DNA from: a virus
Length of the DNA: 52,993 nucleotides
Virus record (IMG/VR): IMGVR_UViG_3300049793_000140
Span: 1 to 52,993 of that record
Strand: one strand, 5' to 3'
The notes beneath the pieces were generated by a model. That model was not told the origin of the DNA and did not search any database. It saw only the letters and a list, made by a program, of their open reading frames with translations. Positions within the stretch are counted from its first letter, which is position 1. Each line of letters starts with the position of its first letter. Below are positions 1 through 52,993 of the stretch, one piece after another. The position numbers and the translations under genes were made by a program.

Positions 1-29
1 TTGCAGATTGTCGCTCATAGCATTTTATT
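1..29. repeat. Terminal direct repeat, copy 1 (contig circularity)
   Basis: The first 29 bases, starting TTGCAGATTG and ending CATTTTATT, are identical to the last 29 bases of the window. The copy contains the ATG of the small gene that ends the window, and that reading frame stops exactly one gene-spacing before the next gene. This is what a circular or circularly permuted genome looks like after assembly. A true 29-base packaging repeat is not excluded but is less likely. Confidence 0.9.
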
Positions 30-204
30 TCGGCCGGAAAACGGTTCGATTCATGTTGCAGAACGGACAGCCGTCGGACGTTTGGAATGGGGTGTCATGG
101 TATTGGCAGTGGAAGTATAAACCGCTTGCCTTCGGCGGCGGCACAACCTCTCCATGCAGCGAACGGGCCTGGGCCGGTTCGCTCTTTCGACGATTCAGCG
201 GCAT
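25..204 (-). CDS. Small protein with a zinc-ribbon-like C-terminus, unknown function
   Basis: A 59-residue protein if started at the ATG at 204; a TTG at 216 would add four residues. The C-terminal half carries a C-x2-H-x8-C-x2-C arrangement (HCQYHDTPF..GCPFC), as in short phage proteins that hold one zinc ion. It is a member of the leftward recombination operon and lies 6 bases upstream of the next small gene across the contig junction. I do not recognise a specific family. The compact cysteine pattern and operon fit support a real gene. Confidence 0.55.
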   Translation of the reverse strand: MPLNRRKSEPAQARSLHGEVVPPPKASGLYFHCQYHDTPFQTSDGCPFCNMNRTVFRPK

Positions 205-232
205 CGTATATCTCAAGTTTGTAAGTTAGACA

Positions 233-568
233 TCAGTAGCCCCGTGAAACAATTCCAAGCTTTTGCAAATCATCGCGCCCAAGGAGAAACGATTCCTCCA
301 TGTTGATGTGTGCGCCGATGAAACGGAGTTCGGCGGCTTCTGCTTTATGGCTGGCAATGCGTTCTTGCATCATCTCCTGCGGACGCTTCGAATTGCTGAT
401 GCTGAATCCCGTCATTGTTTCGTCGATGTCCGGCAGGGCTTCCTTTTGCTGCTCGTAGAAGCGTGCGCGCTCATCGTGAAATTTAGCCCTGGTGTCACAG
501 AGTGTCTTGAGTTCCGATCCGTCGATTGTTACCTTCAGTCCTTCGATCATACCTTCACGTACCTTCAC
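233..568 (-). CDS. Conserved-looking phage protein of unknown function
   Basis: About 111 residues from a GTG at 568, or 105 from the ATG at 550. The start is uncertain because the bases around it form a tandem 10-base repeat (CGTGAAGGTA twice). The sequence is helical and charged (AKFHDERARFYEQQ, ASHKAEAAELRF) and ends in a short hydrophobic motif (LLGRDDLQKLGIVSRGY). The general plan resembles small proteins often found beside phage recombination genes. It lies 23 bases after the exonuclease gene in the same operon. No catalytic motif is visible and no function is assigned. Confidence 0.6.
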   Translation of the reverse strand: MKVREGMIEGLKVTIDGSELKTLCDTRAKFHDERARFYEQQKEALPDIDETMTGFSISNSKRPQEMMQERIASHKAEAAELRFIGAHINMEESFLLGRDDLQKLGIVSRGY

Positions 569-591
569 GCGCTGGTTGCAATCGGATGTCC

Positions 592-1275
592 TCAGTGGGC
601 GTCATCGCTGAACTCATGCGCGAATATCATAGGTGCGCGCTTGGGAGGTTCTTCGCCTCCATTAAGTTCAATCAGTTTAGCCCGAGCCGCGTTGAATTTT
701 TTGCGAAAAACTTCGAGCCCAATACCAATTTGGGTGATTATTTCAATATCTCGGTTCACCTTTAGCACGAACGCGGGAAATCCACGCCTGTAGCTTACAA
801 ATTTCCACCATTTGCGGCCAGTGACGTAAAGAGAGCCGTGCACTTGCGCGGCATAGTCTCCTGGCAATATGCCTTCCAAAAGGTATTTGATATGCGTTTG
901 ACTATAGGGACATTTAATCTCAATCCCCCCATCTTCTCCGAGCAATCCGTCAGGTGAACAACCGACGGAGCCATCGTCCGTTGTGATAAGTCCTACTTTC
1001 TGAATTGGTTCTCCAAATTCGAATTCATACCACGGAATTGCTTCTTCCTCCAAGATTCGGCCTTGTTCCATCTGCCAAGGTTGGGGGCCTCCAAAACTCG
1101 GCAACGGTCCTCCCCAGTTCTCAGCCAACTTCTTGGCGAGATACAATGCCGGTCCTTCACCAGTTTTGATCTTCCACAAAGGTGTTATCAATGCATCAAA
1201 TTCACTGGCGGTTGGAATGCCGGCACGAGCTTCGAGCCATGCTTGCGTTCCCTGGGCTGCTTCATGGATCTTCAT
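592..1275 (-). CDS. YqaJ/lambda-Exo type viral recombinase exonuclease
   Basis: A 227-residue protein of the PD-(D/E)XK YqaJ family, which degrades one strand of linear duplex DNA to make 3' tails for an annealing protein. The N-terminus has the family's QxxWLEARAG..TASEF motif (residues 11-27). The catalytic core is GCSPDGL (Asp109) followed by GIEIKCP (Glu119, Lys121), then the downstream QVHGSLYVTG helix. Its start overlaps the Erf gene stop by four bases (ATGA), so exonuclease and annealing protein are translationally coupled, as in classical two-component phage recombination systems. Length is normal for the family. Confidence 0.93.
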   Translation of the reverse strand: MKIHEAAQGTQAWLEARAGIPTASEFDALITPLWKIKTGEGPALYLAKKLAENWGGPLPSFGGPQPWQMEQGRILEEEAIPWYEFEFGEPIQKVGLITTDDGSVGCSPDGLLGEDGGIEIKCPYSQTHIKYLLEGILPGDYAAQVHGSLYVTGRKWWKFVSYRRGFPAFVLKVNRDIEIITQIGIGLEVFRKKFNAARAKLIELNGGEEPPKRAPMIFAHEFSDDAH

Positions 1276-1991
1276 GGCACAACTCGTTCTTTTCGTCTTA
1301 GTGAAGCGTCCAAAAGCGAATATCGAGCCGCAGGAATAGTCTCAAAGCTCTTGGCACCAGCATATTTCAAGAACGATTCCAGATCGGACGCAGTGTCCAT
1401 AACACGCCTCCCTAGTTCCTTCGCCTGTTCTGGCGTTATCGGAGCGCCAAGGTTCCGGGCATCGTCATCGATTCTCACAGAGATGTTAAGGCTGTCGCAC
1501 AAAGCGCCACGCTGCGCGTATTGGGCGGCAGAACCGTCTGCCTGCGATTCTGAGCTGCCAGGCGGGCCCTTACCGATCCTGACGCTGAATTCGTTCGTTA
1601 CAGCATGTCCTCCGACATGCAAGAGCGTGCAAAACATGATTATCCGAGCTTCATCAACCCTGCTTGAGAAACGAACGGAGAATCCATGTTTTGAAAGAAG
1701 CGGCTGGAGCTGCTTCATTATATCTGCATACGGGGCATATTTATAGCGCGTGCTGCCATCGTTATTCGGGACCGCCTTCGTCGCTTGCACTGGTGTTAGT
1801 TCCTTCTGCATATCGCAAAAGGCTATGGCAAACATGTGCTGAGCCTCGCGATCCTGCATTCGCTCATAAAGTCCACAGAGTGTTTCCAATTCTTTAGCCG
1901 AAACGCCTTTGTCGATGGCCAATTGCAGCATCTGGCCCACGCTCGGCACTTGCGCTGGATCAGGCTTTAGAACTTCAAGTGCGCCACTCAT
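1272..1991 (-). CDS. erf: Erf-family single-strand annealing protein
   Basis: A 239-residue member of the ERF superfamily, which anneals complementary single strands during phage recombination and circularisation. The diagnostic core is visible: YKYAPYADIMKQLQPLLSKHG, then a beta-rich HVGGHAVTNEFSVRI stretch, then the SESQADGSAAQYAQRGALCD helix typical of Erf. It is flanked by four-base overlaps on both sides, with the upstream small gene and the downstream exonuclease. Erf plus a YqaJ exonuclease is a known phage pairing. With no replicase visible, this pair is the clearest DNA-metabolism module in the genome. Confidence 0.93.
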   Translation of the reverse strand: MSGALEVLKPDPAQVPSVGQMLQLAIDKGVSAKELETLCGLYERMQDREAQHMFAIAFCDMQKELTPVQATKAVPNNDGSTRYKYAPYADIMKQLQPLLSKHGFSVRFSSRVDEARIIMFCTLLHVGGHAVTNEFSVRIGKGPPGSSESQADGSAAQYAQRGALCDSLNISVRIDDDARNLGAPITPEQAKELGRRVMDTASDLESFLKYAGAKSFETIPAARYSLLDASLRRKERVVP

Positions 1992-2275
1992 GCCGGCACC
2001 TCCAGCGCCTTCCCCCGCTTTTTCTTTCCGCCGTTAATCTTTCGAGCGATCGCTTTGGACCGGTGCGTCGTTGAGAGGATATCGACAATCCGCTCGCGTT
2101 CGGTCATTAGGACATCAATAGTCTCCATTAGGATGCTAGCTGCCTCCGGTGACGCAATAAGTGAGCCTTCCTTGCGCAAAACCAAAATCAATTCACACCT
2201 GATGGCAAGCTCCAGCGTCTCGTGTTTCGAATTGTCAGATGCTATGTAAATCAACGCTTTTAATTTTGTGATCAT
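1988..2275 (-). CDS. Small basic protein heading the recombination operon
   Basis: A 95-residue helical protein rich in Lys, Arg and Glu, ending in a basic tail (KINGGKKKRGKALEVPA). I place the start at the ATG at 2275 because a purine-rich AAGGAAGGAG lies just upstream; a TTG at 2305 would extend it by ten residues. It is the first gene after the promoter at 2376-2404 and overlaps the erf start by ATGA. No known domain is recognised. Its position suggests an accessory to recombination or a DNA-binding regulator, which is inference only. Confidence 0.65.
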   Translation of the reverse strand: MITKLKALIYIASDNSKHETLELAIRCELILVLRKEGSLIASPEAASILMETIDVLMTERERIVDILSTTHRSKAIARKINGGKKKRGKALEVPA

Positions 2276-2375
2276 TTGCTCCTTCCTTGCCTTCTTTTCA
2301 GTCAATTACTTTTCGCTCCATATGCGAAAACCAGTCATATTCCTTGAATGCTTTCGTTTTTTTCTATTCGGCCAT

Positions 2376-2404
2376 ATCCTAACCAAAGCGATTAGATGTG
2401 TCAA
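2376..2404 (-). promoter_or_regulatory. Sigma70-type promoter of the leftward recombination operon
   Basis: On the minus strand there is a perfect -35 TTGACA (2404-2399), a 17-base spacer and a -10 TAGGAT (2381-2376). The only genes in line are the small basic gene, erf, exonuclease and the small genes that continue through the contig junction to the cytosine methyltransferase. A hairpin terminator lies immediately upstream, which makes a promoter here architecturally sensible. Confidence 0.7.
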
Positions 2405-2415
2405 CAATATATTCG

Positions 2416-2461
2416 AAAATAAAACGGGCGAATCACTGTAACAGGTAAGTCGCGCCGTTTT
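2416..2461 (-). terminator. Probable intrinsic terminator of the late/accessory genes
   Basis: In minus-strand RNA, AAAACGGCG (2461-2453) can pair with CGCCCGTTTT (2430-2421) with one bulged C, followed by ATTTT. The long loop of about 22 bases weakens it, but the A-rich 5' arm and U-rich 3' arm are typical. It starts 10 bases after the stop of the gene ending at 2472 and ends 11 bases before the -35 box of the next promoter. Confidence 0.55.
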
Positions 2462-2471
2462 CGCCGGCAAA

Positions 2472-2852
2472 TCAGGGCAATTGTTGTTTGATAGCCAACG
2501 GGAGAGCGGAAATAAACTCTGATTTCATGCGATCTAAATCGGTGCGAAAGCCTTCGATGTTGCCCATCACCATGGCGGCAAATGCCAGTTCGTCCAAACT
2601 CTGCCTGAGATCCGGATTCTGTTGGGCCAGCACATTGGCAGTTGCATTCAAAGTATCATCGGCTTGCTGGGCGTTAGAGATCAGAATTGCCGCCTCATTG
2701 TCGAATTGCTTCAGCAATGTCCGCGCTTGCTCTATAGTTGTAACAAGACGCGGATTGTTGATTGGTTGATACGGATTCATATGCAAGTAGTGAGTGGCTT
2801 CGCGAATGAAACCGATTAAAGCCCGCAGCAACTCTTCGTGCTCGTATTTCAC
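2472..2852 (-). CDS. Hypothetical helical protein
   Basis: A 126-residue, almost entirely helical acidic protein with no membrane segment or signal peptide. Heptad-like runs in the middle (RLVTTIEQARTLLKQF, DDTLNATANVLAQQ) suggest a coiled-coil or helical bundle. It follows the lipoprotein gene by 10 bases and is the last gene before the hairpin terminator. I recognise no family. Genes at the end of a late operon are often lysis or superinfection accessories, but nothing in the sequence shows that here. Confidence 0.6.
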   Translation of the reverse strand: MKYEHEELLRALIGFIREATHYLHMNPYQPINNPRLVTTIEQARTLLKQFDNEAAILISNAQQADDTLNATANVLAQQNPDLRQSLDELAFAAMVMGNIEGFRTDLDRMKSEFISALPLAIKQQLP

Positions 2853-2862
2853 TTCCTACCAC

Positions 2863-3276
2863 TTAATGCCGGGTATAACGATGCGGCATGTTTTCAAGCA
2901 TCTGCTTTTGGGCTTTGTGGACAGCCGGTTTTTCCTCTGGTGAAATCCACAAAACCACCAAGTCAACCACAGCGATGGCTGCATAGTTGAGATTGTTCAG
3001 CATCATGTTCACATCGTTCGGATCTTTGCTTTGGCTGTCGTGGTAAGCCTGCATTGCGGAAGCGAAAGCCGTTTTTGCGATCTGATAGGAGGCAAAATAT
3101 TGTTTGACCTTTTCGATTTCCGCAGCGCTGGGGCGTCCGGTCGAGACGTATCGATGCCAGGCTGTTTGGGCGAGCGTCACGGCAATATCCATTGCGCCCA
3201 TTGCGGAGTTGGCATTCCGCTCGAAAGTTGCACACCCTAATAAACCGGCAAGTAATATGGTGAGTGCAAGTTTCAT
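2863..3276 (-). CDS. Small lipoprotein; possible outer-membrane spanin component
   Basis: A 137-residue protein with a clear lipoprotein signal: MKLALTILLAGLLGC, giving a lipobox L-L-G-C with Cys15 as the lipidated residue. The mature part is helical, with a hydrophobic stretch near the C-terminus (NYAAIAVVDLVVLWI, about residues 98-112). Phage lipoproteins of this size are commonly outer-membrane spanins or superinfection-exclusion proteins. A lipobox with a distal hydrophobic segment could also fit a single-gene spanin. The lipobox is direct evidence; the lysis role is inference. Confidence 0.7.
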   Translation of the reverse strand: MKLALTILLAGLLGCATFERNANSAMGAMDIAVTLAQTAWHRYVSTGRPSAAEIEKVKQYFASYQIAKTAFASAMQAYHDSQSKDPNDVNMMLNNLNYAAIAVVDLVVLWISPEEKPAVHKAQKQMLENMPHRYTRH

Positions 3277-3292
3277 AAATGTCTTATGCAGG

Positions 3293-3529
3293 TTATTTGT
3301 ACGTTCGCGCCGGCAGGAATGCCCTATCCCAAGGCCAGCCTAATGTTAGCCTGCGATAGACCGTCTTGGGCGACAGTCCGCTCGCTAATGCACGCTGCCT
3401 AACGGAGGTTGGATCTGGCTTTCGCTTCATGCTATTGCGCTGACACGCCAGGGTTTTTGCCCGAGAGCTGCGAGAGCCACCAATGGCTCCAAGCTCGCGG
3501 GCGGCTCTCGTTGGGGTTATTTTTATCAC
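3293..3529 (-). CDS. Small basic protein with a helix-turn-helix-like C-terminus
   Basis: A 78-residue basic protein starting at GTG. Its N-terminus has the motif AARELGAIGGSRSSRAKTLA, closely like ALVLGRLGGKATSKAKTLAV in the protein at 5578-5757. The C-terminus (ALASGLSPKTVYRRLTLGWPWDRA) looks like the short helix-turn-helix repeat that accompanies phage HNH proteins, where successive helices recognise DNA. It sits directly after an HNH-like gene. A DNA-binding role is plausible but no target is visible. Confidence 0.6.
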   Translation of the reverse strand: MIKITPTRAARELGAIGGSRSSRAKTLACQRNSMKRKPDPTSVRQRALASGLSPKTVYRRLTLGWPWDRAFLPARTYK

Positions 3530-3544
3530 TGAATGTGAAAATAC

Positions 3545-3934
3545 CTAAGCGGTTCGTAAATGCAAGTCTTTTGCCATTTCGGCTTTCAAATACTCTGGCA
3601 TGGGTGAGAATTGAAGTCGCGAGTTATGGCCTAGCGTGACCGCTTCAATGTTATCAATGGAATATCCCCTTGCATTGTCTTTTCGATGGATCGACAAACT
3701 CCACGAATGCTTTCCACGCAACAAATCGTAACCGGTTTCTTTTGCGAATGCTTCGTATTGCTCGAAGCTCAATTCGAAAGATTTATCGCGCTCTCTGGCG
3801 CGAGAGCGCAAATGAGCGTACGCATATTTTAACGGATAGCGCTCTTTGAATTGTCGTGATCGATGCTTCGCGCATATGTTGGAGCGATCACGCTCGGTAA
3901 CTCGCCCACGGCAATATTTGATTGCGCATTTCAT
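3545..3934 (-). CDS. HNH-like zinc-binding phage protein
   Basis: A 129-residue basic protein. The N-terminus carries a zinc-finger-like CAIKYCRGR..ICAKHRSR pattern, then a helical section (KYAYAHLRSRARERD). The C-terminal half has SLSIHRKDNARGYSIDNIEAVT, the form typical of small phage HNH-family proteins (usually IDRID..GY..DNI..). In the usual motif a catalytic His/Asp pair sits at SIHRKD, so a nuclease is possible but unproven. It forms a run of small accessory genes between the minisatellite gene and the helix-turn-helix gene. Confidence 0.68.
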   Translation of the reverse strand: MKCAIKYCRGRVTERDRSNICAKHRSRQFKERYPLKYAYAHLRSRARERDKSFELSFEQYEAFAKETGYDLLRGKHSWSLSIHRKDNARGYSIDNIEAVTLGHNSRLQFSPMPEYLKAEMAKDLHLRTA

Positions 3935-3968
3935 TTTGGTCTGCGCTCTCCCACTTGTATCTCAATCA

Positions 3969-4196
3969 TTACAAAAAGCATGTTCCGACGTGTTCAAGAA
4001 GCGCATCCGTTTCTAGCCGAGTCGGTGTCACGACGCGGATGTTAATGTCTCGCTCATTCGCTATCATCAGGCAGATGTGCTCCATCGCTGCCTCATAGTC
4101 CCCGCCACAATCAGTGAATCGCTCGCGGCGTACTTTGTGCCGATTGAAAATCCCAGTTGATTTGCTTTCCACGATGATTTCCATATTGGCGATCAT
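3969..4196 (-). CDS. Small protein of unknown function
   Basis: A 75-residue protein if started at the ATG at 4196, preferred because CGAGGAG lies 8 bases upstream. A GTG at 4271 would add 25 residues of less protein-like sequence. It begins with MIANMEIIVESKST, continues with a basic patch (NRHKVRRERF) and ends in LLEHVGTCFL. No domain is recognised. The gap of about 150 bases between this start and the preceding gene (4197-4349) holds no convincing gene. Confidence 0.55.
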   Translation of the reverse strand: MIANMEIIVESKSTGIFNRHKVRRERFTDCGGDYEAAMEHICLMIANERDINIRVVTPTRLETDALLEHVGTCFL

Positions 4197-4349
4197 CGGT
4201 TCAACTCCTCGCTGGTCAGGTTGCAGCGCCGCTTCGGCTTCGGGCCATCGCTTTGGCTTTGAATTCCTCACGTTGGTTCTCGCTTTTCATTATTCAACGG
4301 CCCATCGGCCGATTCACCGGCTCCTCTTTCTTCGAACAGTGGGAACAGA

Positions 4350-5204
4350 TCATAGCCATTTCACCCCCGGACTGCCCAACTCCGTGAGGACCTCCAACGC
4401 CAGCCGCGCGGAGAGGCAAAGATATTTGTCCGCACTGTCCGCACTGTCCTCACTGGCCTCACTGGCCGCACTGGCCGCCCTGTCCGCACTGTCCGCACTG
4501 TCCGCACTGTCCTCACTGGCCGCACTGTCCGCACTGGCCCCACTGGCCGCCCTGGCCTCACTGGCCGCATTGGCCGCCCTGGCCGCACTGTCCGCACTGG
4601 CCTCACTGTCCGCACTGGCCGCACTGGCCACCCAGGCCGCCCTGGCCGCCCTGTCCGCACTGGCCGCACTGGCCACCCAGGCCGCCCTGGCCGCCCTGGC
4701 CGCACTGTCCGCATTTCCTTCGCGCTCACAATAATCGGCGGCGGCTAAGACGGTTGGCTCACCGGGGAAAATCTGACGGAACAAAGCTGGCAGCAGAATA
4801 CGGATCGTTTTCTCGGCCAACCGCCTCGTGAACTCTCGATCATCTACTACGCCACGCGACCCGATTTGAGCAATACCCAGATCCCGCAAACCGCTCGCCC
4901 GAGCCGCGGACGAGGACCAGCACGAGTCGTTCAAGTTGATTTTGTACCTCCGCACCGCCTCGGCGACACATTCAGGGTTGTCCCCAAATGGCAGATCGAG
5001 TGCGACACAAATGGCCGCCTCAATACACATCTGCCCATTTCTCTGGCCCAGCCCCTCGCACAGTCCGCGTGCCAGAATCTCATCAAACCGCCCGATCGTT
5101 TTAGGAAAATCAATTTCCAGTGGGATTTGCATTTTTGGTTTTGTTTTCTTTTCTCCAACTCCTGAATTTTTTCCGCCCATGTCGCAATATTCGCATTTGT
5201 TCAT
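4350..5204 (-). CDS. Ala/Ser/Asp-repeat protein with a conserved N-terminal domain
   Basis: A 284-residue protein in three parts. Residues 1-25 hold a CEYC pair and a Lys-rich stretch. Residues about 30-165 form a compact helical domain (RFDEILARGLCEGLG, MCIEAAICVALDLPFGD, SARASGLRDLGIAQIGS-like segments) that looks like a family seen in environmental phages and plasmids, function unknown. Residues about 165-258 are a low-complexity Ala/Ser/Asp/Arg repeat encoded by a 9-base minisatellite. A short tail (LCLSARLALEVLTELGSPG) closes the protein. The repeat is probably helical and tunable in length. Confidence 0.75.
   Translation of the reverse strand: MNKCEYCDMGGKNSGVGEKKTKPKMQIPLEIDFPKTIGRFDEILARGLCEGLGQRNGQMCIEAAICVALDLPFGDNPECVAEAVRRYKINLNDSCWSSSAARASGLRDLGIAQIGSRGVVDDREFTRRLAEKTIRILLPALFRQIFPGEPTVLAAADYCEREGNADSAARAARAAWVASAASADRAARAAWVASAASADSEASADSAARAANAASEARAASGASADSAASEDSADSADSADRAASAASEASEDSADSADKYLCLSARLALEVLTELGSPGVKWL
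4429..4712. repeat. 9-base minisatellite, about 31 units
   Basis: On the plus strand the unit is close to TCCGCACTG, varying as GCCGCACTG, GCCGCCCTG and TCCTCACTG. It also has a higher-order repeat: GCACTGGCCACCCAG occurs twice, 45 bases (five units) apart. In the coding strand each unit supplies three codons, giving Ser-Ala-Asp / Arg-Ala-Ala type triplets. The absence of stops makes several other frames spuriously open. Confidence 0.9.
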
Positions 5205-5212
5205 CCATTGAT

Positions 5213-5581
5213 CTATTCGTTCGTCAGCTTCTCGTCGTCGCCTGCGTGGTGCGGTTCGTAGCTGCTCTCCCGGTCTTTGTCTTCCGCGTCCAACTTTTCG
5301 TCAACCTCAGTGATTTGCTCGAACTCCGCGACCCGCTCCACAATCCTAAGCGCAGCTTCCGCAAATCGGTTGTCCGCTTCGGTGCCGGATTCCAGCGCCT
5401 TGGCGACATACTCAACGATCGCGTTCAGGTCCCGCGCGCATTGGTTGCGCCATTCCTCGTTGTGCGCTTTGTCGTCGTATTGGATATTGCAGCGCTCAAC
5501 TTGACTCTTGGGAGGCCGTGCAGCGAGCGCGACGTAAACAGCGTTCAGGTTGGCTTCCATCAGTTTGATTTCGTTGCTCAT
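5213..5581 (-). CDS. Hypothetical helical acidic protein
   Basis: A 122-residue mainly helical protein (MSNEIKLMEANLNAVYVALAARPP at the start, then NQCARDLNAIVEYVAKALES and AALRIVERVAEFEQ). It ends in a disordered acidic tail rich in Glu and Asp. There is no signal or membrane segment. Its start overlaps the stop of the upstream small gene by ATGA, and it ends 8 bases before the minisatellite gene. No family is recognised. Confidence 0.62.
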   Translation of the reverse strand: MSNEIKLMEANLNAVYVALAARPPKSQVERCNIQYDDKAHNEEWRNQCARDLNAIVEYVAKALESGTEADNRFAEAALRIVERVAEFEQITEVDEKLDAEDKDRESSYEPHHAGDDEKLTNE

Positions 5582-5757
5582 GCCGGGAGAGTGGGAGATT
5601 GCGGTCGTGATAGCTCGTTGCCTTGCGTTGATTTCTTACGCTTCCGACCTTTCGGCCAACCGCCGAGTTTCGCGTTCTCTCGCACGGCCAGCGTCTTCGC
5701 CTTGGAGGTAGCTTTTCCTCCAAGGCGCCCAAGGACTAAAGCAGCCGGATTTTTCAT
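5578..5757 (-). CDS. Small basic LGxxGG-motif protein
   Basis: A 59-residue protein from the ATG at 5757, which has AGGT 7 bases upstream; an upstream start at 5772 is also open. The sequence MKNPAALVLGRLGGKATSKA..LAVRENAKLGGWPKGRKRKK belongs to a widespread style of tiny plasmid and phage proteins with LGRxGG and a basic tail. The protein at 3293-3529 shares the N-terminal motif. An inverted repeat lies just ahead of the start. Probable nucleic-acid binding is inference from charge and motif. Confidence 0.6.
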   Translation of the reverse strand: MKNPAALVLGRLGGKATSKAKTLAVRENAKLGGWPKGRKRKKSTQGNELSRPQSPTLPA

Positions 5758-5759
5758 TG

Positions 5760-5792
5760 AATACCTACACAATAGCTGAGCAGTTAGGTATT
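5760..5792. promoter_or_regulatory. Inverted repeat ahead of the small-gene cluster
   Basis: AATACCTA (5760-5767) and TAGGTATT (5785-5792) form an 8-base inverted repeat with a 17-base spacer, ending two bases before the ATG at 5757. It could be an operator or an mRNA hairpin that masks the start. The surrounding gap 5793-5885 holds no gene that I can support. Confidence 0.4.
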
Positions 5793-5885
5793 ACAAGAGG
5801 AATCGCAAACTATTTTCTGCCTCTGTTCGCGGTCCCTCCCGGAGAGCGCCCACATTTCAAGCCCTTTAATTTCGGAAAGGGTCAT

Positions 5886-6290
5886 TTACCCATTTTTAAG
5901 TTTCTGTTCAGCAAGAAAGTCATCAATGATACGTTGTTTCTCAAGGTCGTTTCGCGTTTGAGTTGCGAGTGCTTTCGCCTGATTTGAATTGTGGTCATCG
6001 GAAATTTTACGTGCAGCGACGGCTTCTAATATTTTCTCTGGATCTTGAGTAAGCCGGGCTACTGCTTCCTGAGCGCTAGCCGCCGTTGCGAGTGCCGTGC
6101 CGAGCGGTCCATCGACCGATTTTTTGATCTCGGACGTGGTATTTTTAATCTCGGCAATTTCTCGATTGTTTTTCTGGCGATGCTTTTTCGACCACCACAT
6201 CGCCATAAATTGCATGATCGCCAAGCCGAGCAATGCCAGATTGTTGATTGCCGTCGAATATCCAGAGTCTATGGCAGAAAACTGTATCAT
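5886..6290 (-). CDS. Membrane-anchored coiled-coil protein; holin or inner-membrane spanin candidate
   Basis: A 134-residue protein with one N-terminal membrane segment (about residues 13-33, AINNLALLGLAIMQFMAMWW), then a Lys/Arg cluster (SKKHRQKNNR) and a long hydrophilic helical domain. The layout of one N-terminal anchor plus coiled-coil fits an inner-membrane spanin, and single-anchor holins also exist. Its start overlaps the beta-helix spike stop by ATGA, so it is the last gene of the fibre block, where lysis genes often sit. No endolysin is adjacent, which weakens a firm lysis call. Confidence 0.6.
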   Translation of the reverse strand: MIQFSAIDSGYSTAINNLALLGLAIMQFMAMWWSKKHRQKNNREIAEIKNTTSEIKKSVDGPLGTALATAASAQEAVARLTQDPEKILEAVAARKISDDHNSNQAKALATQTRNDLEKQRIIDDFLAEQKLKNG

Positions 6291-8800
6291 AATCGTGTTC
6301 CTCTTCGTCGAGATTTAGCACCGTGCACATTCGTAAGGCTGGTCAGCGGTGCATTCGTAAATGCCGCGAACCGGCTTGCATCAGCACTTAATATCACAGT
6401 GACGTTGCTATTTCCAGACGAAGCCGATGAACCATCGAGGTTTTTCCAGTCAACGAACACCTGCCCATTTGTCAGCGTCGGCGGTGCGCTTAATTGGACC
6501 GATGTGGAGGCAGGATATGTGCGTGTGAATCCCGTAATGCCATTGGACAAGGAGTTGACATCTATCACCGAAAGGGAGATCGGAACGCCCGTCGCCGGAT
6601 TGATCGAACCGACTACAAGGTCGTGATTCACCGGAGCCGGCGCAACGTATGTTGCGACGAAGCTCGCCGGGCTGACTACGAGGTTCGCGCTATTGGCTAT
6701 AATCGTGAAAGCTACAGAAGTCGTGAAATCGACCCCGTTCTTGCTCCATTTCTGGAAATTGTTGCCTCCGGCTGTAGTCGGCGCGGTGACAGTAATCGAC
6801 ACGCCATCGTTGTTTGTTCGGTTGAACGAGGTTACGCCAGCCCCGAGACCGCCGTTGTCATTCGGAGAATATCCAATCGTCACGCCACTCGCGGGATTCA
6901 CGCTCGCGAATGAGAGCGTCCACGTCACAATCGGAGGTGCGATATAAGTTGCCTGCCAAGTCTCGTTCGTCGTCACCGTGAAACTGACGGTGTTGGTAAA
7001 GGCAAAGTCTACCCCAGCGCGGCGCCATTTGCTGAAATTGTTTGTGCCGGCAGTAAGCGGGGCTGCGAGCGTGACGGGCGTGCCGAATAGATAGTTGCGT
7101 ATGAAGCTAGTGGTGCCGGTCGAATTGCCGTCGATATCCGAGGTAGCTATTATCGAGAAGCCGTTGGCCGGCGAGCTGGTTACGGTGATGACATTCGTCG
7201 GCGTGGATGCTGCGCCAGTGATTCGTTCCAGCACGAAGGCTCCAAACTTTGGGAAAGTCTTTGGCCCGGTAACCGTACTCGAGCCGTGAGGTAAGGCCAC
7301 AGTGTGGGATGCTGCCAGCATATTCAGCGTGATCACGTTACCAGGCAGGGTATTGGTTGTGATGTCCACCAGGTAGTCTTGTGCGTTGCGGACACGCACA
7401 GAATCCAGCGTGCTCCAGCCAAGAGTAGCGAGGTTCACCGCAATCGTGGAACCCAGCGACCAATTGTAGGCCGCGATCTGAGCCCGGTTCGTGTCGTACT
7501 GGTTGGGTTGCAGGACAACGTGGTTGGTCGTCGGCAATAAGTTGATCGTGGAGTTATCATCAAACGGCGTGCCGGCAATCCAATTGGCCAGGCTCACCGG
7601 AGCCAATCCCTCGACGCGGAATCCTTGCGCGTTAGTTGGCGTGAAAAAGTAATGATTACGGTCCACTGTCCAGCCCGGAACGATTGTCGTTCCACTGATC
7701 GGGATGTAATCGAACAATTTGGCTGTGGGCGAGTCGATCACTGTGTTGTCCACTATCAGCGCGTTGGTCCACGAGCCTCCCTGCAAGCCGCCCAGACCGA
7801 TGTAATTGTTCGTCACTTCGATCGATGTTGCGTTGATCGAGGTGAAGTAAATGAATACGAGGTCGCTGTTGAACTGAAGATTGTTCCAGACATGATTATC
7901 CCCCTCGTCCCCGTCTTTTCGGCCACCAACTAGCAGCCGGTTGTTTACCAGGATATTGTGGTGAATGAGATAATGGTACACCGACGCTGAACCAGATCCG
8001 TAAGCTTGGATGCTGTTGTCGTAATTGTTAAGAACGACGTTGTAGGAAATGTCCTTTGACTCGCGCGCCGCCGTATTTTGGGTGTAAAATCCATGTCCGT
8101 GAAGCTGCGTCACGCCCACCCATCCATTATTATAGACCACGTTATTGCGTGCGAAAAGTCGACTGGATTGTTGCCAGGCAGATATGCCCGTGCTGACATC
8201 GTGCACTACGAGGTTTTCGATGATGTTGGATTGTCCAAAATTATAGAGGCCGTCGCTCAGAAAGAAATCGGTTGGGAAAGACGGATCAGTCGGCGGTATG
8301 CAAGTCGGACAAGAGACCGTTGAACTAAACCTGTCGGCAGTGCTCGATGAGGTGATTTCGAAGTTGCGCAAGTGAAGGAAGCGCCCCTTGGTGGCGTCGC
8401 TCGATGAGCCTAGCATCAGCGTTGGGCGTGCGGTGGCATGGTACTCGAAGGGTGCGCCAAAGGCTTGGCCATCGATGATTGCCCATTCGTTTGTCGCACT
8501 CTCAACGATGATTTCATTTGCGTAGGCACCGCTGATCAATGCCTGGAAGATGTCGCCTTCGTTGCCTCCAGCCACGTAATGCTCTGGCGAATTCGTAAAC
8601 GCACCTCCTCTCAATTCTAGCTTGTCACCCCCCACTAATGTAGCGGTCTTCGCAAGTGCGGTTCTCAGATCCCAAGGACTAGCAATGGAGCCTGTTCCGC
8701 CAGCCGTGCCATTAGTGGCCGCGAAATAGATCGCTGCTCCCGCAGACTCAGAAAGCATGAGCGCGACGGCTAACAATACTGAGAAAACAATGAGCTTCAT
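6287..8800 (-). CDS. Secreted-type right-handed beta-helix spike with C-terminal InlB-like repeats
   Basis: An 837-residue protein with a Sec signal (MKLIVFSVLLAVALMLSESAGA, cleavage near residue 22). Residues about 25-400 show beta-helix rungs with N-rich turns (NIIENLVVHDVSTGI, RNNVVYNNG, SYNVVLNNYDNS), the fold of pectate-lyase-like and tail-spike depolymerases. The C-terminal third holds three tandem repeats of about 85 residues with the pattern (F)xRTxxxGxxVxLxAPxTxGxxxFxxW, like divergent InlB B-repeats of bacterial surface proteins. Active-site residues cannot be assigned. The protein probably binds or cuts a surface polysaccharide; it could be a virion spike or an exported enzyme. Confidence 0.85.
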   Translation of the reverse strand: MKLIVFSVLLAVALMLSESAGAAIYFAATNGTAGGTGSIASPWDLRTALAKTATLVGGDKLELRGGAFTNSPEHYVAGGNEGDIFQALISGAYANEIIVESATNEWAIIDGQAFGAPFEYHATARPTLMLGSSSDATKGRFLHLRNFEITSSSTADRFSSTVSCPTCIPPTDPSFPTDFFLSDGLYNFGQSNIIENLVVHDVSTGISAWQQSSRLFARNNVVYNNGWVGVTQLHGHGFYTQNTAARESKDISYNVVLNNYDNSIQAYGSGSASVYHYLIHHNILVNNRLLVGGRKDGDEGDNHVWNNLQFNSDLVFIYFTSINATSIEVTNNYIGLGGLQGGSWTNALIVDNTVIDSPTAKLFDYIPISGTTIVPGWTVDRNHYFFTPTNAQGFRVEGLAPVSLANWIAGTPFDDNSTINLLPTTNHVVLQPNQYDTNRAQIAAYNWSLGSTIAVNLATLGWSTLDSVRVRNAQDYLVDITTNTLPGNVITLNMLAASHTVALPHGSSTVTGPKTFPKFGAFVLERITGAASTPTNVITVTSSPANGFSIIATSDIDGNSTGTTSFIRNYLFGTPVTLAAPLTAGTNNFSKWRRAGVDFAFTNTVSFTVTTNETWQATYIAPPIVTWTLSFASVNPASGVTIGYSPNDNGGLGAGVTSFNRTNNDGVSITVTAPTTAGGNNFQKWSKNGVDFTTSVAFTIIANSANLVVSPASFVATYVAPAPVNHDLVVGSINPATGVPISLSVIDVNSLSNGITGFTRTYPASTSVQLSAPPTLTNGQVFVDWKNLDGSSASSGNSNVTVILSADASRFAAFTNAPLTSLTNVHGAKSRRRGTRL

Positions 8801-8934
8801 TAAAATATTGTCTTCTGATTATCCACACTGTACAGTCCAAGGAACACCGCCATAATTGAAAGGCTTTCGCATGGATGGTCTGTCGACCAAGCCCTTACGC
8901 GCCCATTCCAGCGATACCGCAAAAAGTCTCGCAT
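8800..8934 (-). CDS. 44-residue small protein between fibre genes
   Basis: An ATG at 8934 lies 6 bases after the stop of the upstream 139-residue gene. The frame ends at a TAA that shares one base with the ATG of the beta-helix gene (TAATG). The product starts MRDFLRYRWNGRVRAW and has a mildly hydrophobic middle (SIMAVFLGLYS). The tight junctions on both sides, matching the coupling used throughout this genome, argue that it is translated. Function unknown. Confidence 0.5.
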   Translation of the reverse strand: MRDFLRYRWNGRVRAWSTDHPCESLSIMAVFLGLYSVDNQKTIF

Positions 8935-8940
8935 GATTGC

Positions 8941-9360
8941 TTAGGGCGTCAACCATAGCTCGTTTCCTACAGCTTCGATTAACAAGGCTCCCCTGACTTG
9001 ATTAGTTGGAATTACTCCAAACCAAAAAACGTTGTTCGTCTGAAATCTCAGCGATAAGCCTGCGGGATTGCTCCAGTAAAGCGTGGTGAAAGCACTAGGA
9101 GCAAAGTTTGTAAATGTGAAGATGGGCGGCGAGCTGACGAATCGAATCAATCGCGGGCCGAGCTTCGCATCTACAGCATCGTTTGGAAGTGCAATCAAAA
9201 GAGTGCTCGCGTTGGTAATAATGAAAATGTTTGTGACGTAAGTGATGTTAGTTGACGGCGGCAATGGAATGTCGGCACTGAGAAGGATTGGCACACGCAC
9301 AGTTTGAGCTTGAATTCCAAGCGCGAGCAAGTTGGCTAAAAGCAAGAGAAACGTTTTCAT
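8941..9360 (-). CDS. Small exported protein of the fibre block
   Basis: A 139-residue protein with a clear Sec signal (MKTFLLLLANLLALGIQA, then QTVRVP). The mature part is beta-rich with Asn/Thr runs (NITYVTNIFIITNAS, FTFTNFAPSAFTTLYWS). It looks like a single compact sandwich domain. It overlaps the glycoside hydrolase gene by ATGA and sits upstream of the 44-residue gene. Its size suggests a fibre tip, chaperone or partner subunit, but no family is recognised. The export signal is directly visible; the role is inference. Confidence 0.65.
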   Translation of the reverse strand: MKTFLLLLANLLALGIQAQTVRVPILLSADIPLPPSTNITYVTNIFIITNASTLLIALPNDAVDAKLGPRLIRFVSSPPIFTFTNFAPSAFTTLYWSNPAGLSLRFQTNNVFWFGVIPTNQVRGALLIEAVGNELWLTP

Positions 9361-11834
9361 TGGACTGGTAGTTTGAATGGCGACTTGCGTTTGCGGTGTG
9401 GCGTTGTCGGCGAAGGCACGGTAGGATTGAACACGTACGAGTATTCTGCGGAATTCCCGACGTTATCCATCGCTGTCACATAAAAGGTGTGGTTGCCGCC
9501 CGCCAGATTCGAGATCCACACGTGGTTGCTAGGCGAGTAAGCGGTATAACTGTCGCTGTCGAAGTGCCATTTGTAAACGATGTTTGTCGCGGTCGCGGTC
9601 GTGGTCCATGGGATGATTTTGGTATCGCACGCACTCCACTTGATCAATGTTGGATTTGCATCACCACTCCACGGGCCGGAAGGAGCCACGTCAAATGCAA
9701 TCGTTGGAGCCACCGTATCGGTCACTGTCGCGATGCTGGCCTGCTTCACATCGTTGGATAATTGAGCAAACGAAAGACTGCTGCTGATCAAGTATTGTGG
9801 GGTGCGCGTAATGGTGAATACTGCGGTATTCGTTGCCACCTGATTACCCATCACGTCCACGATGCCGACGCCCGTTGTGTTGGTGAGGGTGAGGCTCTTG
9901 AGAGTGCGGTCGTAATTCCATGCAGCAACCACTGAACCAGCCCCGTTCGTAAACCCAAACAAATCCATCGTAGTCGCCGATGAGTTGGTAATTTTTCCCA
10001 GGCCTAACCCGGTAAACGACTTGGCCATCAACAGGGCAACTCCATGAGGTGTTTCCGAGCAGTTATACTCAACGACCGTCGGATCAGTAGGCGATAGGTC
10101 TACCATTACGTCATTGTAGTATTTGCTCCAGTAATTCACGTAACGCATTCCCCATCCTAATGAGCGCAGCGCGGCATAGAGGCACCGATCCACATTGTAC
10201 TGGGAGCGTTGTTGCTTCTCGTTTCGAAGGGTCTCGGGTGAGAACGTCTCGGCCAGTGAAAAGTTGCCTTCGCGCAACGAATCCATCGTCTTCATGCCGC
10301 CGACACTCCAACCGCCCGATTCCGTGTTCCACACGGGCCGTATTCCGGCAAAAGCCCGCGCCCAATCTTGCATTGAAGCAAAATGAACATCACTTTCTGA
10401 AGCGTTGGGATCGGCTGAGCCGTCTTGTGGGTAAATGTGACCGGATACCGCGCTTACTTTTGCCTGCGTGCCGGCTGATAGCGCGTTCCAAATTGTCAGC
10501 GCGTCAGCGGCATGAGCCATTCCCCCGAAGGCTATAATATAGGCTTGCGGATCGGCATCGAGGATTGTCTTCACCGAATCGGTAATCATTGAGGCTATCC
10601 CGGTCAGATTTGTACCCAAGCCAACAGAATCCCATACCGATGCATTCGGCTCGTTCCAAGTCTCCCAGAAATGAATGTTGTACGGCGATTGGCTGTAGCG
10701 ATTGACCACTTGATAAACATAGTTGGTATATGCTGAAAAATTCGGACTCCCGTCGCCATTAGTCGCCCATGTGGGCCAAGCCAGGCCCGGGTACAGATTG
10801 CAAATCGGAACCATTCCGTTCGTCGCGATATTTGCCACCGCAGCATCATTGTAGACGAAAGCGCCGCTTGTGGGCTGAACCGTTGTCCAGCGCACCCCAC
10901 CAATCGGTGAGAGGTCGCGAGCGAAGGCAAATCCACTCCGGCGTTCGCGCAGCATGTGATAAGGCAAATAGTTTGGATGCGTGCCGATGATTCCGTTTGT
11001 ATCCTGCGTCGTGGCGACGGCGTAGGGCAGCACAGCGACCGACGTTTCATCAAAGGAATCGTTTGAACCATAGAGACGACTGATAATGCGCATATAACCG
11101 TTTTGCGTCGGCAATGCGACTGTGACCGTTTTGTTCGTGTTTGCGCTGAGAGCCACGGAGATTGAATTCGAAGCGACCAGGCGGTTGAGGTAGTCGTAAA
11201 TCAGGTATTGGCCCGTGGCGATTGCGGCCGCTCCATCATTCCAGAACCTATACCGGAATTGTTTGGTATCCCCAGAGAGAAGCAGATTATCAGCATCGGC
11301 GGTGTCGAGGCCAAGTTCTACCGGATATTCCGGGGAATACGTCGTAGCGCTTGAACCGGTCTCAAGCTGCACCGCGTCAACGAGTGTGTCGTTGACCAAC
11401 ACGTTCGCCGAGTAAATCTTAGCGTGATACATGCCGTTTGTGCTGAGCGTTGCCGTTGTGCTGAATCTCTGCCAGCCATTGGTAAACGTGACGGAGGTCG
11501 GAGGGGCTGCTTTCAGTTCCCCGCCGCCCATGATTCCAATCTTAACAGTGATGCTCGTTGGACTCCGGCCATACACGCTCATGGTATATGTGCCAGCCGT
11601 GAGCCACATCGCCCTGGAGATGATTCGGGAACCCAGTCGGAATGAGGTAGCCCCATGCCAGGCATCGGAGGTTCGCAGTTCGCCTGCCGAAGAATCAGCG
11701 TTTCCCTTGTTGTCGTTGCCGACGTAATAGATCCAGCCGCGCCCAGGCCCGCACTCAAAGGAGGAGTTTGGAATCAGGTTCGCCGCGCTGGCGCTCAAGA
11801 CCACGCTCCAAAGAAAGACGGCGACTGCTTTCAT
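9357..11834 (-). CDS. Secreted glycoside hydrolase, TIM-barrel clan GH-A-like, with binding domains
   Basis: An 825-residue protein with Sec signal MKAVAVFLWSVVLSASA. Residues about 20-165 form a carbohydrate-binding-type jelly roll (NLIPNSSFECGPGRGW start). Residues about 270-620 form a barrel like GH39/GH5-type enzymes, with the acid/base motif WETWNEPN (Glu395) and the nucleophile motif VWNTESGGW (Glu505). A beta-sandwich follows, then an Ig-like domain (about 705-805, NLAGGNHTFYVTAMDNVGN). It probably cleaves a host capsule or environmental polysaccharide; the substrate is not predictable from sequence. It overlaps both neighbours by ATGA inside the fibre block. Confidence 0.85.
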   Translation of the reverse strand: MKAVAVFLWSVVLSASAANLIPNSSFECGPGRGWIYYVGNDNKGNADSSAGELRTSDAWHGATSFRLGSRIISRAMWLTAGTYTMSVYGRSPTSITVKIGIMGGGELKAAPPTSVTFTNGWQRFSTTATLSTNGMYHAKIYSANVLVNDTLVDAVQLETGSSATTYSPEYPVELGLDTADADNLLLSGDTKQFRYRFWNDGAAAIATGQYLIYDYLNRLVASNSISVALSANTNKTVTVALPTQNGYMRIISRLYGSNDSFDETSVAVLPYAVATTQDTNGIIGTHPNYLPYHMLRERRSGFAFARDLSPIGGVRWTTVQPTSGAFVYNDAAVANIATNGMVPICNLYPGLAWPTWATNGDGSPNFSAYTNYVYQVVNRYSQSPYNIHFWETWNEPNASVWDSVGLGTNLTGIASMITDSVKTILDADPQAYIIAFGGMAHAADALTIWNALSAGTQAKVSAVSGHIYPQDGSADPNASESDVHFASMQDWARAFAGIRPVWNTESGGWSVGGMKTMDSLREGNFSLAETFSPETLRNEKQQRSQYNVDRCLYAALRSLGWGMRYVNYWSKYYNDVMVDLSPTDPTVVEYNCSETPHGVALLMAKSFTGLGLGKITNSSATTMDLFGFTNGAGSVVAAWNYDRTLKSLTLTNTTGVGIVDVMGNQVATNTAVFTITRTPQYLISSSLSFAQLSNDVKQASIATVTDTVAPTIAFDVAPSGPWSGDANPTLIKWSACDTKIIPWTTTATATNIVYKWHFDSDSYTAYSPSNHVWISNLAGGNHTFYVTAMDNVGNSAEYSYVFNPTVPSPTTPHRKRKSPFKLPVQ

Positions 11835-13330
11835 TGGGAAAAGGTCGAAGTCGCTGAACGGATACTTGTCCCCTGCGCTGCGCCAATGTCCGGCTTGCCA
11901 ACTGTGCCGGTGTAACTCGCGGCAGTCTCGGTGAATGTTCCGCGCCCGGTTCCCTTGGCACCCACCAGGTTTATCCGGAAATCTCCGTTCGCCGGATCAA
12001 CCCAGGGGGTAGCATTAGCCGTGTACGTCTGTGAGTTGACGATATTGATACCGGCAATGGTGTTGATTTGCCCGAGATAATTGGTTTGGGTGCCAGACCC
12101 GAAGCCGCAATTGATGATTAAGCCATTGCGAAGCGTAGCCGATCCAGATGTGTTAATCCCCCAGCCGCCATTTTTCACAAAATTGGAATTCTCGATCAGT
12201 GCAAAACAGGCAGCGGTTGAGTTCAAATCCACTCCGTCGAGAATATTGTTGTACGCGTCGCAGTTCAGAATCCAGTTGGACCCCTGTGACCCAAGCGCAA
12301 AGCCATACTCGCCATTCGTGTCAGAGATGCATTCCGAAAATAAACAGAGTGTCGTTGTGCCAGTCGATACTCTAAAGCCGGATGTGTTTGAGCCGGCATT
12401 GTCGTGAGAAATACAGCGTATAAATTCGGTTCCGGTGACGGCATCGAAGAAACCTGCGAGGGCCGCCGTATTACTCTGATTGCAAGCGTAGGCTTCGCAC
12501 TCGATCAATGTCGATGATGCCGTGGCAACATTAACGCCATGCCCGCGAACGCTATTGACGACGACTCCCTGAATAAGACATTCGCCGCCCGTAGCCGAAA
12601 TGCCCGCCGCTGAACCGGTCGAACCGTTGTTTTGGATAATGCAATCAACCAAATCATTATTGACTCCACTCAGGGTAAAGGCGGTGTAACTTGATCCGCT
12701 AGTCGCTCCCGCAATCGTGAACTTTCCGCCGTCCCGAACGCTTGTAGTGTACCCTTGCCAGCGGGTTGGGCCGGCGAGCGAGTGCGTTATTCCCGCTGTC
12801 ATGCTGTAGGAGGTGCCGCTTTTGATGTTCACGCAAGGAACGTTTCCACCAGAATCTGTCATGGTATTCTGCACGAAATTAAACGGAAAACTTGCTGCGG
12901 CATTAGGCCCTTTCCATGCGCCGCCATGTTTCAAAGTAGTGGCGCCCAAGGCATCGGTTGCTGGCGCGGTGCCAGATTTGGCCGTCAAGGAAACCGTGAT
13001 TGTCGTTGAGTTAGTTGCCGTCACACGGGCGACGAATGTCGCGACCGTTGCGCCCGACGTGACATAGACGCTCGCCCAATCGCCAAGTGCAACATTGTCC
13101 GCCGCCGGATTGCCGGATGCCACAGTAAAGATCCCGGTCGTGGAATCCCATCCGCCAGCGACAATCGCGCTGGTATAGGTGTGCGCCGCTGAATCTGCGG
13201 TCGTGGAACCTGCGTTAAGATTGTTCCCGGTGGTCTGACAGTAAAATTCGGTGTATGTAGTGGCTGCCTGCATCACCAAAGCCCCCCTCAAAAGAGCCGC
13301 GAAAAGTAAATAAAGAAAAAGCTGCTTCAT
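11831..13330 (-). CDS. Secreted-type beta-helix protein (spike or lyase-like)
   Basis: A 499-residue protein from the ATG at 13330, chosen because it overlaps the giant fibre stop by ATGA and opens directly into a Sec signal (MKQLFLYLLFAALLRGALVMQA). Residues about 150-440 show parallel beta-helix rungs: NNDLVDCIIQNNGS, GECLIQGVVVNSVRGHGVNV, ALIENSNFVKNGGWGI. This is the right-handed helix of pectate-lyase-like and tail-spike proteins. The end (PANGDFRINLVGAKGTG..PDIGAAQG) matches the C-terminal signature of such bacterial exported beta-helix proteins. Catalytic residues are not identifiable. Confidence 0.83.
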   Translation of the reverse strand: MKQLFLYLLFAALLRGALVMQAATTYTEFYCQTTGNNLNAGSTTADSAAHTYTSAIVAGGWDSTTGIFTVASGNPAADNVALGDWASVYVTSGATVATFVARVTATNSTTITVSLTAKSGTAPATDALGATTLKHGGAWKGPNAAASFPFNFVQNTMTDSGGNVPCVNIKSGTSYSMTAGITHSLAGPTRWQGYTTSVRDGGKFTIAGATSGSSYTAFTLSGVNNDLVDCIIQNNGSTGSAAGISATGGECLIQGVVVNSVRGHGVNVATASSTLIECEAYACNQSNTAALAGFFDAVTGTEFIRCISHDNAGSNTSGFRVSTGTTTLCLFSECISDTNGEYGFALGSQGSNWILNCDAYNNILDGVDLNSTAACFALIENSNFVKNGGWGINTSGSATLRNGLIINCGFGSGTQTNYLGQINTIAGINIVNSQTYTANATPWVDPANGDFRINLVGAKGTGRGTFTETAASYTGTVGKPDIGAAQGTSIRSATSTFSQ

Positions 13331-16300
13331 TTCGTGAGTTGGAGTTGAAAAGTTAACTCGGTTGCCGCCGAACAAGCGGTCAGGTCAAAAGCGAAAATAT
13401 CTCCCGCCGTGACCGTGGTTGAAGTGAAGTCTGTAACCGTGGTGCTGTTCGTCGCGGTTCCCGAAGTAATCCCCAAGCCAGCCGTATTTATTAAATTCGA
13501 GGAGGTCGGATGAGCATTCCCGGAACCGATTTTCCAGCAATTCACGGTCGCCGTTCCTGTGTCTAAGACGATGCTCCAACCGGTGATCGTGGCGCTGTAT
13601 TCGCAAACCGCAAAGCCAGTCCTTTTGCCGGTGGCAATGATCGAGCCGCCGCCGTCCGAAGTGAAACCTAGCGTTGCCAGTTTTAGATTAGTCGCCAGGG
13701 TCGGGCTTGTGGCTGTGCCGGCCAAGTCGCCGGCGAGTTTGATTACGCCGGTCGCCGCTGTGGTCGCATTGCTGACAGTTAACGTTAGATCTGTGCTAAG
13801 ATCCCCCCCGCCAGCGAGTGGACCGGTTGTTGATATTGTCCGTGCATATGGAACTTTTGCCGCCCAGCCGGTGCTTGCAGAGCCGGATTCCTTCCAATAC
13901 ATCGTTGATCCCGCGCCACCGTCTGTACGGATCCAAATGTCTCCAACATTGCCTTGCTGGGCGCTTTCGGGGCTGCCCGTGCCTTTCTTGATCGTCGGGC
14001 CATTGTTTCCGAGCTGCCAGCGCGTCACGTTCGCGTTGCCGAGGGCAAAGGAGTTGTTGTTTGTTGCAAGTGCGCCGAAACCCGCCTGCGTCGTGTTCGT
14101 ATAGGTCAACGTCCCATTGCCATCGAAGTACCCTGCCTGCGCGCCCAAATAGGTATTGTAAGCCCCGGTCAAATTGTCATAGCCGGATCGTGCGCCCAGG
14201 CCGGAGTTTGAGTCAGATGTTGTTGTGTTTTTGAGAACCTCGGCGCCAAGCCCGGAATTGTAATTGCCCGTCGTGTTGCCGTTGCCGGAATACCAACCTA
14301 CGAAACTATTTGAATAGCTGTTTCCAGTCGTTCCGAGGGAAGCGCGTCCGATTGCGATGTTTTTTGAAGCGCTTACTTTGGTCAGTGCTGTATAACCGAG
14401 AATCACGTTGTCACCGCCGTCCGTCAAGTTTTGTCCAGCCTGGCGGCCTATGCCGAGATTGCCCGCGCCAGTGGTTAGATTTTCCAATGCATTTTCTCCG
14501 AGGCCCAAGTTGTTGATCGACCCTGCGATCGTCAGGAAAGTGTTTGTGCCCCCGAGCGCCAGTTGATTTGTCGAAATGAAATACCAAGCGCCTTGCGTCA
14601 GATTACCACCTGACCAAATGGCGTCAAAATTGTCTTCGCCTGTGCCGGATAATCCGCCGCTGGACGGAAACGTGAGCGCGTCTCCGGACGCCTCAACGCG
14701 CTGCCAAGTTCCGTTGCTGACACGGAAACCCATCGTAAAGGCAGAATCCGTATCGTTCGTGATGGTGCTTGTGGCTTCCTTCGTCTCCTCCCGCCAGAGG
14801 GCGGTCGTGACAGTCGCCACTTTAATCGTGCCGATCTGCGTCCCTCCGCTGGTATTCGTGCCGGTGATCTTGGCCCAGTAACCATTCGTGGAATCCGGTG
14901 GCATCGGGAGATTGACGCTGAATGTGGAACCGCTGAAGATCCCCCTGTAAAGATTGGTGTTGATGCTGATGGTTGCAGTCCCCGCGCCGGCAATGGTTCC
15001 AAGGTTGTTTTCGGACAAGTCGATGACGTTGGCGAAAAGATTCGTCGTGTTGCTGCCTGGCGGCGTGGCTTGAGTTCCATCGCTCCGCAGGAACGTTGCC
15101 GTACTTCCGGTCAGAAGAAGCGCGTTGGTCATGTGCGCCAGGGTTGCGGCAATGCCGTTTGTCTTGCTGGCATCGACCGCCAAGAGGCCACTGACAGCAA
15201 CGGTGTTCAGGACAGTTCCGGCTAATGCCCCGCCGCCGCCGGGAAATACAAGGGTGTTGCCGAGATAAAGCGAAGTGACATTCGCATTTCCAATTGTCGC
15301 AGTATTGCTGCCGTTACCAGTTGCCTCGGACCCAATAACGATTTCATTAGTGCCTGAGGTTGTTGAAAGCTGCGCATTTTGGCCGACAATAACGTCGTCA
15401 TTCCCGGTTACATTAGCGCTGCCGGCATTAGATCCAACGTCAACATTTCGCGCACCGCCGTTGTTGTTAAAACCGGCATTGTAGCCAACTGCGGTATTGT
15501 TGTCGCCAGAAGTGTCGTGCTGTAGAGCGCCGACGCCAAGCGCTACGTCTTGCAAAGTGGCGCTGGTACTAAATAAAGCGTTTTGCCCCATAGCAATTGA
15601 ATTTTGGCCACCAGTGACTCCGAACATTGCTCCGGGACCAATAGCGGTTAAACCGCTTAGTCCATCCGTCATTGCTCCCAACGCCGCCAAACCAATTCCA
15701 AAACTTGCGTTAGTGTTTACGTTTATAAAACTATTCGTGTCAGCAAATCCCATCCGTTGAGATCCGAGGCGAAACCAAGGAGAATTTGCAAATGTTGTGG
15801 CGCTTGATCGATATGGCAAATAGCCGTCGGTTGGGTTAATCGTTGTCCCGCCGCCCGCACTGAACGCTGCCCAGCCCGTGGTGCCAATGCCGGTTTGCTT
15901 TACGTAAATGATCCCATTTGAATAATCGGTGTACTCGCTTCCAATGTTCGCCGCCTGCACGCCTTCTGGACTTCCCGATCCATGATAAAATCCGAATCGG
16001 ACGGAGGCTGCGTCAGGTGAACCTGCACTCCACAACAAGGGGACAGCATCGTTGAGCCGCATCGAACTTGTATTGAAATACGCAACATCGACCGTGTTGG
16101 CTGCGATACTGATCGCGCCATTGGGATCGCGAAACATACCTCCACCTGGCGAAGCTAAGGTTCCACCTAGACCGATGGCGGGATTGGTAGCATTGCCTTG
16201 ATTCGTAGTAAAAAACGAAGTTGTCGCCGTGAGTGATCCGCTCATCGCCACAACCGACGAAGAAATCCTTTGGAGCGGACTATCCCCAAGCGTGTTGGTT

Positions 16301-18606
16301 CCCGTGGCGTAAGGAATAAAGGCGGGGGTGAATGGGCCGATCTGTTCAACGATCACGTTCGTGCCCCCTGTTGTTACGTTATCGTACTGACCATTATCCT
16401 TGAGCACTTTTAATCCAGTTCCTGCGTAACCGCTAGGAGACTTGACGTAAAAGTTTGTACTCCCATCGTTCTTGTAAATCGTCAGGCTGCTCGGGCCAAA
16501 CTTAAAGTTGTTGGTGCTTCCGAGTGTTCCAGCAAAATTAAATCCGGGGCTAACGTCCACCGTCAAATCACTGTCCAATTCGACAACTTTTGCGGCGTAG
16601 AAAGTCATTTGAGGAACCGAGCCAGCTCCCTCAGCGATCAGCATTTGATACTGGCCAGTCGGAACCGTGCGGTTGAGATAGAGAGTCCGAGATGATTTGC
16701 TGTAAAGAAATTGCGCGTCATCTGAATCAAGAGAATCCCCACTGAGCTTGTGGAAAACAATGTTACCATCGGCGAGCGTGGCAAAAATATTCGTGCCAGT
16801 CCCGCCATATGAAACAGGCAGTGGATTAAACGTCGTGAAATCCGTTGAGTTGGTTTTAACTACGACCCCAACGCCTCCACCAATTTGCGCAATGCCCGCT
16901 GAATTGACGTTCGCTATCTGCTCGGGATCGCTGGCGAATATTCTGCCACCCGATTTCCAAAAATGATAGATATTAACGGCATTCGTATCCACTGCCGGAA
17001 CCACGCCAGATATCCAGGTGAGTTCGTTCACACCTGCCCCCAACGTATTGGTAAATCCGAGAGTGAAGGTCGTGTTCGTGACCGTGAAGCTCACCTGTTG
17101 GCCTTCGGACATATTGATGATCCCCAAGGTCGTATTGCTCGCTAGTTCCTTTGAGAATTCGTTGCCGAGTCCGCCATCAATATTGACCCCGGAAACATCT
17201 CGAATCGTTGTGCTGAGTGGTCCTTCGACGTTAACAATGCCGCCGACCAGCCGTTTGAGCGGCGAATCCAGGAAAGTTTGAGCGTCGAACCGATAAGGGA
17301 TGTACTGATCAGTGGGATTGATGGCGGCTATGTTCGTGATAAATGTGCCATTGAAGAAAAAGTTTGTAAGGAAAGTATTCGTGGATAGGAATGTTATAAT
17401 GTCGCCCTGAATCGTGAAGACGTTGGTCGAAAAGAAGTTGCTGATCACATTAAGGTTAACCACTGTGATGTTCGTTGTGAAAAAGTTACTGGCATAGAAG
17501 TTGACCGCATTAGTGGTTGCCAGAATTGTTACGACAGTGTTGCTCCCGCTATCTGTTGCCGTAACGCCATCGCCGACGAAATTGATGGTCGTTTGTTGGG
17601 ATAGCGCGGCGCCTTCGTCCTCGATCGTGTTGTAGGCATTTGTCACGCCAACGCTGCCAGTGATAGGGACCGACCAGTGACCTGTGCCATCCAGGAATTT
17701 CAAGATGTCGCTGGGGAAAGTTGCGTTGTCGGCGATTCTCAGAGTATCCACCACGCCCCCCGGTTGGGCGAAACGTAGATAATTGGTGCCAAGTGAAATC
17801 GGACTGTTGGAGAGCGTGTGTGTGCCGATCCACATCGGCAATGTGTTGCTCGTTCCACTTCCGAACAAGAGATTGCTCGAACTTCCACCGACAAAAGTAA
17901 CGTTCGTCAGAGTGATCCCGCTGTTAATTGTAATATTCGTTCCGGTAAGAAGAAAAATATTCGTATCGAATCCGATAAGTCCAATCGATTGCCGCCAGGT
18001 CACATGGCCCGAGCCGTCTTGCGCCAAGACGCTGCCAGGCGTTCCCTGAACCGTCGGCAGCGTGTAGGCTAGCCCGTTTATCGCATAGATGAAGTTCGTA
18101 GCTGAATCCGTATAGATTCGAAGGCCGCCAGAGCCGCCGATCTGGAGATACTTTTGGTTGATCTTCAGGCTTGAAGGAATCAGAGAAAGCATAAATTGGT
18201 TCGTGGTATTTCCACCGGTGAGATTGGAGACAAAGGCGGCATAACCTTTAGATGCAGCCGCGCTCAGGACGGCTGCAATTTTCGTGTTATCTCCAGGCGA
18301 CCCATCTCCAACTGCCCCGCCCCAGCGAAAGTCAACCGGCCCACTGAAACGCCGATCATAAGACCAATTTGCATCGTCGGTGGATTGAATTCTGAAAATG
18401 CCGTCCACGAGGATTGACGAATTGGTAATGACAAACAGACCGCCCCCGCCTTGTCCGGGCACGTCGAAGTCTCGGACGAATACGGACTTGTCCAGATTCC
18501 CAATCTTGCGCGTCTTAAGCGCGGCGACGTTTGGCACCTCATCGACGAAGCGTTGGCCCAGGGCAGGCAGGCCAATTAAGAAAAAGATTGCCAGTAATCG
18601 TTTCAT
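13327..18606 (-). CDS. Giant tail fibre/adhesin with Sec signal and YadA-head-like repeats
   Basis: A 1759-residue protein, the largest in the genome. It opens with a Sec signal (MKRLLAIFFLIGLPALG), then a pectate-lyase-like head (DFRWGGAVGDGSPGDNTKI..). Long Asn/Thr-rich beta segments follow, with at least four copies of a module like INPTDGYLPYRSS..TFANSP. Two clusters of left-handed-roll repeats resemble YadA heads (NNTAVGYNAG, NEIVIGSEATGNGSNTATIG; later NNLGLGENALENLTTGAGN). The C-terminal domain ends VTAGDIFAFDLTAC..LTFQLQLTK. A trimeric receptor-binding fibre is the likely role. AAGGA lies 8 bases before the ATG. Confidence 0.88.
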   Translation of the reverse strand: MKRLLAIFFLIGLPALGQRFVDEVPNVAALKTRKIGNLDKSVFVRDFDVPGQGGGGLFVITNSSILVDGIFRIQSTDDANWSYDRRFSGPVDFRWGGAVGDGSPGDNTKIAAVLSAAASKGYAAFVSNLTGGNTTNQFMLSLIPSSLKINQKYLQIGGSGGLRIYTDSATNFIYAINGLAYTLPTVQGTPGSVLAQDGSGHVTWRQSIGLIGFDTNIFLLTGTNITINSGITLTNVTFVGGSSSNLLFGSGTSNTLPMWIGTHTLSNSPISLGTNYLRFAQPGGVVDTLRIADNATFPSDILKFLDGTGHWSVPITGSVGVTNAYNTIEDEGAALSQQTTINFVGDGVTATDSGSNTVVTILATTNAVNFYASNFFTTNITVVNLNVISNFFSTNVFTIQGDIITFLSTNTFLTNFFFNGTFITNIAAINPTDQYIPYRFDAQTFLDSPLKRLVGGIVNVEGPLSTTIRDVSGVNIDGGLGNEFSKELASNTTLGIINMSEGQQVSFTVTNTTFTLGFTNTLGAGVNELTWISGVVPAVDTNAVNIYHFWKSGGRIFASDPEQIANVNSAGIAQIGGGVGVVVKTNSTDFTTFNPLPVSYGGTGTNIFATLADGNIVFHKLSGDSLDSDDAQFLYSKSSRTLYLNRTVPTGQYQMLIAEGAGSVPQMTFYAAKVVELDSDLTVDVSPGFNFAGTLGSTNNFKFGPSSLTIYKNDGSTNFYVKSPSGYAGTGLKVLKDNGQYDNVTTGGTNVIVEQIGPFTPAFIPYATGTNTLGDSPLQRISSSVVAMSGSLTATTSFFTTNQGNATNPAIGLGGTLASPGGGMFRDPNGAISIAANTVDVAYFNTSSMRLNDAVPLLWSAGSPDAASVRFGFYHGSGSPEGVQAANIGSEYTDYSNGIIYVKQTGIGTTGWAAFSAGGGTTINPTDGYLPYRSSATTFANSPWFRLGSQRMGFADTNSFINVNTNASFGIGLAALGAMTDGLSGLTAIGPGAMFGVTGGQNSIAMGQNALFSTSATLQDVALGVGALQHDTSGDNNTAVGYNAGFNNNGGARNVDVGSNAGSANVTGNDDVIVGQNAQLSTTSGTNEIVIGSEATGNGSNTATIGNANVTSLYLGNTLVFPGGGGALAGTVLNTVAVSGLLAVDASKTNGIAATLAHMTNALLLTGSTATFLRSDGTQATPPGSNTTNLFANVIDLSENNLGTIAGAGTATISINTNLYRGIFSGSTFSVNLPMPPDSTNGYWAKITGTNTSGGTQIGTIKVATVTTALWREETKEATSTITNDTDSAFTMGFRVSNGTWQRVEASGDALTFPSSGGLSGTGEDNFDAIWSGGNLTQGAWYFISTNQLALGGTNTFLTIAGSINNLGLGENALENLTTGAGNLGIGRQAGQNLTDGGDNVILGYTALTKVSASKNIAIGRASLGTTGNSYSNSFVGWYSGNGNTTGNYNSGLGAEVLKNTTTSDSNSGLGARSGYDNLTGAYNTYLGAQAGYFDGNGTLTYTNTTQAGFGALATNNNSFALGNANVTRWQLGNNGPTIKKGTGSPESAQQGNVGDIWIRTDGGAGSTMYWKESGSASTGWAAKVPYARTISTTGPLAGGGDLSTDLTLTVSNATTAATGVIKLAGDLAGTATSPTLATNLKLATLGFTSDGGGSIIATGKRTGFAVCEYSATITGWSIVLDTGTATVNCWKIGSGNAHPTSSNLINTAGLGITSGTATNSTTVTDFTSTTVTAGDIFAFDLTACSAATELTFQLQLTK

Positions 18607-18933
18607 CGGGTTATTCCTTTATGCAGTTCGTGTAAGGGATTCCCACCCTTTTTTAGGGCGCAGTTCGATACCGAATACTGCGTTAACAAAAATAAGGTTC
18701 GACGCGCAAAGGGAACACAACCTTTCCAGGTTGTGTGGCCGGAGAAAACGGCGCGGTAAATAAATGTCCGGCTGGGTTGCCCTCCGTCTGCCCCTTGAAA
18801 GAGAGATAGGGGGGAAGGGGGGTTGTGAGAAAGTCTGGTCCGGAGTCTTGTGTTGTTCTTCATGTCTGCTCAAAATATGTCCAACCCGAATTCTTTACAC
18901 ACCGCAATTTGCTCTTTTGCCTTGTCCAGCGGG
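18607..18933 (-). other. 327-base untranslated leader ahead of the giant fibre
   Basis: This gap separates the ejection protein and fibre genes. It holds a perfect hairpin, ACACAACCT-ggaa-AGGTTGTGT in minus-strand RNA (18736-18715), 109 bases before the fibre ATG, and a smaller CCCTaaaaaAGGG. An 86-codon frame (18603-18863) ends in an ATGA overlap with the fibre start, but its product is Pro/Arg-rich and not protein-like, so I do not call it. The region is probably a regulatory leader or processing site. Confidence 0.5.
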
Positions 18934-21924
18934 TCATTTCGGGAAATTACCTGACTTAATAAAGTCTTGCATCTGCTTCTGTTCATCGGTTGGACGTTGT
19001 GACTTTCCAGCCGGCACATCGAATCCAAATGCGTGCCGAATGGAATTCACTATTCCCACTTTCTGAGCCGAATCAGACACATCATCATTCAGTGCTTTCA
19101 AGAATGGCTCGCTGACTGCAACCGCTTTACCAAGGTCTTTGTACAACGAGGAAGGAGTATTAAGAAACCAACTTTCAACGGTGGGATTGGTGAGAGCCAA
19201 TCCGATCATCTTTATTCCAACGAGTTCCTGAATCTCTTTTACGCCGCCTTTTGGGTTGAGCATAATTAAGGACACAGCAGCTTTGATGAGCTTCCCAGTA
19301 GCTGAACCTTTGGAAAATATACCCGTTCCTGCTCCATATTGTTCGGTGATGCGATATGGAGAAAGCGCCGTCGCCAAGTCCTGCATCATATCCATTTTGC
19401 GTTGGCCAATCATCGCAATGTACTTGGGGTTCATCTTGGAATCATTCAGCACCTTTCGCAGAGACACATCATCAATCTTGGGGCCGGCCTTCCTTAGAAT
19501 CTGTTCGAGTGTCTTGCGCTCCAGTTGTTCGGATAAATCGGGATTAGCCCTTGCAATATTTGAAAGCCACTTGATATCGCTCTCCGTTCCAACGTCCATG
19601 AAGCTGTTCAACGCCTTTTCAGCATTGACAGTATTGATGTCGAGAGTTCCAGAAGTGAACTCCTTAATGAGTTGGTTTTTGTAAAGGGTGCTCTGTGCTG
19701 CCGTAGCCGCATACATTCGCTTCACCATGTCCAAAATTGGCGCGTCCGATGCCAACAGTTCCTTAGCTTGGTCCAGCGTGATGCGTCCTTGGCCAATGGC
19801 AATTCTGCGAGCGGCTGCTACCAGCCGATGCAGTCTTGAACCGAAAACCGCATCGGCGATGTCCTTGTTTGGACCCAGGCGATAATCGTCCAATGCTGCG
19901 AGAAATGATTTACCGTCAATCGTGTCGCTACCAAGGCCCATCGTGCTTTTGTTTAGCAAATCATCCATCACCGATCCCCGCAACGCCGTCTCTCCCGGCA
20001 AACCTTTTACTCGGTTCAACGTCTCAAGGAATTGGCTTGGCTTGGATTTCAAACGCTCCAACACAGCCTCATCAGAAACATACCCCGCGCCCTGTGTGCT
20101 CTTACGAAACAAATCATGGAACCCAGGCTCTTCCCAACGGAGGACGTTGCTCTTGTAGAAGTCTTCCGCGATCTTGAGTTTCGTTTTGACCGCTGTTTGG
20201 GGAGGTGCAGCAAGCCATGCTTTTATTGCATCGGTTATAGACCCAGCAATCTGTCTGATGTGACGTGTTGGGATACCCTGCACCGCTTCGCCCTGAGCCG
20301 CTTCGTCATAAAGCATGGATCGCATTTTGATCATCTCTCCAAGATTCATTTCAGGGTCTAACTCGGCACTCAGAAATCGCTTTACTTCAGGGTGTATGAA
20401 TTCGTGGACGGGTTCCTTTCCTTTGACCGTGGCAGTACCGGTGCCTCCGTATTGGTTTACGGTTGTTGCTTGGGACGTGACTGCCCTGCTTGGAACATTC
20501 TTACGGAGGTCGTTTATTTCATCCAAGATTGGCTTCGTTGGAATATTCCTTTGCTGAGCGGCTGGCTCAGAAAAAACATCTCCATATTTGACGTTCTTCT
20601 CGGTCATGTCCGCAGCATGGACTGTTTCTAAACTGCTCCGAGTTACTTTGCCTTTCTCGATTGGACTAAATCCAGAACCGGGACCGACCTTCTCCCCGGC
20701 GATCTTCCGCGTCGTAGCCTGAAGGTCGCCGGTGCCTTTGACTTCAACAGCCTTAGCCGCCGCTGCTGATTCGCCTTCGGTGGCATTGCGAATGCCTTGG
20801 AGTTCATTGACAAGGGTCGCGCCTACCTCTTCGTCGCTTTTTACACCAGCGGTAATAGCCCTGAAGGTTGCATCCTTGCTCGCTTGAATATCAGCCAGTT
20901 TTTTGGCGGCTGATGCTGCGCTTGATGGAAGGCTTTCGATCATCTTTTGGCCCATTGCCAGGATGGGCGATCCGCTAACATCGGCTGGGCTATGGCGGAG
21001 TTTAACGCCAAGCTCTTGTTCCAACCGATCAGCCGCAGCTAATCCCTCAGTCTGAACGGCAGTCTTTGAAAATGAAAAAGGCGCTTGAACGAATTTGAAA
21101 GCTTCGTTGAGCGTCTTGGCAAACCCAGCGGTCAAGTAACCGAATCCTATATCAATGGGCAAATCCTTCAATCCAGTCATCAAAATTCTACCCGGATCAA
21201 TGGGTTGTCCCTGTTCTGACTTCACTGATGCCTGCTGAACTGCTGAAGCGGTTTCCATTCCGATTGATGAAGCCGTGACATCGCGGGCAAAACTTAATTT
21301 TGGCCCGAGATTGCCAAGTCCAGGGACTCTTCGAGCAACAGCCATCCCCAACAACGAGCCGGCTAATTCGGGAGTCTTTGCCGCAAGTTGTGCAAAATCT
21401 CCAAGGTTGATTGAGCGGTCGTTGACAAGGACATCTTTCTCACCTCCCGTATCATCGGGAAGTGTGAGGATGAAGTCCCGACCGTCTTTGGAAACCCGCA
21501 CCTTGCCGGGATACTTTTCCTCCAAGTAGGTGTATTGATCCAAGAAATCTTTTCGTCTTCCAAGTTGATAGCGATCCACCAACGGAACATTCCCGAATGC
21601 CCCTTGTTCTGGACCGGCTATTCCGGCGCGTGTTTCGATTGGGCGAGATGGACCTTCAACGCCAGCAGGCATCGCTGCTGCATTCTCTTGCTGAAACAGT
21701 TGTTCTTTTGTGAGCGGTAAAGAACGCGAGATTTTGGTAACGTACGGAACTGCGGGTCCGTACTTTCGCATTGATTCACGCGCTGCTTCCGTCGTCATCG
21801 GAGACAACGAACCAGAAATGTCTGAAGCCGTTATTGGCTTGGGTTCTAAGGGTTGTCCTGCGACTGGAGTATCAGGAATGGAACCAAGCGCAGCATCAAG
21901 TTCATTGACAAATGTGGCCGGCAT
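18934..21924 (-). CDS. Large internal virion / DNA-ejection protein
   Basis: A 996-residue, mostly helical protein with no signal peptide. Features fit large ejection proteins of podoviruses: a disordered Pro-rich start, amphipathic helices in the middle (SNIGMETASAVQQASVK-like, LPIDIGFGYLTAGFAKTL), long helical arms and a Gly/Ala hydrophobic stretch near the end (AAVSLIMLNPKGG). It shares a TAATG junction with the preceding 401-residue gene, and the three genes from 18.9 to 24 kb form one coupled set. No lytic transglycosylase motif is evident. Function is inferred from position, size and composition. Confidence 0.68.
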   Translation of the reverse strand: MPATFVNELDAALGSIPDTPVAGQPLEPKPITASDISGSLSPMTTEAARESMRKYGPAVPYVTKISRSLPLTKEQLFQQENAAAMPAGVEGPSRPIETRAGIAGPEQGAFGNVPLVDRYQLGRRKDFLDQYTYLEEKYPGKVRVSKDGRDFILTLPDDTGGEKDVLVNDRSINLGDFAQLAAKTPELAGSLLGMAVARRVPGLGNLGPKLSFARDVTASSIGMETASAVQQASVKSEQGQPIDPGRILMTGLKDLPIDIGFGYLTAGFAKTLNEAFKFVQAPFSFSKTAVQTEGLAAADRLEQELGVKLRHSPADVSGSPILAMGQKMIESLPSSAASAAKKLADIQASKDATFRAITAGVKSDEEVGATLVNELQGIRNATEGESAAAAKAVEVKGTGDLQATTRKIAGEKVGPGSGFSPIEKGKVTRSSLETVHAADMTEKNVKYGDVFSEPAAQQRNIPTKPILDEINDLRKNVPSRAVTSQATTVNQYGGTGTATVKGKEPVHEFIHPEVKRFLSAELDPEMNLGEMIKMRSMLYDEAAQGEAVQGIPTRHIRQIAGSITDAIKAWLAAPPQTAVKTKLKIAEDFYKSNVLRWEEPGFHDLFRKSTQGAGYVSDEAVLERLKSKPSQFLETLNRVKGLPGETALRGSVMDDLLNKSTMGLGSDTIDGKSFLAALDDYRLGPNKDIADAVFGSRLHRLVAAARRIAIGQGRITLDQAKELLASDAPILDMVKRMYAATAAQSTLYKNQLIKEFTSGTLDINTVNAEKALNSFMDVGTESDIKWLSNIARANPDLSEQLERKTLEQILRKAGPKIDDVSLRKVLNDSKMNPKYIAMIGQRKMDMMQDLATALSPYRITEQYGAGTGIFSKGSATGKLIKAAVSLIMLNPKGGVKEIQELVGIKMIGLALTNPTVESWFLNTPSSLYKDLGKAVAVSEPFLKALNDDVSDSAQKVGIVNSIRHAFGFDVPAGKSQRPTDEQKQMQDFIKSGNFPK

Positions 21925-23129
21925 TATTGTGGCGGGTTTACTCTCTCAGCCCAATCGTGAGCTTCTGTTTTGGTCAGCAAACCGGAATTGACAAGATTTA
22001 CATAGTCGTTCACCTGTAGCCCCATGAACATCCACGGCTGCAACGCTTGTCCTCCCGGACCCTTTGCCGTTGTTATTGCCTCCATTTTGGTGAGCTTCTT
22101 CATCTCGGAAGCATTGGCCATGATTTGGTCATACGATTGATCCGCTGCTTGAGGATCTATGAATGCCTTTCTCAACCTTTTTACATCTGTCTCTCTGATT
22201 CGTCCTCGGAGTAATTGGGACTGTAAGAAATCCGTTAGCGCCCCTTCCGCTTGTGCTCTGTTGGACGATACCGACATATCCCCCCCGAGACCGATCTGAC
22301 CGAGTATTCGATTTTGAAAAGATCCGATCTTGCCGGCTACACCAACATCCTGTGGACGAAGTTGTGAAGTCATGTTTTCGAGCAATTGGACTACGCCCTG
22401 ATACCGCATCAAATCCGTCTGCGCTTTCGTCTCTGTCGCTACAGTTGGGCCGGTCTTGCCACCAGCGCCCCTGTGAGTCGTAATGCTCTGAACGGTGCCT
22501 CCGGGACCGAGTTCAACCTTAGTATCCTCATTTGGCAATGCGGTTTGCTCATCTACAAACTGTTGATACTTTACGGCTTCTTCACCTGGAGTCATCTGCT
22601 TCCCTCCAGTGGCCGATAATGACGCCTTGTATGCGGATAAACGTTCTTTGGCGTTCTTTACGCTGGCGGTATCCTCCGACCTCGGAGTTTTCATCAACTC
22701 GATATCAAGCTTATTCTGAAGCGTCTGAGCCGTTTTATTATTCAAGTCGGCATTCTTGAACGTAGCTTGTGCGAATTGGCTTACCTCTTGGCTCATCCAA
22801 GGCTTTAAGGCGCGACCTTTGAACCATTCAGCTTGCTGTGCTGGATCGCTTGGGTCTTTTATTTTGGCTAGATCGGCCCACGCTGATTGATCTGCGTCTT
22901 TGGTTTTAAGAAGCATGTGCTGATGTTCCTGCTTAATCGTGTGATCCAAGGCAGCGTTCGCAATCTGTTGATTCATCTCCTGCATCCTGAGCGGCAGCAA
23001 AGCCTTCTCTGCATCGATTTGTTGTTGCCTCTGACGCAACTGAAACGCTTCAGCCAAGCTCATCGGCTTGTTTGAGTCGGGCGCCTGTTGCATCCACGGC
23101 AGATCGTAATTGAGATCTAGTTCAGGCAT
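21924..23129 (-). CDS. Internal virion / ejection-type protein
   Basis: A 401-residue Gln/Ala-rich helical protein. The N-terminus (SLAEAFQLRQRQQQIDAEKALLP) is a long coiled-coil of the type common in podovirus ejection proteins, where a run of Gln and Arg precedes repeated helices. The C-terminal half is globular (VGVAGKIGSFQNRILGQIGLGG, then MFMGLQVNDYVNLVNSGLL). It is coupled by TAATG to genes on both sides. No enzymatic motif is seen. The call rests on composition and on its place between the tail-tube and large ejection genes. Confidence 0.65.
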   Translation of the reverse strand: MPELDLNYDLPWMQQAPDSNKPMSLAEAFQLRQRQQQIDAEKALLPLRMQEMNQQIANAALDHTIKQEHQHMLLKTKDADQSAWADLAKIKDPSDPAQQAEWFKGRALKPWMSQEVSQFAQATFKNADLNNKTAQTLQNKLDIELMKTPRSEDTASVKNAKERLSAYKASLSATGGKQMTPGEEAVKYQQFVDEQTALPNEDTKVELGPGGTVQSITTHRGAGGKTGPTVATETKAQTDLMRYQGVVQLLENMTSQLRPQDVGVAGKIGSFQNRILGQIGLGGDMSVSSNRAQAEGALTDFLQSQLLRGRIRETDVKRLRKAFIDPQAADQSYDQIMANASEMKKLTKMEAITTAKGPGGQALQPWMFMGLQVNDYVNLVNSGLLTKTEAHDWAERVNPPQ

Positions 23130-23980
23130 TATCTCGTCATTCTATCAAGCCGAGCAGCGTTCCAAAATTCGTTTTGAGTGCCTTGTAAATAAGCATCGTA
23201 CGATCCCTGAGCAAACCCCGGCCCGTAATTATCGCCACCGCCCCCGGCACCGCCCGCGCCCGCACCGCCCCCGGTTCCGCCTGGCCCACCGGCTGACACA
23301 TTGCCGCCCATCGCACTACTTATCCCCATCGTCGCCGCACTCGCCAAGATTCCCTCGACCCAATCGGTCAACCCGGTAAGCGCTCTTTCCGCGCCAGTCG
23401 GCATCGCCGCTTGTTTGGCCTTCAGGAAGTCGTAATTGAATCGGCTGTTGCGCTCCGATGTGCTCACGGCTATCTGCTGCGCTGGGCTGATGAACATCGA
23501 AGTTGCGTCGGCCATGTGCGGAAGTCGGGAAGCCGCCGACTGCAACCAGCGCTCAGATGCTGACAACCCTTCGCGAATGAGATCCAGCGATGTCAACCCA
23601 AGACTTTCGGCTTCCGCGCCGCCAGCCATTGCTGATCCTCCATATCCACCTGCAAACGATCTTGCCCCGCGAGATCGCTGAATCGTGCGCTGCACGTCGG
23701 CTGGCAACTCGCCTTTGAGGAAAGAATTTACCTGTTCCCCTCCGGTCTTCATCATCTCGTCGAATCCAGGGACTGACGCCTGATACATCTTCTGAAGCTC
23801 GTCGAAGTTGAACTTGTTGATCTGTCCCGCAAGCTGTGTCGCCTGAGGTGTGGCATCCAAGTTTCCCTGAATGGCCCTCTGCTGCTCTGTCTGTGCGTTG
23901 ATTGTAGGCAGATCTGGTATGGCGACATCTTTGAACGTCTTCTCCCAACCCATCAGATTTGCTAAAACTTTTGCCGACAT
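23129..23980 (-). CDS. Small ejection/internal virion protein
   Basis: A 283-residue protein. The first two thirds are helical with a conserved-looking core (ELPADVQRTIQRSRGARSFAGGYGGSAMAGG) that is frequent in phage internal proteins of similar size. A Gly-rich linker follows (about residues 228-250), then a short hydrophobic helix region (GILASAATMGISSAMGG) and a polar tail. A membrane-active Gly/Ala segment would suit a protein that inserts during DNA ejection. It is the first gene of the three-gene ejection set. No enzyme motif is visible. Confidence 0.62.
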   Translation of the reverse strand: MSAKVLANLMGWEKTFKDVAIPDLPTINAQTEQQRAIQGNLDATPQATQLAGQINKFNFDELQKMYQASVPGFDEMMKTGGEQVNSFLKGELPADVQRTIQRSRGARSFAGGYGGSAMAGGAEAESLGLTSLDLIREGLSASERWLQSAASRLPHMADATSMFISPAQQIAVSTSERNSRFNYDFLKAKQAAMPTGAERALTGLTDWVEGILASAATMGISSAMGGNVSAGGPGGTGGGAGAGGAGGGGDNYGPGFAQGSYDAYLQGTQNEFWNAARLDRMTR

Positions 23981-24036
23981 ATCTGCGTTTTATACTTTAA
24001 TCGATTTAGGTATAATTGTTCCCGATCAAATTGACT

Positions 24037-25101
24037 TTAGGTGAAATTCTCTATGTAGCCCGCTCCGAATAATGCCGGGTCTTGGATGCGAGGCGTGGCT
24101 ACGGGGCCGTCGCCGTTCCAGTTGGCTAATTCCTCCTCCAGCAGTGGGATCGCCCCACCGCGACGCGAAGGAATTCCATATTCGTTGGTCACATTGCCCT
24201 CCATAAGCCGCTCGGCGGCTGTCCAATCGTTATTCTCCTCAGCCTTAATCGCCATGACCGCGAGCTTAAGCGCTTGTAGGTTTCCAATGACAAGGTAGTC
24301 GGTATCCTTCGATACTGGAATGAATGCCATCTTAACGAGCAAATCTACCTGAGTTTGGTCGCAGGTTGCATCTGTTGAACATGGCGGGTTCCGACTGTTG
24401 CCGCCGCCCATCTGAGAGAGACCCGGAATCATATAGCGCCGATATTGCGGAAGCGTTTCGTCTGACTCGTATATCGCCAGCGATTTCACATTGGCACCGC
24501 TTGGAACATCATAGCTATAAAGGCGAACAGGCCCATTAGTGACAGGTTTCTGGACAGCGGTAATCGAGGTGAAATAATTGACCGAAAGCTGCGGACCAGT
24601 GGTCAACAGAACTCGCTCGCCATCAATCCATTCTCCAGCGACTTGGGTCTGAATCCAATTGTAATTCTGGTCGAAGCCTTGAAGCAGAATATAAGCGCCA
24701 ACCGCCTCGGTAACATCACAGTATACTTTCGCCTTCTGTGTTGTGCCGAAGAAATCATCGAATGTTGGCGATGTTCCGCGAGGGACAAGTGTTCGGCCGA
24801 TACAATCATCGGGACCAAGAATGCCGTAACTGGTTCCCTGAAATTCAAAAAACTCGTTTCGAATTATCCCTGGAAAATTGCAAATCGCAAAACCTTCCAC
24901 AGTTTCAAACTGTCTGGGAATGGTGATGCAGGCGTTCGAAGTGCAGAAGCGATACCTCTGGAAGCAGCCGACCCACTTACCCCGAGGAAGCAATCTTTGT
25001 ACAGCCTCATTCAGAAAGTGAGAAACACGAGGCTCCGAGTCACAAACCTCCAGTACCCGAGCGATTGTGTGCCTTGCTGCACCAAGGGTTAATCTTGTCA
25101 T
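24037..25101 (-). CDS. Tail tube / head-tail adaptor-type structural protein
   Basis: A 354-residue beta-rich protein starting MTRLTLGAARHTIARVLEVCDSEPRV. The plan, an N-terminal helical part (VSHFLNEAVQRLLPRGKWVG) followed by a long beta section and a C-terminal helix (LQALKLAVMAIKAEENNDW), matches tail-tube or adaptor proteins encoded before the ejection genes in podoviruses. Several Cys residues are present (CSTDATCDQ). It is separated from the ejection set by 56 bases that contain AT-rich sequence but no clear gene. The structural role is inferred from position. Confidence 0.65.
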   Translation of the reverse strand: MTRLTLGAARHTIARVLEVCDSEPRVSHFLNEAVQRLLPRGKWVGCFQRYRFCTSNACITIPRQFETVEGFAICNFPGIIRNEFFEFQGTSYGILGPDDCIGRTLVPRGTSPTFDDFFGTTQKAKVYCDVTEAVGAYILLQGFDQNYNWIQTQVAGEWIDGERVLLTTGPQLSVNYFTSITAVQKPVTNGPVRLYSYDVPSGANVKSLAIYESDETLPQYRRYMIPGLSQMGGGNSRNPPCSTDATCDQTQVDLLVKMAFIPVSKDTDYLVIGNLQALKLAVMAIKAEENNDWTAAERLMEGNVTNEYGIPSRRGGAIPLLEEELANWNGDGPVATPRIQDPALFGAGYIENFT

Positions 25102-25152
25102 TTGAGCAGTTTGTTATTGTTCCACAACGCGCATTTGTGCCACATTAACCCC

Positions 25153-25536
25153 ATGAGCTATCGGCCAAATGTCAAAGGAGGTTCTACGCTTTGTAAATGC
25201 GGCAAGCCTAGACGACAATCCGGCCGCAATTGCTTGCCATGCCACGCCAAGACGGCTAGAGAATCGCGCCGAAAACGAGGTGGCCACTCGGGTCTTTCTC
25301 CAGAAGCCCGAAAACGCTTGAACGCTCGTTCGTATCTCCACGTTTATGTCAAGAGAGGCAAGGCAGCGAAGAAATCCTGTGAAGTGTGCGGCAATCCAAT
25401 CGTTCAAGGACATCACGAAGACTATAACAAGCCATTGGAGGTTCGCTGGCTTTGCAAGGCTCATCACTTGGATATTCATAGGATCGTCATACAGTCACCC
25501 AAGCCCTTATCGACCGCTTGGCAAACGTCACAGTGA
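25153..25536 (+). CDS. Plus-strand HNH-like zinc protein
   Basis: A 127-residue basic protein from the ATG at 25153, the first that opens into recognisable sequence. It has an N-terminal CKCGKP..GRNCLPCHAK zinc knuckle and a C-terminal CEVCGNPIVQGHHEDYNKPLEVRWLCKAHH motif. The second has the two CxxC/CxxH pairs and the HH..DY core of small phage HNH-type proteins. It faces against all surrounding virion genes, converges with the fibre gene by 50 bases and diverges from the tail gene. Insertion as a selfish homing-type gene is plausible. Confidence 0.75.
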   Translation: MSYRPNVKGGSTLCKCGKPRRQSGRNCLPCHAKTARESRRKRGGHSGLSPEARKRLNARSYLHVYVKRGKAAKKSCEVCGNPIVQGHHEDYNKPLEVRWLCKAHHLDIHRIVIQSPKPLSTAWQTSQ

Positions 25537-26287
25537 CGTACGGCGGAAGATTCTGATGTGGCTTCACAATGATCGGGGTCGTCGTCAAATCGCCGCCTGT
25601 ATTAGAAAGCGTTGTATTCACCGGATTCTCTGCCGTGCCAGGCGGTAAAGCCAGGCCATCGTCGCTACCTGGATAAACAAGCCCCATCTTTGTTCCATCG
25701 CCCGATCCCCAAATTCTATTTGGAGGCGTTCCTGACTGTCCAACTGCAATGGGCGTATGAGTGTGAGGCGGCATCTCAGCAACCGAAAGCGATACCAATT
25801 CCAATCCGCCAAGATCACCTGGACTTATCACAGTAGTTGATAATGGAAGCGTTCCAGCCCCAATTGGCATTCTTGCCTCATATATCGTATCAGCCTCCCA
25901 GAAACTTCCAGTAACAGGGGTTGGAGGCGTGACGCTCGGGTCGTTTCCATCGCCACCATCGTATGAATACAGATCAGCAAGCGTCCCGCCCCAAATCAAA
26001 TGCTCGTCATTCGGTCCAGGTGGAACGCGGTATTTGCGCACCCATTTTCCGAAGGCGAATGAGTAGGTTCCTTCCAATGCACCTTCCGGCGTTAGTCGAT
26101 GCCAGATTTTGTCTTGATTGTCTACGCTCGGAACCGTCTGCCCTACGTTGTAGCCCAATCCGACTTGACTCGGAATAACGCCGAAAGCACCCGTGAACAA
26201 ATCAATGGCCAATTGCTGCCATGTGGTAAAGCAATACCCCGGAACAAGGCTCGGTGCGGTCAGTGGAACTAATTGGGCATTTGGCAT
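25487..26287 (-). CDS. Tail-collar-domain fibre protein
   Basis: A 266-residue protein of the phage tail-collar type. The typical elements are visible: an N-terminal virion-docking region, YEARMPIGAGTLPLST followed by GGLELVSLSVAEMPPHTHTP (the collar GxxxxxLSxxxMPxHxH motif), and a C-terminus HQNLPPYVTVTFAKRSIRA that matches the PPYxxxxxxI ending of collar domains. Such domains sit at the tail tip or on short fibres. It shares the base at 26287 with the preceding gene stop and its 3' end overlaps the plus-strand HNH gene. Confidence 0.83.
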   Translation of the reverse strand: MPNAQLVPLTAPSLVPGYCFTTWQQLAIDLFTGAFGVIPSQVGLGYNVGQTVPSVDNQDKIWHRLTPEGALEGTYSFAFGKWVRKYRVPPGPNDEHLIWGGTLADLYSYDGGDGNDPSVTPPTPVTGSFWEADTIYEARMPIGAGTLPLSTTVISPGDLGGLELVSLSVAEMPPHTHTPIAVGQSGTPPNRIWGSGDGTKMGLVYPGSDDGLALPPGTAENPVNTTLSNTGGDLTTTPIIVKPHQNLPPYVTVTFAKRSIRAWVTV

Positions 26288-28104
26288 TACTCGGCGGTAT
26301 ATGTAAAAGGATTGATGTCACATCCAACGACGCTCTGGCACGGCCCTTCGCCTCGACACTCTCCCAGCGGCGATTCATCGACCCAATGCGTGTGAAGAAC
26401 GAGCTTCTTAATCCGACAATAACCCTCAATCGTTTGCCGCGTTTGGAACTCGAATCCCAAGTTGAATGGTTTGCTCACATCCGCCTCACAAGAGTCTGGA
26501 GGCTGCGGGAATTTTATGTCGGGCCGGTATTGCAAGCGGTGCTGCTGTGGACCAATTTGCGCATTTCCGCAAGTTGGTGTCGAACAATCCTGAAATGTCG
26601 AACATTCACTCCATGCCGTCCAATCCAGCCATAGCGGGTATTGGTCCGGCCGGAACTGAAGGTTGAAGGAAACTGGGCCATACAGTTCGTCAACTGACTG
26701 TTGCCCGGTCATTAATCGCTTCAACCCGGTTTGCGCTCCGTTCGATAAAAATTGGAACGAACGATCTTCGTGCGACCAAACGATTCGCTTTGAGCCGTTA
26801 TCCTGCTTGTCGGCTCTGCTCAATTCCCAAAGCTGGATCTTATTGTCGGAAGAAAGCGTGAACATGAAACAGCGCTCTTTACGGTTAACCATAGCCGTAA
26901 GAATCTGGAGAATCTTCACGCCGGTCCAAAGTCCTTCCCAGGCTGGAGGCGACTGCCTGCTCATGCCGGATATTACCGAGAAATCCAAAGATAGGAGTCC
27001 ACGGAAATACGTGCCTTTGCTTGTCCATACCGGGCTTACAGTCATCAGCAAACGGTTGTCGAAATTAACCGCGCTGGCATGGTCTAAGATTTCTTGCTGA
27101 TCATAGTCCAGGATTGTTCTCAGTTCGTCACTTGAAGGCGTGTTTGCCCATGTATTTTGACCCGCAAGGGAGAAATTTCTGCGGGCCAGAACGAAGCTTC
27201 TCACCCCATCTGTGGAACGAAACCATATATCCGAATTGACGCGCACAAGTGAGTTCTGACCGATTGGCCCAAAGTTCTTTAGGCTCACCGTCTGGACCGG
27301 GTAGGTTAGCGTTTTCCACGTCGCCCGATCAATCGGAGCATTCACAGAGAATCCAGTCGTCCGCGTGAATACCTGTAACGCACTTTGGCCGGTAACAGTG
27401 TCAAGGATTGCCGGTGCCAGCATCGCGGTTATCTCCCCGGCATTGTCGGGAATGGAGAATGCGCCCCCCGTTACGAGCAGATCGTTCTCACTCATCTTAA
27501 GGACCGCATCGCGATAATTGTAGGCTGCCGTTCCGCTCGGGCCATAAACCAAATCTCCGGCAACGAATTGACGGCGATCTGGGGATGCAATCCAAAGCCT
27601 ACCCAGTTGATAGTTCATCACGGTTCCGGTAGGAATCTCTCCTGGTTGAGTACGGCGAGCAGAGGCACCATCGAATATATAGGCCGCACTAACTCCATCC
27701 TGCATGATGAAAAAGTTTTCGGCCTGCTCCATGAACGTGTATTCGAGCAACGATGAATTCGGCGATGCAGGAATCGTGATATCCTGCACTGAGAATTGAT
27801 CAGCGATATCTACTTTGAACATGCGCCCACTAATAGCGGCCATGAGCACGTCATCGCCCGTTGCCGTGCGATAGGTTTTTGCGCCTTGGAATTTGCCATC
27901 CTCGAACAAGGAAGATTTAATGCCGGGAAATTGTAAGACCCGATGATTTATTCCAGGTCGCGGCTTTATGAAGCCACCTCGCATCTGAGCGTTTACCGCG
28001 AAGGCGACCTGATTTGGACGAATAATACTAGGAGACAAACCAGAGTCGCACCCCCCGCTTAATTCTGTGAAACCGTCGCTAAGTCTTCTGGGATCTTTTA
28101 CCAT
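26287..28104 (-). CDS. Tail nozzle-type structural protein
   Basis: A 605-residue beta-rich protein beginning MVKDPRRLSDGFTELSGGCDSG..IIRPNQVAFAVNAQMRGGFIKPRPG. This opening, in which an Asn/Gln-rich segment precedes RPG, is typical of phage tail proteins that form the beta-propeller nozzle below the portal. Repeated four-stranded blades are suggested by recurring FxxxDxxxxLxxxW patterns (AAYIFDGASARR, LGRLWIASPDRR, CFMFTLSSDNKIQLWELS). The C-terminus is Cys-rich (CSTFQDCSTPTCG, CRGEGPCQSVVGCD), possibly disulfide- or zinc-stabilised. Confidence 0.7.
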   Translation of the reverse strand: MVKDPRRLSDGFTELSGGCDSGLSPSIIRPNQVAFAVNAQMRGGFIKPRPGINHRVLQFPGIKSSLFEDGKFQGAKTYRTATGDDVLMAAISGRMFKVDIADQFSVQDITIPASPNSSLLEYTFMEQAENFFIMQDGVSAAYIFDGASARRTQPGEIPTGTVMNYQLGRLWIASPDRRQFVAGDLVYGPSGTAAYNYRDAVLKMSENDLLVTGGAFSIPDNAGEITAMLAPAILDTVTGQSALQVFTRTTGFSVNAPIDRATWKTLTYPVQTVSLKNFGPIGQNSLVRVNSDIWFRSTDGVRSFVLARRNFSLAGQNTWANTPSSDELRTILDYDQQEILDHASAVNFDNRLLMTVSPVWTSKGTYFRGLLSLDFSVISGMSRQSPPAWEGLWTGVKILQILTAMVNRKERCFMFTLSSDNKIQLWELSRADKQDNGSKRIVWSHEDRSFQFLSNGAQTGLKRLMTGQQSVDELYGPVSFNLQFRPDQYPLWLDWTAWSECSTFQDCSTPTCGNAQIGPQQHRLQYRPDIKFPQPPDSCEADVSKPFNLGFEFQTRQTIEGYCRIKKLVLHTHWVDESPLGECRGEGPCQSVVGCDINPFTYTAE

Positions 28105-28115
28105 AAAAGTACTTT

Positions 28116-29222
28116 CTAGGGGAAGCTGTCACCGAATAGATAAATATCCACCGTTTTGGAAGGGGGTGCCACCTGGGCAGTTGAAAGAGACAGGTAAACA
28201 ATTCCGCCGGTTATCAAATCAGTCGTCGCAAACGCGGCGAGCGTTAGTTCGAGCCATTTATTTGCTGAATTCAATGGCCCTGCTGTTCCCCATTGTTGGC
28301 CTGCCGCCACTATGGCATTTCCCGATTTTCCAACCCCAGTGTAAATACCGCCCAAGGTATTGTAGGCGGTCAAATCCAGATTTGGATTCGTGACTATGAT
28401 TCGGTCGATTCTGACTTTATTTGTGATTAAAGTTATTGGCTGATCGGTTGCGACATCCATGTGAGCGCCGATTAGCGATCCCAGCAAACCGCTGCGTTGT
28501 AGCACAGTTGGCGTGGCGACAGTGACCAATATCAATCTGCCATCAGCGCCAACTGTGATTATCGGCCACGAACTGCCGTTTCCGTATGCACCCGGAGTTA
28601 CACCAGTCGCGCCTAATGTGGGGTTAGGGTAGCTCCCGACGAGCGAACCTCCTGCTGCTCCACCGGGACTTCCACCGGTAGGAAATGTTATGGGAACATC
28701 GCCCGCGGCCGTAACCCGACCCTCTGCATCAGTCGTTATTTGGGCGACGTGTGTCGCGTCTCCGTAGACCCCGGCTGTGCCGGTAGGAATGAGCGTTGGG
28801 TTGGGGTAGTTGCCGGTTAAGTCGCCGCCGGCTGCGATGCCGCCGATTGAGCCGGGAGCGCCCTGGAATCCGGTTGGAGTCAGTTTTGCTTGGGCTGGGA
28901 TTATCGTTCCGCCTGCTGCGTTTTCGGGATAATCAAGGATTCCGTCATCCCGCAAATTGCGAAGTGTCAAAGTAAATCCGTCAGGTATCCCATCAACTTT
29001 GAGTGTTCCTCCAAGAGCTAAAAAGACAGGTTGTCCGAAGGAGAATACGGAAGAATCAAGCACACTCGCGTTGCCGTCCTGAGTTTGCGCCGGCATGGTG
29101 AAGTCTGCCGTAAGAACTGTGCTCGCTGAAGTTCCATCAACGCCATCGAGACCAGGATTTCCAATCGTCCCTTTTGTGCCGGGTATACTAGTTGCCAGAC
29201 AAATTTGAGCCGGTAGTGCCAT
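28116..29222 (-). CDS. Collagen-like tail fibre with GGDLTGNYPNPT repeats
   Basis: A 368-residue fibre. Near the N-terminus a short collagen-like run occurs (GTKGTIGNPGLDGVDG), then two copies of the phage fibre repeat GGDLTGNYPNPTL / GGSLVGSYPNPTL, each followed by GVYGDATHVAQITTDAEGRVT-type strands that are typical of trimeric fibre shafts. The C-terminal domain (about residues 235-368) is a beta-sandwich likely to bind ligand. It lies 4 bases after the previous virion gene. No signal peptide is present, in contrast with the fibre block at 6.3-18.6 kb. Confidence 0.82.
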   Translation of the reverse strand: MALPAQICLATSIPGTKGTIGNPGLDGVDGTSASTVLTADFTMPAQTQDGNASVLDSSVFSFGQPVFLALGGTLKVDGIPDGFTLTLRNLRDDGILDYPENAAGGTIIPAQAKLTPTGFQGAPGSIGGIAAGGDLTGNYPNPTLIPTGTAGVYGDATHVAQITTDAEGRVTAAGDVPITFPTGGSPGGAAGGSLVGSYPNPTLGATGVTPGAYGNGSSWPIITVGADGRLILVTVATPTVLQRSGLLGSLIGAHMDVATDQPITLITNKVRIDRIIVTNPNLDLTAYNTLGGIYTGVGKSGNAIVAAGQQWGTAGPLNSANKWLELTLAAFATTDLITGGIVYLSLSTAQVAPPSKTVDIYLFGDSFP

Positions 29223-29226
29223 TTTA

Positions 29227-29910
29227 TCAGTTTGGTACTTCTTCCCACAGCAGCCTCCCGGAGACAGTATGCGTTGTCACCGAGATGGTATTTAAGAGTG
29301 CCAGTACGCCTCCAGGCGGCACAAACAAAGAACCGTCGAATGCTTGGACACCCGAAACCGATGGCGTCGGAGTCGCTGCAGCTACCGTTGTGGTTAACAG
29401 TCCGCTTGCAGTGTTAAATTCTGCTGCCTCGAACACCACCAATGGAGTGGTCGCTGCCAGTCCGGTAAGCAAACTCGCGGTTGAAAGCGAAAACGCCTTA
29501 GCTTGGGAACCGGTGCTCGCCAAAGTTTTTCGATTGAACGGGGACAGTCCCGCCGTCAAAGCGGTGACGCCAATCGCGGAAGCCCACACAAAACCCCCGA
29601 GGGCTACAGATGTCACGTTATTGATAAAATCCACCAATGCTGCCTGGAGGATGGCTAAGGTCACAGGCGAGGTCGGAGGATTCCACACTCCAACTATGGG
29701 CTGAGAAGTAGCATCCAGCGCGATGGTCGCTGCCGCCAAAGCAGTCGGTTTACAGCCAATCGAATAAACATTCCCGCGCAATACCTGTTCATAATATCGC
29801 CCGTGCAGGTGCTGCAGGACTAGTTCGCCGGAACGGCCCCCGCGGGCAGTGCCCACCGAGCCGTCGGACAGAATTTGCGGCCCCACCTGGTATTGAATTT
29901 CATAGTTCAT
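29227..29910 (-). CDS. Virion structural protein with GGRSGELVLQHLHGRYYE motif
   Basis: A 227-residue protein. Its N-terminus has a segment (TARGGRSGELVLQHLHGRYYEQ) recurrent in phage structural proteins upstream of fibres. The C-terminal two thirds form a beta-sandwich with Ala/Thr-rich strands (LSTASLLTGLAATTPLVVF, PTPSVSGVQAFDGSLFVPPGG). Its start overlaps the preceding gene by ATGA. It sits in a run of small virion genes between capsid and tail, so a head-fibre or tail-knob role is reasonable. Confidence 0.7.
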   Translation of the reverse strand: MNYEIQYQVGPQILSDGSVGTARGGRSGELVLQHLHGRYYEQVLRGNVYSIGCKPTALAAATIALDATSQPIVGVWNPPTSPVTLAILQAALVDFINNVTSVALGGFVWASAIGVTALTAGLSPFNRKTLASTGSQAKAFSLSTASLLTGLAATTPLVVFEAAEFNTASGLLTTTVAAATPTPSVSGVQAFDGSLFVPPGGVLALLNTISVTTHTVSGRLLWEEVPN

Positions 29911-30113
29911 AATGGTTTGTTGAATTCTCCGGGCAGTTCGATTCCTTGCGCGGCCAGATAGGTTGTCAGCAGGTTAAATCTTTCGCTCAGTTCATCCACC
30001 CGATCTGCCAACGGAATGTCCAAGTCATCCCCTGCTTGCAAACGCTGGGTTATTGGCTGGCCGATAGCTCCGGTTTTGTCGTCAGCAATGACAAGGGGTT
30101 TTTGTGCGCTCAC
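29907..30113 (-). CDS. Small virion-associated protein, KPLV-type N-terminus
   Basis: A 68-residue protein starting at GTG, overlapping the upstream gene stop by GTGA. It begins MSAQKPLVIADDKTGAIGQ, then QRLQAGDDLDIPLAD and a helical tail (SERFNLLTTYLAAQG). The first part matches the N-terminus of the next gene upstream (MALRKPLVVNAGQIQQLQ..DTLD), so the two share a short module. The module may be a docking peptide for assembly, which is inference. Confidence 0.6.
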   Translation of the reverse strand: MSAQKPLVIADDKTGAIGQPITQRLQAGDDLDIPLADRVDELSERFNLLTTYLAAQGIELPGEFNKPL

Positions 30114-30595
30114 AAAAGGACAGGAGATTTTATATTAACCATCAGTTCGGTTGTGCTCAAAGCGATGCCCAATTCTACGACATATTGCCCAACTGCTGTT
30201 GGAGCCGTTGCCGTCGCTATGCCAGCCGTAGCCGCCGAAAGATAGTAACGGGTTTTAAATGTCAGACCCCCAGTGGTTCCGAACACCGCATCCCACTGAC
30301 CTGTGGTGGCCGTTAGGACACCATTGACCAAAACCATTCCCGCTACTGCATTGGTAATACTAGCCTGCTGAACCAGGCCGATAACATCCTTGGTTCCGCT
30401 GGCATCAGCCTTGGCCTTCTTTACGCCATCGGCGACATCGTTGTAAACGGGGGTGCAAATAACAATCGCTCCAGCTTCGTCATTAGTCTGACTGACAACA
30501 TCCCCACCTCCAACCGCTGTAACATCGAGCGTGTCGGTTGATTGTAATTGCTGAATCTGACCCGCGTTGACGACTAATGGTTTTCTGAGAGCCAT
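30110..30595 (-). CDS. Small virion decoration or fibre-docking protein
   Basis: A 161-residue protein beginning MALRKPLVVNAGQIQQLQ, a start seen in many phage head-decoration and fibre-docking proteins. The rest is a beta-barrel-like domain (GAIVICTPVYNDVADG, LTFKTRYYLSAATAGIAT) and it ends with VNIKSPVLL, like the neighbouring gene, which ends in VELEQPILL. A capsid-decorating role is suggested by position and size. It lies 4 bases after the upstream gene. Confidence 0.65.
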   Translation of the reverse strand: MALRKPLVVNAGQIQQLQSTDTLDVTAVGGGDVVSQTNDEAGAIVICTPVYNDVADGVKKAKADASGTKDVIGLVQQASITNAVAGMVLVNGVLTATTGQWDAVFGTTGGLTFKTRYYLSAATAGIATATAPTAVGQYVVELGIALSTTELMVNIKSPVLL

Positions 30596-30599
30596 GGTA

Positions 30600-30932
30600 T
30601 TATAACAATATCGGTTGTTCGAGTTCTACGATCACCGTTGTTGCTGATTTTGCCTTGCCAACTTTTTGCACCCATCCGCTCGTTGGAGGAACGCTGGATA
30701 AGGTCGTTCCATTGATGAAAATAGGATCTCCAGCAGTCCAACCCCAGGATCTATTCTCCATTTCACCAATCAGTTTTACAGGTCCAGAAAAACCATTGAG
30801 AATAGTTGCCAACGCTATTCCGGCAACCTTTCCGACCTGAGACAACACCCCTGAATCAGCTTTCTTTCCAGTAATTGTTATCCCCGTAAATTGCGGGACA
30901 ACCTCTGTTGCAGTTATGGTGATTTCCAACAT
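30600..30932 (-). CDS. Small virion protein, decoration-type
   Basis: A 110-residue beta-rich protein beginning MLEITITATEVVPQFTG. It has a Gly-rich loop (NRSWGWTAGDPIFINGT) and ends VELEQPILL, similar to the following protein's end. The two look like paralogous single-domain proteins of the decoration or stabilisation type that coat phage heads. It is tightly packed, 6 bases after the previous gene. No other motif is seen. Confidence 0.6.
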   Translation of the reverse strand: MLEITITATEVVPQFTGITITGKKADSGVLSQVGKVAGIALATILNGFSGPVKLIGEMENRSWGWTAGDPIFINGTTLSSVPPTSGWVQKVGKAKSATTVIVELEQPILL

Positions 30933-30938
30933 GGGTTT

Positions 30939-31262
30939 TTATCCAAGCCATTTTTCCCAGCCGCCCAGCGCGGGCCGAATTACGGAATTTGGAATGATGT
31001 TTGAAACTCCATCGTCAGGCAGATTGTTGGTGGCATTGTAAAAGAAAAAACCTCCGCCAAGACCATCATTCCTGGCATTCAATCCATAGACCATTGCTGG
31101 CATATCATCAACCAGGACGGTTACTCGCGTTTCTTGCCGAAGAAGATCGATGTAGTCGTAGAAATTAATGCCGCTTCCGCCGCCGCCGCTCGGCAAATCA
31201 ACAATTTGAATCGGGCAGCATGGCGTGCAGCAATCGGATGGCGTGGGGAGAATCGAACTCAA
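30939..31262 (-). CDS. Small Cys-rich-start virion protein with TTG initiation
   Basis: A 107-residue protein starting at TTG (31262) that has a perfect AGGAGG six bases upstream, so the unusual start is well supported. The N-terminus is CDCCTPCC-like (SDCCTPCCPIQIVDLPSGGGG), then a helical part (NFYDYIDLLRQETR) and a compact beta section ending PALGGWEKWLG. A Gly linker between a short docking peptide and a domain is typical of fibre-associated proteins. A 6-base inverted repeat (GGTAGT/ACTACC) lies just ahead of the ribosome site. Confidence 0.65.
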   Translation of the reverse strand: MSSILPTPSDCCTPCCPIQIVDLPSGGGGSGINFYDYIDLLRQETRVTVLVDDMPAMVYGLNARNDGLGGGFFFYNATNNLPDDGVSNIIPNSVIRPALGGWEKWLG

Positions 31263-31291
31263 TTGACACCTCCTGCAAAAGGTAGTAAAAC
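31263..31291 (+). promoter_or_regulatory. Candidate plus-strand promoter for the helix-turn-helix gene
   Basis: A perfect TTGACA (31263-31268), a 17-base spacer and TAAAAC (31286-31291, four of six consensus bases) lie 61 bases ahead of the ATG at 31352. The -35 box adjoins the start of the opposite-strand gene and the spacer covers its ribosome site, so use of one could interfere with the other. This is a sequence match only. Confidence 0.4.
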
Positions 31292-31351
31292 AGAATTGCC
31301 ACTACCCTGTATGAAGCGGCCGATGGCGCGACACATTAACCCTGTCTTAAT

Positions 31352-31579
31352 ATGCAAGCCCCTAATGGATCGAATCGGGACACTGTTCTTTATTGCCCGC
31401 AGCAGCTTCGACGCCCAAGGAAGCTTTCTCCGGATCAGGTCAGGAAAATACGAATTATGAAAGGGCCACATAAGTTCATTGCCGACCGCTTTGGAATAAA
31501 CAAGGCATACGTCTCGATGATTAAAAGTGGAAAGGCAAGAAAGCATGTCAGGCAGCCCTATTGCGATACGCCTCAGTAA
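31352..31579 (+). CDS. Plus-strand helix-turn-helix protein
   Basis: A 75-residue basic protein on the strand opposite the virion operon. Residues about 20-66 form a typical recognition helix unit: KLSPDQVRKIR, then HKFIADRFGINKAYVSMIKSGKARKHV, the pattern of resolvase-type or HNH-associated helix-turn-helix proteins. The remaining N- and C-terminal residues are short tails. Its 3' end overlaps the converging gene at 31548. It may be a lone regulator or a remnant of a homing gene. The overlapping minus-strand frame looks like a shadow. Confidence 0.65.
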   Translation: MQAPNGSNRDTVLYCPQQLRRPRKLSPDQVRKIRIMKGPHKFIADRFGINKAYVSMIKSGKARKHVRQPYCDTPQ

Positions 31580-31799
31580 GCCGAGAGGTGATCCCTTCTT
31601 CCGTCCCCAGATCCTCCGGCTCGCTCTTGGCCGCTTTGCCTTCCTCTTTGATCGCAGAGTCTCCGATTTTCACAATGCAGAGTTGCCCGTTGGATTTGAG
31701 CTTTAGAGTGCAAATATCCTCGAAGATCTCCCCTTCGTTAAGACCTTCAGGAACGATGTAGTCCGATGGGGTTTTGAATTCTGGATAGGAAGCGCTCAT
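31548..31799 (-). CDS. Small acidic protein of unknown function
   Basis: An 83-residue protein starting with ATG that overlaps the adhesin gene stop by ATGA. It begins MSASYPEFKTPSDYIVPEGLNEGEIF, has a beta-rich middle (DICTLKLKSNGQLCIVKIG) and an acidic, probably flexible tail (EEGKAAKSEPEDLG). Small proteins of this kind are common between structural genes. No family is recognised. Coupling to the adhesin gene suggests a shared function such as assembly or chaperoning. Confidence 0.62.
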   Translation of the reverse strand: MSASYPEFKTPSDYIVPEGLNEGEIFEDICTLKLKSNGQLCIVKIGDSAIKEEGKAAKSEPEDLGTEEGITSRLTEAYRNRAA

Positions 31800-32908
31800 T
31801 GCAATGCGTGATAATTGTATTTGTAGGTCGTAGACCCGGCTAGGCCCAAGGATACCGCATTGTTGATCACGAAATTCGTTGTGGTGCTAGTTACATAGGG
31901 AAGAAAAGTCAAGGCACTTGAAGTAGCGCTTGATGGCCATAATACGACGTAAGGCGCAGTGCTGTATGCCACATTAAAAGTAATAGTGACGATGGCTGCG
32001 TTGACGACGGGGGTCAGCCCCGAATTAATCGTCACCTCGCCGGCAAGGTCGGTGCCAGAAATCGAAGCCGAGGCACCACTTACACCTGATCCTGAATTAG
32101 TCGAAACAGTGGGAACTAAACTCTTGCCCACAAGATGCGTCAAATACACGCCGGTTACATTCGAATTTCCAATCGTCGCTGTGTTATTGCCGTTGCCGAT
32201 TGCCCTTTCCCCAATGACAATTTCATTCGTTCTATCCACCGCAGAAGGAGCGGACAAATAACCTATAAATACATTCGCTTCCCCAACAGTATTACTAAAC
32301 CCTGCTTTCCAACCTAAAGCGGTATTGTTTTTAGCTCCATCTGTCCTAGAGAGCGCCGAATTACCGTTTGCTGTATTATTATTTCCAGTGACAAGAGCTA
32401 CCAAACAATTCAAACCTATAGCATTATTTTCACTTCCAGTTGTAAGTGCAAATAATGAACGATATCCAATCGCAACATTGTTATTCCCACCATTAGCCAC
32501 TTTTAACGACTCGACTCCAAGAGCCGTATTTGCTTGAGCAGAACTTTGAACGCTTAACGAATTCAGTCCTAGCCCGACATCAAAAGTGGTCAAGTAAAGA
32601 CTCGTGTTGGTTGCGTTGAAGCCGAGCCGATTAGTGAAGTTGGAGTACAGAGGGGAATTCCCGAAGATCGTAGCGCTCTGTCGATACGGAAGATAGCCAT
32701 CACTGGGATTGATCGCCGTCGAGGTTGGAACCGATAACTGTCCCGCGCCGTTTACGTATGAGCTTGTATTGCCAGTCAATCCAAGCGAATTAGTGATGGC
32801 CGACAGCGGAGGAACAGCATTCGTCGTGTAGGCATTACGCCGTATCGGAGGAGCCGCAAACGCTGAGAAGGACATCACTACAAACCAGAACCACAAAAGC
32901 TTTTTCAT
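31796..32908 (-). CDS. Sec-signal adhesin with YadA-head-like repeats
   Basis: A 370-residue protein from the ATG at 32908, chosen because it overlaps the upstream stop by ATGA and opens a clear Sec signal (MKKLLWFWFVVMSFSAFA). Earlier in-frame sequence is Trp/Arg-rich and not protein-like. It carries one INPSDGYLPYR..SP module, then roll repeats (NTALGVESL, NNNVAIGYRSL, NNTALGWKAG) ending NEIVIGERAIGNGNNTATIG. This matches the giant fibre almost word for word. The C-terminus is a beta-sandwich. It is probably a shorter trimeric adhesin related to the giant fibre. Confidence 0.8.
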   Translation of the reverse strand: MKKLLWFWFVVMSFSAFAAPPIRRNAYTTNAVPPLSAITNSLGLTGNTSSYVNGAGQLSVPTSTAINPSDGYLPYRQSATIFGNSPLYSNFTNRLGFNATNTSLYLTTFDVGLGLNSLSVQSSAQANTALGVESLKVANGGNNNVAIGYRSLFALTTGSENNAIGLNCLVALVTGNNNTANGNSALSRTDGAKNNTALGWKAGFSNTVGEANVFIGYLSAPSAVDRTNEIVIGERAIGNGNNTATIGNSNVTGVYLTHLVGKSLVPTVSTNSGSGVSGASASISGTDLAGEVTINSGLTPVVNAAIVTITFNVAYSTAPYVVLWPSSATSSALTFLPYVTSTTTNFVINNAVSLGLAGSTTYKYNYHALQ

Positions 32909-33159
32909 TCTGCAATAATGTTTACCCACCCAGTGTTTCCAGTCCCACTCACCTTGTTCCACACACCTCCAAGAGCAGTCGTGTAAACAGACCCTGGACT
33001 TGCTGTGACGACTCCGTCGGGACTTCCTACCCCGAAGTAGGTGCCAGTCCCAGGTCCTCCACCCTGCCCGCCAACACCCAGGTCTACCAACTTCCACAGA
33101 CTGCGCTGTTCGCTGTCGCCGGAAGATGAAGTGTTTCCTTCTGGTAGCCAACTCGGCAT
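32905..33159 (-). CDS. Small PEGN-motif protein
   Basis: An 84-residue protein opening MPSWLPEGNTSSSGDSEQRSLWKLVDL, the third copy of a motif that also occurs twice in the previous gene. The second half is a Gly-rich stretch and a small beta unit (GVWNKVSGTGNTGWVNIIAE). Its stop overlaps the adhesin start by ATGA. The motif resembles short tail-tip docking peptides, so it may help attach the adhesin to the particle. That role is inference. Confidence 0.65.
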   Translation of the reverse strand: MPSWLPEGNTSSSGDSEQRSLWKLVDLGVGGQGGGPGTGTYFGVGSPDGVVTASPGSVYTTALGGVWNKVSGTGNTGWVNIIAE

Positions 33160-33160
33160 G

Positions 33161-33355
33161 TTAGCTCCTTAGCGCGTCAATCTTCTTGAGCAAACGCGCC
33201 TCGTCGTCGCCAGGCTGAGGCGCCGTCCCTTCCGGGAACATCGGCATGGCCCTATGACCACCCGAGGATTCGAGCAGAGAGCACCATTTCTGGAGGCTTC
33301 TCCACTCAGAATCACCTGGTTGCGCCGTATTACCTTCTGGAAAGTACCAGGGCAC
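33161..33355 (-). CDS. Small protein with two PEGN motifs
   Basis: A 64-residue protein started by GTG (33355). It consists almost entirely of two copies of one unit: PWYFPEGNTAQPGDSEWRSL and PMFPEGTAPQPGDDEARLL, each followed by a short helix. The neighbouring gene starts with a third copy. The lengths and repetition suggest a small helical docking or linker protein. It is separated by one base from the next gene and by 8 bases from the decoration-type gene. Confidence 0.62.
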   Translation of the reverse strand: MPWYFPEGNTAQPGDSEWRSLQKWCSLLESSGGHRAMPMFPEGTAPQPGDDEARLLKKIDALRS

Positions 33356-33363
33356 GTCGATGC

Positions 33364-33747
33364 TTACGATGCCCCTGGGCCGATGCCGACTTCGTTAATG
33401 TCCACGTCGGCACGCCAATTGATATTCGTAATCGCCGCACCAGTAGCCCGCACGCGAATATCCTTCCCGCTCGCATCAAGCGTGCAGTCCCAAGCTGCAT
33501 TCGATTCCAGGCTCTCAACGGCAGTCGTTGCTCCAATCTGAACCAACGTTCCCGCCGCATTCGTGATGAATGCCGCAGTTCTGCGATAGGCTGCGCCTTG
33601 AGTCAGATCCTGATTGATCGCCTGGACTCGCGCCGTAATCTGATACATCTTCGACGGCGCTGTCGTGAATGTCGAAATGTCTGTAACTGTCGCATCGGCA
33701 GTAGTGATCCACTCCCCCAATGCTTGTACCGTGTTGTGCTTTGACAT
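33364..33747 (-). CDS. Virion structural protein, head-decoration type
   Basis: A 127-residue protein from the ATG at 33747 (MSKHNTVQALGEW). Upstream in-frame sequence does not look coding. It is a compact beta-sandwich: SKMYQITARVQAINQDLTQGAAYRRTAAFI, SLESNAAWDCTLDASGKDIRV, then NINWRADVDINEVG. This pattern recurs in small phage capsid-associated proteins, where the WxxxVxxxEV end packs on the core. It follows the capsid gene by 31 bases. Decoration or spike-base function is inferred from position. Confidence 0.68.
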   Translation of the reverse strand: MSKHNTVQALGEWITTADATVTDISTFTTAPSKMYQITARVQAINQDLTQGAAYRRTAAFITNAAGTLVQIGATTAVESLESNAAWDCTLDASGKDIRVRATGAAITNINWRADVDINEVGIGPGAS

Positions 33748-33778
33748 ATTCTTTACTGTTATTTTGTTAACTTGCGTG

Positions 33779-34969
33779 TCAGTATGGGCATGAGGTAATA
33801 AGATTGCATGATGGGTCACAACGGAGATGGACGAATGCCACTCCACGCTCGGGCGAGGCTGGCATCGGAGCTTCAGCCAATATCCCTCTATGATAGAGGA
33901 TGTTTTTATCCGGGTTGCAACGTCTGTCCTCGATATTTTTCACTTCCCATTCGCCGGCATAGTTCACGGGATCGAAGGTGAATTTGGGCGCGGGATTTGT
34001 GATCGGCCGGGGAATAAGGGAGGTGTAAACTGTTGGATCGAAAATCACGGTTTCTTCATATGGAGCAACCCGATATGCAGGTCGGAGTACGGCCTTTTGG
34101 CCCTTTGAAGCAGACGCCAGTATAAAAGGCGGCACTTCGGTTAAAACGCCGCCCTCGCAAGTGAAGCGCCGGGGATACGGATCGATGACGTGGATGAAGC
34201 CGCTGTAAATTCTCTTATTAGTGAGAAATGGCTTCAGCAATTCATTAGGTGTTGCCCATCTGATGTCTTGCCGGATGTCGGGATTCAGAAAAATGAGGTT
34301 TCTGGATGTTTCCCACGAAGTGAGTAAAGTCAGCACTGGATAGCCATTGTCCGTCGCGAGAGCGCCTTCCTCGGCACCGTCCCTGATCAATTGTGCTGCA
34401 TACCTATCAAGAATTCCCTGAGTGAGAATTGATGTTGGACACCCGGCTGGATATGTGAGTGCGCCAGTTGTCGATTCCGTAGGTGGACACCCGTCTACGA
34501 CAACCTTCGTCTGGCACAAGCGGGCGTAATTATGCCGATAGCGGTTTTCCCACAACAACCGGCTGTATTCGCCGAGGATCTTCGTAATCGCGTTAAGCTG
34601 CTGCATCAGCTCGAACGGACCGCGTAATTGTTCAGCACAGAAGTCCGGGCCTTCCAGAGCTATTCTTTGCATGTTGAAACTGCGGGTCGTCGAAGCAACG
34701 CCAACCTTGGTTACCGGTGGAAGACACATGCCGCCTTCTCCACCGTCCATACTGGATAGAAGAACATCCTGCCACTGTGGTTCTGCATCGGTTGGTGCGG
34801 ATCTCTCGTACGTCAGAACATTCCATGAATCACCCATTCCTTGAGGCACAACGCCTCGTGGTTGAAGACGAATGATTGGTGACCGAGCGAAGTATCTAGA
34901 TCGGATTTCATTTGCCAAATAACGGCCAGATTCCTGGGTCGTTACGGCGGTAATTGCTGTGCAACTCAT
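33779..34969 (-). CDS. Probable major capsid protein
   Basis: A 396-residue protein starting at the ATG at 34969 (MSCTAITAVTTQESG); in-frame sequence further upstream is not protein-like. Position after portal and scaffold, length and the following decoration-type gene all indicate the capsid subunit. The sequence has an N-terminal helical arm, a long central domain (QLNAITKILGEYSRLLWENR) and a Cys-rich C-terminus (RCDPSCNLITSCPY). A segment with DPYPRRFTCEGGVLTEVPPFIL recurs in the small Tat-leader protein at 35165-35497. No family-defining motif is recognised, so the call rests on context. Confidence 0.68.
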   Translation of the reverse strand: MSCTAITAVTTQESGRYLANEIRSRYFARSPIIRLQPRGVVPQGMGDSWNVLTYERSAPTDAEPQWQDVLLSSMDGGEGGMCLPPVTKVGVASTTRSFNMQRIALEGPDFCAEQLRGPFELMQQLNAITKILGEYSRLLWENRYRHNYARLCQTKVVVDGCPPTESTTGALTYPAGCPTSILTQGILDRYAAQLIRDGAEEGALATDNGYPVLTLLTSWETSRNLIFLNPDIRQDIRWATPNELLKPFLTNKRIYSGFIHVIDPYPRRFTCEGGVLTEVPPFILASASKGQKAVLRPAYRVAPYEETVIFDPTVYTSLIPRPITNPAPKFTFDPVNYAGEWEVKNIEDRRCNPDKNILYHRGILAEAPMPASPERGVAFVHLRCDPSCNLITSCPY

Positions 34970-35164
34970 AAAAGACAAAAACGGATTGGTTGAAAATCCT
35001 TGAACGAAACGCACGCGCGAGACGTGGACTTTCGTAGTTTTGTCTCTGGCCGGAAGACTATGTGGCCGATTGCAGTCGGCTCGGGCTGCTACCAACAGAG
35101 CCTAGGATTTGAGGAAGGTCTGGTCGGGACCGGGAGGACCGAAGTTTTTATTCCATCAATCTGA

Positions 35165-35497
35165 TTACGAAAAGTAGCCTTTAAGCTCAGAAGTGTCAAG
35201 TATGAATGGAAACACCTGCCGCATGACTCCGTTCTCTTGGACATACCTTTTTGGATATGGCGTGAAGATTGTCATGGCACCAAGTTTCTCACGCGAGTGC
35301 ACTGAATACTCTTGAATTCCATTTGCGAATAAATAACCCATCTCATACGGAGCATTCACGTATGCAGGATTTATCAATATGCGCGCAAGTGGCTTGCGCT
35401 GAGCCTTCCAAATGCGCTCGTACGTCCTGGCAGGCGGCAGCACTGTGAACCCGAACAAGGCGAGCGCGGAGTTTTTAAGGAAGTTGCGTCGGTTCAT
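35165..35497 (-). CDS. Tat-leader protein with capsid-like segment
   Basis: A 110-residue protein. It opens with a twin-arginine signal (MNRRNFLKNSALALFGFTVLPPA; the RRxFLK motif plus hydrophobic core). The rest contains two segments that match the capsid: NPAYVNAPYE (capsid RPAYRVAPYE) and TPYPKRYVQENGVMRQVFPFIL (capsid DPYPRRFTCEGGVLTEVPPFIL). They are in the opposite order from the capsid. It could be a shuffled capsid fragment or a small exported virion partner. It lies next to a methyltransferase scar. Confidence 0.6.
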   Translation of the reverse strand: MNRRNFLKNSALALFGFTVLPPARTYERIWKAQRKPLARILINPAYVNAPYEMGYLFANGIQEYSVHSREKLGAMTIFTPYPKRYVQENGVMRQVFPFILDTSELKGYFS

Positions 35498-35521
35498 AGC
35501 CTGGAAACATTGATTCGTTTG

Positions 35522-35618
35522 TCATAATTTCTCAATCGCAATCTGATACCCACGCATAAGCTCATCGTATTTGCCTTTGTAGATTGCGAGGAAGGCGTCT
35601 ATTCCTGGTCCTGGATTT
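35522..35618 (-). pseudogene. 3' remnant of a related methyltransferase gene
   Basis: About 97 bases match the end of the intact methyltransferase gene at 35803-35899. In frame it reads NPGPGIDAFLAIYKGKYDELM.., then RGYQIAIEKL and a stop, against ..GKYTELMRGYQVAIEKL in the intact gene. Most of the roughly 16 base differences are synonymous, so this is a diverged homologue's 3' end and not a recent copy. No upstream coding remains. It marks a recombination boundary. Confidence 0.8.
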
Positions 35619-35661
35619 ATACTCGCCATGATCTGGAAGCTGAAAGCTCCATAAACACTTT

Positions 35662-35688
35662 CCCCCGCCAGCTTACGACTGGCGGGGG
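35662..35688. terminator. Strong GC-rich hairpin between cassette and capsid region
   Basis: CCCCCGCCAG (35662-35671), a 7-base loop, then CTGGCGGGGG (35679-35688): a perfect 10-base-pair stem. Neither side is followed by a classical U-run (AAAGTG in the leftward RNA), so termination is uncertain. It lies in the 184 bases between the intact methyltransferase and the methyltransferase remnant, which otherwise contain no gene I can support, only a TTCAATTGAA palindrome. Confidence 0.5.
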
Positions 35689-35803
35689 ATTAAATGGGGG
35701 CGAAGTTCAATTGAATGAACACTGCCCCGTTCGAGTGCTTCTAACAGAGTGCGCGGGCAACTAAGGTAAAGTATCGGGCTTTCTGTAGCGAATGTAAAGA
35801 TGT

Positions 35804-36373
35804 TCATAACTTCTCAATCGCCACCTGGTACCCCCGCATGAGTTCGGTGTATTTGCCTTTGTAGATCGCGAGAAAGGCATCTATTCCTGGTCCTGGATTG
35901 TCGAGAGGATTTGGCATATTCTTCCAGAGATAGTCGTCAAAGATCAGGATTCCGCCTGACTTCAATAGGCGCCATGACAGCACAGCATCTTCCAGCACTC
36001 CTTGTGAGCGATGGTCCCCGTCAATATAGACAAAATCGAACAGGATAGAGGCGTCTCGGAGGCCCATCCATGATGGTTGCTTGCGCAATTGTACCCGATA
36101 CTTGAATTGCTCGATGTTGCTCAGAAAGCGATCTTCCGCTCCAGAAACATCCACCTTGAAGTATTCATGATCCTTGCCGCCCTCGAAGTGATCGATGCAA
36201 ACGATCTTCGATGATCCATGCGTCAGAATATTTTCAAGAAACCATACCGTAGAACGACCTTCGAAGGGACCGATTTCCAATGCCCGGATATGCTCCCCGC
36301 CTTTGAACCGTTCCAACAGCGTGGTTAAGCCTGCGATGTTACCGGTAAACCAATCGTATTTGAACTCAGGCAT
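35804..36373 (-). CDS. Class I SAM methyltransferase, Methyltransf_24-like
   Basis: A 189-residue Rossmann methyltransferase. Motif I is LEIGPFEGRST (about residues 32-42), the acidic strand end is IVCIDHFEGG, and the YIDGDHRSQGVLED and GGILIFDDY segments are those of the sugar-modifying Methyltransf_24 group. The neighbours, two glycosyltransferases and an FkbM methyltransferase, suggest it methylates a glycan or a glycosylated virion protein. It follows the 53-residue gene by two bases. A diverged 3' fragment of a homologous gene lies downstream. Confidence 0.87.
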   Translation of the reverse strand: MPEFKYDWFTGNIAGLTTLLERFKGGEHIRALEIGPFEGRSTVWFLENILTHGSSKIVCIDHFEGGKDHEYFKVDVSGAEDRFLSNIEQFKYRVQLRKQPSWMGLRDASILFDFVYIDGDHRSQGVLEDAVLSWRLLKSGGILIFDDYLWKNMPNPLDNPGPGIDAFLAIYKGKYTELMRGYQVAIEKL

Positions 36374-36375
36374 TC

Positions 36376-36537
36376 TCAGTGCAGCCGGCGTTTAACACGC
36401 TCCATAGCTCCGAGTGCCCTCACCGAATCCACCGAAAAGAATCTCGCGATCTCTCCAGCCTTAACAGATGTCCTGCCTGCTTTTCGTAATTGCTTAAGCC
36501 TTTTAAGCACGTCTTCGTCATTCAGTTTTTTTCTCAT
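36376..36537 (-). CDS. 53-residue winged-helix-like small protein
   Basis: An ATG at 36537 overlaps the FkbM stop by ATGA, and the TGA at 36376 lies two bases before the methyltransferase ATG. The product MRKKLNDEDVLKRLKQLRKAG continues RTSVKAGEIARFFSVD and SVRALGAMERVKRRLH. The middle looks like a small winged-helix or helix-turn-helix unit (GEIARFFSVDSVRALGAMERV). Perfect packing on both sides supports translation. Its role in the cassette is unknown. Confidence 0.6.
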   Translation of the reverse strand: MRKKLNDEDVLKRLKQLRKAGRTSVKAGEIARFFSVDSVRALGAMERVKRRLH

Positions 36538-37247
36538 ACGTCAGCATTATGTGGCGACACAAGGATATTGCAAAGTCCTTCCGGCAGCGCATCCAGCGGC
36601 TTGCGATCCCAATCCCCTTCGACAAAGGGTACGCCATATTCAGTTATGACACGCCATAGCATCTCGGCGCCGAGATGGTTAAGGTGAGGATACCTCTCGA
36701 CTTGAACGACTGACTTGTTCTGGCGAAACATCGACATATAGCCGGCGAACAATTCGGCGTCTTGTCCCTCCGTATCGATCTTCACGTAAGCCAGTCGTTT
36801 CTTGAACTTGAAAATATCCAAACGTTCTATGCTCACGATTACATCTTCACCTTCGACCAATCGACCGCCGTTCATTCGAGTCGAGTCATATTTGAATACT
36901 TCCTTGCCCTTCTTCATCCCGACCGCTTTGTTGCGGCGTACGATTGGAGCAAATTGAGGATTTTGAAGTGAGTTCTGGTGTAGAATAGCGTAAGTAGTTT
37001 TGTTCGGCTCCCAGGCGAAGACCTCTCCATTGGCCCCTGTTGCAACGGCCATTGGCAGCGCGGTATCGCCTGTATAGGCTCCTATGTCTACACATGAATC
37101 ACCAGGTGAAATGAATTGAGCCAGCCAATCAATTTGTTTCTCGGAAAACTCCTTGCGGACCTCTTGGGGATGCTTCCATTGATAAAAAACAATCTTTCCC
37201 CATTTTCCAAGGTCATGCTCTGACCATTCTGATGGATATTCAGTCAT
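36534..37247 (-). CDS. FkbM-family methyltransferase
   Basis: A 237-residue FkbM-type O-methyltransferase (Methyltransf_21). SAM-binding motif I is CVDIGAYTGDTALPMA (about residues 52-67), followed by VFAWEPNKTTYAIL, and the diagnostic YVKIDTEGQDAELFAGY motif. FkbM enzymes usually methylate sugar hydroxyls in polysaccharides or glycoconjugates. It overlaps the next genes on both sides by four bases, so it is translated with the cassette. Length is normal. Confidence 0.9.
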   Translation of the reverse strand: MTEYPSEWSEHDLGKWGKIVFYQWKHPQEVRKEFSEKQIDWLAQFISPGDSCVDIGAYTGDTALPMAVATGANGEVFAWEPNKTTYAILHQNSLQNPQFAPIVRRNKAVGMKKGKEVFKYDSTRMNGGRLVEGEDVIVSIERLDIFKFKKRLAYVKIDTEGQDAELFAGYMSMFRQNKSVVQVERYPHLNHLGAEMLWRVITEYGVPFVEGDWDRKPLDALPEGLCNILVSPHNADV

Positions 37248-37480
37248 TCGTCATCATCGCGTTGTCCTATTCGCGTGGCTTCTTCTTCTTTTATGAGCCA
37301 ATCCCGCACATGACCAACGCGAGCGAAGTAATTCCCGCAGCCCGAATTCAGATGCACCGTTCCGCGTTCCTCGCCTTCCTCGTGTTGTGATACGAATATG
37401 GAAACCGCGTCATAATATTCGCCTAATTCGGAAGCATGTTTTTTGATCGCTTCCAGTTCCTTAGAATCTCCAGTTCTCAT
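37244..37480 (-). CDS. Small protein in the glycan cassette
   Basis: A 78-residue protein from the ATG at 37480, one base after the upstream stop; an ATG at 37504 would overlap more. It reads MRTGDSKELEAIKKHASELGEYY, then SIFVSQHEEGEERGTVHLNSGCGNYFARVGHVRDWLI, and ends acidic. A single short sandwich-like unit is likely. It overlaps the FkbM start by ATGA. No family is recognised; the tight packing in a modification cassette suggests an accessory role. Confidence 0.6.
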   Translation of the reverse strand: MRTGDSKELEAIKKHASELGEYYDAVSIFVSQHEEGEERGTVHLNSGCGNYFARVGHVRDWLIKEEEATRIGQRDDDE

Positions 37481-37481
37481 T

Positions 37482-38177
37482 TTACCACGGCTTTGGTCCT
37501 TCAAACTTGGTTTTGTGTCCGGGTGCCCATGTTTCTGGGATCACAAATCCAGGCGGCAATTCTTTCACTAGCTCCAGACCATTCTTGAGCCGGTCATAGT
37601 TGTGATATTTCAAAGCTACCTCCGCTGTTGGTTTGCACTTTCCATAATGGAAGACATGACGCTTCGATTTCAGATATCCGCCATTGACCCGAGAGCACAC
37701 CTTCCCCTCTCGGCAAAGCTGCTCATGCGTTGCGCCTGAGTAATAGAATTCCTGCCCGAGCGGGAACCCTCGGGCCTGGTAATCCGGGTAGAGGCTTGGA
37801 TCGTAATGCTCGAAATCGTCTACAAATTCATATCGCGGGTAAAGAAACGCCATCGCCATCGACCCCACCGCTCCAAATTCCAACCGCAACATATCCAGAT
37901 CGGACTTAAGCATGGCCTCGTCAGAATCGAGCATAAGAAGATACGACCCGCCGATGTGCTCGCTCACCTTTATCACCGCATTGCGCGCCTCAGCCCAATT
38001 GTTACTGAAGGCTATTTCGGCTACGATAGCATTGGTCGCATCCAAGATTTCCTTGGTGTCATCAGTGCTCTCGGAATAACCGACGACGGTGTGATCAAAA
38101 TAGGGCATCAAGAGCGGCAAAATGCGCGGCAGCAAGAATGCGTCGTTGTGCGCCAACATCCCGAGAATTACTTTCAT
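37482..38177 (-). CDS. Family 2-type glycosyltransferase
   Basis: A 231-residue GT-A glycosyltransferase from the ATG at 38177, which overlaps the upstream stop by ATGA; an ATG at 38186 is also open. The N-terminal nucleotide-sugar strand is MKVILGMLAHNDAFLLPRILPLL, followed by GYSESTDDTKEIL, and the DxD-type metal motif is YLLMLDSDEAML. The middle segment (AMAFLYPRYEFVDDF..) and ATHEQLCREGK are typical of phage GT2 proteins. The acceptor is unknown. It is the second gene of the cassette. Confidence 0.87.
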   Translation of the reverse strand: MKVILGMLAHNDAFLLPRILPLLMPYFDHTVVGYSESTDDTKEILDATNAIVAEIAFSNNWAEARNAVIKVSEHIGGSYLLMLDSDEAMLKSDLDMLRLEFGAVGSMAMAFLYPRYEFVDDFEHYDPSLYPDYQARGFPLGQEFYYSGATHEQLCREGKVCSRVNGGYLKSKRHVFHYGKCKPTAEVALKYHNYDRLKNGLELVKELPPGFVIPETWAPGHKTKFEGPKPW

Positions 38178-39970
38178 ACAGGGCAATGAAATTCCCGAAG
38201 TATTTCGATAAGGGTGTTCGCTGAGCGCTCCACAGTAAACTCTCTTGCTGAGGCTGCCGCCATTTCGGATTTATTTTGAAGCTCCACGCGATTCTCGTAA
38301 GCCTTGCGCATTTGAGCAGCCATGCTTTCAACCAGTGGCTTTGCATACACGCCCATGCTTTCGTAGATGCCTTCAGCAGGAACTAGCGTGAATCCTACTG
38401 CGTAGCCATTCTCGCGGCTGAAGAATTCACACACACCTCCGAAGTCTACACCGATCACGGGCCTTCCCATTGCCATCGCTTCGTGCTGATGTCTGCCCCA
38501 CCCTTCGGCTGCGGAGCCGGACACAAAAACGTTAATCGACCTGTACCATTCAACCAATTCTTTCTGGTCGATGTAACGCTGCAAGACTTCGATCCGGGAA
38601 TCCTTGAAATCATCAACCGGTGGATCTTCCGAGAATGATTTCACTTTCAACTTAACATTTTTCTCCCTCGGGAAGGCGAGCCTGAAAGCCTCGACGACGA
38701 TATTGAATCCCTTTCGAATTCCACCACTCGCGGTTTTGGCCGCCGTGCCAAATACCAACTTACCGCTGACATCATTGACAGCCAAAGGGAACACTTCAGG
38801 GTCGAATCCCATCGGGCAAATACGGATTGGCGTATCGACGCCGCAGGAAGAAAAGGAAGATGCGTTCCAGGCATTCGGAGTAATCGCCACCTTGCACCGG
38901 TTGAAAACTTCCACCGCTTTTGTCCGGTTCATGTCAATCTTGGATACTAACCTCGCGGCCTCCCACATCGAATACATGGCATGGTATTTGTTCCCGAGCA
39001 CCAAATTGGCTGGCTGAATCACGCACGGGTAGATTACAAGATCCCAAGGATGAGGATTCGACTGTCCCCGAATGCACCGTTTGAGTTCCGGTGTGATGGC
39101 CCCATGAATCTCGTTGTAGCTTGCCGGAAATATTTGGACATCGTAATCCATTTTCAGAAACTCCAGAGCGATCTGTGAACTCAAAATGCCATAGCCGCTT
39201 GAGCTATCTATGTGCGCTATAAGCGGGATGACCTTTTTGACCTTGGGTTTTGGAGGCGATATGAACAGTCGCGAGAGTAATCCCTTTGGCTTGGCTTCGC
39301 GCAGACGGTCAATAAGCGAACCATCCTTGCAGCGATGGAAGAACACCACGCCCGGCCTGATGATTCTCTGAACGTCTTGCTGCGTATCGAAAGTCTGACT
39401 GTCGCCGTTTTGAAAGGCGACCTGTTGAATCAGATGATTGGCCCTGTGGCAGCGATGCTGCACGTCTTTCCATGCAACGATGTCGAACGGAGAAGCTCGG
39501 CAAAGCATAGCGTTCACCGAGTAGGTTCCGACATCAGGCGGATACACTCCGACGCCGTTCATGTGCGTGCCGTTACCTGAATCTTCCTCGACGATGCAAC
39601 CCATGAATGGCTGCTTGGCATCGGCATATTCATCTCGCAGGGTTCCGTACCAGCCTTTCGCAATCGGGCAACTGTCAGATTCCCACCAGAACCACGGTTG
39701 CTGATGCTTTACGATGCCTCTTGCTGCTGATTGAAAAGCCCAGTTTTGAGGGTGCGGCCATGCGGGATTACCGGCCCAATCCCCATAGCACGATTCGGAT
39801 ATCTTGTTAAATATGCCTTTGGCTCTTTCGACAACGCATGTCGGCTTGAACCCGTGCGGGTGAGAAATGACTGCATGTGCGTCAACAGTTCCATCAAGCT
39901 CAGCGAGCCAATCCAGGTTTTTAAGAACCAAGGCTTCGTCTTTAGCGCAGACCGGAATTACGACTACCAT
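38174..39970 (-). CDS. Two-domain glycosyltransferase (GT-A-like plus GT4-like)
   Basis: A 598-residue protein. Residues about 1-240 form a GT-A-like domain of the type found in phages (PQNWAFQSAARGIV, then WFWWESDSCPIAKGW, an acidic metal-type motif). Residues about 250-598 form a GT-B family 4-like domain (HIDSSSGYGILSSQIALEFL, ITPNAWNASSFSSCGVD) with the classic EGWGRHQHEAMAMGRPVIG motif that holds the two catalytic-region Glu residues. A fusion of two transferases may build a disaccharide in one pass. It is the first gene of the cassette and overlaps the 42-residue gene by 7 bases. Confidence 0.88.
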   Translation of the reverse strand: MVVVIPVCAKDEALVLKNLDWLAELDGTVDAHAVISHPHGFKPTCVVERAKGIFNKISESCYGDWAGNPAWPHPQNWAFQSAARGIVKHQQPWFWWESDSCPIAKGWYGTLRDEYADAKQPFMGCIVEEDSGNGTHMNGVGVYPPDVGTYSVNAMLCRASPFDIVAWKDVQHRCHRANHLIQQVAFQNGDSQTFDTQQDVQRIIRPGVVFFHRCKDGSLIDRLREAKPKGLLSRLFISPPKPKVKKVIPLIAHIDSSSGYGILSSQIALEFLKMDYDVQIFPASYNEIHGAITPELKRCIRGQSNPHPWDLVIYPCVIQPANLVLGNKYHAMYSMWEAARLVSKIDMNRTKAVEVFNRCKVAITPNAWNASSFSSCGVDTPIRICPMGFDPEVFPLAVNDVSGKLVFGTAAKTASGGIRKGFNIVVEAFRLAFPREKNVKLKVKSFSEDPPVDDFKDSRIEVLQRYIDQKELVEWYRSINVFVSGSAAEGWGRHQHEAMAMGRPVIGVDFGGVCEFFSRENGYAVGFTLVPAEGIYESMGVYAKPLVESMAAQMRKAYENRVELQNKSEMAAASAREFTVERSANTLIEILREFHCPV

Positions 39971-40092
39971 CGGGATAGAAAAAGTCGAAACTTAAGGATT
40001 AGAATTACAATCCCCATCCCAATAATTCGGAATGTGTTTCGATTGATAATGATACATTTCAATTTCCCATTCGACCGATAAAACAGATTCAT
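39964..40092 (-). CDS. 42-residue single-pass membrane peptide
   Basis: A short frame from the ATG at 40092 to a TAG that overlaps the glycosyltransferase start by 7 bases. The product begins MNLFYRSNGKLKCIIINRN and has a hydrophobic core (IIGMGIVILILKFRLFL) with a basic end. The arrangement looks like a small membrane peptide. Because the frame is short, evidence is composition plus tight packing with the next gene. Function unknown. Confidence 0.45.
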   Translation of the reverse strand: MNLFYRSNGKLKCIIINRNTFRIIGMGIVILILKFRLFLSRW

Positions 40093-40118
40093 AACCAAAT
40101 CGCGATGGCATCCATCGG

Positions 40119-40337
40119 TTACATCTGTAGCATTCTGATCAGAGTAGCATGAGCCTGCATGTACTTCATAAATTTAGAATTTGTCTCGTTGCGTAATTTG
40201 AAGTAAGCAGCGACATCTGGAGGCCAATAGAAATCCGGCGTGTGGACAATGTGAAACTCGAAATAGCACTGCCGATGATGCATTGCTTGCATCTTCGGGT
40301 CCAAATCGGGCAGGGAATAAATCTCCTCAGCAATCAT
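40119..40337 (-). CDS. Small protein following the scaffold
   Basis: A 72-residue protein from the ATG at 40337, which overlaps the scaffold stop by ATGA; an upstream ATG at 40343 is also open. It reads MIAEEIYSLPDLDPKMQAMH, then FEFHIVHTPDFYWPPDVAAYFKLRN and a helical end. No family is recognised. Coupling to the scaffold suggests a head-assembly accessory, which is inference. Confidence 0.6.
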   Translation of the reverse strand: MIAEEIYSLPDLDPKMQAMHHRQCYFEFHIVHTPDFYWPPDVAAYFKLRNETNSKFMKYMQAHATLIRMLQM

Positions 40338-41506
40338 TGCCATACTCCAGCTTTCTTTGCCTTGGCCACCACAATTTCACCCATGCTCATACCTTCGAAT
40401 TGTTTTTCGTCATCAACAGTCGATTCGTTTTCCGTGCCCCCTTTCAAGTCAGGTCCTCCAGCTTTTAGGCTTTCCAGTTCCTCCTTGAGTGCTTTGTTTT
40501 CTTTCGCGAGCGCCATTTGATTCTTGAGCAGTCCAGGCGCGGCCGCTGACCAAAGAGCAGCTTTGGAAAGCTGATCGGCGCTCAGATTCAAGTTGAGGAT
40601 GTTGCGTGCAGTTTCAACACGTTGAGCGACTTCCGCATTGTGGGCTTCGTCCCCATCCTTTTTCTGGAATAGTGCCAGTCCATTGTCGGGGTTGCTCCAT
40701 TTCTGAAGTGTGTCTTGGAACGTGCGCTCGAATTCTTCTGCTCGTCTTTTACTATCCCTCTCCTTAATCTGATCATACAGCTTAAGATGATCATCTGGCT
40801 TATCGAGTGCCGATTGCCTCTCGAAGTTTATCTTTCGGATGTCTACCAGCACCGGTCCAAGTTCAGTTTTCTGAAATTCATCCAGATTGTCCAAAAGCCC
40901 TCGGGCGATCTGGTTCCTGAAATCGCCATCAGGCAGTTGGGCGATCTTTTTTAGCGTTTCGGCGTGCTCTTGTCCTACAATCTGCTGCCCGATCGCCAAG
41001 GCAGTATTCCTGCGGTCTTCGAAATGTTTCTTGAATTCCGGCAGTCGGTCGAGCGCCACTTCCTTTATTAACCGGGTAAGCTCATCGTTGCGCTTCTTCA
41101 CTGAATCGAATTCATTACGTTCAGTTTCCCACGACTTCCACTTCTCCTGCTCTTTGGCGTACTTTTCCTGCCCGGCTTTGAACTTTGCGTTTTCCTCTTT
41201 GAGGCGAGCGCGTTCCTCGTTGACTTCCTTCCACTGCGCGGCTCTTGCGGGAGGTTTGATCTCCGCTTCGGACTTACCCGCATCCGTCGTGCCCGCGTCC
41301 AAGGTATCCCGGCTTTCCGCCGGCGCGGGCACGATTGGAGGTTTACCCGAAGGTGGCTTAAATTCTGTTGGTCGTGCTTCGGCGTATGCCTTTTGAACCA
41401 TCTCCTCCATCGAAGTACCGAATGGCTCGGGATTTTCGCTGCCGTTTGTTTGCGCCTCGGTCGAAATTATCGGCGGGGCTGATGATCTAAGAATTGGGTC
41501 TGCCAT
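40334..41506 (-). CDS. Probable scaffolding protein
   Basis: A 390-residue, highly charged helical protein. After a disordered Pro-rich N-terminus it has long Lys/Glu coiled-coil stretches (about residues 88-160 and 220-270), a conserved-looking helical section (VALDRLPEFKKHFEDRRNTALAIGQQIVGQEH), and a C-terminal coil (LKNQMALAKENKALKEELESLKAGG). The short basic tail (IVVAKAKKAGVWQ) would bind capsid, as in other phage scaffolds. Position between portal and capsid supports the call. No protease motif is present, so it is an assembly core, not a maturation protease. Confidence 0.78.
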   Translation of the reverse strand: MADPILRSSAPPIISTEAQTNGSENPEPFGTSMEEMVQKAYAEARPTEFKPPSGKPPIVPAPAESRDTLDAGTTDAGKSEAEIKPPARAAQWKEVNEERARLKEENAKFKAGQEKYAKEQEKWKSWETERNEFDSVKKRNDELTRLIKEVALDRLPEFKKHFEDRRNTALAIGQQIVGQEHAETLKKIAQLPDGDFRNQIARGLLDNLDEFQKTELGPVLVDIRKINFERQSALDKPDDHLKLYDQIKERDSKRRAEEFERTFQDTLQKWSNPDNGLALFQKKDGDEAHNAEVAQRVETARNILNLNLSADQLSKAALWSAAAPGLLKNQMALAKENKALKEELESLKAGGPDLKGGTENESTVDDEKQFEGMSMGEIVVAKAKKAGVWQ

Positions 41507-41508
41507 AA

Positions 41509-41709
41509 TTATTTGCTCGCTAACTTTTCCAATGCTACGGCTATTCTCTCCAAGATCGAGAGAGGGCGTTCTTCTACAATGTTCTGCTTTGCCCTTAGCA
41601 TTTCATTTTCCAATTTCAATAATTGCTTTGCTTCCTTGAGCTTATTCCAATCATGTGATTGTATTTGCCTAAATTGCCCCGAAGACTCAGTGCCGGATTC
41701 AACCTTCAT
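41509..41709 (-). CDS. Small coiled-coil protein
   Basis: A 66-residue helical protein from the ATG at 41709 (MKVESGTESSGQFRQIQSHD), which overlaps the upstream stop by 11 bases and has GGAG about 12 bases upstream. An in-frame ATG at 41736 and a longer frame to 41796 are open, but the extra sequence is less likely. The core KLKEAKQLLKLENEMLRAKQN is a coiled coil. It sits two bases before the scaffold gene. Confidence 0.55.
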   Translation of the reverse strand: MKVESGTESSGQFRQIQSHDWNKLKEAKQLLKLENEMLRAKQNIVEERPLSILERIAVALEKLASK

Positions 41710-42073
41710 TCGTTTCTGGATACTCCGTGTTGTCATAATCTGCCTGGATGTCTTCAACTGCTTTTGCGGGGAATTGGCGTAACGAGAACAGCACACTTTG
41801 GCAATCGGCGTATCCCTCTTTGCGTCCTAGCTCAACGGCGCATTGCATGTCGGTCACGCTCTGACCGCGAATTGGGAAACCGCTCGGCTGAAGATTCACC
41901 ATGACAGACAAAGCGTAAGCAAATTCCTCGCTTGTCCTGGCCCATTTCACCAGCCCCTCATCTGTTTGCCAGCGTTCAAGTGTCATGTCGTGGCGGCCTG
42001 GACGTGGAAATTGAACAGGCTTTGGAGCCTCGACAGGTTTCCTTCCAAATATACGATCTAAAATTCCAATCAT
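41699..42073 (-). CDS. Hypothetical protein in the head-gene cluster
   Basis: A 124-residue protein. It opens with a short hydrophobic helix and basic patch (MIGILDRIFGRKPVEAPKP), then a globular section (DEGLVKWARTSEEFAYALSVMVNLQPSGFPIRGQS). The C-terminal part reads MQCAVELGRKEGYADCQSVLFSLRQ. The opening resembles a membrane or portal-docking peptide. Overlaps of ATGA upstream and 11 bases downstream fit the run. No family is recognised. Confidence 0.6.
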   Translation of the reverse strand: MIGILDRIFGRKPVEAPKPVQFPRPGRHDMTLERWQTDEGLVKWARTSEEFAYALSVMVNLQPSGFPIRGQSVTDMQCAVELGRKEGYADCQSVLFSLRQFPAKAVEDIQADYDNTEYPETNEG

Positions 42074-42450
42074 GGTCTTGTCTCGATTTTGGACCTATCC
42101 TTCCACGCATCCATTCGATCATGGGGCTTTTCAAGCCTCTCAAATTGTTTTAGCACCTCGATTCGAATCTCGATGAATATTCGGTCTAGTAACTTATTGA
42201 AGGATTCCTGATCGTGTGAGCTTGGGCCTTCCAACATAATGCGACGCAGTGCGGAGTCCTCCCCGATCTCCAAGTGAGCGCGATAGAATGGAACAACATC
42301 TATCACCGGCCAGTAATCGTGATCTACGCCTTCAATCGGTTTGTATACCTCCCCCTGACAACCATTGATCGTAATACTGAACCTAAGCCGTGGGATTTGC
42401 TCCAACAATCGCGCCATTGATTCTTTCGTAATTTCTTCCGAATCACTCAT
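42070..42450 (-). CDS. Hypothetical protein coupled to the portal
   Basis: A 126-residue protein overlapping the portal stop by ATGA and the next gene by ATGA. The N-terminal half is beta-like (RLRFSITINGCQGEVYKPIEG, PVIDVVPFYRAHLEIG), the C-terminal half helical and charged (LDRIFIEIRIEVLKQFERLEKPHDRMDAW). This is a compact two-part domain. Position next to the portal suggests a head-completion or connector accessory. No known family is recognised. Confidence 0.6.
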   Translation of the reverse strand: MSDSEEITKESMARLLEQIPRLRFSITINGCQGEVYKPIEGVDHDYWPVIDVVPFYRAHLEIGEDSALRRIMLEGPSSHDQESFNKLLDRIFIEIRIEVLKQFERLEKPHDRMDAWKDRSKIETRP

Positions 42451-44741
42451 TCACTTGTTTTAGATTTTGCTTTTGCCTGTTCAATCGCAATCTGCGCTGC
42501 GGCCTGCGCGTCCTTGATCGCCATGTCCTGTTGCGCCTGCGTCATGGCCTGCTCATGCTTCCGCTGTTTCATAAGCATCCCCTGCTGGCCTTTGGCTGTC
42601 GCCATCGCTATCTTTGCCTTTGTTTCTGCCACTTTTATTGCAGTATCGCCATCGGTCCCCTGGAGGATGGCTTGCGCTTGCTGTGCTTTTTGCTGCTCCT
42701 CCTGGCGTTGCTGCATCATCTTTTGAACTTGCCCATGCAGTTTGTCGGCAATCTGTCCAAGCTTTCGGAATTCACCTTCTAGCGCTTTGAATTGCCGTTG
42801 ATGAGATGGGTCTTTCGAGAGCGCCTGGAGGTGCTGTCCTATGTGAGGCCCGACATTTTCCATGAAGGCCAAGACCGCGGCCGGATCTGCGCCCTGCGGT
42901 AATGACGCTGCGGCATCGGCGCTCGCCTTGAGATGGACTTCGGCATGAATCAGATTGTTCTGCGTTGGAGTCCAAATCACTTGAGCACCGGTCTTCATTG
43001 CAGCATTTTCCAGCATCGCGAGATTCGCCTGATCGTTTGGCTGATTCATCCGCGCCGCCTTGGGATTGTACCTTTCGACTTTGCTTTGGTTCGTGTAGGC
43101 GCTGATAACATCGTCGTGGAAGTTGGCTTGACCAGTTTCCGGCCACATTGCCGAATACGGAGTAAGAGAAGCAAGTGTGGTTTGACGCATGATGGCCGAT
43201 CCGTTGCCCATGCTTCGAAAATGCCTGACACTTCGCCTGGCCAGCAATGCAGCTTTCGGCACTCCCCGGCGAAAGCATCGCTCTTGGAAATCCAAAGCCG
43301 CAATAGATGATTCATCTGTTCTTGAAAGATTCGGATTGGTGATTCGACGTACAAGTTCTTCATCGCATCGGTCCATTTGGTTGTAGAAACGGTTTACTGC
43401 TGAGTTTCCGAGAATCGTACTGGCCGTGTACTCAAGCCGAGCCTGCTCGGCGGTCATTGGGTTTCCGGGTTTCTTTTCTGGCGACGGACGATAGATGCCG
43501 GTATTGCGCGAGAGCCGACTGTCCAAGTCGTTGTTCACCGCGATCACTGTCGTGATGTCGCCAAGGATTTGGCTTTGCTGAACATCGAAGTCGGGCGGGA
43601 TAATGTTGAATGCGCCAATCTGAACGAGTCCGATCTTGCTCATTGCGCTCGCGCTTTTGGCCTGCAACGTGATTGCGGTTCGAAGAAAGGCGGCATCAAT
43701 CTCAGCGCAGGTGAGCCGGTCCTTTGTTTGCACAAGATTGAATATGTCCTTCCCAAGCCCTTGTGCTCCATGCCAACTGCCGTCCATGACCTCCATGAAG
43801 AACGGCGCCAACACCTGATAGAAACTTGAGTAGCGACGTTCTTTCTTGAGCAGGAAATCGGAATCCCCGGTTTCAGTGACAATCAATTCTGTGATTTTTC
43901 CGTCGAATTCCTTCACGTAAACACGGGCAGCACGAATGGTTGACGCCCGACAAGACATTAGTAAATCGTGATCGTTTAATTCCTGCTGAACCAATTGCCA
44001 ATCGACCGGGCTTGAAGTATCCGGGTTGCGCGGGACGGCTTCTCGGATTGCCAGTTTAACGGCCGATGGATTCCAGCCGCTTGCGCGAGCTACAATCTCG
44101 TTCTGAATCTTCTCCCAAAGTTCATGGACTTTATAATCTTGAGAGACGCAAAGAAGTTCCAAGCCCTCAAGCTCAGCTTGCGTGCCGTCCATAACGCGAA
44201 TCTTGCGGTGCGGGATTCGCTTAAAGCGCCAGTCCCACGGATTATTCCATACCAAAAACCCCTGTCCGTATCCAACAAAGTCGTGGAGCATAGCCCAGAC
44301 ATTAAAATCAAATCCCTTCCATTTCTTGAGTGTAACATCAAGTTCCTCAGTAACGATTCCGCTCCACTCGGCTTGCTGGTCGGGGGAACCGTAGTCGGTC
44401 TGGAAGTCAATGTAGTGGGGCGACGAGGAGAATAAATCGTAATAGGGGACGAGCGCGTTACTGAGATAAGCTTTCCCCTCAAGAGATGAAAAGTTAGCTC
44501 GCCATGCCTGAGATGCAGCACGTCTTTTACTGGAATTGAACGGGGGGTTGCCATCGAACATTCCTTTAAGGTTTGCATCTTTACGACTCCTTTCTTTGTC
44601 TGCTTCAATCAATAACCCGACAAACGATTGCGTTTTTCTGGGCTCACTCAGCCGGCTCTTAGGTGGTTTCCCGTTTTTGCTGAGTGTTTCAAGAACGGTC
44701 GAAGTTTGAATTTCGGCGAGCGATGGAACGGCTATAGCCAT
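42447..44741 (-). CDS. Portal protein, podovirus-type
   Basis: A 764-residue portal. Large size, absence of a fused protease, and the central dodecamer region (FMEVMDGSWHGAQGLGKDIFNLVQTKDRL) match podovirus head-tail connectors. The N-terminal clip domain and wing (about residues 60-330), the channel-lining tunnel loop, then a helical crown and a long C-terminal Gln/Lys coil (MMQQRQEEQQKAQQAQAIL..) are all discernible. DNA leaves and enters through the ring it forms at one capsid vertex. It is followed by the small coupled genes and the scaffold. Confidence 0.9.
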   Translation of the reverse strand: MAIAVPSLAEIQTSTVLETLSKNGKPPKSRLSEPRKTQSFVGLLIEADKERSRKDANLKGMFDGNPPFNSSKRRAASQAWRANFSSLEGKAYLSNALVPYYDLFSSSPHYIDFQTDYGSPDQQAEWSGIVTEELDVTLKKWKGFDFNVWAMLHDFVGYGQGFLVWNNPWDWRFKRIPHRKIRVMDGTQAELEGLELLCVSQDYKVHELWEKIQNEIVARASGWNPSAVKLAIREAVPRNPDTSSPVDWQLVQQELNDHDLLMSCRASTIRAARVYVKEFDGKITELIVTETGDSDFLLKKERRYSSFYQVLAPFFMEVMDGSWHGAQGLGKDIFNLVQTKDRLTCAEIDAAFLRTAITLQAKSASAMSKIGLVQIGAFNIIPPDFDVQQSQILGDITTVIAVNNDLDSRLSRNTGIYRPSPEKKPGNPMTAEQARLEYTASTILGNSAVNRFYNQMDRCDEELVRRITNPNLSRTDESSIAALDFQERCFRRGVPKAALLARRSVRHFRSMGNGSAIMRQTTLASLTPYSAMWPETGQANFHDDVISAYTNQSKVERYNPKAARMNQPNDQANLAMLENAAMKTGAQVIWTPTQNNLIHAEVHLKASADAAASLPQGADPAAVLAFMENVGPHIGQHLQALSKDPSHQRQFKALEGEFRKLGQIADKLHGQVQKMMQQRQEEQQKAQQAQAILQGTDGDTAIKVAETKAKIAMATAKGQQGMLMKQRKHEQAMTQAQQDMAIKDAQAAAQIAIEQAKAKSKTSE

Positions 44742-44784
44742 AATTAACCAGCATTAAAACTGCCTAGAATGAGTTTGATGGTCC

Positions 44785-45399
44785 TCATAGAAGCCAGCAG
44801 TGTTTTGGCAACGAACTCATCTGTCCATCAGTCAGATTGTTTCTGAGGATATCGACGGGAAGATGAATCTTTGCCCTTAGCGAGCACCCGCAAATCTTAC
44901 ATGACTTTAATTGGCTATCGTATATCGTCACAGCGCCATTGACCACAGCATTCGCGGCCTCGTGCAATGCTAAAATATTACATCCACTACAGCCCACTGG
45001 CGGCTGATTGTACGGACACCCCGCACAAATCAATGCCCTCCGTTCTGCCTCGGCAGCATCAACCCTCTTCCCCTTCCCATTGATCATCCACTGCGCAAGT
45101 GTTCGTGTCCCTTGAATAACAGCTTGAATTGTAAATCCCCAGCCTCCCATCGGAGGCACCGGATAACCTCCTTCTAAACACCATTCTCCATCCAACGTTG
45201 CGCAAATCTGATCCTGTATCTGCGCTTCCCATTGCGCGCCAATTGGCAAATTGTTTGCCTTACAATGGAGTTTGCAGTGGTAAAGAAAATCGACATATGA
45301 AGGGTCACCTCCGCGCTCTGGCACCCAACTTTTTGTTTCCTCCGAATACCATCGAAAACCTCCAGGAACCGTAACTCCCGTATTGTTTAAAGTTCTCAT
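44785..45399 (-). CDS. Cys-rich zinc-binding-type phage protein
   Basis: A 204-residue protein. The N-terminal half is helical (SYVDFLYHCKLHCKANNLP, QIQDQICATLDGEWCLEGG). The C-terminal half carries two Cys clusters, RALICAGCPYNQPPVGCSGCN and LKSCKICGCSLRAK, the arrangement of small phage proteins with one or two zinc sites. It lies between the large terminase and the portal, a location used for head-packaging accessories. No catalytic motif is visible. The zinc call is from spacing; the role is inference. Confidence 0.68.
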   Translation of the reverse strand: MRTLNNTGVTVPGGFRWYSEETKSWVPERGGDPSYVDFLYHCKLHCKANNLPIGAQWEAQIQDQICATLDGEWCLEGGYPVPPMGGWGFTIQAVIQGTRTLAQWMINGKGKRVDAAEAERRALICAGCPYNQPPVGCSGCNILALHEAANAVVNGAVTIYDSQLKSCKICGCSLRAKIHLPVDILRNNLTDGQMSSLPKHCWLL

Positions 45400-45436
45400 G
45401 GATGTTTACGCCGCCAACCCACAAATCGGACACTTT

Positions 45437-47206
45437 TCAAACGTTAACTTCTTGTTCTTCAATTGGCTCATTTGTGGCGATGTCATCAGACTCGTAAATC
45501 TCGTCCCATTCACGGGCTGCGATTTCCCATCGGTCGGAGGCTTTAATGTAAATCCCGGCCAGGGCACCGAAGGTTCGCGCCAGTTCGCAAAGCACGGCGA
45601 TGGCATCGAAATGATCCGGGGACCTGCCTATCTTTTTTTTGCATTCGTCCTTGGTATCGAGGCAAATTTTCCTGGCCTTGATCGTATATTCCCGGCTGCA
45701 CGCCTGGATTGTGGCCTCGGGATAGAATCCCTTTAATTGCTCGCCCAAAAGGAATTCCCGGCAACTATACCACAATTCGGTGACTTTTCGGTCATAGACA
45801 TCGCAGCTTTTCCGTGAATCCGCCGATGATGCCGGCTTTGTGCTCGCGGCCCCTCCAAATTCCACGCCCAAGACCTCTCCCCATGTCTGCCGAAGTATCG
45901 CGTACACTCCCCGGCCAGTTCCGGTCTTGTCCATTGCAAATTTTTCCGGTCGAATACGGCGTTTATCGCATTCCAGAACGACGCGGCTGGCAATTTGGTA
46001 ATCAATTTCATCTTTGCTCGTTGGATCGCCCTGAATCGAGATGAAATCACGCAGTTGGATTCCAAATCTTCCGCTTGGAAGATCGCCGTAGTCGGCAAAG
46101 TGAAGAATACAGCCGTCACCTCCGAAAGCGGGGTCTAGCGAGGCAATTTGTTCACTGTGCGATTGCCACATGAGCTCTCCACTGCCATATTTCTCGATCA
46201 TTACTTCGTCGAAAACGGTGTTGAGCACTCCGGCTGGCGTCCAAAACCCACGATCATTGCTCCAAAGCTGAATTGTTTGGCGCTCCTGGCTGTTTGCCTT
46301 GGCCGCTCGATAATCTTCGTAGGTGTAGAGGTAACGATGGACCGTTTTTCCAGCGATTACGTTTGGTGATTTGAAGCCATCGAAATGGTCGGCCCGACCC
46401 GATGGCAGCGACCACGCTTTCACGCCCTTGGTTTTCCATGTTTCGGATTCTACGGAGATCGAGGCCCAGCCGGCAGCCGGCTCGCAACATCGACCGTGGA
46501 TGTCCAAATGCGAAATTGCGTTGCCAATGGTCAAAATGGTCAAATCCTGGCAAGCCTTGCGAATATTCGGGATGGTTTCGCAAATCGCTTCCTCTGTTCC
46601 CGGCGCCTCATCGATGATTACGAGGATACGCTCGGCATGCAGACCCTTCAAATTTTCGATGGCACTCTGCAACTCCCCCCCTTGGATGGCCGTACCAGCT
46701 ATCGCATGTTTGCTGTCGCTTTTTTCGGCCTGGAGCATGATTTGAGAGTCAACCAGGTGGCCAAACGCATACGGACCCTTGGAAAGCTCATAATGCGTCT
46801 TCTGGATAATCGGCCAAACACGACGTTTTAGCATTTGCTTAGACGAACTGACCAGCGTTACCGCACTTTTTCCGGGGAGTGCCCGGAACCAGAGAACCGA
46901 GTAGACACCGGCTGAAAAAGTTTTTCCGGCGCTCCCGCAGCCGGTCCAGTTCACGCTGCGGATGATAGTCTCGCCATCTTTATAGGCGTAAGTATCGTCG
47001 CAAAGCGACTGGAACTGGCGTTCCATCCAAGGATTCCATTCCAGCTCAGGCAGAGCATCAGTAGCGTAATTTTTGAAGTGCTCATATTTGGAGATGCCCC
47101 CGGTCGCGATCGAACCACCGACGCGGAACCCGAAAATCTCCAGAGATTTTTTGTCAAGCTTCTGATCGGCGACCAGGCCGTAGAGTTTATGGCGATACCA
47201 AGGCAT
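45437..47206 (-). CDS. terL: Terminase large subunit
   Basis: A 589-residue packaging motor. The ATPase domain has Walker A GCGSAGKTFS (residues 90-99) and Walker B ILVIIDEAP (Asp199, Glu200). Downstream is the coupling motif TILTIGNA. The nuclease domain shows the three acidic positions of an RNase H fold: SLDPAFGGDG (Asp358), FAMDKTGTGRG (Asp426) and SPDHFDAIAV (Asp531/Asp534). It translocates DNA into the head and makes the packaging cut. The start overlaps the small nuclease-like gene by 20 bases. Confidence 0.95.
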   Translation of the reverse strand: MPWYRHKLYGLVADQKLDKKSLEIFGFRVGGSIATGGISKYEHFKNYATDALPELEWNPWMERQFQSLCDDTYAYKDGETIIRSVNWTGCGSAGKTFSAGVYSVLWFRALPGKSAVTLVSSSKQMLKRRVWPIIQKTHYELSKGPYAFGHLVDSQIMLQAEKSDSKHAIAGTAIQGGELQSAIENLKGLHAERILVIIDEAPGTEEAICETIPNIRKACQDLTILTIGNAISHLDIHGRCCEPAAGWASISVESETWKTKGVKAWSLPSGRADHFDGFKSPNVIAGKTVHRYLYTYEDYRAAKANSQERQTIQLWSNDRGFWTPAGVLNTVFDEVMIEKYGSGELMWQSHSEQIASLDPAFGGDGCILHFADYGDLPSGRFGIQLRDFISIQGDPTSKDEIDYQIASRVVLECDKRRIRPEKFAMDKTGTGRGVYAILRQTWGEVLGVEFGGAASTKPASSADSRKSCDVYDRKVTELWYSCREFLLGEQLKGFYPEATIQACSREYTIKARKICLDTKDECKKKIGRSPDHFDAIAVLCELARTFGALAGIYIKASDRWEIAAREWDEIYESDDIATNEPIEEQEVNV

Positions 47207-47549
47207 TTTGTGTCAAATCCGCTTGTTGAACTACAACCTCACGACATTCCCACAGCTTGCGCTTTCCCCGCTCCCCGATCTTCCTCCACCCGTGAACTTC
47301 AATTAATCGAGTGGAAGATCCTAACCAAATAGCGGCTGCCGGGCATTCTCGTATTTTTGAAATTCGTTCCGCGACATGATCACCCGTCGTAGTTTGCACC
47401 AGCATAATCACATTGCCTTGGATCGCGAGCAGGTCTCCGAATCCAAAAAGGTCTTGTCGTACTTTTGCATACGGATTCCAGTGTTCGACAACGGCAACAA
47501 ACCATCCTTCCTTTCTGAGTTTGGCGAGAGAGCGCTGGGTTGGACTCAC
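47187..47549 (-). CDS. PD-(D/E)XK nuclease-like small protein
   Basis: A 120-residue protein started by GTG (47549). The start was chosen because it overlaps the upstream stop by GTGA and has GGAGGG four bases upstream. The sequence SLAKLRKEGWFVAVVEHWNP, then RQDLFGFGDLLAIQGNVIMLVQTT, fits the restriction-fold core, with Asp at LFGFGD and a Gln/Lys-type VQTT strand. Small proteins like this are common just before large terminase genes. Nuclease activity is uncertain because the second acidic/Lys pair is not clear. Confidence 0.7.
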   Translation of the reverse strand: MSPTQRSLAKLRKEGWFVAVVEHWNPYAKVRQDLFGFGDLLAIQGNVIMLVQTTTGDHVAERISKIRECPAAAIWLGSSTRLIEVHGWRKIGERGKRKLWECREVVVQQADLTQNALVSP

Positions 47550-47845
47550 GCAGCCCTCCATTGACGCGCCAGCATTCGAAGACATTCTCCGGAATCGCAG
47601 GCCCGCCTTGCCAAGATCATCCAATAGAAATTCATTGCATCGCCCGAATCAAAGCGCCGCTGGTCTTCAAGATTGTATTTTAATTCCTGACCGCAGCCGA
47701 GATAACCATCTCGATCCAGGGATTGAATCTGTTCCTGGACAAATCTTACGTGCATCTGTTTTATGCGATAGACTCTCTCGCGCCGGCAACCTCGTGTCGA
47801 TCTGCTTACGACTTCGATTGAGAAAGTAATGAATGGTGCTTTCAC
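47546..47845 (-). CDS. Hypothetical basic protein
   Basis: A 99-residue protein taken from a GTG at 47845, which overlaps the upstream stop by GTGA; a TTG at 47890 is also open. The sequence is MKAPFITFSIEVVSRSTRG-like (GTG read as Met), then basic helical (RRERVYRIKQMHVRFVQEQIQSL) and a helical end with Cys residues. The composition suggests nucleic-acid binding. It lies in the run of four small genes before the large terminase. No family recognised. Confidence 0.5.
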   Translation of the reverse strand: MKAPFITFSIEVVSRSTRGCRRERVYRIKQMHVRFVQEQIQSLDRDGYLGCGQELKYNLEDQRRFDSGDAMNFYWMILARRACDSGECLRMLARQWRAA

Positions 47846-48054
47846 TTCAGCAAAGAGAGTGGATCTGTCAAAGGGCCGAGACCGCACCAATCGAAATTTG
47901 TCTCCGAATCAACATATACGACTCGTTTGTTCATCCTTATAAAGCGTACGTATTTGTATTTTCCTCGATAGACATTGGCAAAGACGCCCGAGCGAGACAA
48001 ACCCGTTCTCTGGCTTTCCTCTACCACCCATTGTTTGAGTTGGATTTGGCTCAC
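47842..48054 (-). CDS. 70-residue helix-turn-helix-like protein
   Basis: A 70-residue protein starting at GTG. It reads MSQIQLKQWVVEESQRTGLSRSGVFANVYRGKYKYV, in which EESQRTGLSRSGVFANVYRGKY looks like a small winged-helix or helix-turn-helix unit, followed by a beta pair (RFIRMNKRVVYVDSETNF). It is separated by 9 bases from the previous gene. A DNA-binding role is suggested by shape only. Confidence 0.55.
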   Translation of the reverse strand: MSQIQLKQWVVEESQRTGLSRSGVFANVYRGKYKYVRFIRMNKRVVYVDSETNFDWCGLGPLTDPLSLLK

Positions 48055-48063
48055 AATCCAGGT

Positions 48064-48513
48064 TTATCCAACCGCCTTCCTCATCTCTTCAATCCAATTC
48101 GCCAGGTTGGATTCTTTGACTATCTCCGATACATGCCGTGAATGATTGGTTTCCGGGATCGTGGCCGGCCAATTCCGCCGCAACTCATGTATTGGAGTAG
48201 GCCGCTTCCTGGCTCTCTGCTCCGCTTTAATTTGATTGAGCATATCCTCAAACTCGGCCGGGTAACCGATCAGAACGCTGAATCTCAGCCCTGCCAGGCT
48301 CCCTCGCGTTCCTTTTTTGTATTCCTTAATTATCCACCCGATCACCATGCTTAAATCTTCCTCGCAAAATGGTTCCTGCTCCCTGAATCTCAACCATTCG
48401 AACCATTGTCTCTCTCGCTCAAACCCCAAAGTGCTCTTGTTCCCAGTCAGCAACTCAAAAGCTTGGTGCAACTTCAGGATTTTTTCTTTCAGGTCAGGCT
48501 CTTCCTCTTTCAT
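48064..48513 (-). CDS. Hypothetical charged protein
   Basis: A 149-residue, charged helical protein. The sequence is KEEEPDLKEKILKLHQAFELL, then ERERQWFEWLRFREQEPFC, and KRPTPIHELRRNWPATIP near the end. The central helices with Trp/Phe resemble loaders or small replication accessories, but no motif is diagnostic. It is the first gene after a 518-base intergenic region, so a promoter or processing site may lie upstream. No family is recognised. Confidence 0.6.
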   Translation of the reverse strand: MKEEEPDLKEKILKLHQAFELLTGNKSTLGFERERQWFEWLRFREQEPFCEEDLSMVIGWIIKEYKKGTRGSLAGLRFSVLIGYPAEFEDMLNQIKAEQRARKRPTPIHELRRNWPATIPETNHSRHVSEIVKESNLANWIEEMRKAVG

Positions 48514-49031
48514 GTTCTGTTCCTTTGTCCTGACTGTAAATCGGAATTAGGAATTTCCTTCTTCATCTCATTCACTAGATTCGATAGGCACAGGACTTCC
48601 CGCGTCCACGGATACTTGTGCGAAAGCGCTCATTCACTGAGTTCGATGAGGCTCCAGTTTTAGCTGCACGTCTTTTTCGGCCACGCAAGGAACATGCTTT
48701 GCGCCCGTCTCAACAACTCCATTCCGTGCCAGTCCACAAATGCTCTGGTGCCGGGAATTCCACCCGGCTTACCCGCGCGGCGGGAAGTCAAAAGGTTCCG
48801 CGCGACTCGCTTTCCACAAGTCAGCCGATTCGTTAGCGGAGGCTAAAAAGAAGCCGTTCACCATTTGAAATTACCCTCATCGCTGGGCTTGGTCTTGGGC
48901 CGCGAAGCCTTCGACTCATGGTGAACGGAAATTCCGTTCGGTAATGTAGCCGCGGACGAGGGACGATTTCAAACGCCCTACCGAATGCGCAAACTTTTTC
49001 ATAACCCCGAGCAACTGTAAAGATATTTCTC
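48514..49031 (-). other. 518-base intergenic region with interleaved inverted repeats
   Basis: The largest gap without a convincing gene. It contains CCGTTCACCAT (48854-48864) paired with ATGGTGAACGG (48918-48928), interleaved with TTTGAAATtaCCCTC (48865-48879) and GAGGGacgATTTCAAA (48958-48974), plus a 17-base palindrome GAACGGAAATTCCGTTC (48922-48938). A minus-strand frame of about 60 codons without a start (roughly 48665-48840) reads plausible protein (GKPGGIPGTRAFVDWHGME) and may be a remnant. Origin, regulatory element or insertion scar are all possible. Confidence 0.5.
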
Positions 49032-49388
49032 TCACAAAAGCGCTAGCGTGGTCTCTATAGCTATACGCCCCACTCTGAGTCCGCCAGCTTCCTTTGTATA
49101 TGCAAACTTATATCCAGGGCTGCGCCTGGCAAATTGATAAGCCGCCATTTTTGCCCTGACACAGTCATCCAAAGTAGCCCCAGGAATCAAAAAACTATCT
49201 CCGACCTCAAGCCTTCTAAATGGATACTTGCTCTGTCTTGCTCTTTCCACCCCCACACCCTTGTCTATGTTGTAGACATTTGTCATAGATGCAACATTTG
49301 AGTAATTACATTTAGTTGTCAATAATATTTCTAATATTTGTTTGTCCACCGGATGCGTCCACCTACCGTGGTTCCTTGCAATAGCCAT
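49032..49388 (-). CDS. Small phage protein of the YPFRxLEVGDSF type
   Basis: A 118-residue protein from the ATG at 49388; a GTG two codons upstream is also open. Its C-terminal half has the pattern YPFRRLEVGDSFLIPGATLD, then a helix (RAKMAAYQFARRSPGYKFAYTKE) and GGLRVGRIAIE. That layout is common in a group of small phage proteins of unknown function. The N-terminal half is helix-turn-helix-like (DKQILEILLTTKCNYSN). The gap of 179 bases upstream holds a hairpin-like CCACC/GGTGG but no firm gene. Confidence 0.65.
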   Translation of the reverse strand: MAIARNHGRWTHPVDKQILEILLTTKCNYSNVASMTNVYNIDKGVGVERARQSKYPFRRLEVGDSFLIPGATLDDCVRAKMAAYQFARRSPGYKFAYTKEAGGLRVGRIAIETTLALL

Positions 49389-49567
49389 GGGCACGGGATC
49401 TGCCTCTTTGCCCTGTAACTCCTTTCCCAGTCATAAAGGGGAGGTATGACTAAAAGCGACGGGGGCCAAAAGGGGTTCGTCGATCCACCAGGCTCCGGTG
49501 GCCGGCCGAAAAGGAATCTATTTTATTCGTGCGAATTGCGAGAGTTTTCGCTTATGATCAGTTATAT

Positions 49568-50086
49568 TCAACTCGGTTCCTTGGACTGACAGGCAGTTAC
49601 AGAAATCGCGGCCTCGGGACACTTGGAACTGTCCCGTTCTGGCACAATGTCTACGTCAATCGCGCGAGCCGTATTTGAATTTGCACGAGGTCCCTGGACG
49701 TTCACTTCAATCTTCATCGTTCCGTGCGTCCCAGGTCCGTCAAGACCAAATGCACGCCGGGCGGTTTCATCGCAAGCTTTCGTCATTCGGATCAGAACCT
49801 CCAACTTGCGCGGACTCGGGTTTTCAAGGGTTAATTCCTCTATGCGCGATAGATGCTGCTCGACTAGCGCAAATATGCGTTGCGTCCAATCGGAAGCACG
49901 CTGAGCAAGCGATTGTGTTGACATTGAACGCATTGCAGTAGCATCACGTTTCCAAACGTAGCGAATGGCGCGTTTGGAAACGGAGGAAATGGGAACACCC
50001 ATCTGATCCGAGATTTGCTTGGGGCCAAATCCTTGAGCATAAAGACGCTGGCAAGCAGCCCAGTCTACGTTCAAGCGAGTGGGCAT
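49568..50086 (-). CDS. Probable terminase small subunit
   Basis: A 172-residue protein from the ATG at 50086; a GTG at 50128 is in frame, but it lies inside a hairpin. The N-terminal helix-turn-helix (WAACQRLYAQGFGPKQISDQ, then VPISSVSKRAIRYVWKR) fits a DNA-recognition domain. The long central helices (DWTQRIFALVEQHLSRIEELT) suit the oligomerisation part of small terminases. A Lys/Asp tail follows. It is at the head of the late operon, upstream of the large terminase, although several genes intervene. Confidence 0.68.
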   Translation of the reverse strand: MPTRLNVDWAACQRLYAQGFGPKQISDQMGVPISSVSKRAIRYVWKRDATAMRSMSTQSLAQRASDWTQRIFALVEQHLSRIEELTLENPSPRKLEVLIRMTKACDETARRAFGLDGPGTHGTMKIEVNVQGPRANSNTARAIDVDIVPERDSSKCPEAAISVTACQSKEPS

Positions 50087-50120
50087 ATCCAGTTCCCGGT
50101 ATTCAATTGAGAGAGAATGT

Positions 50121-50185
50121 GCAAGCACAATGGGGTGCTTGCCGGTTCGGGAGTTTTATCTTCCCTGCGGGAAGTTTTGGCAAGC
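50121..50185 (-). promoter_or_regulatory. Mutually exclusive hairpins in the small-terminase leader
   Basis: In minus-strand RNA, GCTTGCC (50185-50179) can pair with GGCAAGC (50143-50137), enclosing a small CTTCCC-gca-GGGAAG hairpin (50174-50160). The same central segment can instead pair downstream, GCAAGCAC (50142-50135) with GTGCTTGC (50128-50121), loop of six. The two stems share bases and cannot coexist, the layout of an attenuator or switch. It precedes the terminase ATG by 34 bases. Confidence 0.5.
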
Positions 50186-50239
50186 TTTAATTTGCTCACA
50201 TTTCTATAAGTTGTTGATACAAAGCGCAAAATAAAGTTC

Positions 50240-50277
50240 ACTTATTGTATTGACAATAAGTCTCACTCTGCTAATCT
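50240..50277 (+). promoter_or_regulatory. Plus-strand promoter with 22-base operator-like palindrome
   Basis: TTGACA (50250-50255), a 16-base spacer and TAATCT (50272-50277) form a sigma70-type promoter. A palindrome ACTTATTGT-attg-ACAATAAGT (50240-50261) covers the -35 box, where a bound repressor would block RNA polymerase. It lies 43 bases upstream of the ATG of the 263-residue gene. The opposite strand has a weaker promoter-like set (TTGCGC, TAGAAA) for the late genes. Confidence 0.7.
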
Positions 50278-50320
50278 GGGCAAAGTTCAAGACGCGCGAA
50301 CAACCGACGAGGAAGGAAAA

Positions 50321-51112
50321 ATGAAAGTAAAAGCAAATACCGACAAGGGCCAGATGATAATCCGAGGAATTGAGCCACGAGAATATTATGAGATTGAAGT
50401 TGATCTCGGAACGCTCACTGAGTCACAACGTACGATTCTGGCCGGGATGACCAGCCCAACAATATTTGGGGCTGTAGAAGGCACCAGTGCCGAGGTTAGG
50501 GCATACTTGCAGGCCGAAGTGGAGAGCGAGGCCAAGGAGCAAGCCGAGCGTGATAGGGTGTGCCGTGAGGCATGTGCGACGGCGGTGTTGGGAGAATCCG
50601 AGGGAGTCGAGTGCGGCGTGAAATACCAGACCTGGCAATTGCCCTACATCTCCGCATATTCGTTGTCGTCTGAGGTGCGAACAATGTACGATCGCACGAT
50701 CGCGCGGCTCGTAGCAGAAAAAGAAACGCGAAACGCGGCGAGCCTGCTCGCCGCTGAAGCTGACATCCAAGTAGCACAGGAAGCACAAGCCCGAGCCAAA
50801 GCAGAACAGCAAGCCGCGAAAGCCGCGAATTTCGCGGAGCGGTTGGCAACCGGAATCCTGACAATCGAGATGGAGCGCGGCGACCGTAGGGATTGGGGCG
50901 AGCCGTGGATCGCGAAAGTCGCTAGCCGCAATGGTCGGAAGCCTGAATATGACTTTTCTGCCGGGTCTTACGATGTCGCGACAGAGACGTTGAGTATCCC
51001 TTGCAAGCCGGGAGAAGTGATTGCTTACGGGCAGAAAAATTACCGGAAGCCGAAACGCACGATCCACAACATTCGAAAGATGCGTGAAGACGGCGGCCTC
51101 GTCGAAGCTTGA
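50321..51112 (+). CDS. Rightward-operon protein of unknown function
   Basis: A 263-residue acidic, Ala/Glu-rich protein preceded by GAGGAAGG. The N-terminal part (MIIRGIEPREYYEIEVDLGTL) is beta-like, the centre is a long coiled coil (EKETRNAASLLAAEADIQVAQEA..). The C-terminal domain, about residues 180-263, looks conserved (WIAKVASRNGRKPEYDFSAG, then PGEVIAYGQKNYRKPKRTIH). It is the first gene of the only multi-gene rightward operon, under a promoter with an operator-like palindrome. It has no known family or catalytic motif; a regulatory or host-takeover role is possible. Confidence 0.65.
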   Translation: MKVKANTDKGQMIIRGIEPREYYEIEVDLGTLTESQRTILAGMTSPTIFGAVEGTSAEVRAYLQAEVESEAKEQAERDRVCREACATAVLGESEGVECGVKYQTWQLPYISAYSLSSEVRTMYDRTIARLVAEKETRNAASLLAAEADIQVAQEAQARAKAEQQAAKAANFAERLATGILTIEMERGDRRDWGEPWIAKVASRNGRKPEYDFSAGSYDVATETLSIPCKPGEVIAYGQKNYRKPKRTIHNIRKMREDGGLVEA

Positions 51113-51121
51113 AAGGAGTAA

Positions 51122-51319
51122 GTGAACCGCACTTCTATGAATCCTGAACACAAACACAAAATGGGCCGTCCGCTGCTTCCAAGCGGCGAGGCGGCGGACT
51201 CACAAATACAATTGCGCGTCACGCGCAAGCGCAAGAGCGCGTATGTGGGGGCCGCGAACAAAAAGAAGCAGACGCTCGCCGCATGGTGCTTTGAGGCGCT
51301 CGATAAAGAGAGCGGCTAA
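51122..51319 (+). CDS. Small ribbon-helix-helix-like DNA-binding protein
   Basis: A 65-residue basic protein started by GTG, 9 bases after the previous stop, with AAGGAG close upstream; an ATG at 51137 is an alternative. The core QIQLRVTRKRKSAYVGAANK, then KKQTLAAWCFEALDKE, fits a beta strand followed by two helices, the ribbon-helix-helix fold of small phage repressors. It ends three bases into the cytosine methyltransferase stop on the other strand. It is a candidate ligand of the palindrome at 50240-50261. Confidence 0.62.
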   Translation: MNRTSMNPEHKHKMGRPLLPSGEAADSQIQLRVTRKRKSAYVGAANKKKQTLAAWCFEALDKESG

Positions 51320-52050
51320 TGAATCAAAACGGTATGCTCAGGACTGCGCATCCTGACCGCTCTTGCAATTACTCGGCCCATTGGGAGCGGGACTCCGTTC
51401 GCTATCACCTCAAAAAGACCGGCCTTTCGTAGTGGGGAGTCAGTCAGGAAGTCTTCGGGCAAGCCTTGCGCTTCGAGCGCATCGGGAAGCCCCTTGATTG
51501 TTGATGTGCTGCGCGGTCTTTGCCGCAGTGCGTCCCATCGCAGATTGCGGGTCGTAACCGTGTTGTGTTTCGGTTCGCGGACCAGGCACGGCATATCCAG
51601 GTGCAGTTTTGCGCCTGTGCGGGTTCCGAAAGATATTCGACGGAGTCGGCGTTGATCTGCTCCACAGTGGTTAGCGTTGACCATTTGAGCGTGGACGATG
51701 TAGCCCTTGATCGAGGGGATTGGCGCCCGCCTCACATTTTCCATCACGAACCACTCCGGTTGTGCCTCTTGGATGCAGCGGACGTATTCCGGTATCAGAT
51801 CCGGTTGCACTGTCTGGCCGCGAGCCTTGGCGATGTTGGAAGCAGACGACCACCACTTGCACGGCGGACCTCCTATCACACCACGGAAGACTCCCGCCGG
51901 CGGATGGAAGCGGTGAACGTCGCCGCCCCAAATTCTATCAGGTCCGCGCACGACGCAGAATCCCTCCAACTCGAACGCCATGTCCAGCAGACCGATTCCC
52001 GGAAAGATGGACAGGACCAATTCGGGATCCGAATGCTCAAAGTCTCGCAT
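51316..52050 (-). CDS. C5 cytosine DNA methyltransferase
   Basis: A 244-residue DNA cytosine-5 methyltransferase. Motif I is SIFPGIGLLDMAFELEG (about residues 14-30), the catalytic PC motif is GGPPCKWWSSA (Cys64), then MENVRR (motif VI, Glu104) and QRRLRRISFGTR (motif VIII). It is short compared with typical restriction-linked enzymes and has a small target-recognition region. It is the last gene of the leftward recombination operon. The usual phage use is to protect its DNA from host restriction. Confidence 0.92.
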   Translation of the reverse strand: MRDFEHSDPELVLSIFPGIGLLDMAFELEGFCVVRGPDRIWGGDVHRFHPPAGVFRGVIGGPPCKWWSSASNIAKARGQTVQPDLIPEYVRCIQEAQPEWFVMENVRRAPIPSIKGYIVHAQMVNANHCGADQRRLRRISFGTRTGAKLHLDMPCLVREPKHNTVTTRNLRWDALRQRPRSTSTIKGLPDALEAQGLPEDFLTDSPLRKAGLFEVIANGVPLPMGRVIARAVRMRSPEHTVLIH

Positions 52051-52065
52051 CGGATACCTCAGTCG

Positions 52066-52437
52066 TTAGGAATCTTGATCATGGTTCCAGTCGTCTTCGT
52101 AATCGTAAGACCTGCTCGCTTCCCACCTGTCATCGTCGTAGGCTTTGAGTTCGGCTTGGTCGCGCACTGTTCGGTCGCCTTCTGGCGTTGCCCGGATTCT
52201 CGCGACACGTTCCACCAGATATCCACGCTGTGTTTTCTCGTCGAGCAGTCGGGCCGCATTGATTTTTGCGATGCGGTATTGACGCACAGCCTTATCAGCG
52301 AGCCGCGCCGCCTCCTTGCGCATTTCGTCAACTTGGTCGCCGGTGATTGCCGCGTTTGACGACAGACAAACTTCAAAATGGCAATAGTCGTGACTGCGCA
52401 TCACTTTGACCGAAGCAGTTTCGATTGGTATGTCCAT
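52066..52437 (-). CDS. Conserved-looking phage protein of unknown function
   Basis: A 123-residue protein. It opens with a beta section (ASVKVMRSHDYCHFEVCLSSN) and continues with a long charged helix (GDQVDEMRKEAARLADKAVRQYRIAK), a layout that I have seen in many phage proteins of unknown function. An acidic disordered tail follows. The gene lies between a zinc-type gene and the cytosine methyltransferase. No enzymatic motif is present. Confidence 0.68.
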   Translation of the reverse strand: MDIPIETASVKVMRSHDYCHFEVCLSSNAAITGDQVDEMRKEAARLADKAVRQYRIAKINAARLLDEKTQRGYLVERVARIRATPEGDRTVRDQAELKAYDDDRWEASRSYDYEDDWNHDQDS

Positions 52438-52488
52438 ATTATTTTGCTTCTGCTAGTTCGAACGTCGGGCGCTTGCCGCCGTCCGGCA

Positions 52489-52788
52489 TCACCACTTCGA
52501 GTTCGTGGCAGCGCAGCAAGCCGCCGAGCGTCCAGTTGCGTTAGGCGGCTTCAGGTAGCGCTTAATATCTTCAATGATTTGCAGGCAATGGGGGCACGTT
52601 ATACGATGCTTGCCGCGCAGTTGCATTGGAGGTTTTCGATGCAACATGTCATCGCCGGCAAAATCGTGGCCGCAGATCGTGTAGTCAGTGCCGGACGCCA
52701 CAAGATGGACTTCTGGACCATCATCTTCGGTTGACCAGATACGCACGAAATCAGCCGACGAACCATGCGATTTAGCCGTGTGAGTCAT
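52489..52788 (-). CDS. Zinc-ribbon-like small protein
   Basis: A 99-residue protein overlapping the previous gene by ATGA. The core is DYTICGHDFAGDD, then KHRITCPHCLQIIEDIKRYLK, where one Cys/His pair and the CxxC pair suggest a single zinc site. The segment ends PPNATGR and then an Ala/Cys tail (SAACCAATNSKW) that may not be part of the functional fold. A nearly identical 20-base element encodes PPNDPR at the end of the neighbouring gene. Confidence 0.6.
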   Translation of the reverse strand: MTHTAKSHGSSADFVRIWSTEDDGPEVHLVASGTDYTICGHDFAGDDMLHRKPPMQLRGKHRITCPHCLQIIEDIKRYLKPPNATGRSAACCAATNSKW

Positions 52789-52982
52789 CTTGGGTCGTTA
52801 GGCGGTTCCAGGTAGCAACCGATAGCATCACTCAGGCGATTCCAGTTTTGAGCGCATCCTTCGTTGCCGGGCCAGGGTCTTGCGCTCCCATCCATATTGA
52901 AGCCGTGCATGTGATTCCAGACGCAGCAGAGCAGTCGGCGACATTCGTCGTTCTCCGAGTCGGTTTGCAGATTGTCGCTCAT
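52785..52982 (-). CDS. Small Cys-rich protein
   Basis: A 65-residue protein whose ATG lies within the terminal repeat; at the other end of the contig the same ATG is at 16-18. The sequence MSDNLQTDSENDECRRLLCC, then VWNHMHGFNMDGSARPWPGN, ends IGCYLEPPNDPR. Two or three Cys with His may bind zinc, but spacing is irregular. Its stop overlaps the next gene by ATGA, so it belongs to the leftward recombination operon. No family recognised. Confidence 0.6.
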   Translation of the reverse strand: MSDNLQTDSENDECRRLLCCVWNHMHGFNMDGSARPWPGNEGCAQNWNRLSDAIGCYLEPPNDPR

Positions 52983-52993
52983 AGCATTTTATT
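52965..52993. repeat. Terminal direct repeat, copy 2
   Basis: Identical to positions 1-29. It joins the two ends of the leftward operon without breaking any gene, consistent with a closed circle in the assembly. Confidence 0.9.

Follow-up and report, generated by a model that had tools for sequence, protein, structure and literature searches.

Genes with signal peptides in the window

The window analysed here, the whole 52,993 bases of IMG/VR virus record IMGVR_UViG_3300049793_000140 from an uncultivated virus, carries terminase, portal, capsid and tail genes on its minus strand. On the same strand are six genes for which Sec signal peptides had been claimed, and all six open reading frames lie where the original prediction had placed them, with leaders that can be read directly in the sequence: a short positive n-region, a long uncharged hydrophobic core and an AXA-like site. 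Five of these genes encode a spike/fibre-like protein of 1759 residues with a GDGGGG-type domain, adhesin-like repeats and a DUF5907 repeat (13327-18606); a 499-residue protein (11831-13330); an 825-residue candidate glycoside hydrolase of the GH39/PslG type with a C-terminal Ig-like domain (9357-11834); a small exported-type protein of 139 residues (8941-9360); and an 837-residue beta-helix candidate with three C-terminal repeats (6287-8800). The sixth, for a 370-residue adhesin-repeat protein (31796-32908), is found two genes from the major capsid gene. Genes are referred to below by their first coordinate.

The five genes had been described as a coupled block. Overlaps of 4 bases (ATGA) do occur at four junctions (13327/13330, 11831/11834, 9357/9360 and 6287/6290), the last of which couples the end of the block to the gene of a small protein (5886-6290, minus strand; 134 residues, one N-terminal hydrophobic segment by hydropathy, no family match), but a gap of 140 bases (8941/8800) breaks the continuity of the block.

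Leaders were called with a home-made fixed rule for Sec/signal peptidase I and lipoprotein leaders, defined by a positive n-region, an 8-residue uncharged core, an AXA-like site and no following transmembrane segment. It was calibrated on 48 E. coli K-12 proteins whose classes were taken from annotation and background knowledge: of the 12 exported ones it called 11, and of the 20 cytosolic and 16 membrane proteins none. Six of the 49 open reading frames in the window are called, namely five of the six genes above and a lipoprotein gene (2863-3276), against none of 122 internal methionine positions taken as a null. The pattern of a Sec/signal peptidase I substrate is thus found by rule in five proteins and, in 8941, which fails solely for an asparagine in its core, by eye and through its homologue in the related phage G001. 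With the cleavage site (slash) chosen by us, as the rule at times places it a few residues earlier, leaders and mature starts are MKLIVFSVLLAVALMLSESAGA/AIYF for 6287, MKTFLLLLANLLALGIQA/QTVR for 8941, MKAVAVFLWSVVLSASA/ANLI for 9357, MKQLFLYLLFAALLRGALVMQA/ATTY for 11831, MKRLLAIFFLIGLPALG/QRFV for 13327 (residues 1-17 by rule) and MKKLLWFWFVVMSFSAFA/APPI for 31796. The mature parts of the six proteins show no convincing transmembrane segment (highest 19-residue mean hydropathy 1.70), and neither an anchor for the outer membrane nor a lipobox nor any known signal for sorting was seen on them.

The contrast within one genome that had been pointed out also stands, the collar, tail tube and collagen-like fibre genes (25487-29222, minus strand; starts at 25487, 26287 and 28116) having no leader by rule. 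The same is true of the virion genes of lambda and P22, in which the rule matches non-virion genes only, such as lom, bor, Rz and RexB.

Recurrence of the leaders in related phages

The terminase search yielded one relative, G001 (38.4 kb, 74% terminase identity), and further relatives came from portal, capsid, spike-domain and tail-tube searches (tail-tube homologues across relatives, 40-75%), all of them metagenomic. The portal has no relative among isolate phages, the capsid protein no prophage or host match in a search of bacterial genomes, and the stretch 18934-21924 no relatives in viral contigs. A verrucomicrobial host for the clade would be a guess from residue composition only and is not claimed here; in Verrucophage P8625, none of 52 proteins has a signal peptide (PMC4642752).

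The original prediction was open to refutation by leaders going unpredicted, or being unconserved in relatives. That test was run, and the leaders are both predicted and recurrent: leader-bearing genes are present in G001, G002, G003, G027, G028, G032, G033, G038 and L172, with six rule calls in G001 and seven in G002 (58 kb). The G001 homologues of 13327, 8941 and 6287 all bear leaders, those of 8941 (31566-32030, 48%, passing the rule) and 6287 (57%) being full-length. Leader-bearing homologues of 13327 occur also in G027, G032, G033 and G002, and partial homologues of 6287 in G032 and G033 reach into the leader. The homologue of 11831 in G032 (5149-6708, 52%) has its own leader and sits within the tail gene cluster, between fibre genes; leader genes are among or directly beside tail genes in G038 and L172 as well. 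At the place of 31796, G002 has a gene (22688-24391) with a leader and a similar mature start.

Genes that replace members of the set in relatives are leader-bearing too. In G001 a different gene with a Laminin_G_3 domain (32027-32788) takes the place of both 9357 and 11831, and other replacement genes carry seven BACON domains, Big_7 or CBM_4_9. A leader-bearing protein of 1373 residues (L165:3863-7984, that is G032 17863-21984) combines Big_7 and beta-propeller repeats with seven domains of the BACON/viral BACON type.

In a simple 2x2 count, leader genes make up 20 of 146 genes in the window, G001 and G002 and 6 of 542 in eleven outgroup records, most of these six being doubtful (P = 8e-10). 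The count is descriptive, since 8941 was included manually and neither the genes nor the phages are independent of one another. Ten phages with only about 37% portal identity in common have no convincing late leader genes, nor does G029 (capsid 51%). G034 and G035 have one candidate each, and leader genes may thus extend outside the close clade.

Across relatives, homologous leaders in five gene families are 6-44% identical and the first 30 mature residues 34-70%, the mature stretch being the more similar in every pair, with a small margin in 8941 (44% versus 47%). The leaders thus retain their function as their sequence drifts. In the spike alignment, the mature start QRFVEE is conserved directly after divergent leaders. 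An alternative start downstream of the leader of 13327 was considered and rejected on the evidence of start codons and conservation, since it would remove this conserved segment; together with the drift, this indicates that the leaders are translated, their character being kept while their letters change.

The spike-like protein

The product of 13327 matches a tail spike family (phrog_4636, 1.4e-19) and has its DUF5907 repeat near the C-terminus (3.3e-7). Its GDGGGG head domain lies at about mature residue 34, and in four phages of this clade the motif follows 33-35 residues past the leader. In contrast, seven leaderless phage spikes with the motif, among them tail spikes that combine it with Pect-lyase_RHGA_epim (L154, L156-L159, L161), have 126-306 residues ahead of it, and this is where a virion anchor would lie. 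With only 33-35 residues between leader and motif, 13327 cannot accommodate the N-terminal virion anchor that spikes usually have, and the leaderless anchor domain of a conventional tail spike was not found in it. Nor was the conventional right-handed beta-helix body found: PF12708 gives no match in 13327-18606 and is found in six of the seven leaderless comparators. What 13327 does have in common with conventional spikes is the phrog_4636 match and, in its G002 relative, a C-terminal tip domain found also in annotated tail fibres without a leader. The C-terminal domain of 13327 itself has no match in isolate phages, and its head gives only noise against the PDB.

The layout has a bacterial parallel. 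Secreted pectate-lyase-like proteins of Aquimarina (L142, L144) have their own leaders followed by the same domain at the same distance from the leader as in 13327, although they are encoded by chromosomal genes and have a lyase body, the phage protein having a fibre-like one. Microbacterium proteins (L143, L147) carry the GDGGGG domain behind a Tat-like leader.

Other members of the set

The label of hydrolase originally given to 9357 receives weak support, its match to Glyco_hydro_39 (E = 0.01, 15.1 bits) falling below the curated cut-off of 26. The protein also aligns weakly with PslG of Pseudomonas, an exopolysaccharide hydrolase of the GH39 type (PDB 5bx9, E = 0.004-0.006, sub-threshold), in a different domain context. 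WNEPN and TE motifs align; in GH39 enzymes, NEP and TE motifs hold the catalytic glutamate pair. This candidate has no relative in isolate phages. For 11831 there is no Pfam, PHROG or NCBIfam match, its beta-helix fold being a suggestion of the original prediction, and the NCBIfam search as a whole gave nothing. The G001 homologue of 6287 has beta-helix and InlB-repeat matches, both below cut-off (Beta_helix 1e-4, Flg_new_2 0.1); structure prediction for the 6287 family, with two sequences, reached a mean pLDDT of 29. A basic C-terminal tail of 6287, RRRGTRL, is conserved in G001. The adhesin-repeat protein 31796 matches two virion structural families (phrog_6002, phrog_23837) and has repeats in common with 13327.

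A short leaderless protein of 107 residues (30939-31262, minus strand) has a Cys-rich start and a GDGLGGG-type domain, with homologues in G027 (54%) and, weakly, in G002. Compared by profile, it is only weakly similar to the head domain of the spike (hhalign probability 10%), and it is possibly a tail-side adaptor. Leaderless short proteins that begin ILP...CC and carry a GDG-type motif, found here and in G027 (19736-20065) and G002 (56739-57122), adjoin tail or capsid genes.

An exported set or virion parts

Taken together, the sequences suggest that the late gene set of these podovirus-like phages encodes exported glycan-binding and glycan-degrading proteins, and that these are probably not tail parts assembled in the cytoplasm. 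The two halves of this reading differ in strength: that the leader-bearing proteins are exported is very likely, and, given export, there is a reasonable case that they are not cytoplasm-assembled tail parts. The export reading draws on the leaders, the conservation of their function, their late-region position, the domain make-up of the proteins and a spike without space for an anchor. The set would comprise the spike/adhesin-like fibre, the adhesin-repeat protein, the beta-helix and GH39-like hydrolase candidates and two further proteins that are small or unclassified, with lectin-type (Laminin_G_3), BACON and CBM/Ig proteins standing in for members in relatives. Such a composition resembles that of a bacterial secretome directed at polysaccharides. 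The late transcript would yield six proteins with an N-terminal Sec signal peptide, each moved across the inner membrane by Sec and presumably cleaved by signal peptidase I. The mature proteins would then act on or beyond the envelope, or in the matrix, where they could bind or cut host surface or matrix polysaccharide and so help progeny to leave and spread. Full release would come at lysis, and crossing of the outer membrane before lysis may be unnecessary.

Several observations do not sit easily with an exported set. Both 13327 and 31796 match PHROG tail-spike or virion-structural families, the tip domain of the G002 spike is common to leaderless annotated tail fibres, the leader genes of G032, G038 and L172 lie among or beside tail genes as those of virion parts would, and the hydrolase assignment of 9357 is sub-threshold. 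The leaders had been read in two ways, as belonging to enzymes and adhesins that the infected cell secretes or as pointing to an unusual route of assembly or release. The first is favoured here because of the conserved leader function, the domains resembling those of host secretomes and the lack of space for an anchor in the spike. The second is less probable, although the spike body and the C-terminal tip domains resemble phage fibres and the genes are interleaved with tail genes in relatives.

Such a route could be one in which the lineage uses the Sec system of the host for fibres that bind receptors or act as depolymerases, the spikes crossing the inner membrane, folding and trimerising outside and being attached to tails, during lysis or later, by a leaderless adaptor such as 30939-31262, so that virions are finished outside the cytoplasm. 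The fibre-like body and tip domains of the spike, the interleaving of leader genes with tail genes and the conservation of the short GDGLGGG-type protein in the window, G027 and G002 all fit this idea. In vitro, P22 particles that lack spikes accept added tailspikes, which counts in its favour. However, the adaptor and the spike domain are related by a weak profile similarity, a docking domain was not found, and the companion genes of CAZyme and lectin type are unlike virion parts, and on balance we consider late docking unlikely.

The exported proteins could also stay on the infected cell as adhesins, blocking superinfection or gluing neighbouring cells together for the next round. Adhesin-like repeats in 13327 and 31796, the basic tail of 6287 kept in G001 and the precedent of lambda, whose lom is an exported envelope gene, agree with display at the surface. 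Against it are the absence of any anchor or sorting signal on the six proteins and the poor fit of the hydrolase-type members, which leave it rather improbable.

If the hydrophobic N-termini were instead retained, as trimerisation or membrane-piercing parts of virion proteins assembled in the cytoplasm, the family matches of some members to virion structural proteins would be explained. The n-region, core and AXA-like site are nevertheless kept across strongly diverged and unrelated proteins, and the homologous leaderless spikes have a different, long N-terminus, so that we regard retention as very unlikely. That the leaders are passive relics of a recent capture of bacterial secreted genes is suggested by the spike domain layout shared with secreted bacterial proteins, but is largely refuted by the conserved leader function, as several divergent phages still have leaders although these have drifted to 6-44% identity, and genes that came in independently as replacements bear them too; it has next to no plausibility left.

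Relation to known systems

Tailed phages are taught as being assembled wholly in the cytoplasm, with export serving only lysis or a stray accessory gene. Under the preferred reading of an exported set, this clade points to phages that run a secretome while infecting a cell, or perhaps even finish particles outside. It is already known that phages can encode a single exported hydrolase or exported envelope proteins. Gp40 of Xanthomonas phage PBR31 is an esterase with an N-terminal signal peptide, encoded near the lysis genes (PMC10975493), and so resembles the present set, with its hydrolase candidate, in being a phage hydrolase with a Sec-type leader; it is one gene, whereas here several genes are conserved as a set, which includes a spike-like protein and cargo that varies. 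Similarly, lom and bor of lambdoid phages encode leader-bearing proteins that go to the envelope, but they are surface genes of the lysogeny type, unlike a coupled block with spike, CAZyme and lectin content. Among the matches listed from the open-access literature, none describes tailed phages in which several export genes are conserved as a block and the spike bears a leader, and such a block is apparently new. A protein called a tail spike on no other ground than family matches may be misplaced, and a leader in place of an anchor is a sequence test that could be used on large virus collections.

Other features of the window

The lipoprotein gene called by the rule (2863-3276, minus strand) encodes 137 residues with a lipoprotein-type leader (LLGC). 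Small lipoprotein-type genes are found near the equivalent region in G001 and G032, and are possibly related to lysis. Just upstream of the capsid gene, a 110-residue protein (35165-35497, minus strand) starts with MNRRNFLKNSALALFGFTVLPPA, which is like a twin-arginine (Tat) leader. Its C-terminal part is similar to residues 299-329 of the capsid protein (42%), and similar short proteins are encoded in G027 (22257-22490), G003 (8135-8371) and G029 (14174-14536). Between the capsid and portal genes are two methyltransferase genes and a glycosyltransferase gene (35804-39970, minus strand), the first 250 residues of the glycosyltransferase matching G001 and the remainder not. A 284-residue protein (4350-5204, minus strand) has a low-complexity C-terminal half made up of ASADSAARAA-type repeats.

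Follow-up and report, generated by a model that had tools for sequence, protein, structure and literature searches.

A coupled glycosyltransferase-methyltransferase operon at the presumed scaffold-capsid junction of a phage, a candidate module for virion decoration

The window analysed here is a whole virus record of 52,993 bp (IMG/VR record IMGVR_UViG_3300049793_000140). On its minus strand, TerL is followed by a presumed portal gene, a presumed scaffold gene, a 74-aa ORF and a cassette of six genes (39970-35804), after which come, in the direction of the genes, a hairpin, a methyltransferase remnant (the scar), an ORF with a Tat-signal-like start, a noncoding leader and the presumed major capsid gene. 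The cassette consists of a 598-aa glycosyltransferase with two predicted domains (38174..39970), a GT2-like glycosyltransferase of 231 aa counted from its ATG (37482..38177), a 78-aa ORF (37244..37480), an FkbM-family (Methyltransf_21) methyltransferase of 237 aa (36534..37247), a small basic ORF of 53 aa (36376..36537) and a Methyltransf_24 methyltransferase of 189 aa (35804..36373), all encoded on the minus strand and all with intact frames. Taking the likeliest ATG starts, the successive intergenic spacings are -4, +1, -4, -4 and +2 nt, and gaps of 148 and 306 nt flank the coupled unit. An earlier note on this DNA had described such a unit of six coupled genes lying between scaffold and capsid; its genes, families and coupling were borne out, and so was its placement, with the names of both flanking genes presumed.

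Both methyltransferases score above their Pfam cut-offs, the Methyltransf_24 enzyme (PF13578) with E 1.8e-19 and 71 bits against a gathering cut-off of 26.3, and the FkbM enzyme (PF05050) with E 2.4e-7 and 31.5 bits against 22.7; the latter also matches the methyltransferase family phrog_8156 (3e-16). For the GT2-like protein the Glycos_transf_2 match (PF00535; E 1.7e-4, 22.0 bits) falls below the Pfam cut-off of 23.3. The protein also matches phrog_13126, a beta-1,4-glycosyltransferase family, with E 2.8e-6, and its PDB sequence leads, SunS and GmaR, are very weak and at noise level (both E 0.04). The C-terminal half of the 598-aa protein belongs to Glyco_trans_1_4 (PF13692; E 4.6e-11, 43.6 bits, above the cut-off of 27), and also matches the glycosyltransferase family phrog_2170 (9e-27). 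Its N-terminal region (aa 1-240) has a W-E-x-D motif in common with a 350-aa phage protein of distant relatives (24% identity, E 8e-12); when a structure model of this region (pLDDT 61) is compared with the PDB, glycogenin gives the best fold matches and LgtC is among the top ones, and in BFVD the model matches viral glycosyltransferases. The protein is predicted to combine a putative N-terminal GT-A-like domain, whose model is of moderate confidence, with a C-terminal GT-B/GT4 domain, a division that the earlier note had missed. Counting both of these domains, the cassette carries three predicted glycosyltransferase domains together with the two methyltransferases. Family searches gave zero matches for the 78-aa and 53-aa ORFs; a homolog of the former (32%) lies at a different location in the nearest relative (L024:20777-20971). 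Among known phages, we found no DNA match for the region and no protein match for the presumed capsid and portal, and the cassette enzymes had weak matches only. Close viral relatives of the GT4, GT2 and FkbM enzymes, the portal and the Tat-signal-like ORF were also sought, and none was confirmed.

TerL has a profile match (phrog_2). The names portal, scaffold and capsid rest on gene order and conservation, because no convincing Pfam or PHROG family was found for these three proteins. The presumed scaffold (390 aa, 40334..41506, minus strand) is 23-24% identical to the ORF preceding the capsid gene in distant relatives, and the presumed major capsid protein (396 aa, 33779..34969, minus strand), named by gene order, has 72% identity to one relative (L003) and about 33% to twenty more. 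Its structure model is poor (pLDDT 28), a profile made from the capsid alignment found nothing above noise in the PDB, and a search of sequenced genomes for capsid relatives that might point to a host or prophage found none. The cassette does not have the interval to itself. It shares it with the 74-aa ORF (40119..40343, minus strand), which overlaps the scaffold end and is uncoupled from the cassette by the 148-nt gap, with the Tat-signal-like ORF (110 aa, 35165..35497, minus strand) and with the noncoding leader before the capsid gene (34970..35164, minus strand). After its Tat-signal-like start, the 110-aa ORF continues into two segments that resemble the phage's own capsid protein in swapped order, aa 39-57 resembling capsid residues 292-310 and aa 73-107 resembling residues 257-290 (for the latter, 0 of 1000 shuffles aligned as well). 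The 72% relative has a counterpart (L003:795-1028), and the fusion point is common to both. About 143 nt of the leader can be aligned with the nearest relative and are well conserved (window about 35037-35179, minus strand, against L003 about 1143-1278); shuffled sequences fold as well as this conserved leader does, and no Rfam match to an RNA element was found in the cassette region. An internal signal-peptide-like start (MKKLLWFWFVVMSFSAFA) occurs in the protein encoded at 31796-33151 (minus strand), which matches phage virion structural families, and likewise in some tail-region ORFs of distant relatives. At the left end of the window, a YqaJ/ERF recombination gene pair is encoded at 592-1991 on the minus strand.

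In most distant relatives the junction occupied by the cassette is empty. Seventeen of them, some being near-duplicate records, show the junction, and in 16 the distance from scaffold to capsid is 206-214 bp; the comparison for an empty site proposed in the earlier note thus came out in favour of an insertion, and relative to these distant relatives the cassette is one. The seventeenth carries a GIY-YIG/NUMOD3 homing endonuclease at the junction (L021:1447-2073), and in the 72% relative (L003) the capsid gene is directly preceded by a Methyltransf_24 gene different from that of the window, together with a 68-aa ORF and a Tat-signal-like ORF, beyond which the contig ends. Being empty in most distant relatives, and holding an endonuclease in one phage and a Methyltransf_24 gene in another, the scaffold-capsid junction is evidently a place that accepts cargo.

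The age of the insertion is a separate matter. The hairpin (12-bp stem, 35661..35689, minus strand), 3' of the last cassette gene, is more stable than any of 200 shuffles (z = -5.9) and is possibly a weak terminator. The scar (35522..35620, minus strand) is a truncated second Methyltransf_24 allele consisting of the last 32 codons and the stop; it corresponds to the final 99 nt of the intact Methyltransf_24 gene, agreeing at 83 of 99 nt and 29 of 32 residues, this tail being its closest match (the best other relative found reaches 56%). Both features are real, but instead of flanking the cassette, as the earlier note had it, they are confined to its capsid side. That note had taken them to fit a recent acquisition, a reading that we find unsupported and set aside: by GC, GC3 and codon usage the cassette genes lie within the range of the other genes in this genome, the scar is an old allele that differs at 16 of its 99 bases, mainly at synonymous sites, and a Methyltransf_24 gene is already present at this spot in the nearest relative. 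Of the 16 differences, 11 fall at third codon positions (P 0.004), a bias consistent with past purifying selection. The scar is the end of a distinct allele that was once under selection, and it speaks for recombination between alleles over a fresh duplication.

The association of these enzymes extends beyond the window. Relatives of its Methyltransf_24 enzyme occur in 113 viral stretches. In a scan of 50 records, a PF00535 match (at E 0.001) was present in 24, and in 18 this match lies within 2 kb of the methyltransferase, against 6.4 expected under random placement; the 50 include related, non-independent records, so that the associated probability is indicative only. Pairing of Methyltransf_24 with a glycosyltransferase is thus repeated in viral contigs, and 18 of 58 distinct loci include a TerL-like gene no more than four genes away. 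The closest viral relative of the enzyme (L026, 49% identical, contig IMGVR_UViG_3300025910_000017) ends an operon with overlapping frames in the order glycosyltransferase, methyltransferase, GT2, Methyltransf_24, i.e. the same enzyme types with Methyltransf_24 again last. This operon belongs to an unrelated phage and, unlike that of the window, sits a few genes before a terminase-like ORF; its second methyltransferase also differs from the window's, the record having no FkbM match.

Distant relatives of the phage itself carry comparable cassettes beside primase. One has GT-A-like, GT-like and FkbM genes (L111:343-2465), and another a sulfotransferase-like gene with three methyltransferases (L108:5183-9141). 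The primase-side cassettes in the records of L016 and L020 carry glycosyltransferase-like, FkbM or Methyltransf_24 cargo in related phages, and one GT-A-like ORF among the primase-side genes resembles the N-terminal domain of the window's long glycosyltransferase (28% in alignment A3), whereas the genomic site and the gene sets of the L016 and L020 cassettes differ from those of the window. A GT-A-like gene with a basic C-terminal tail, 76-87% conserved, occurs in three stretches of distant relatives (L109:13194-14246, L112:360-1343 and L113:344-1561), in two of these records directly 5' of a DnaB-like helicase gene.

What, then, might the cassette do? Our preferred reading, to which we give about an even chance, is that of a late-expressed module for virion decoration. 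While the head is being assembled, the two glycosyltransferase proteins would make a short glycan attached to one virion protein or several, probably the capsid or some other late protein made in abundance, and the FkbM and Methyltransf_24 enzymes would O-methylate this glycan. On this view the lineage took up the module as modular cargo at the scaffold-capsid junction, and a later exchange between two Methyltransf_24 alleles left the scar. In favour of this reading are the tight coupling of six genes, four of them for enzymes, the empty junction in 16 of 17 distant relatives, the GT2 genes near viral relatives of the Methyltransf_24 enzyme, the operon of its closest viral relative, and the Corndog-type precedent. 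Position had led the earlier note to suggest modification of virion proteins or of the host surface. These do make up the best class of explanation, but the argument from position is weaker than it first appears, since similar cassettes lie next to primase in distant relatives. The same cassettes, together with the difference between the window's enzymes and those of the Corndog-type phages considered below, weaken the case for virion decoration, and inspection of the presumed capsid C-terminus by eye, where no glycosylation-prone tail was recognised, also counts against it, as do the GT2 match below the Pfam cut-off and the moderate confidence of the GT-A model.

The main rival, second to virion decoration and in our view possible though rather unlikely, is that late in infection the enzymes alter the surface of the host cell, be it polysaccharide, LPS or S-layer glycan, e.g. 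to block adsorption of competing phages or re-adsorption of progeny to debris. Enzymes of the GT4, GT2 and FkbM families typify loci for cell-surface polysaccharides. Function may not depend on position, and host-surface modification therefore stays in play: cassettes away from the head genes suit a substrate other than the capsid, and distant relatives include a WxcM/FdtA-like gene with a neighbouring ORF as well as the sulfotransferase-like cassette. Against this, we saw no flippase, polymerase, acetyltransferase or nucleotide-sugar synthesis gene in the cassette, and methyltransferase-glycosyltransferase cassettes near head genes have, in another phage group considered below, a reported role in the virion.

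Transfer onto a small molecule or a host protein such as pilus or flagellum, unconnected to virion assembly, appears improbable. It is suggested by the two PDB leads of the GT2-like protein, SunS being a prophage glycosyltransferase, but these leads are at noise level, and we recognised no gene for a peptide substrate in the operon. Hypermodification of the phage DNA, with a base hydroxylated, glycosylated and methylated against restriction, we regard as very unlikely, because neither a TET/JBP dioxygenase (PF12851, one profile) nor a thymidylate-synthase-family hydroxymethylase (PF00303) was found in the genome. To our knowledge, moreover, GT4, GT2 and FkbM enzymes are unusual in such pathways, and here the cassette lies among head genes. 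What speaks for it is a C5-cytosine methylase encoded at 51316-52050 (minus strand), the position of a GT-A-domain homolog immediately ahead of a DnaB-like helicase gene in distant relatives, and the viral precedent of glycosyltransferases that hypermodify DNA (as referred to in PMC12619734, its reference 46). That the unit is a decaying insertion devoid of function, as the truncated methyltransferase remnant beside it might suggest, is the least probable reading, given six intact and tightly coupled frames, codon usage like that of core genes and the mostly third-position changes in the scar (11 of 16, P 0.004).

If the virion is indeed the target, phage capsid glycosylation would reach beyond the actinobacteriophages and would have arisen with unrelated enzymes, and such cassettes would have landed among head genes more than once. 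The pairing of Methyltransf_24 with glycosyltransferases, often near terminase genes, would then provide a searchable mark for decoration modules in uncultured phages. We also entertain, as a decidedly doubtful extension, that the junction is a long-lived cargo site at which interchangeable glycan and methyl modules evolve with the adjacent capsid, giving a lineage-specific methylated capsid glycan made by enzymes unrelated to those of the mycobacteriophages.

The nearest parallel is found in the Corndog-type mycobacteriophages, in which the portal and protease genes enclose those for an O-methyltransferase, two glycosyltransferases and a putative N-acetylglucosaminyltransferase; each of the four proteins was detected in infected cells and none was identified in virions, and the enzymes were proposed as modifiers of capsid and tail tube (PMC4351075). 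Later papers (PMC11600133 and PMC12363180, both citing Freeman 2023) report that the capsid and tail tube are indeed modified by them. For our comparison Corndog gp35-38 were represented by their Catdawg equivalents 33-36. The Catdawg record gives the order portal, O-methyltransferase, three glycosyltransferases, protease and capsid, with overlapping frames, and its O-methyltransferase matches TylF and Methyltransf_24. No significant similarity was found between the four enzymes of the window and the Catdawg cassette proteins, and the match of the methyltransferases to Methyltransf_24 is the only family that they share. The cassettes also differ in their exact place, at the scaffold-capsid junction in the window and from portal to protease in Corndog, and the window, unlike Corndog, has a predicted fusion of GT-A and GT-B domains, along with an FkbM enzyme and two small ORFs. 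In both the window and Corndog (cluster O), a methyltransferase and several glycosyltransferase genes form one coupled operon, and in both it lies among head-assembly genes, the flanking genes of the window being named by gene order and conservation. The cassette therefore resembles the Corndog type in architecture, while the sequence comparisons lend no support to membership by descent. It is an operon of a known kind, similarly placed in Corndog-type phages and not detectably related to theirs, of which this phage adds another example.
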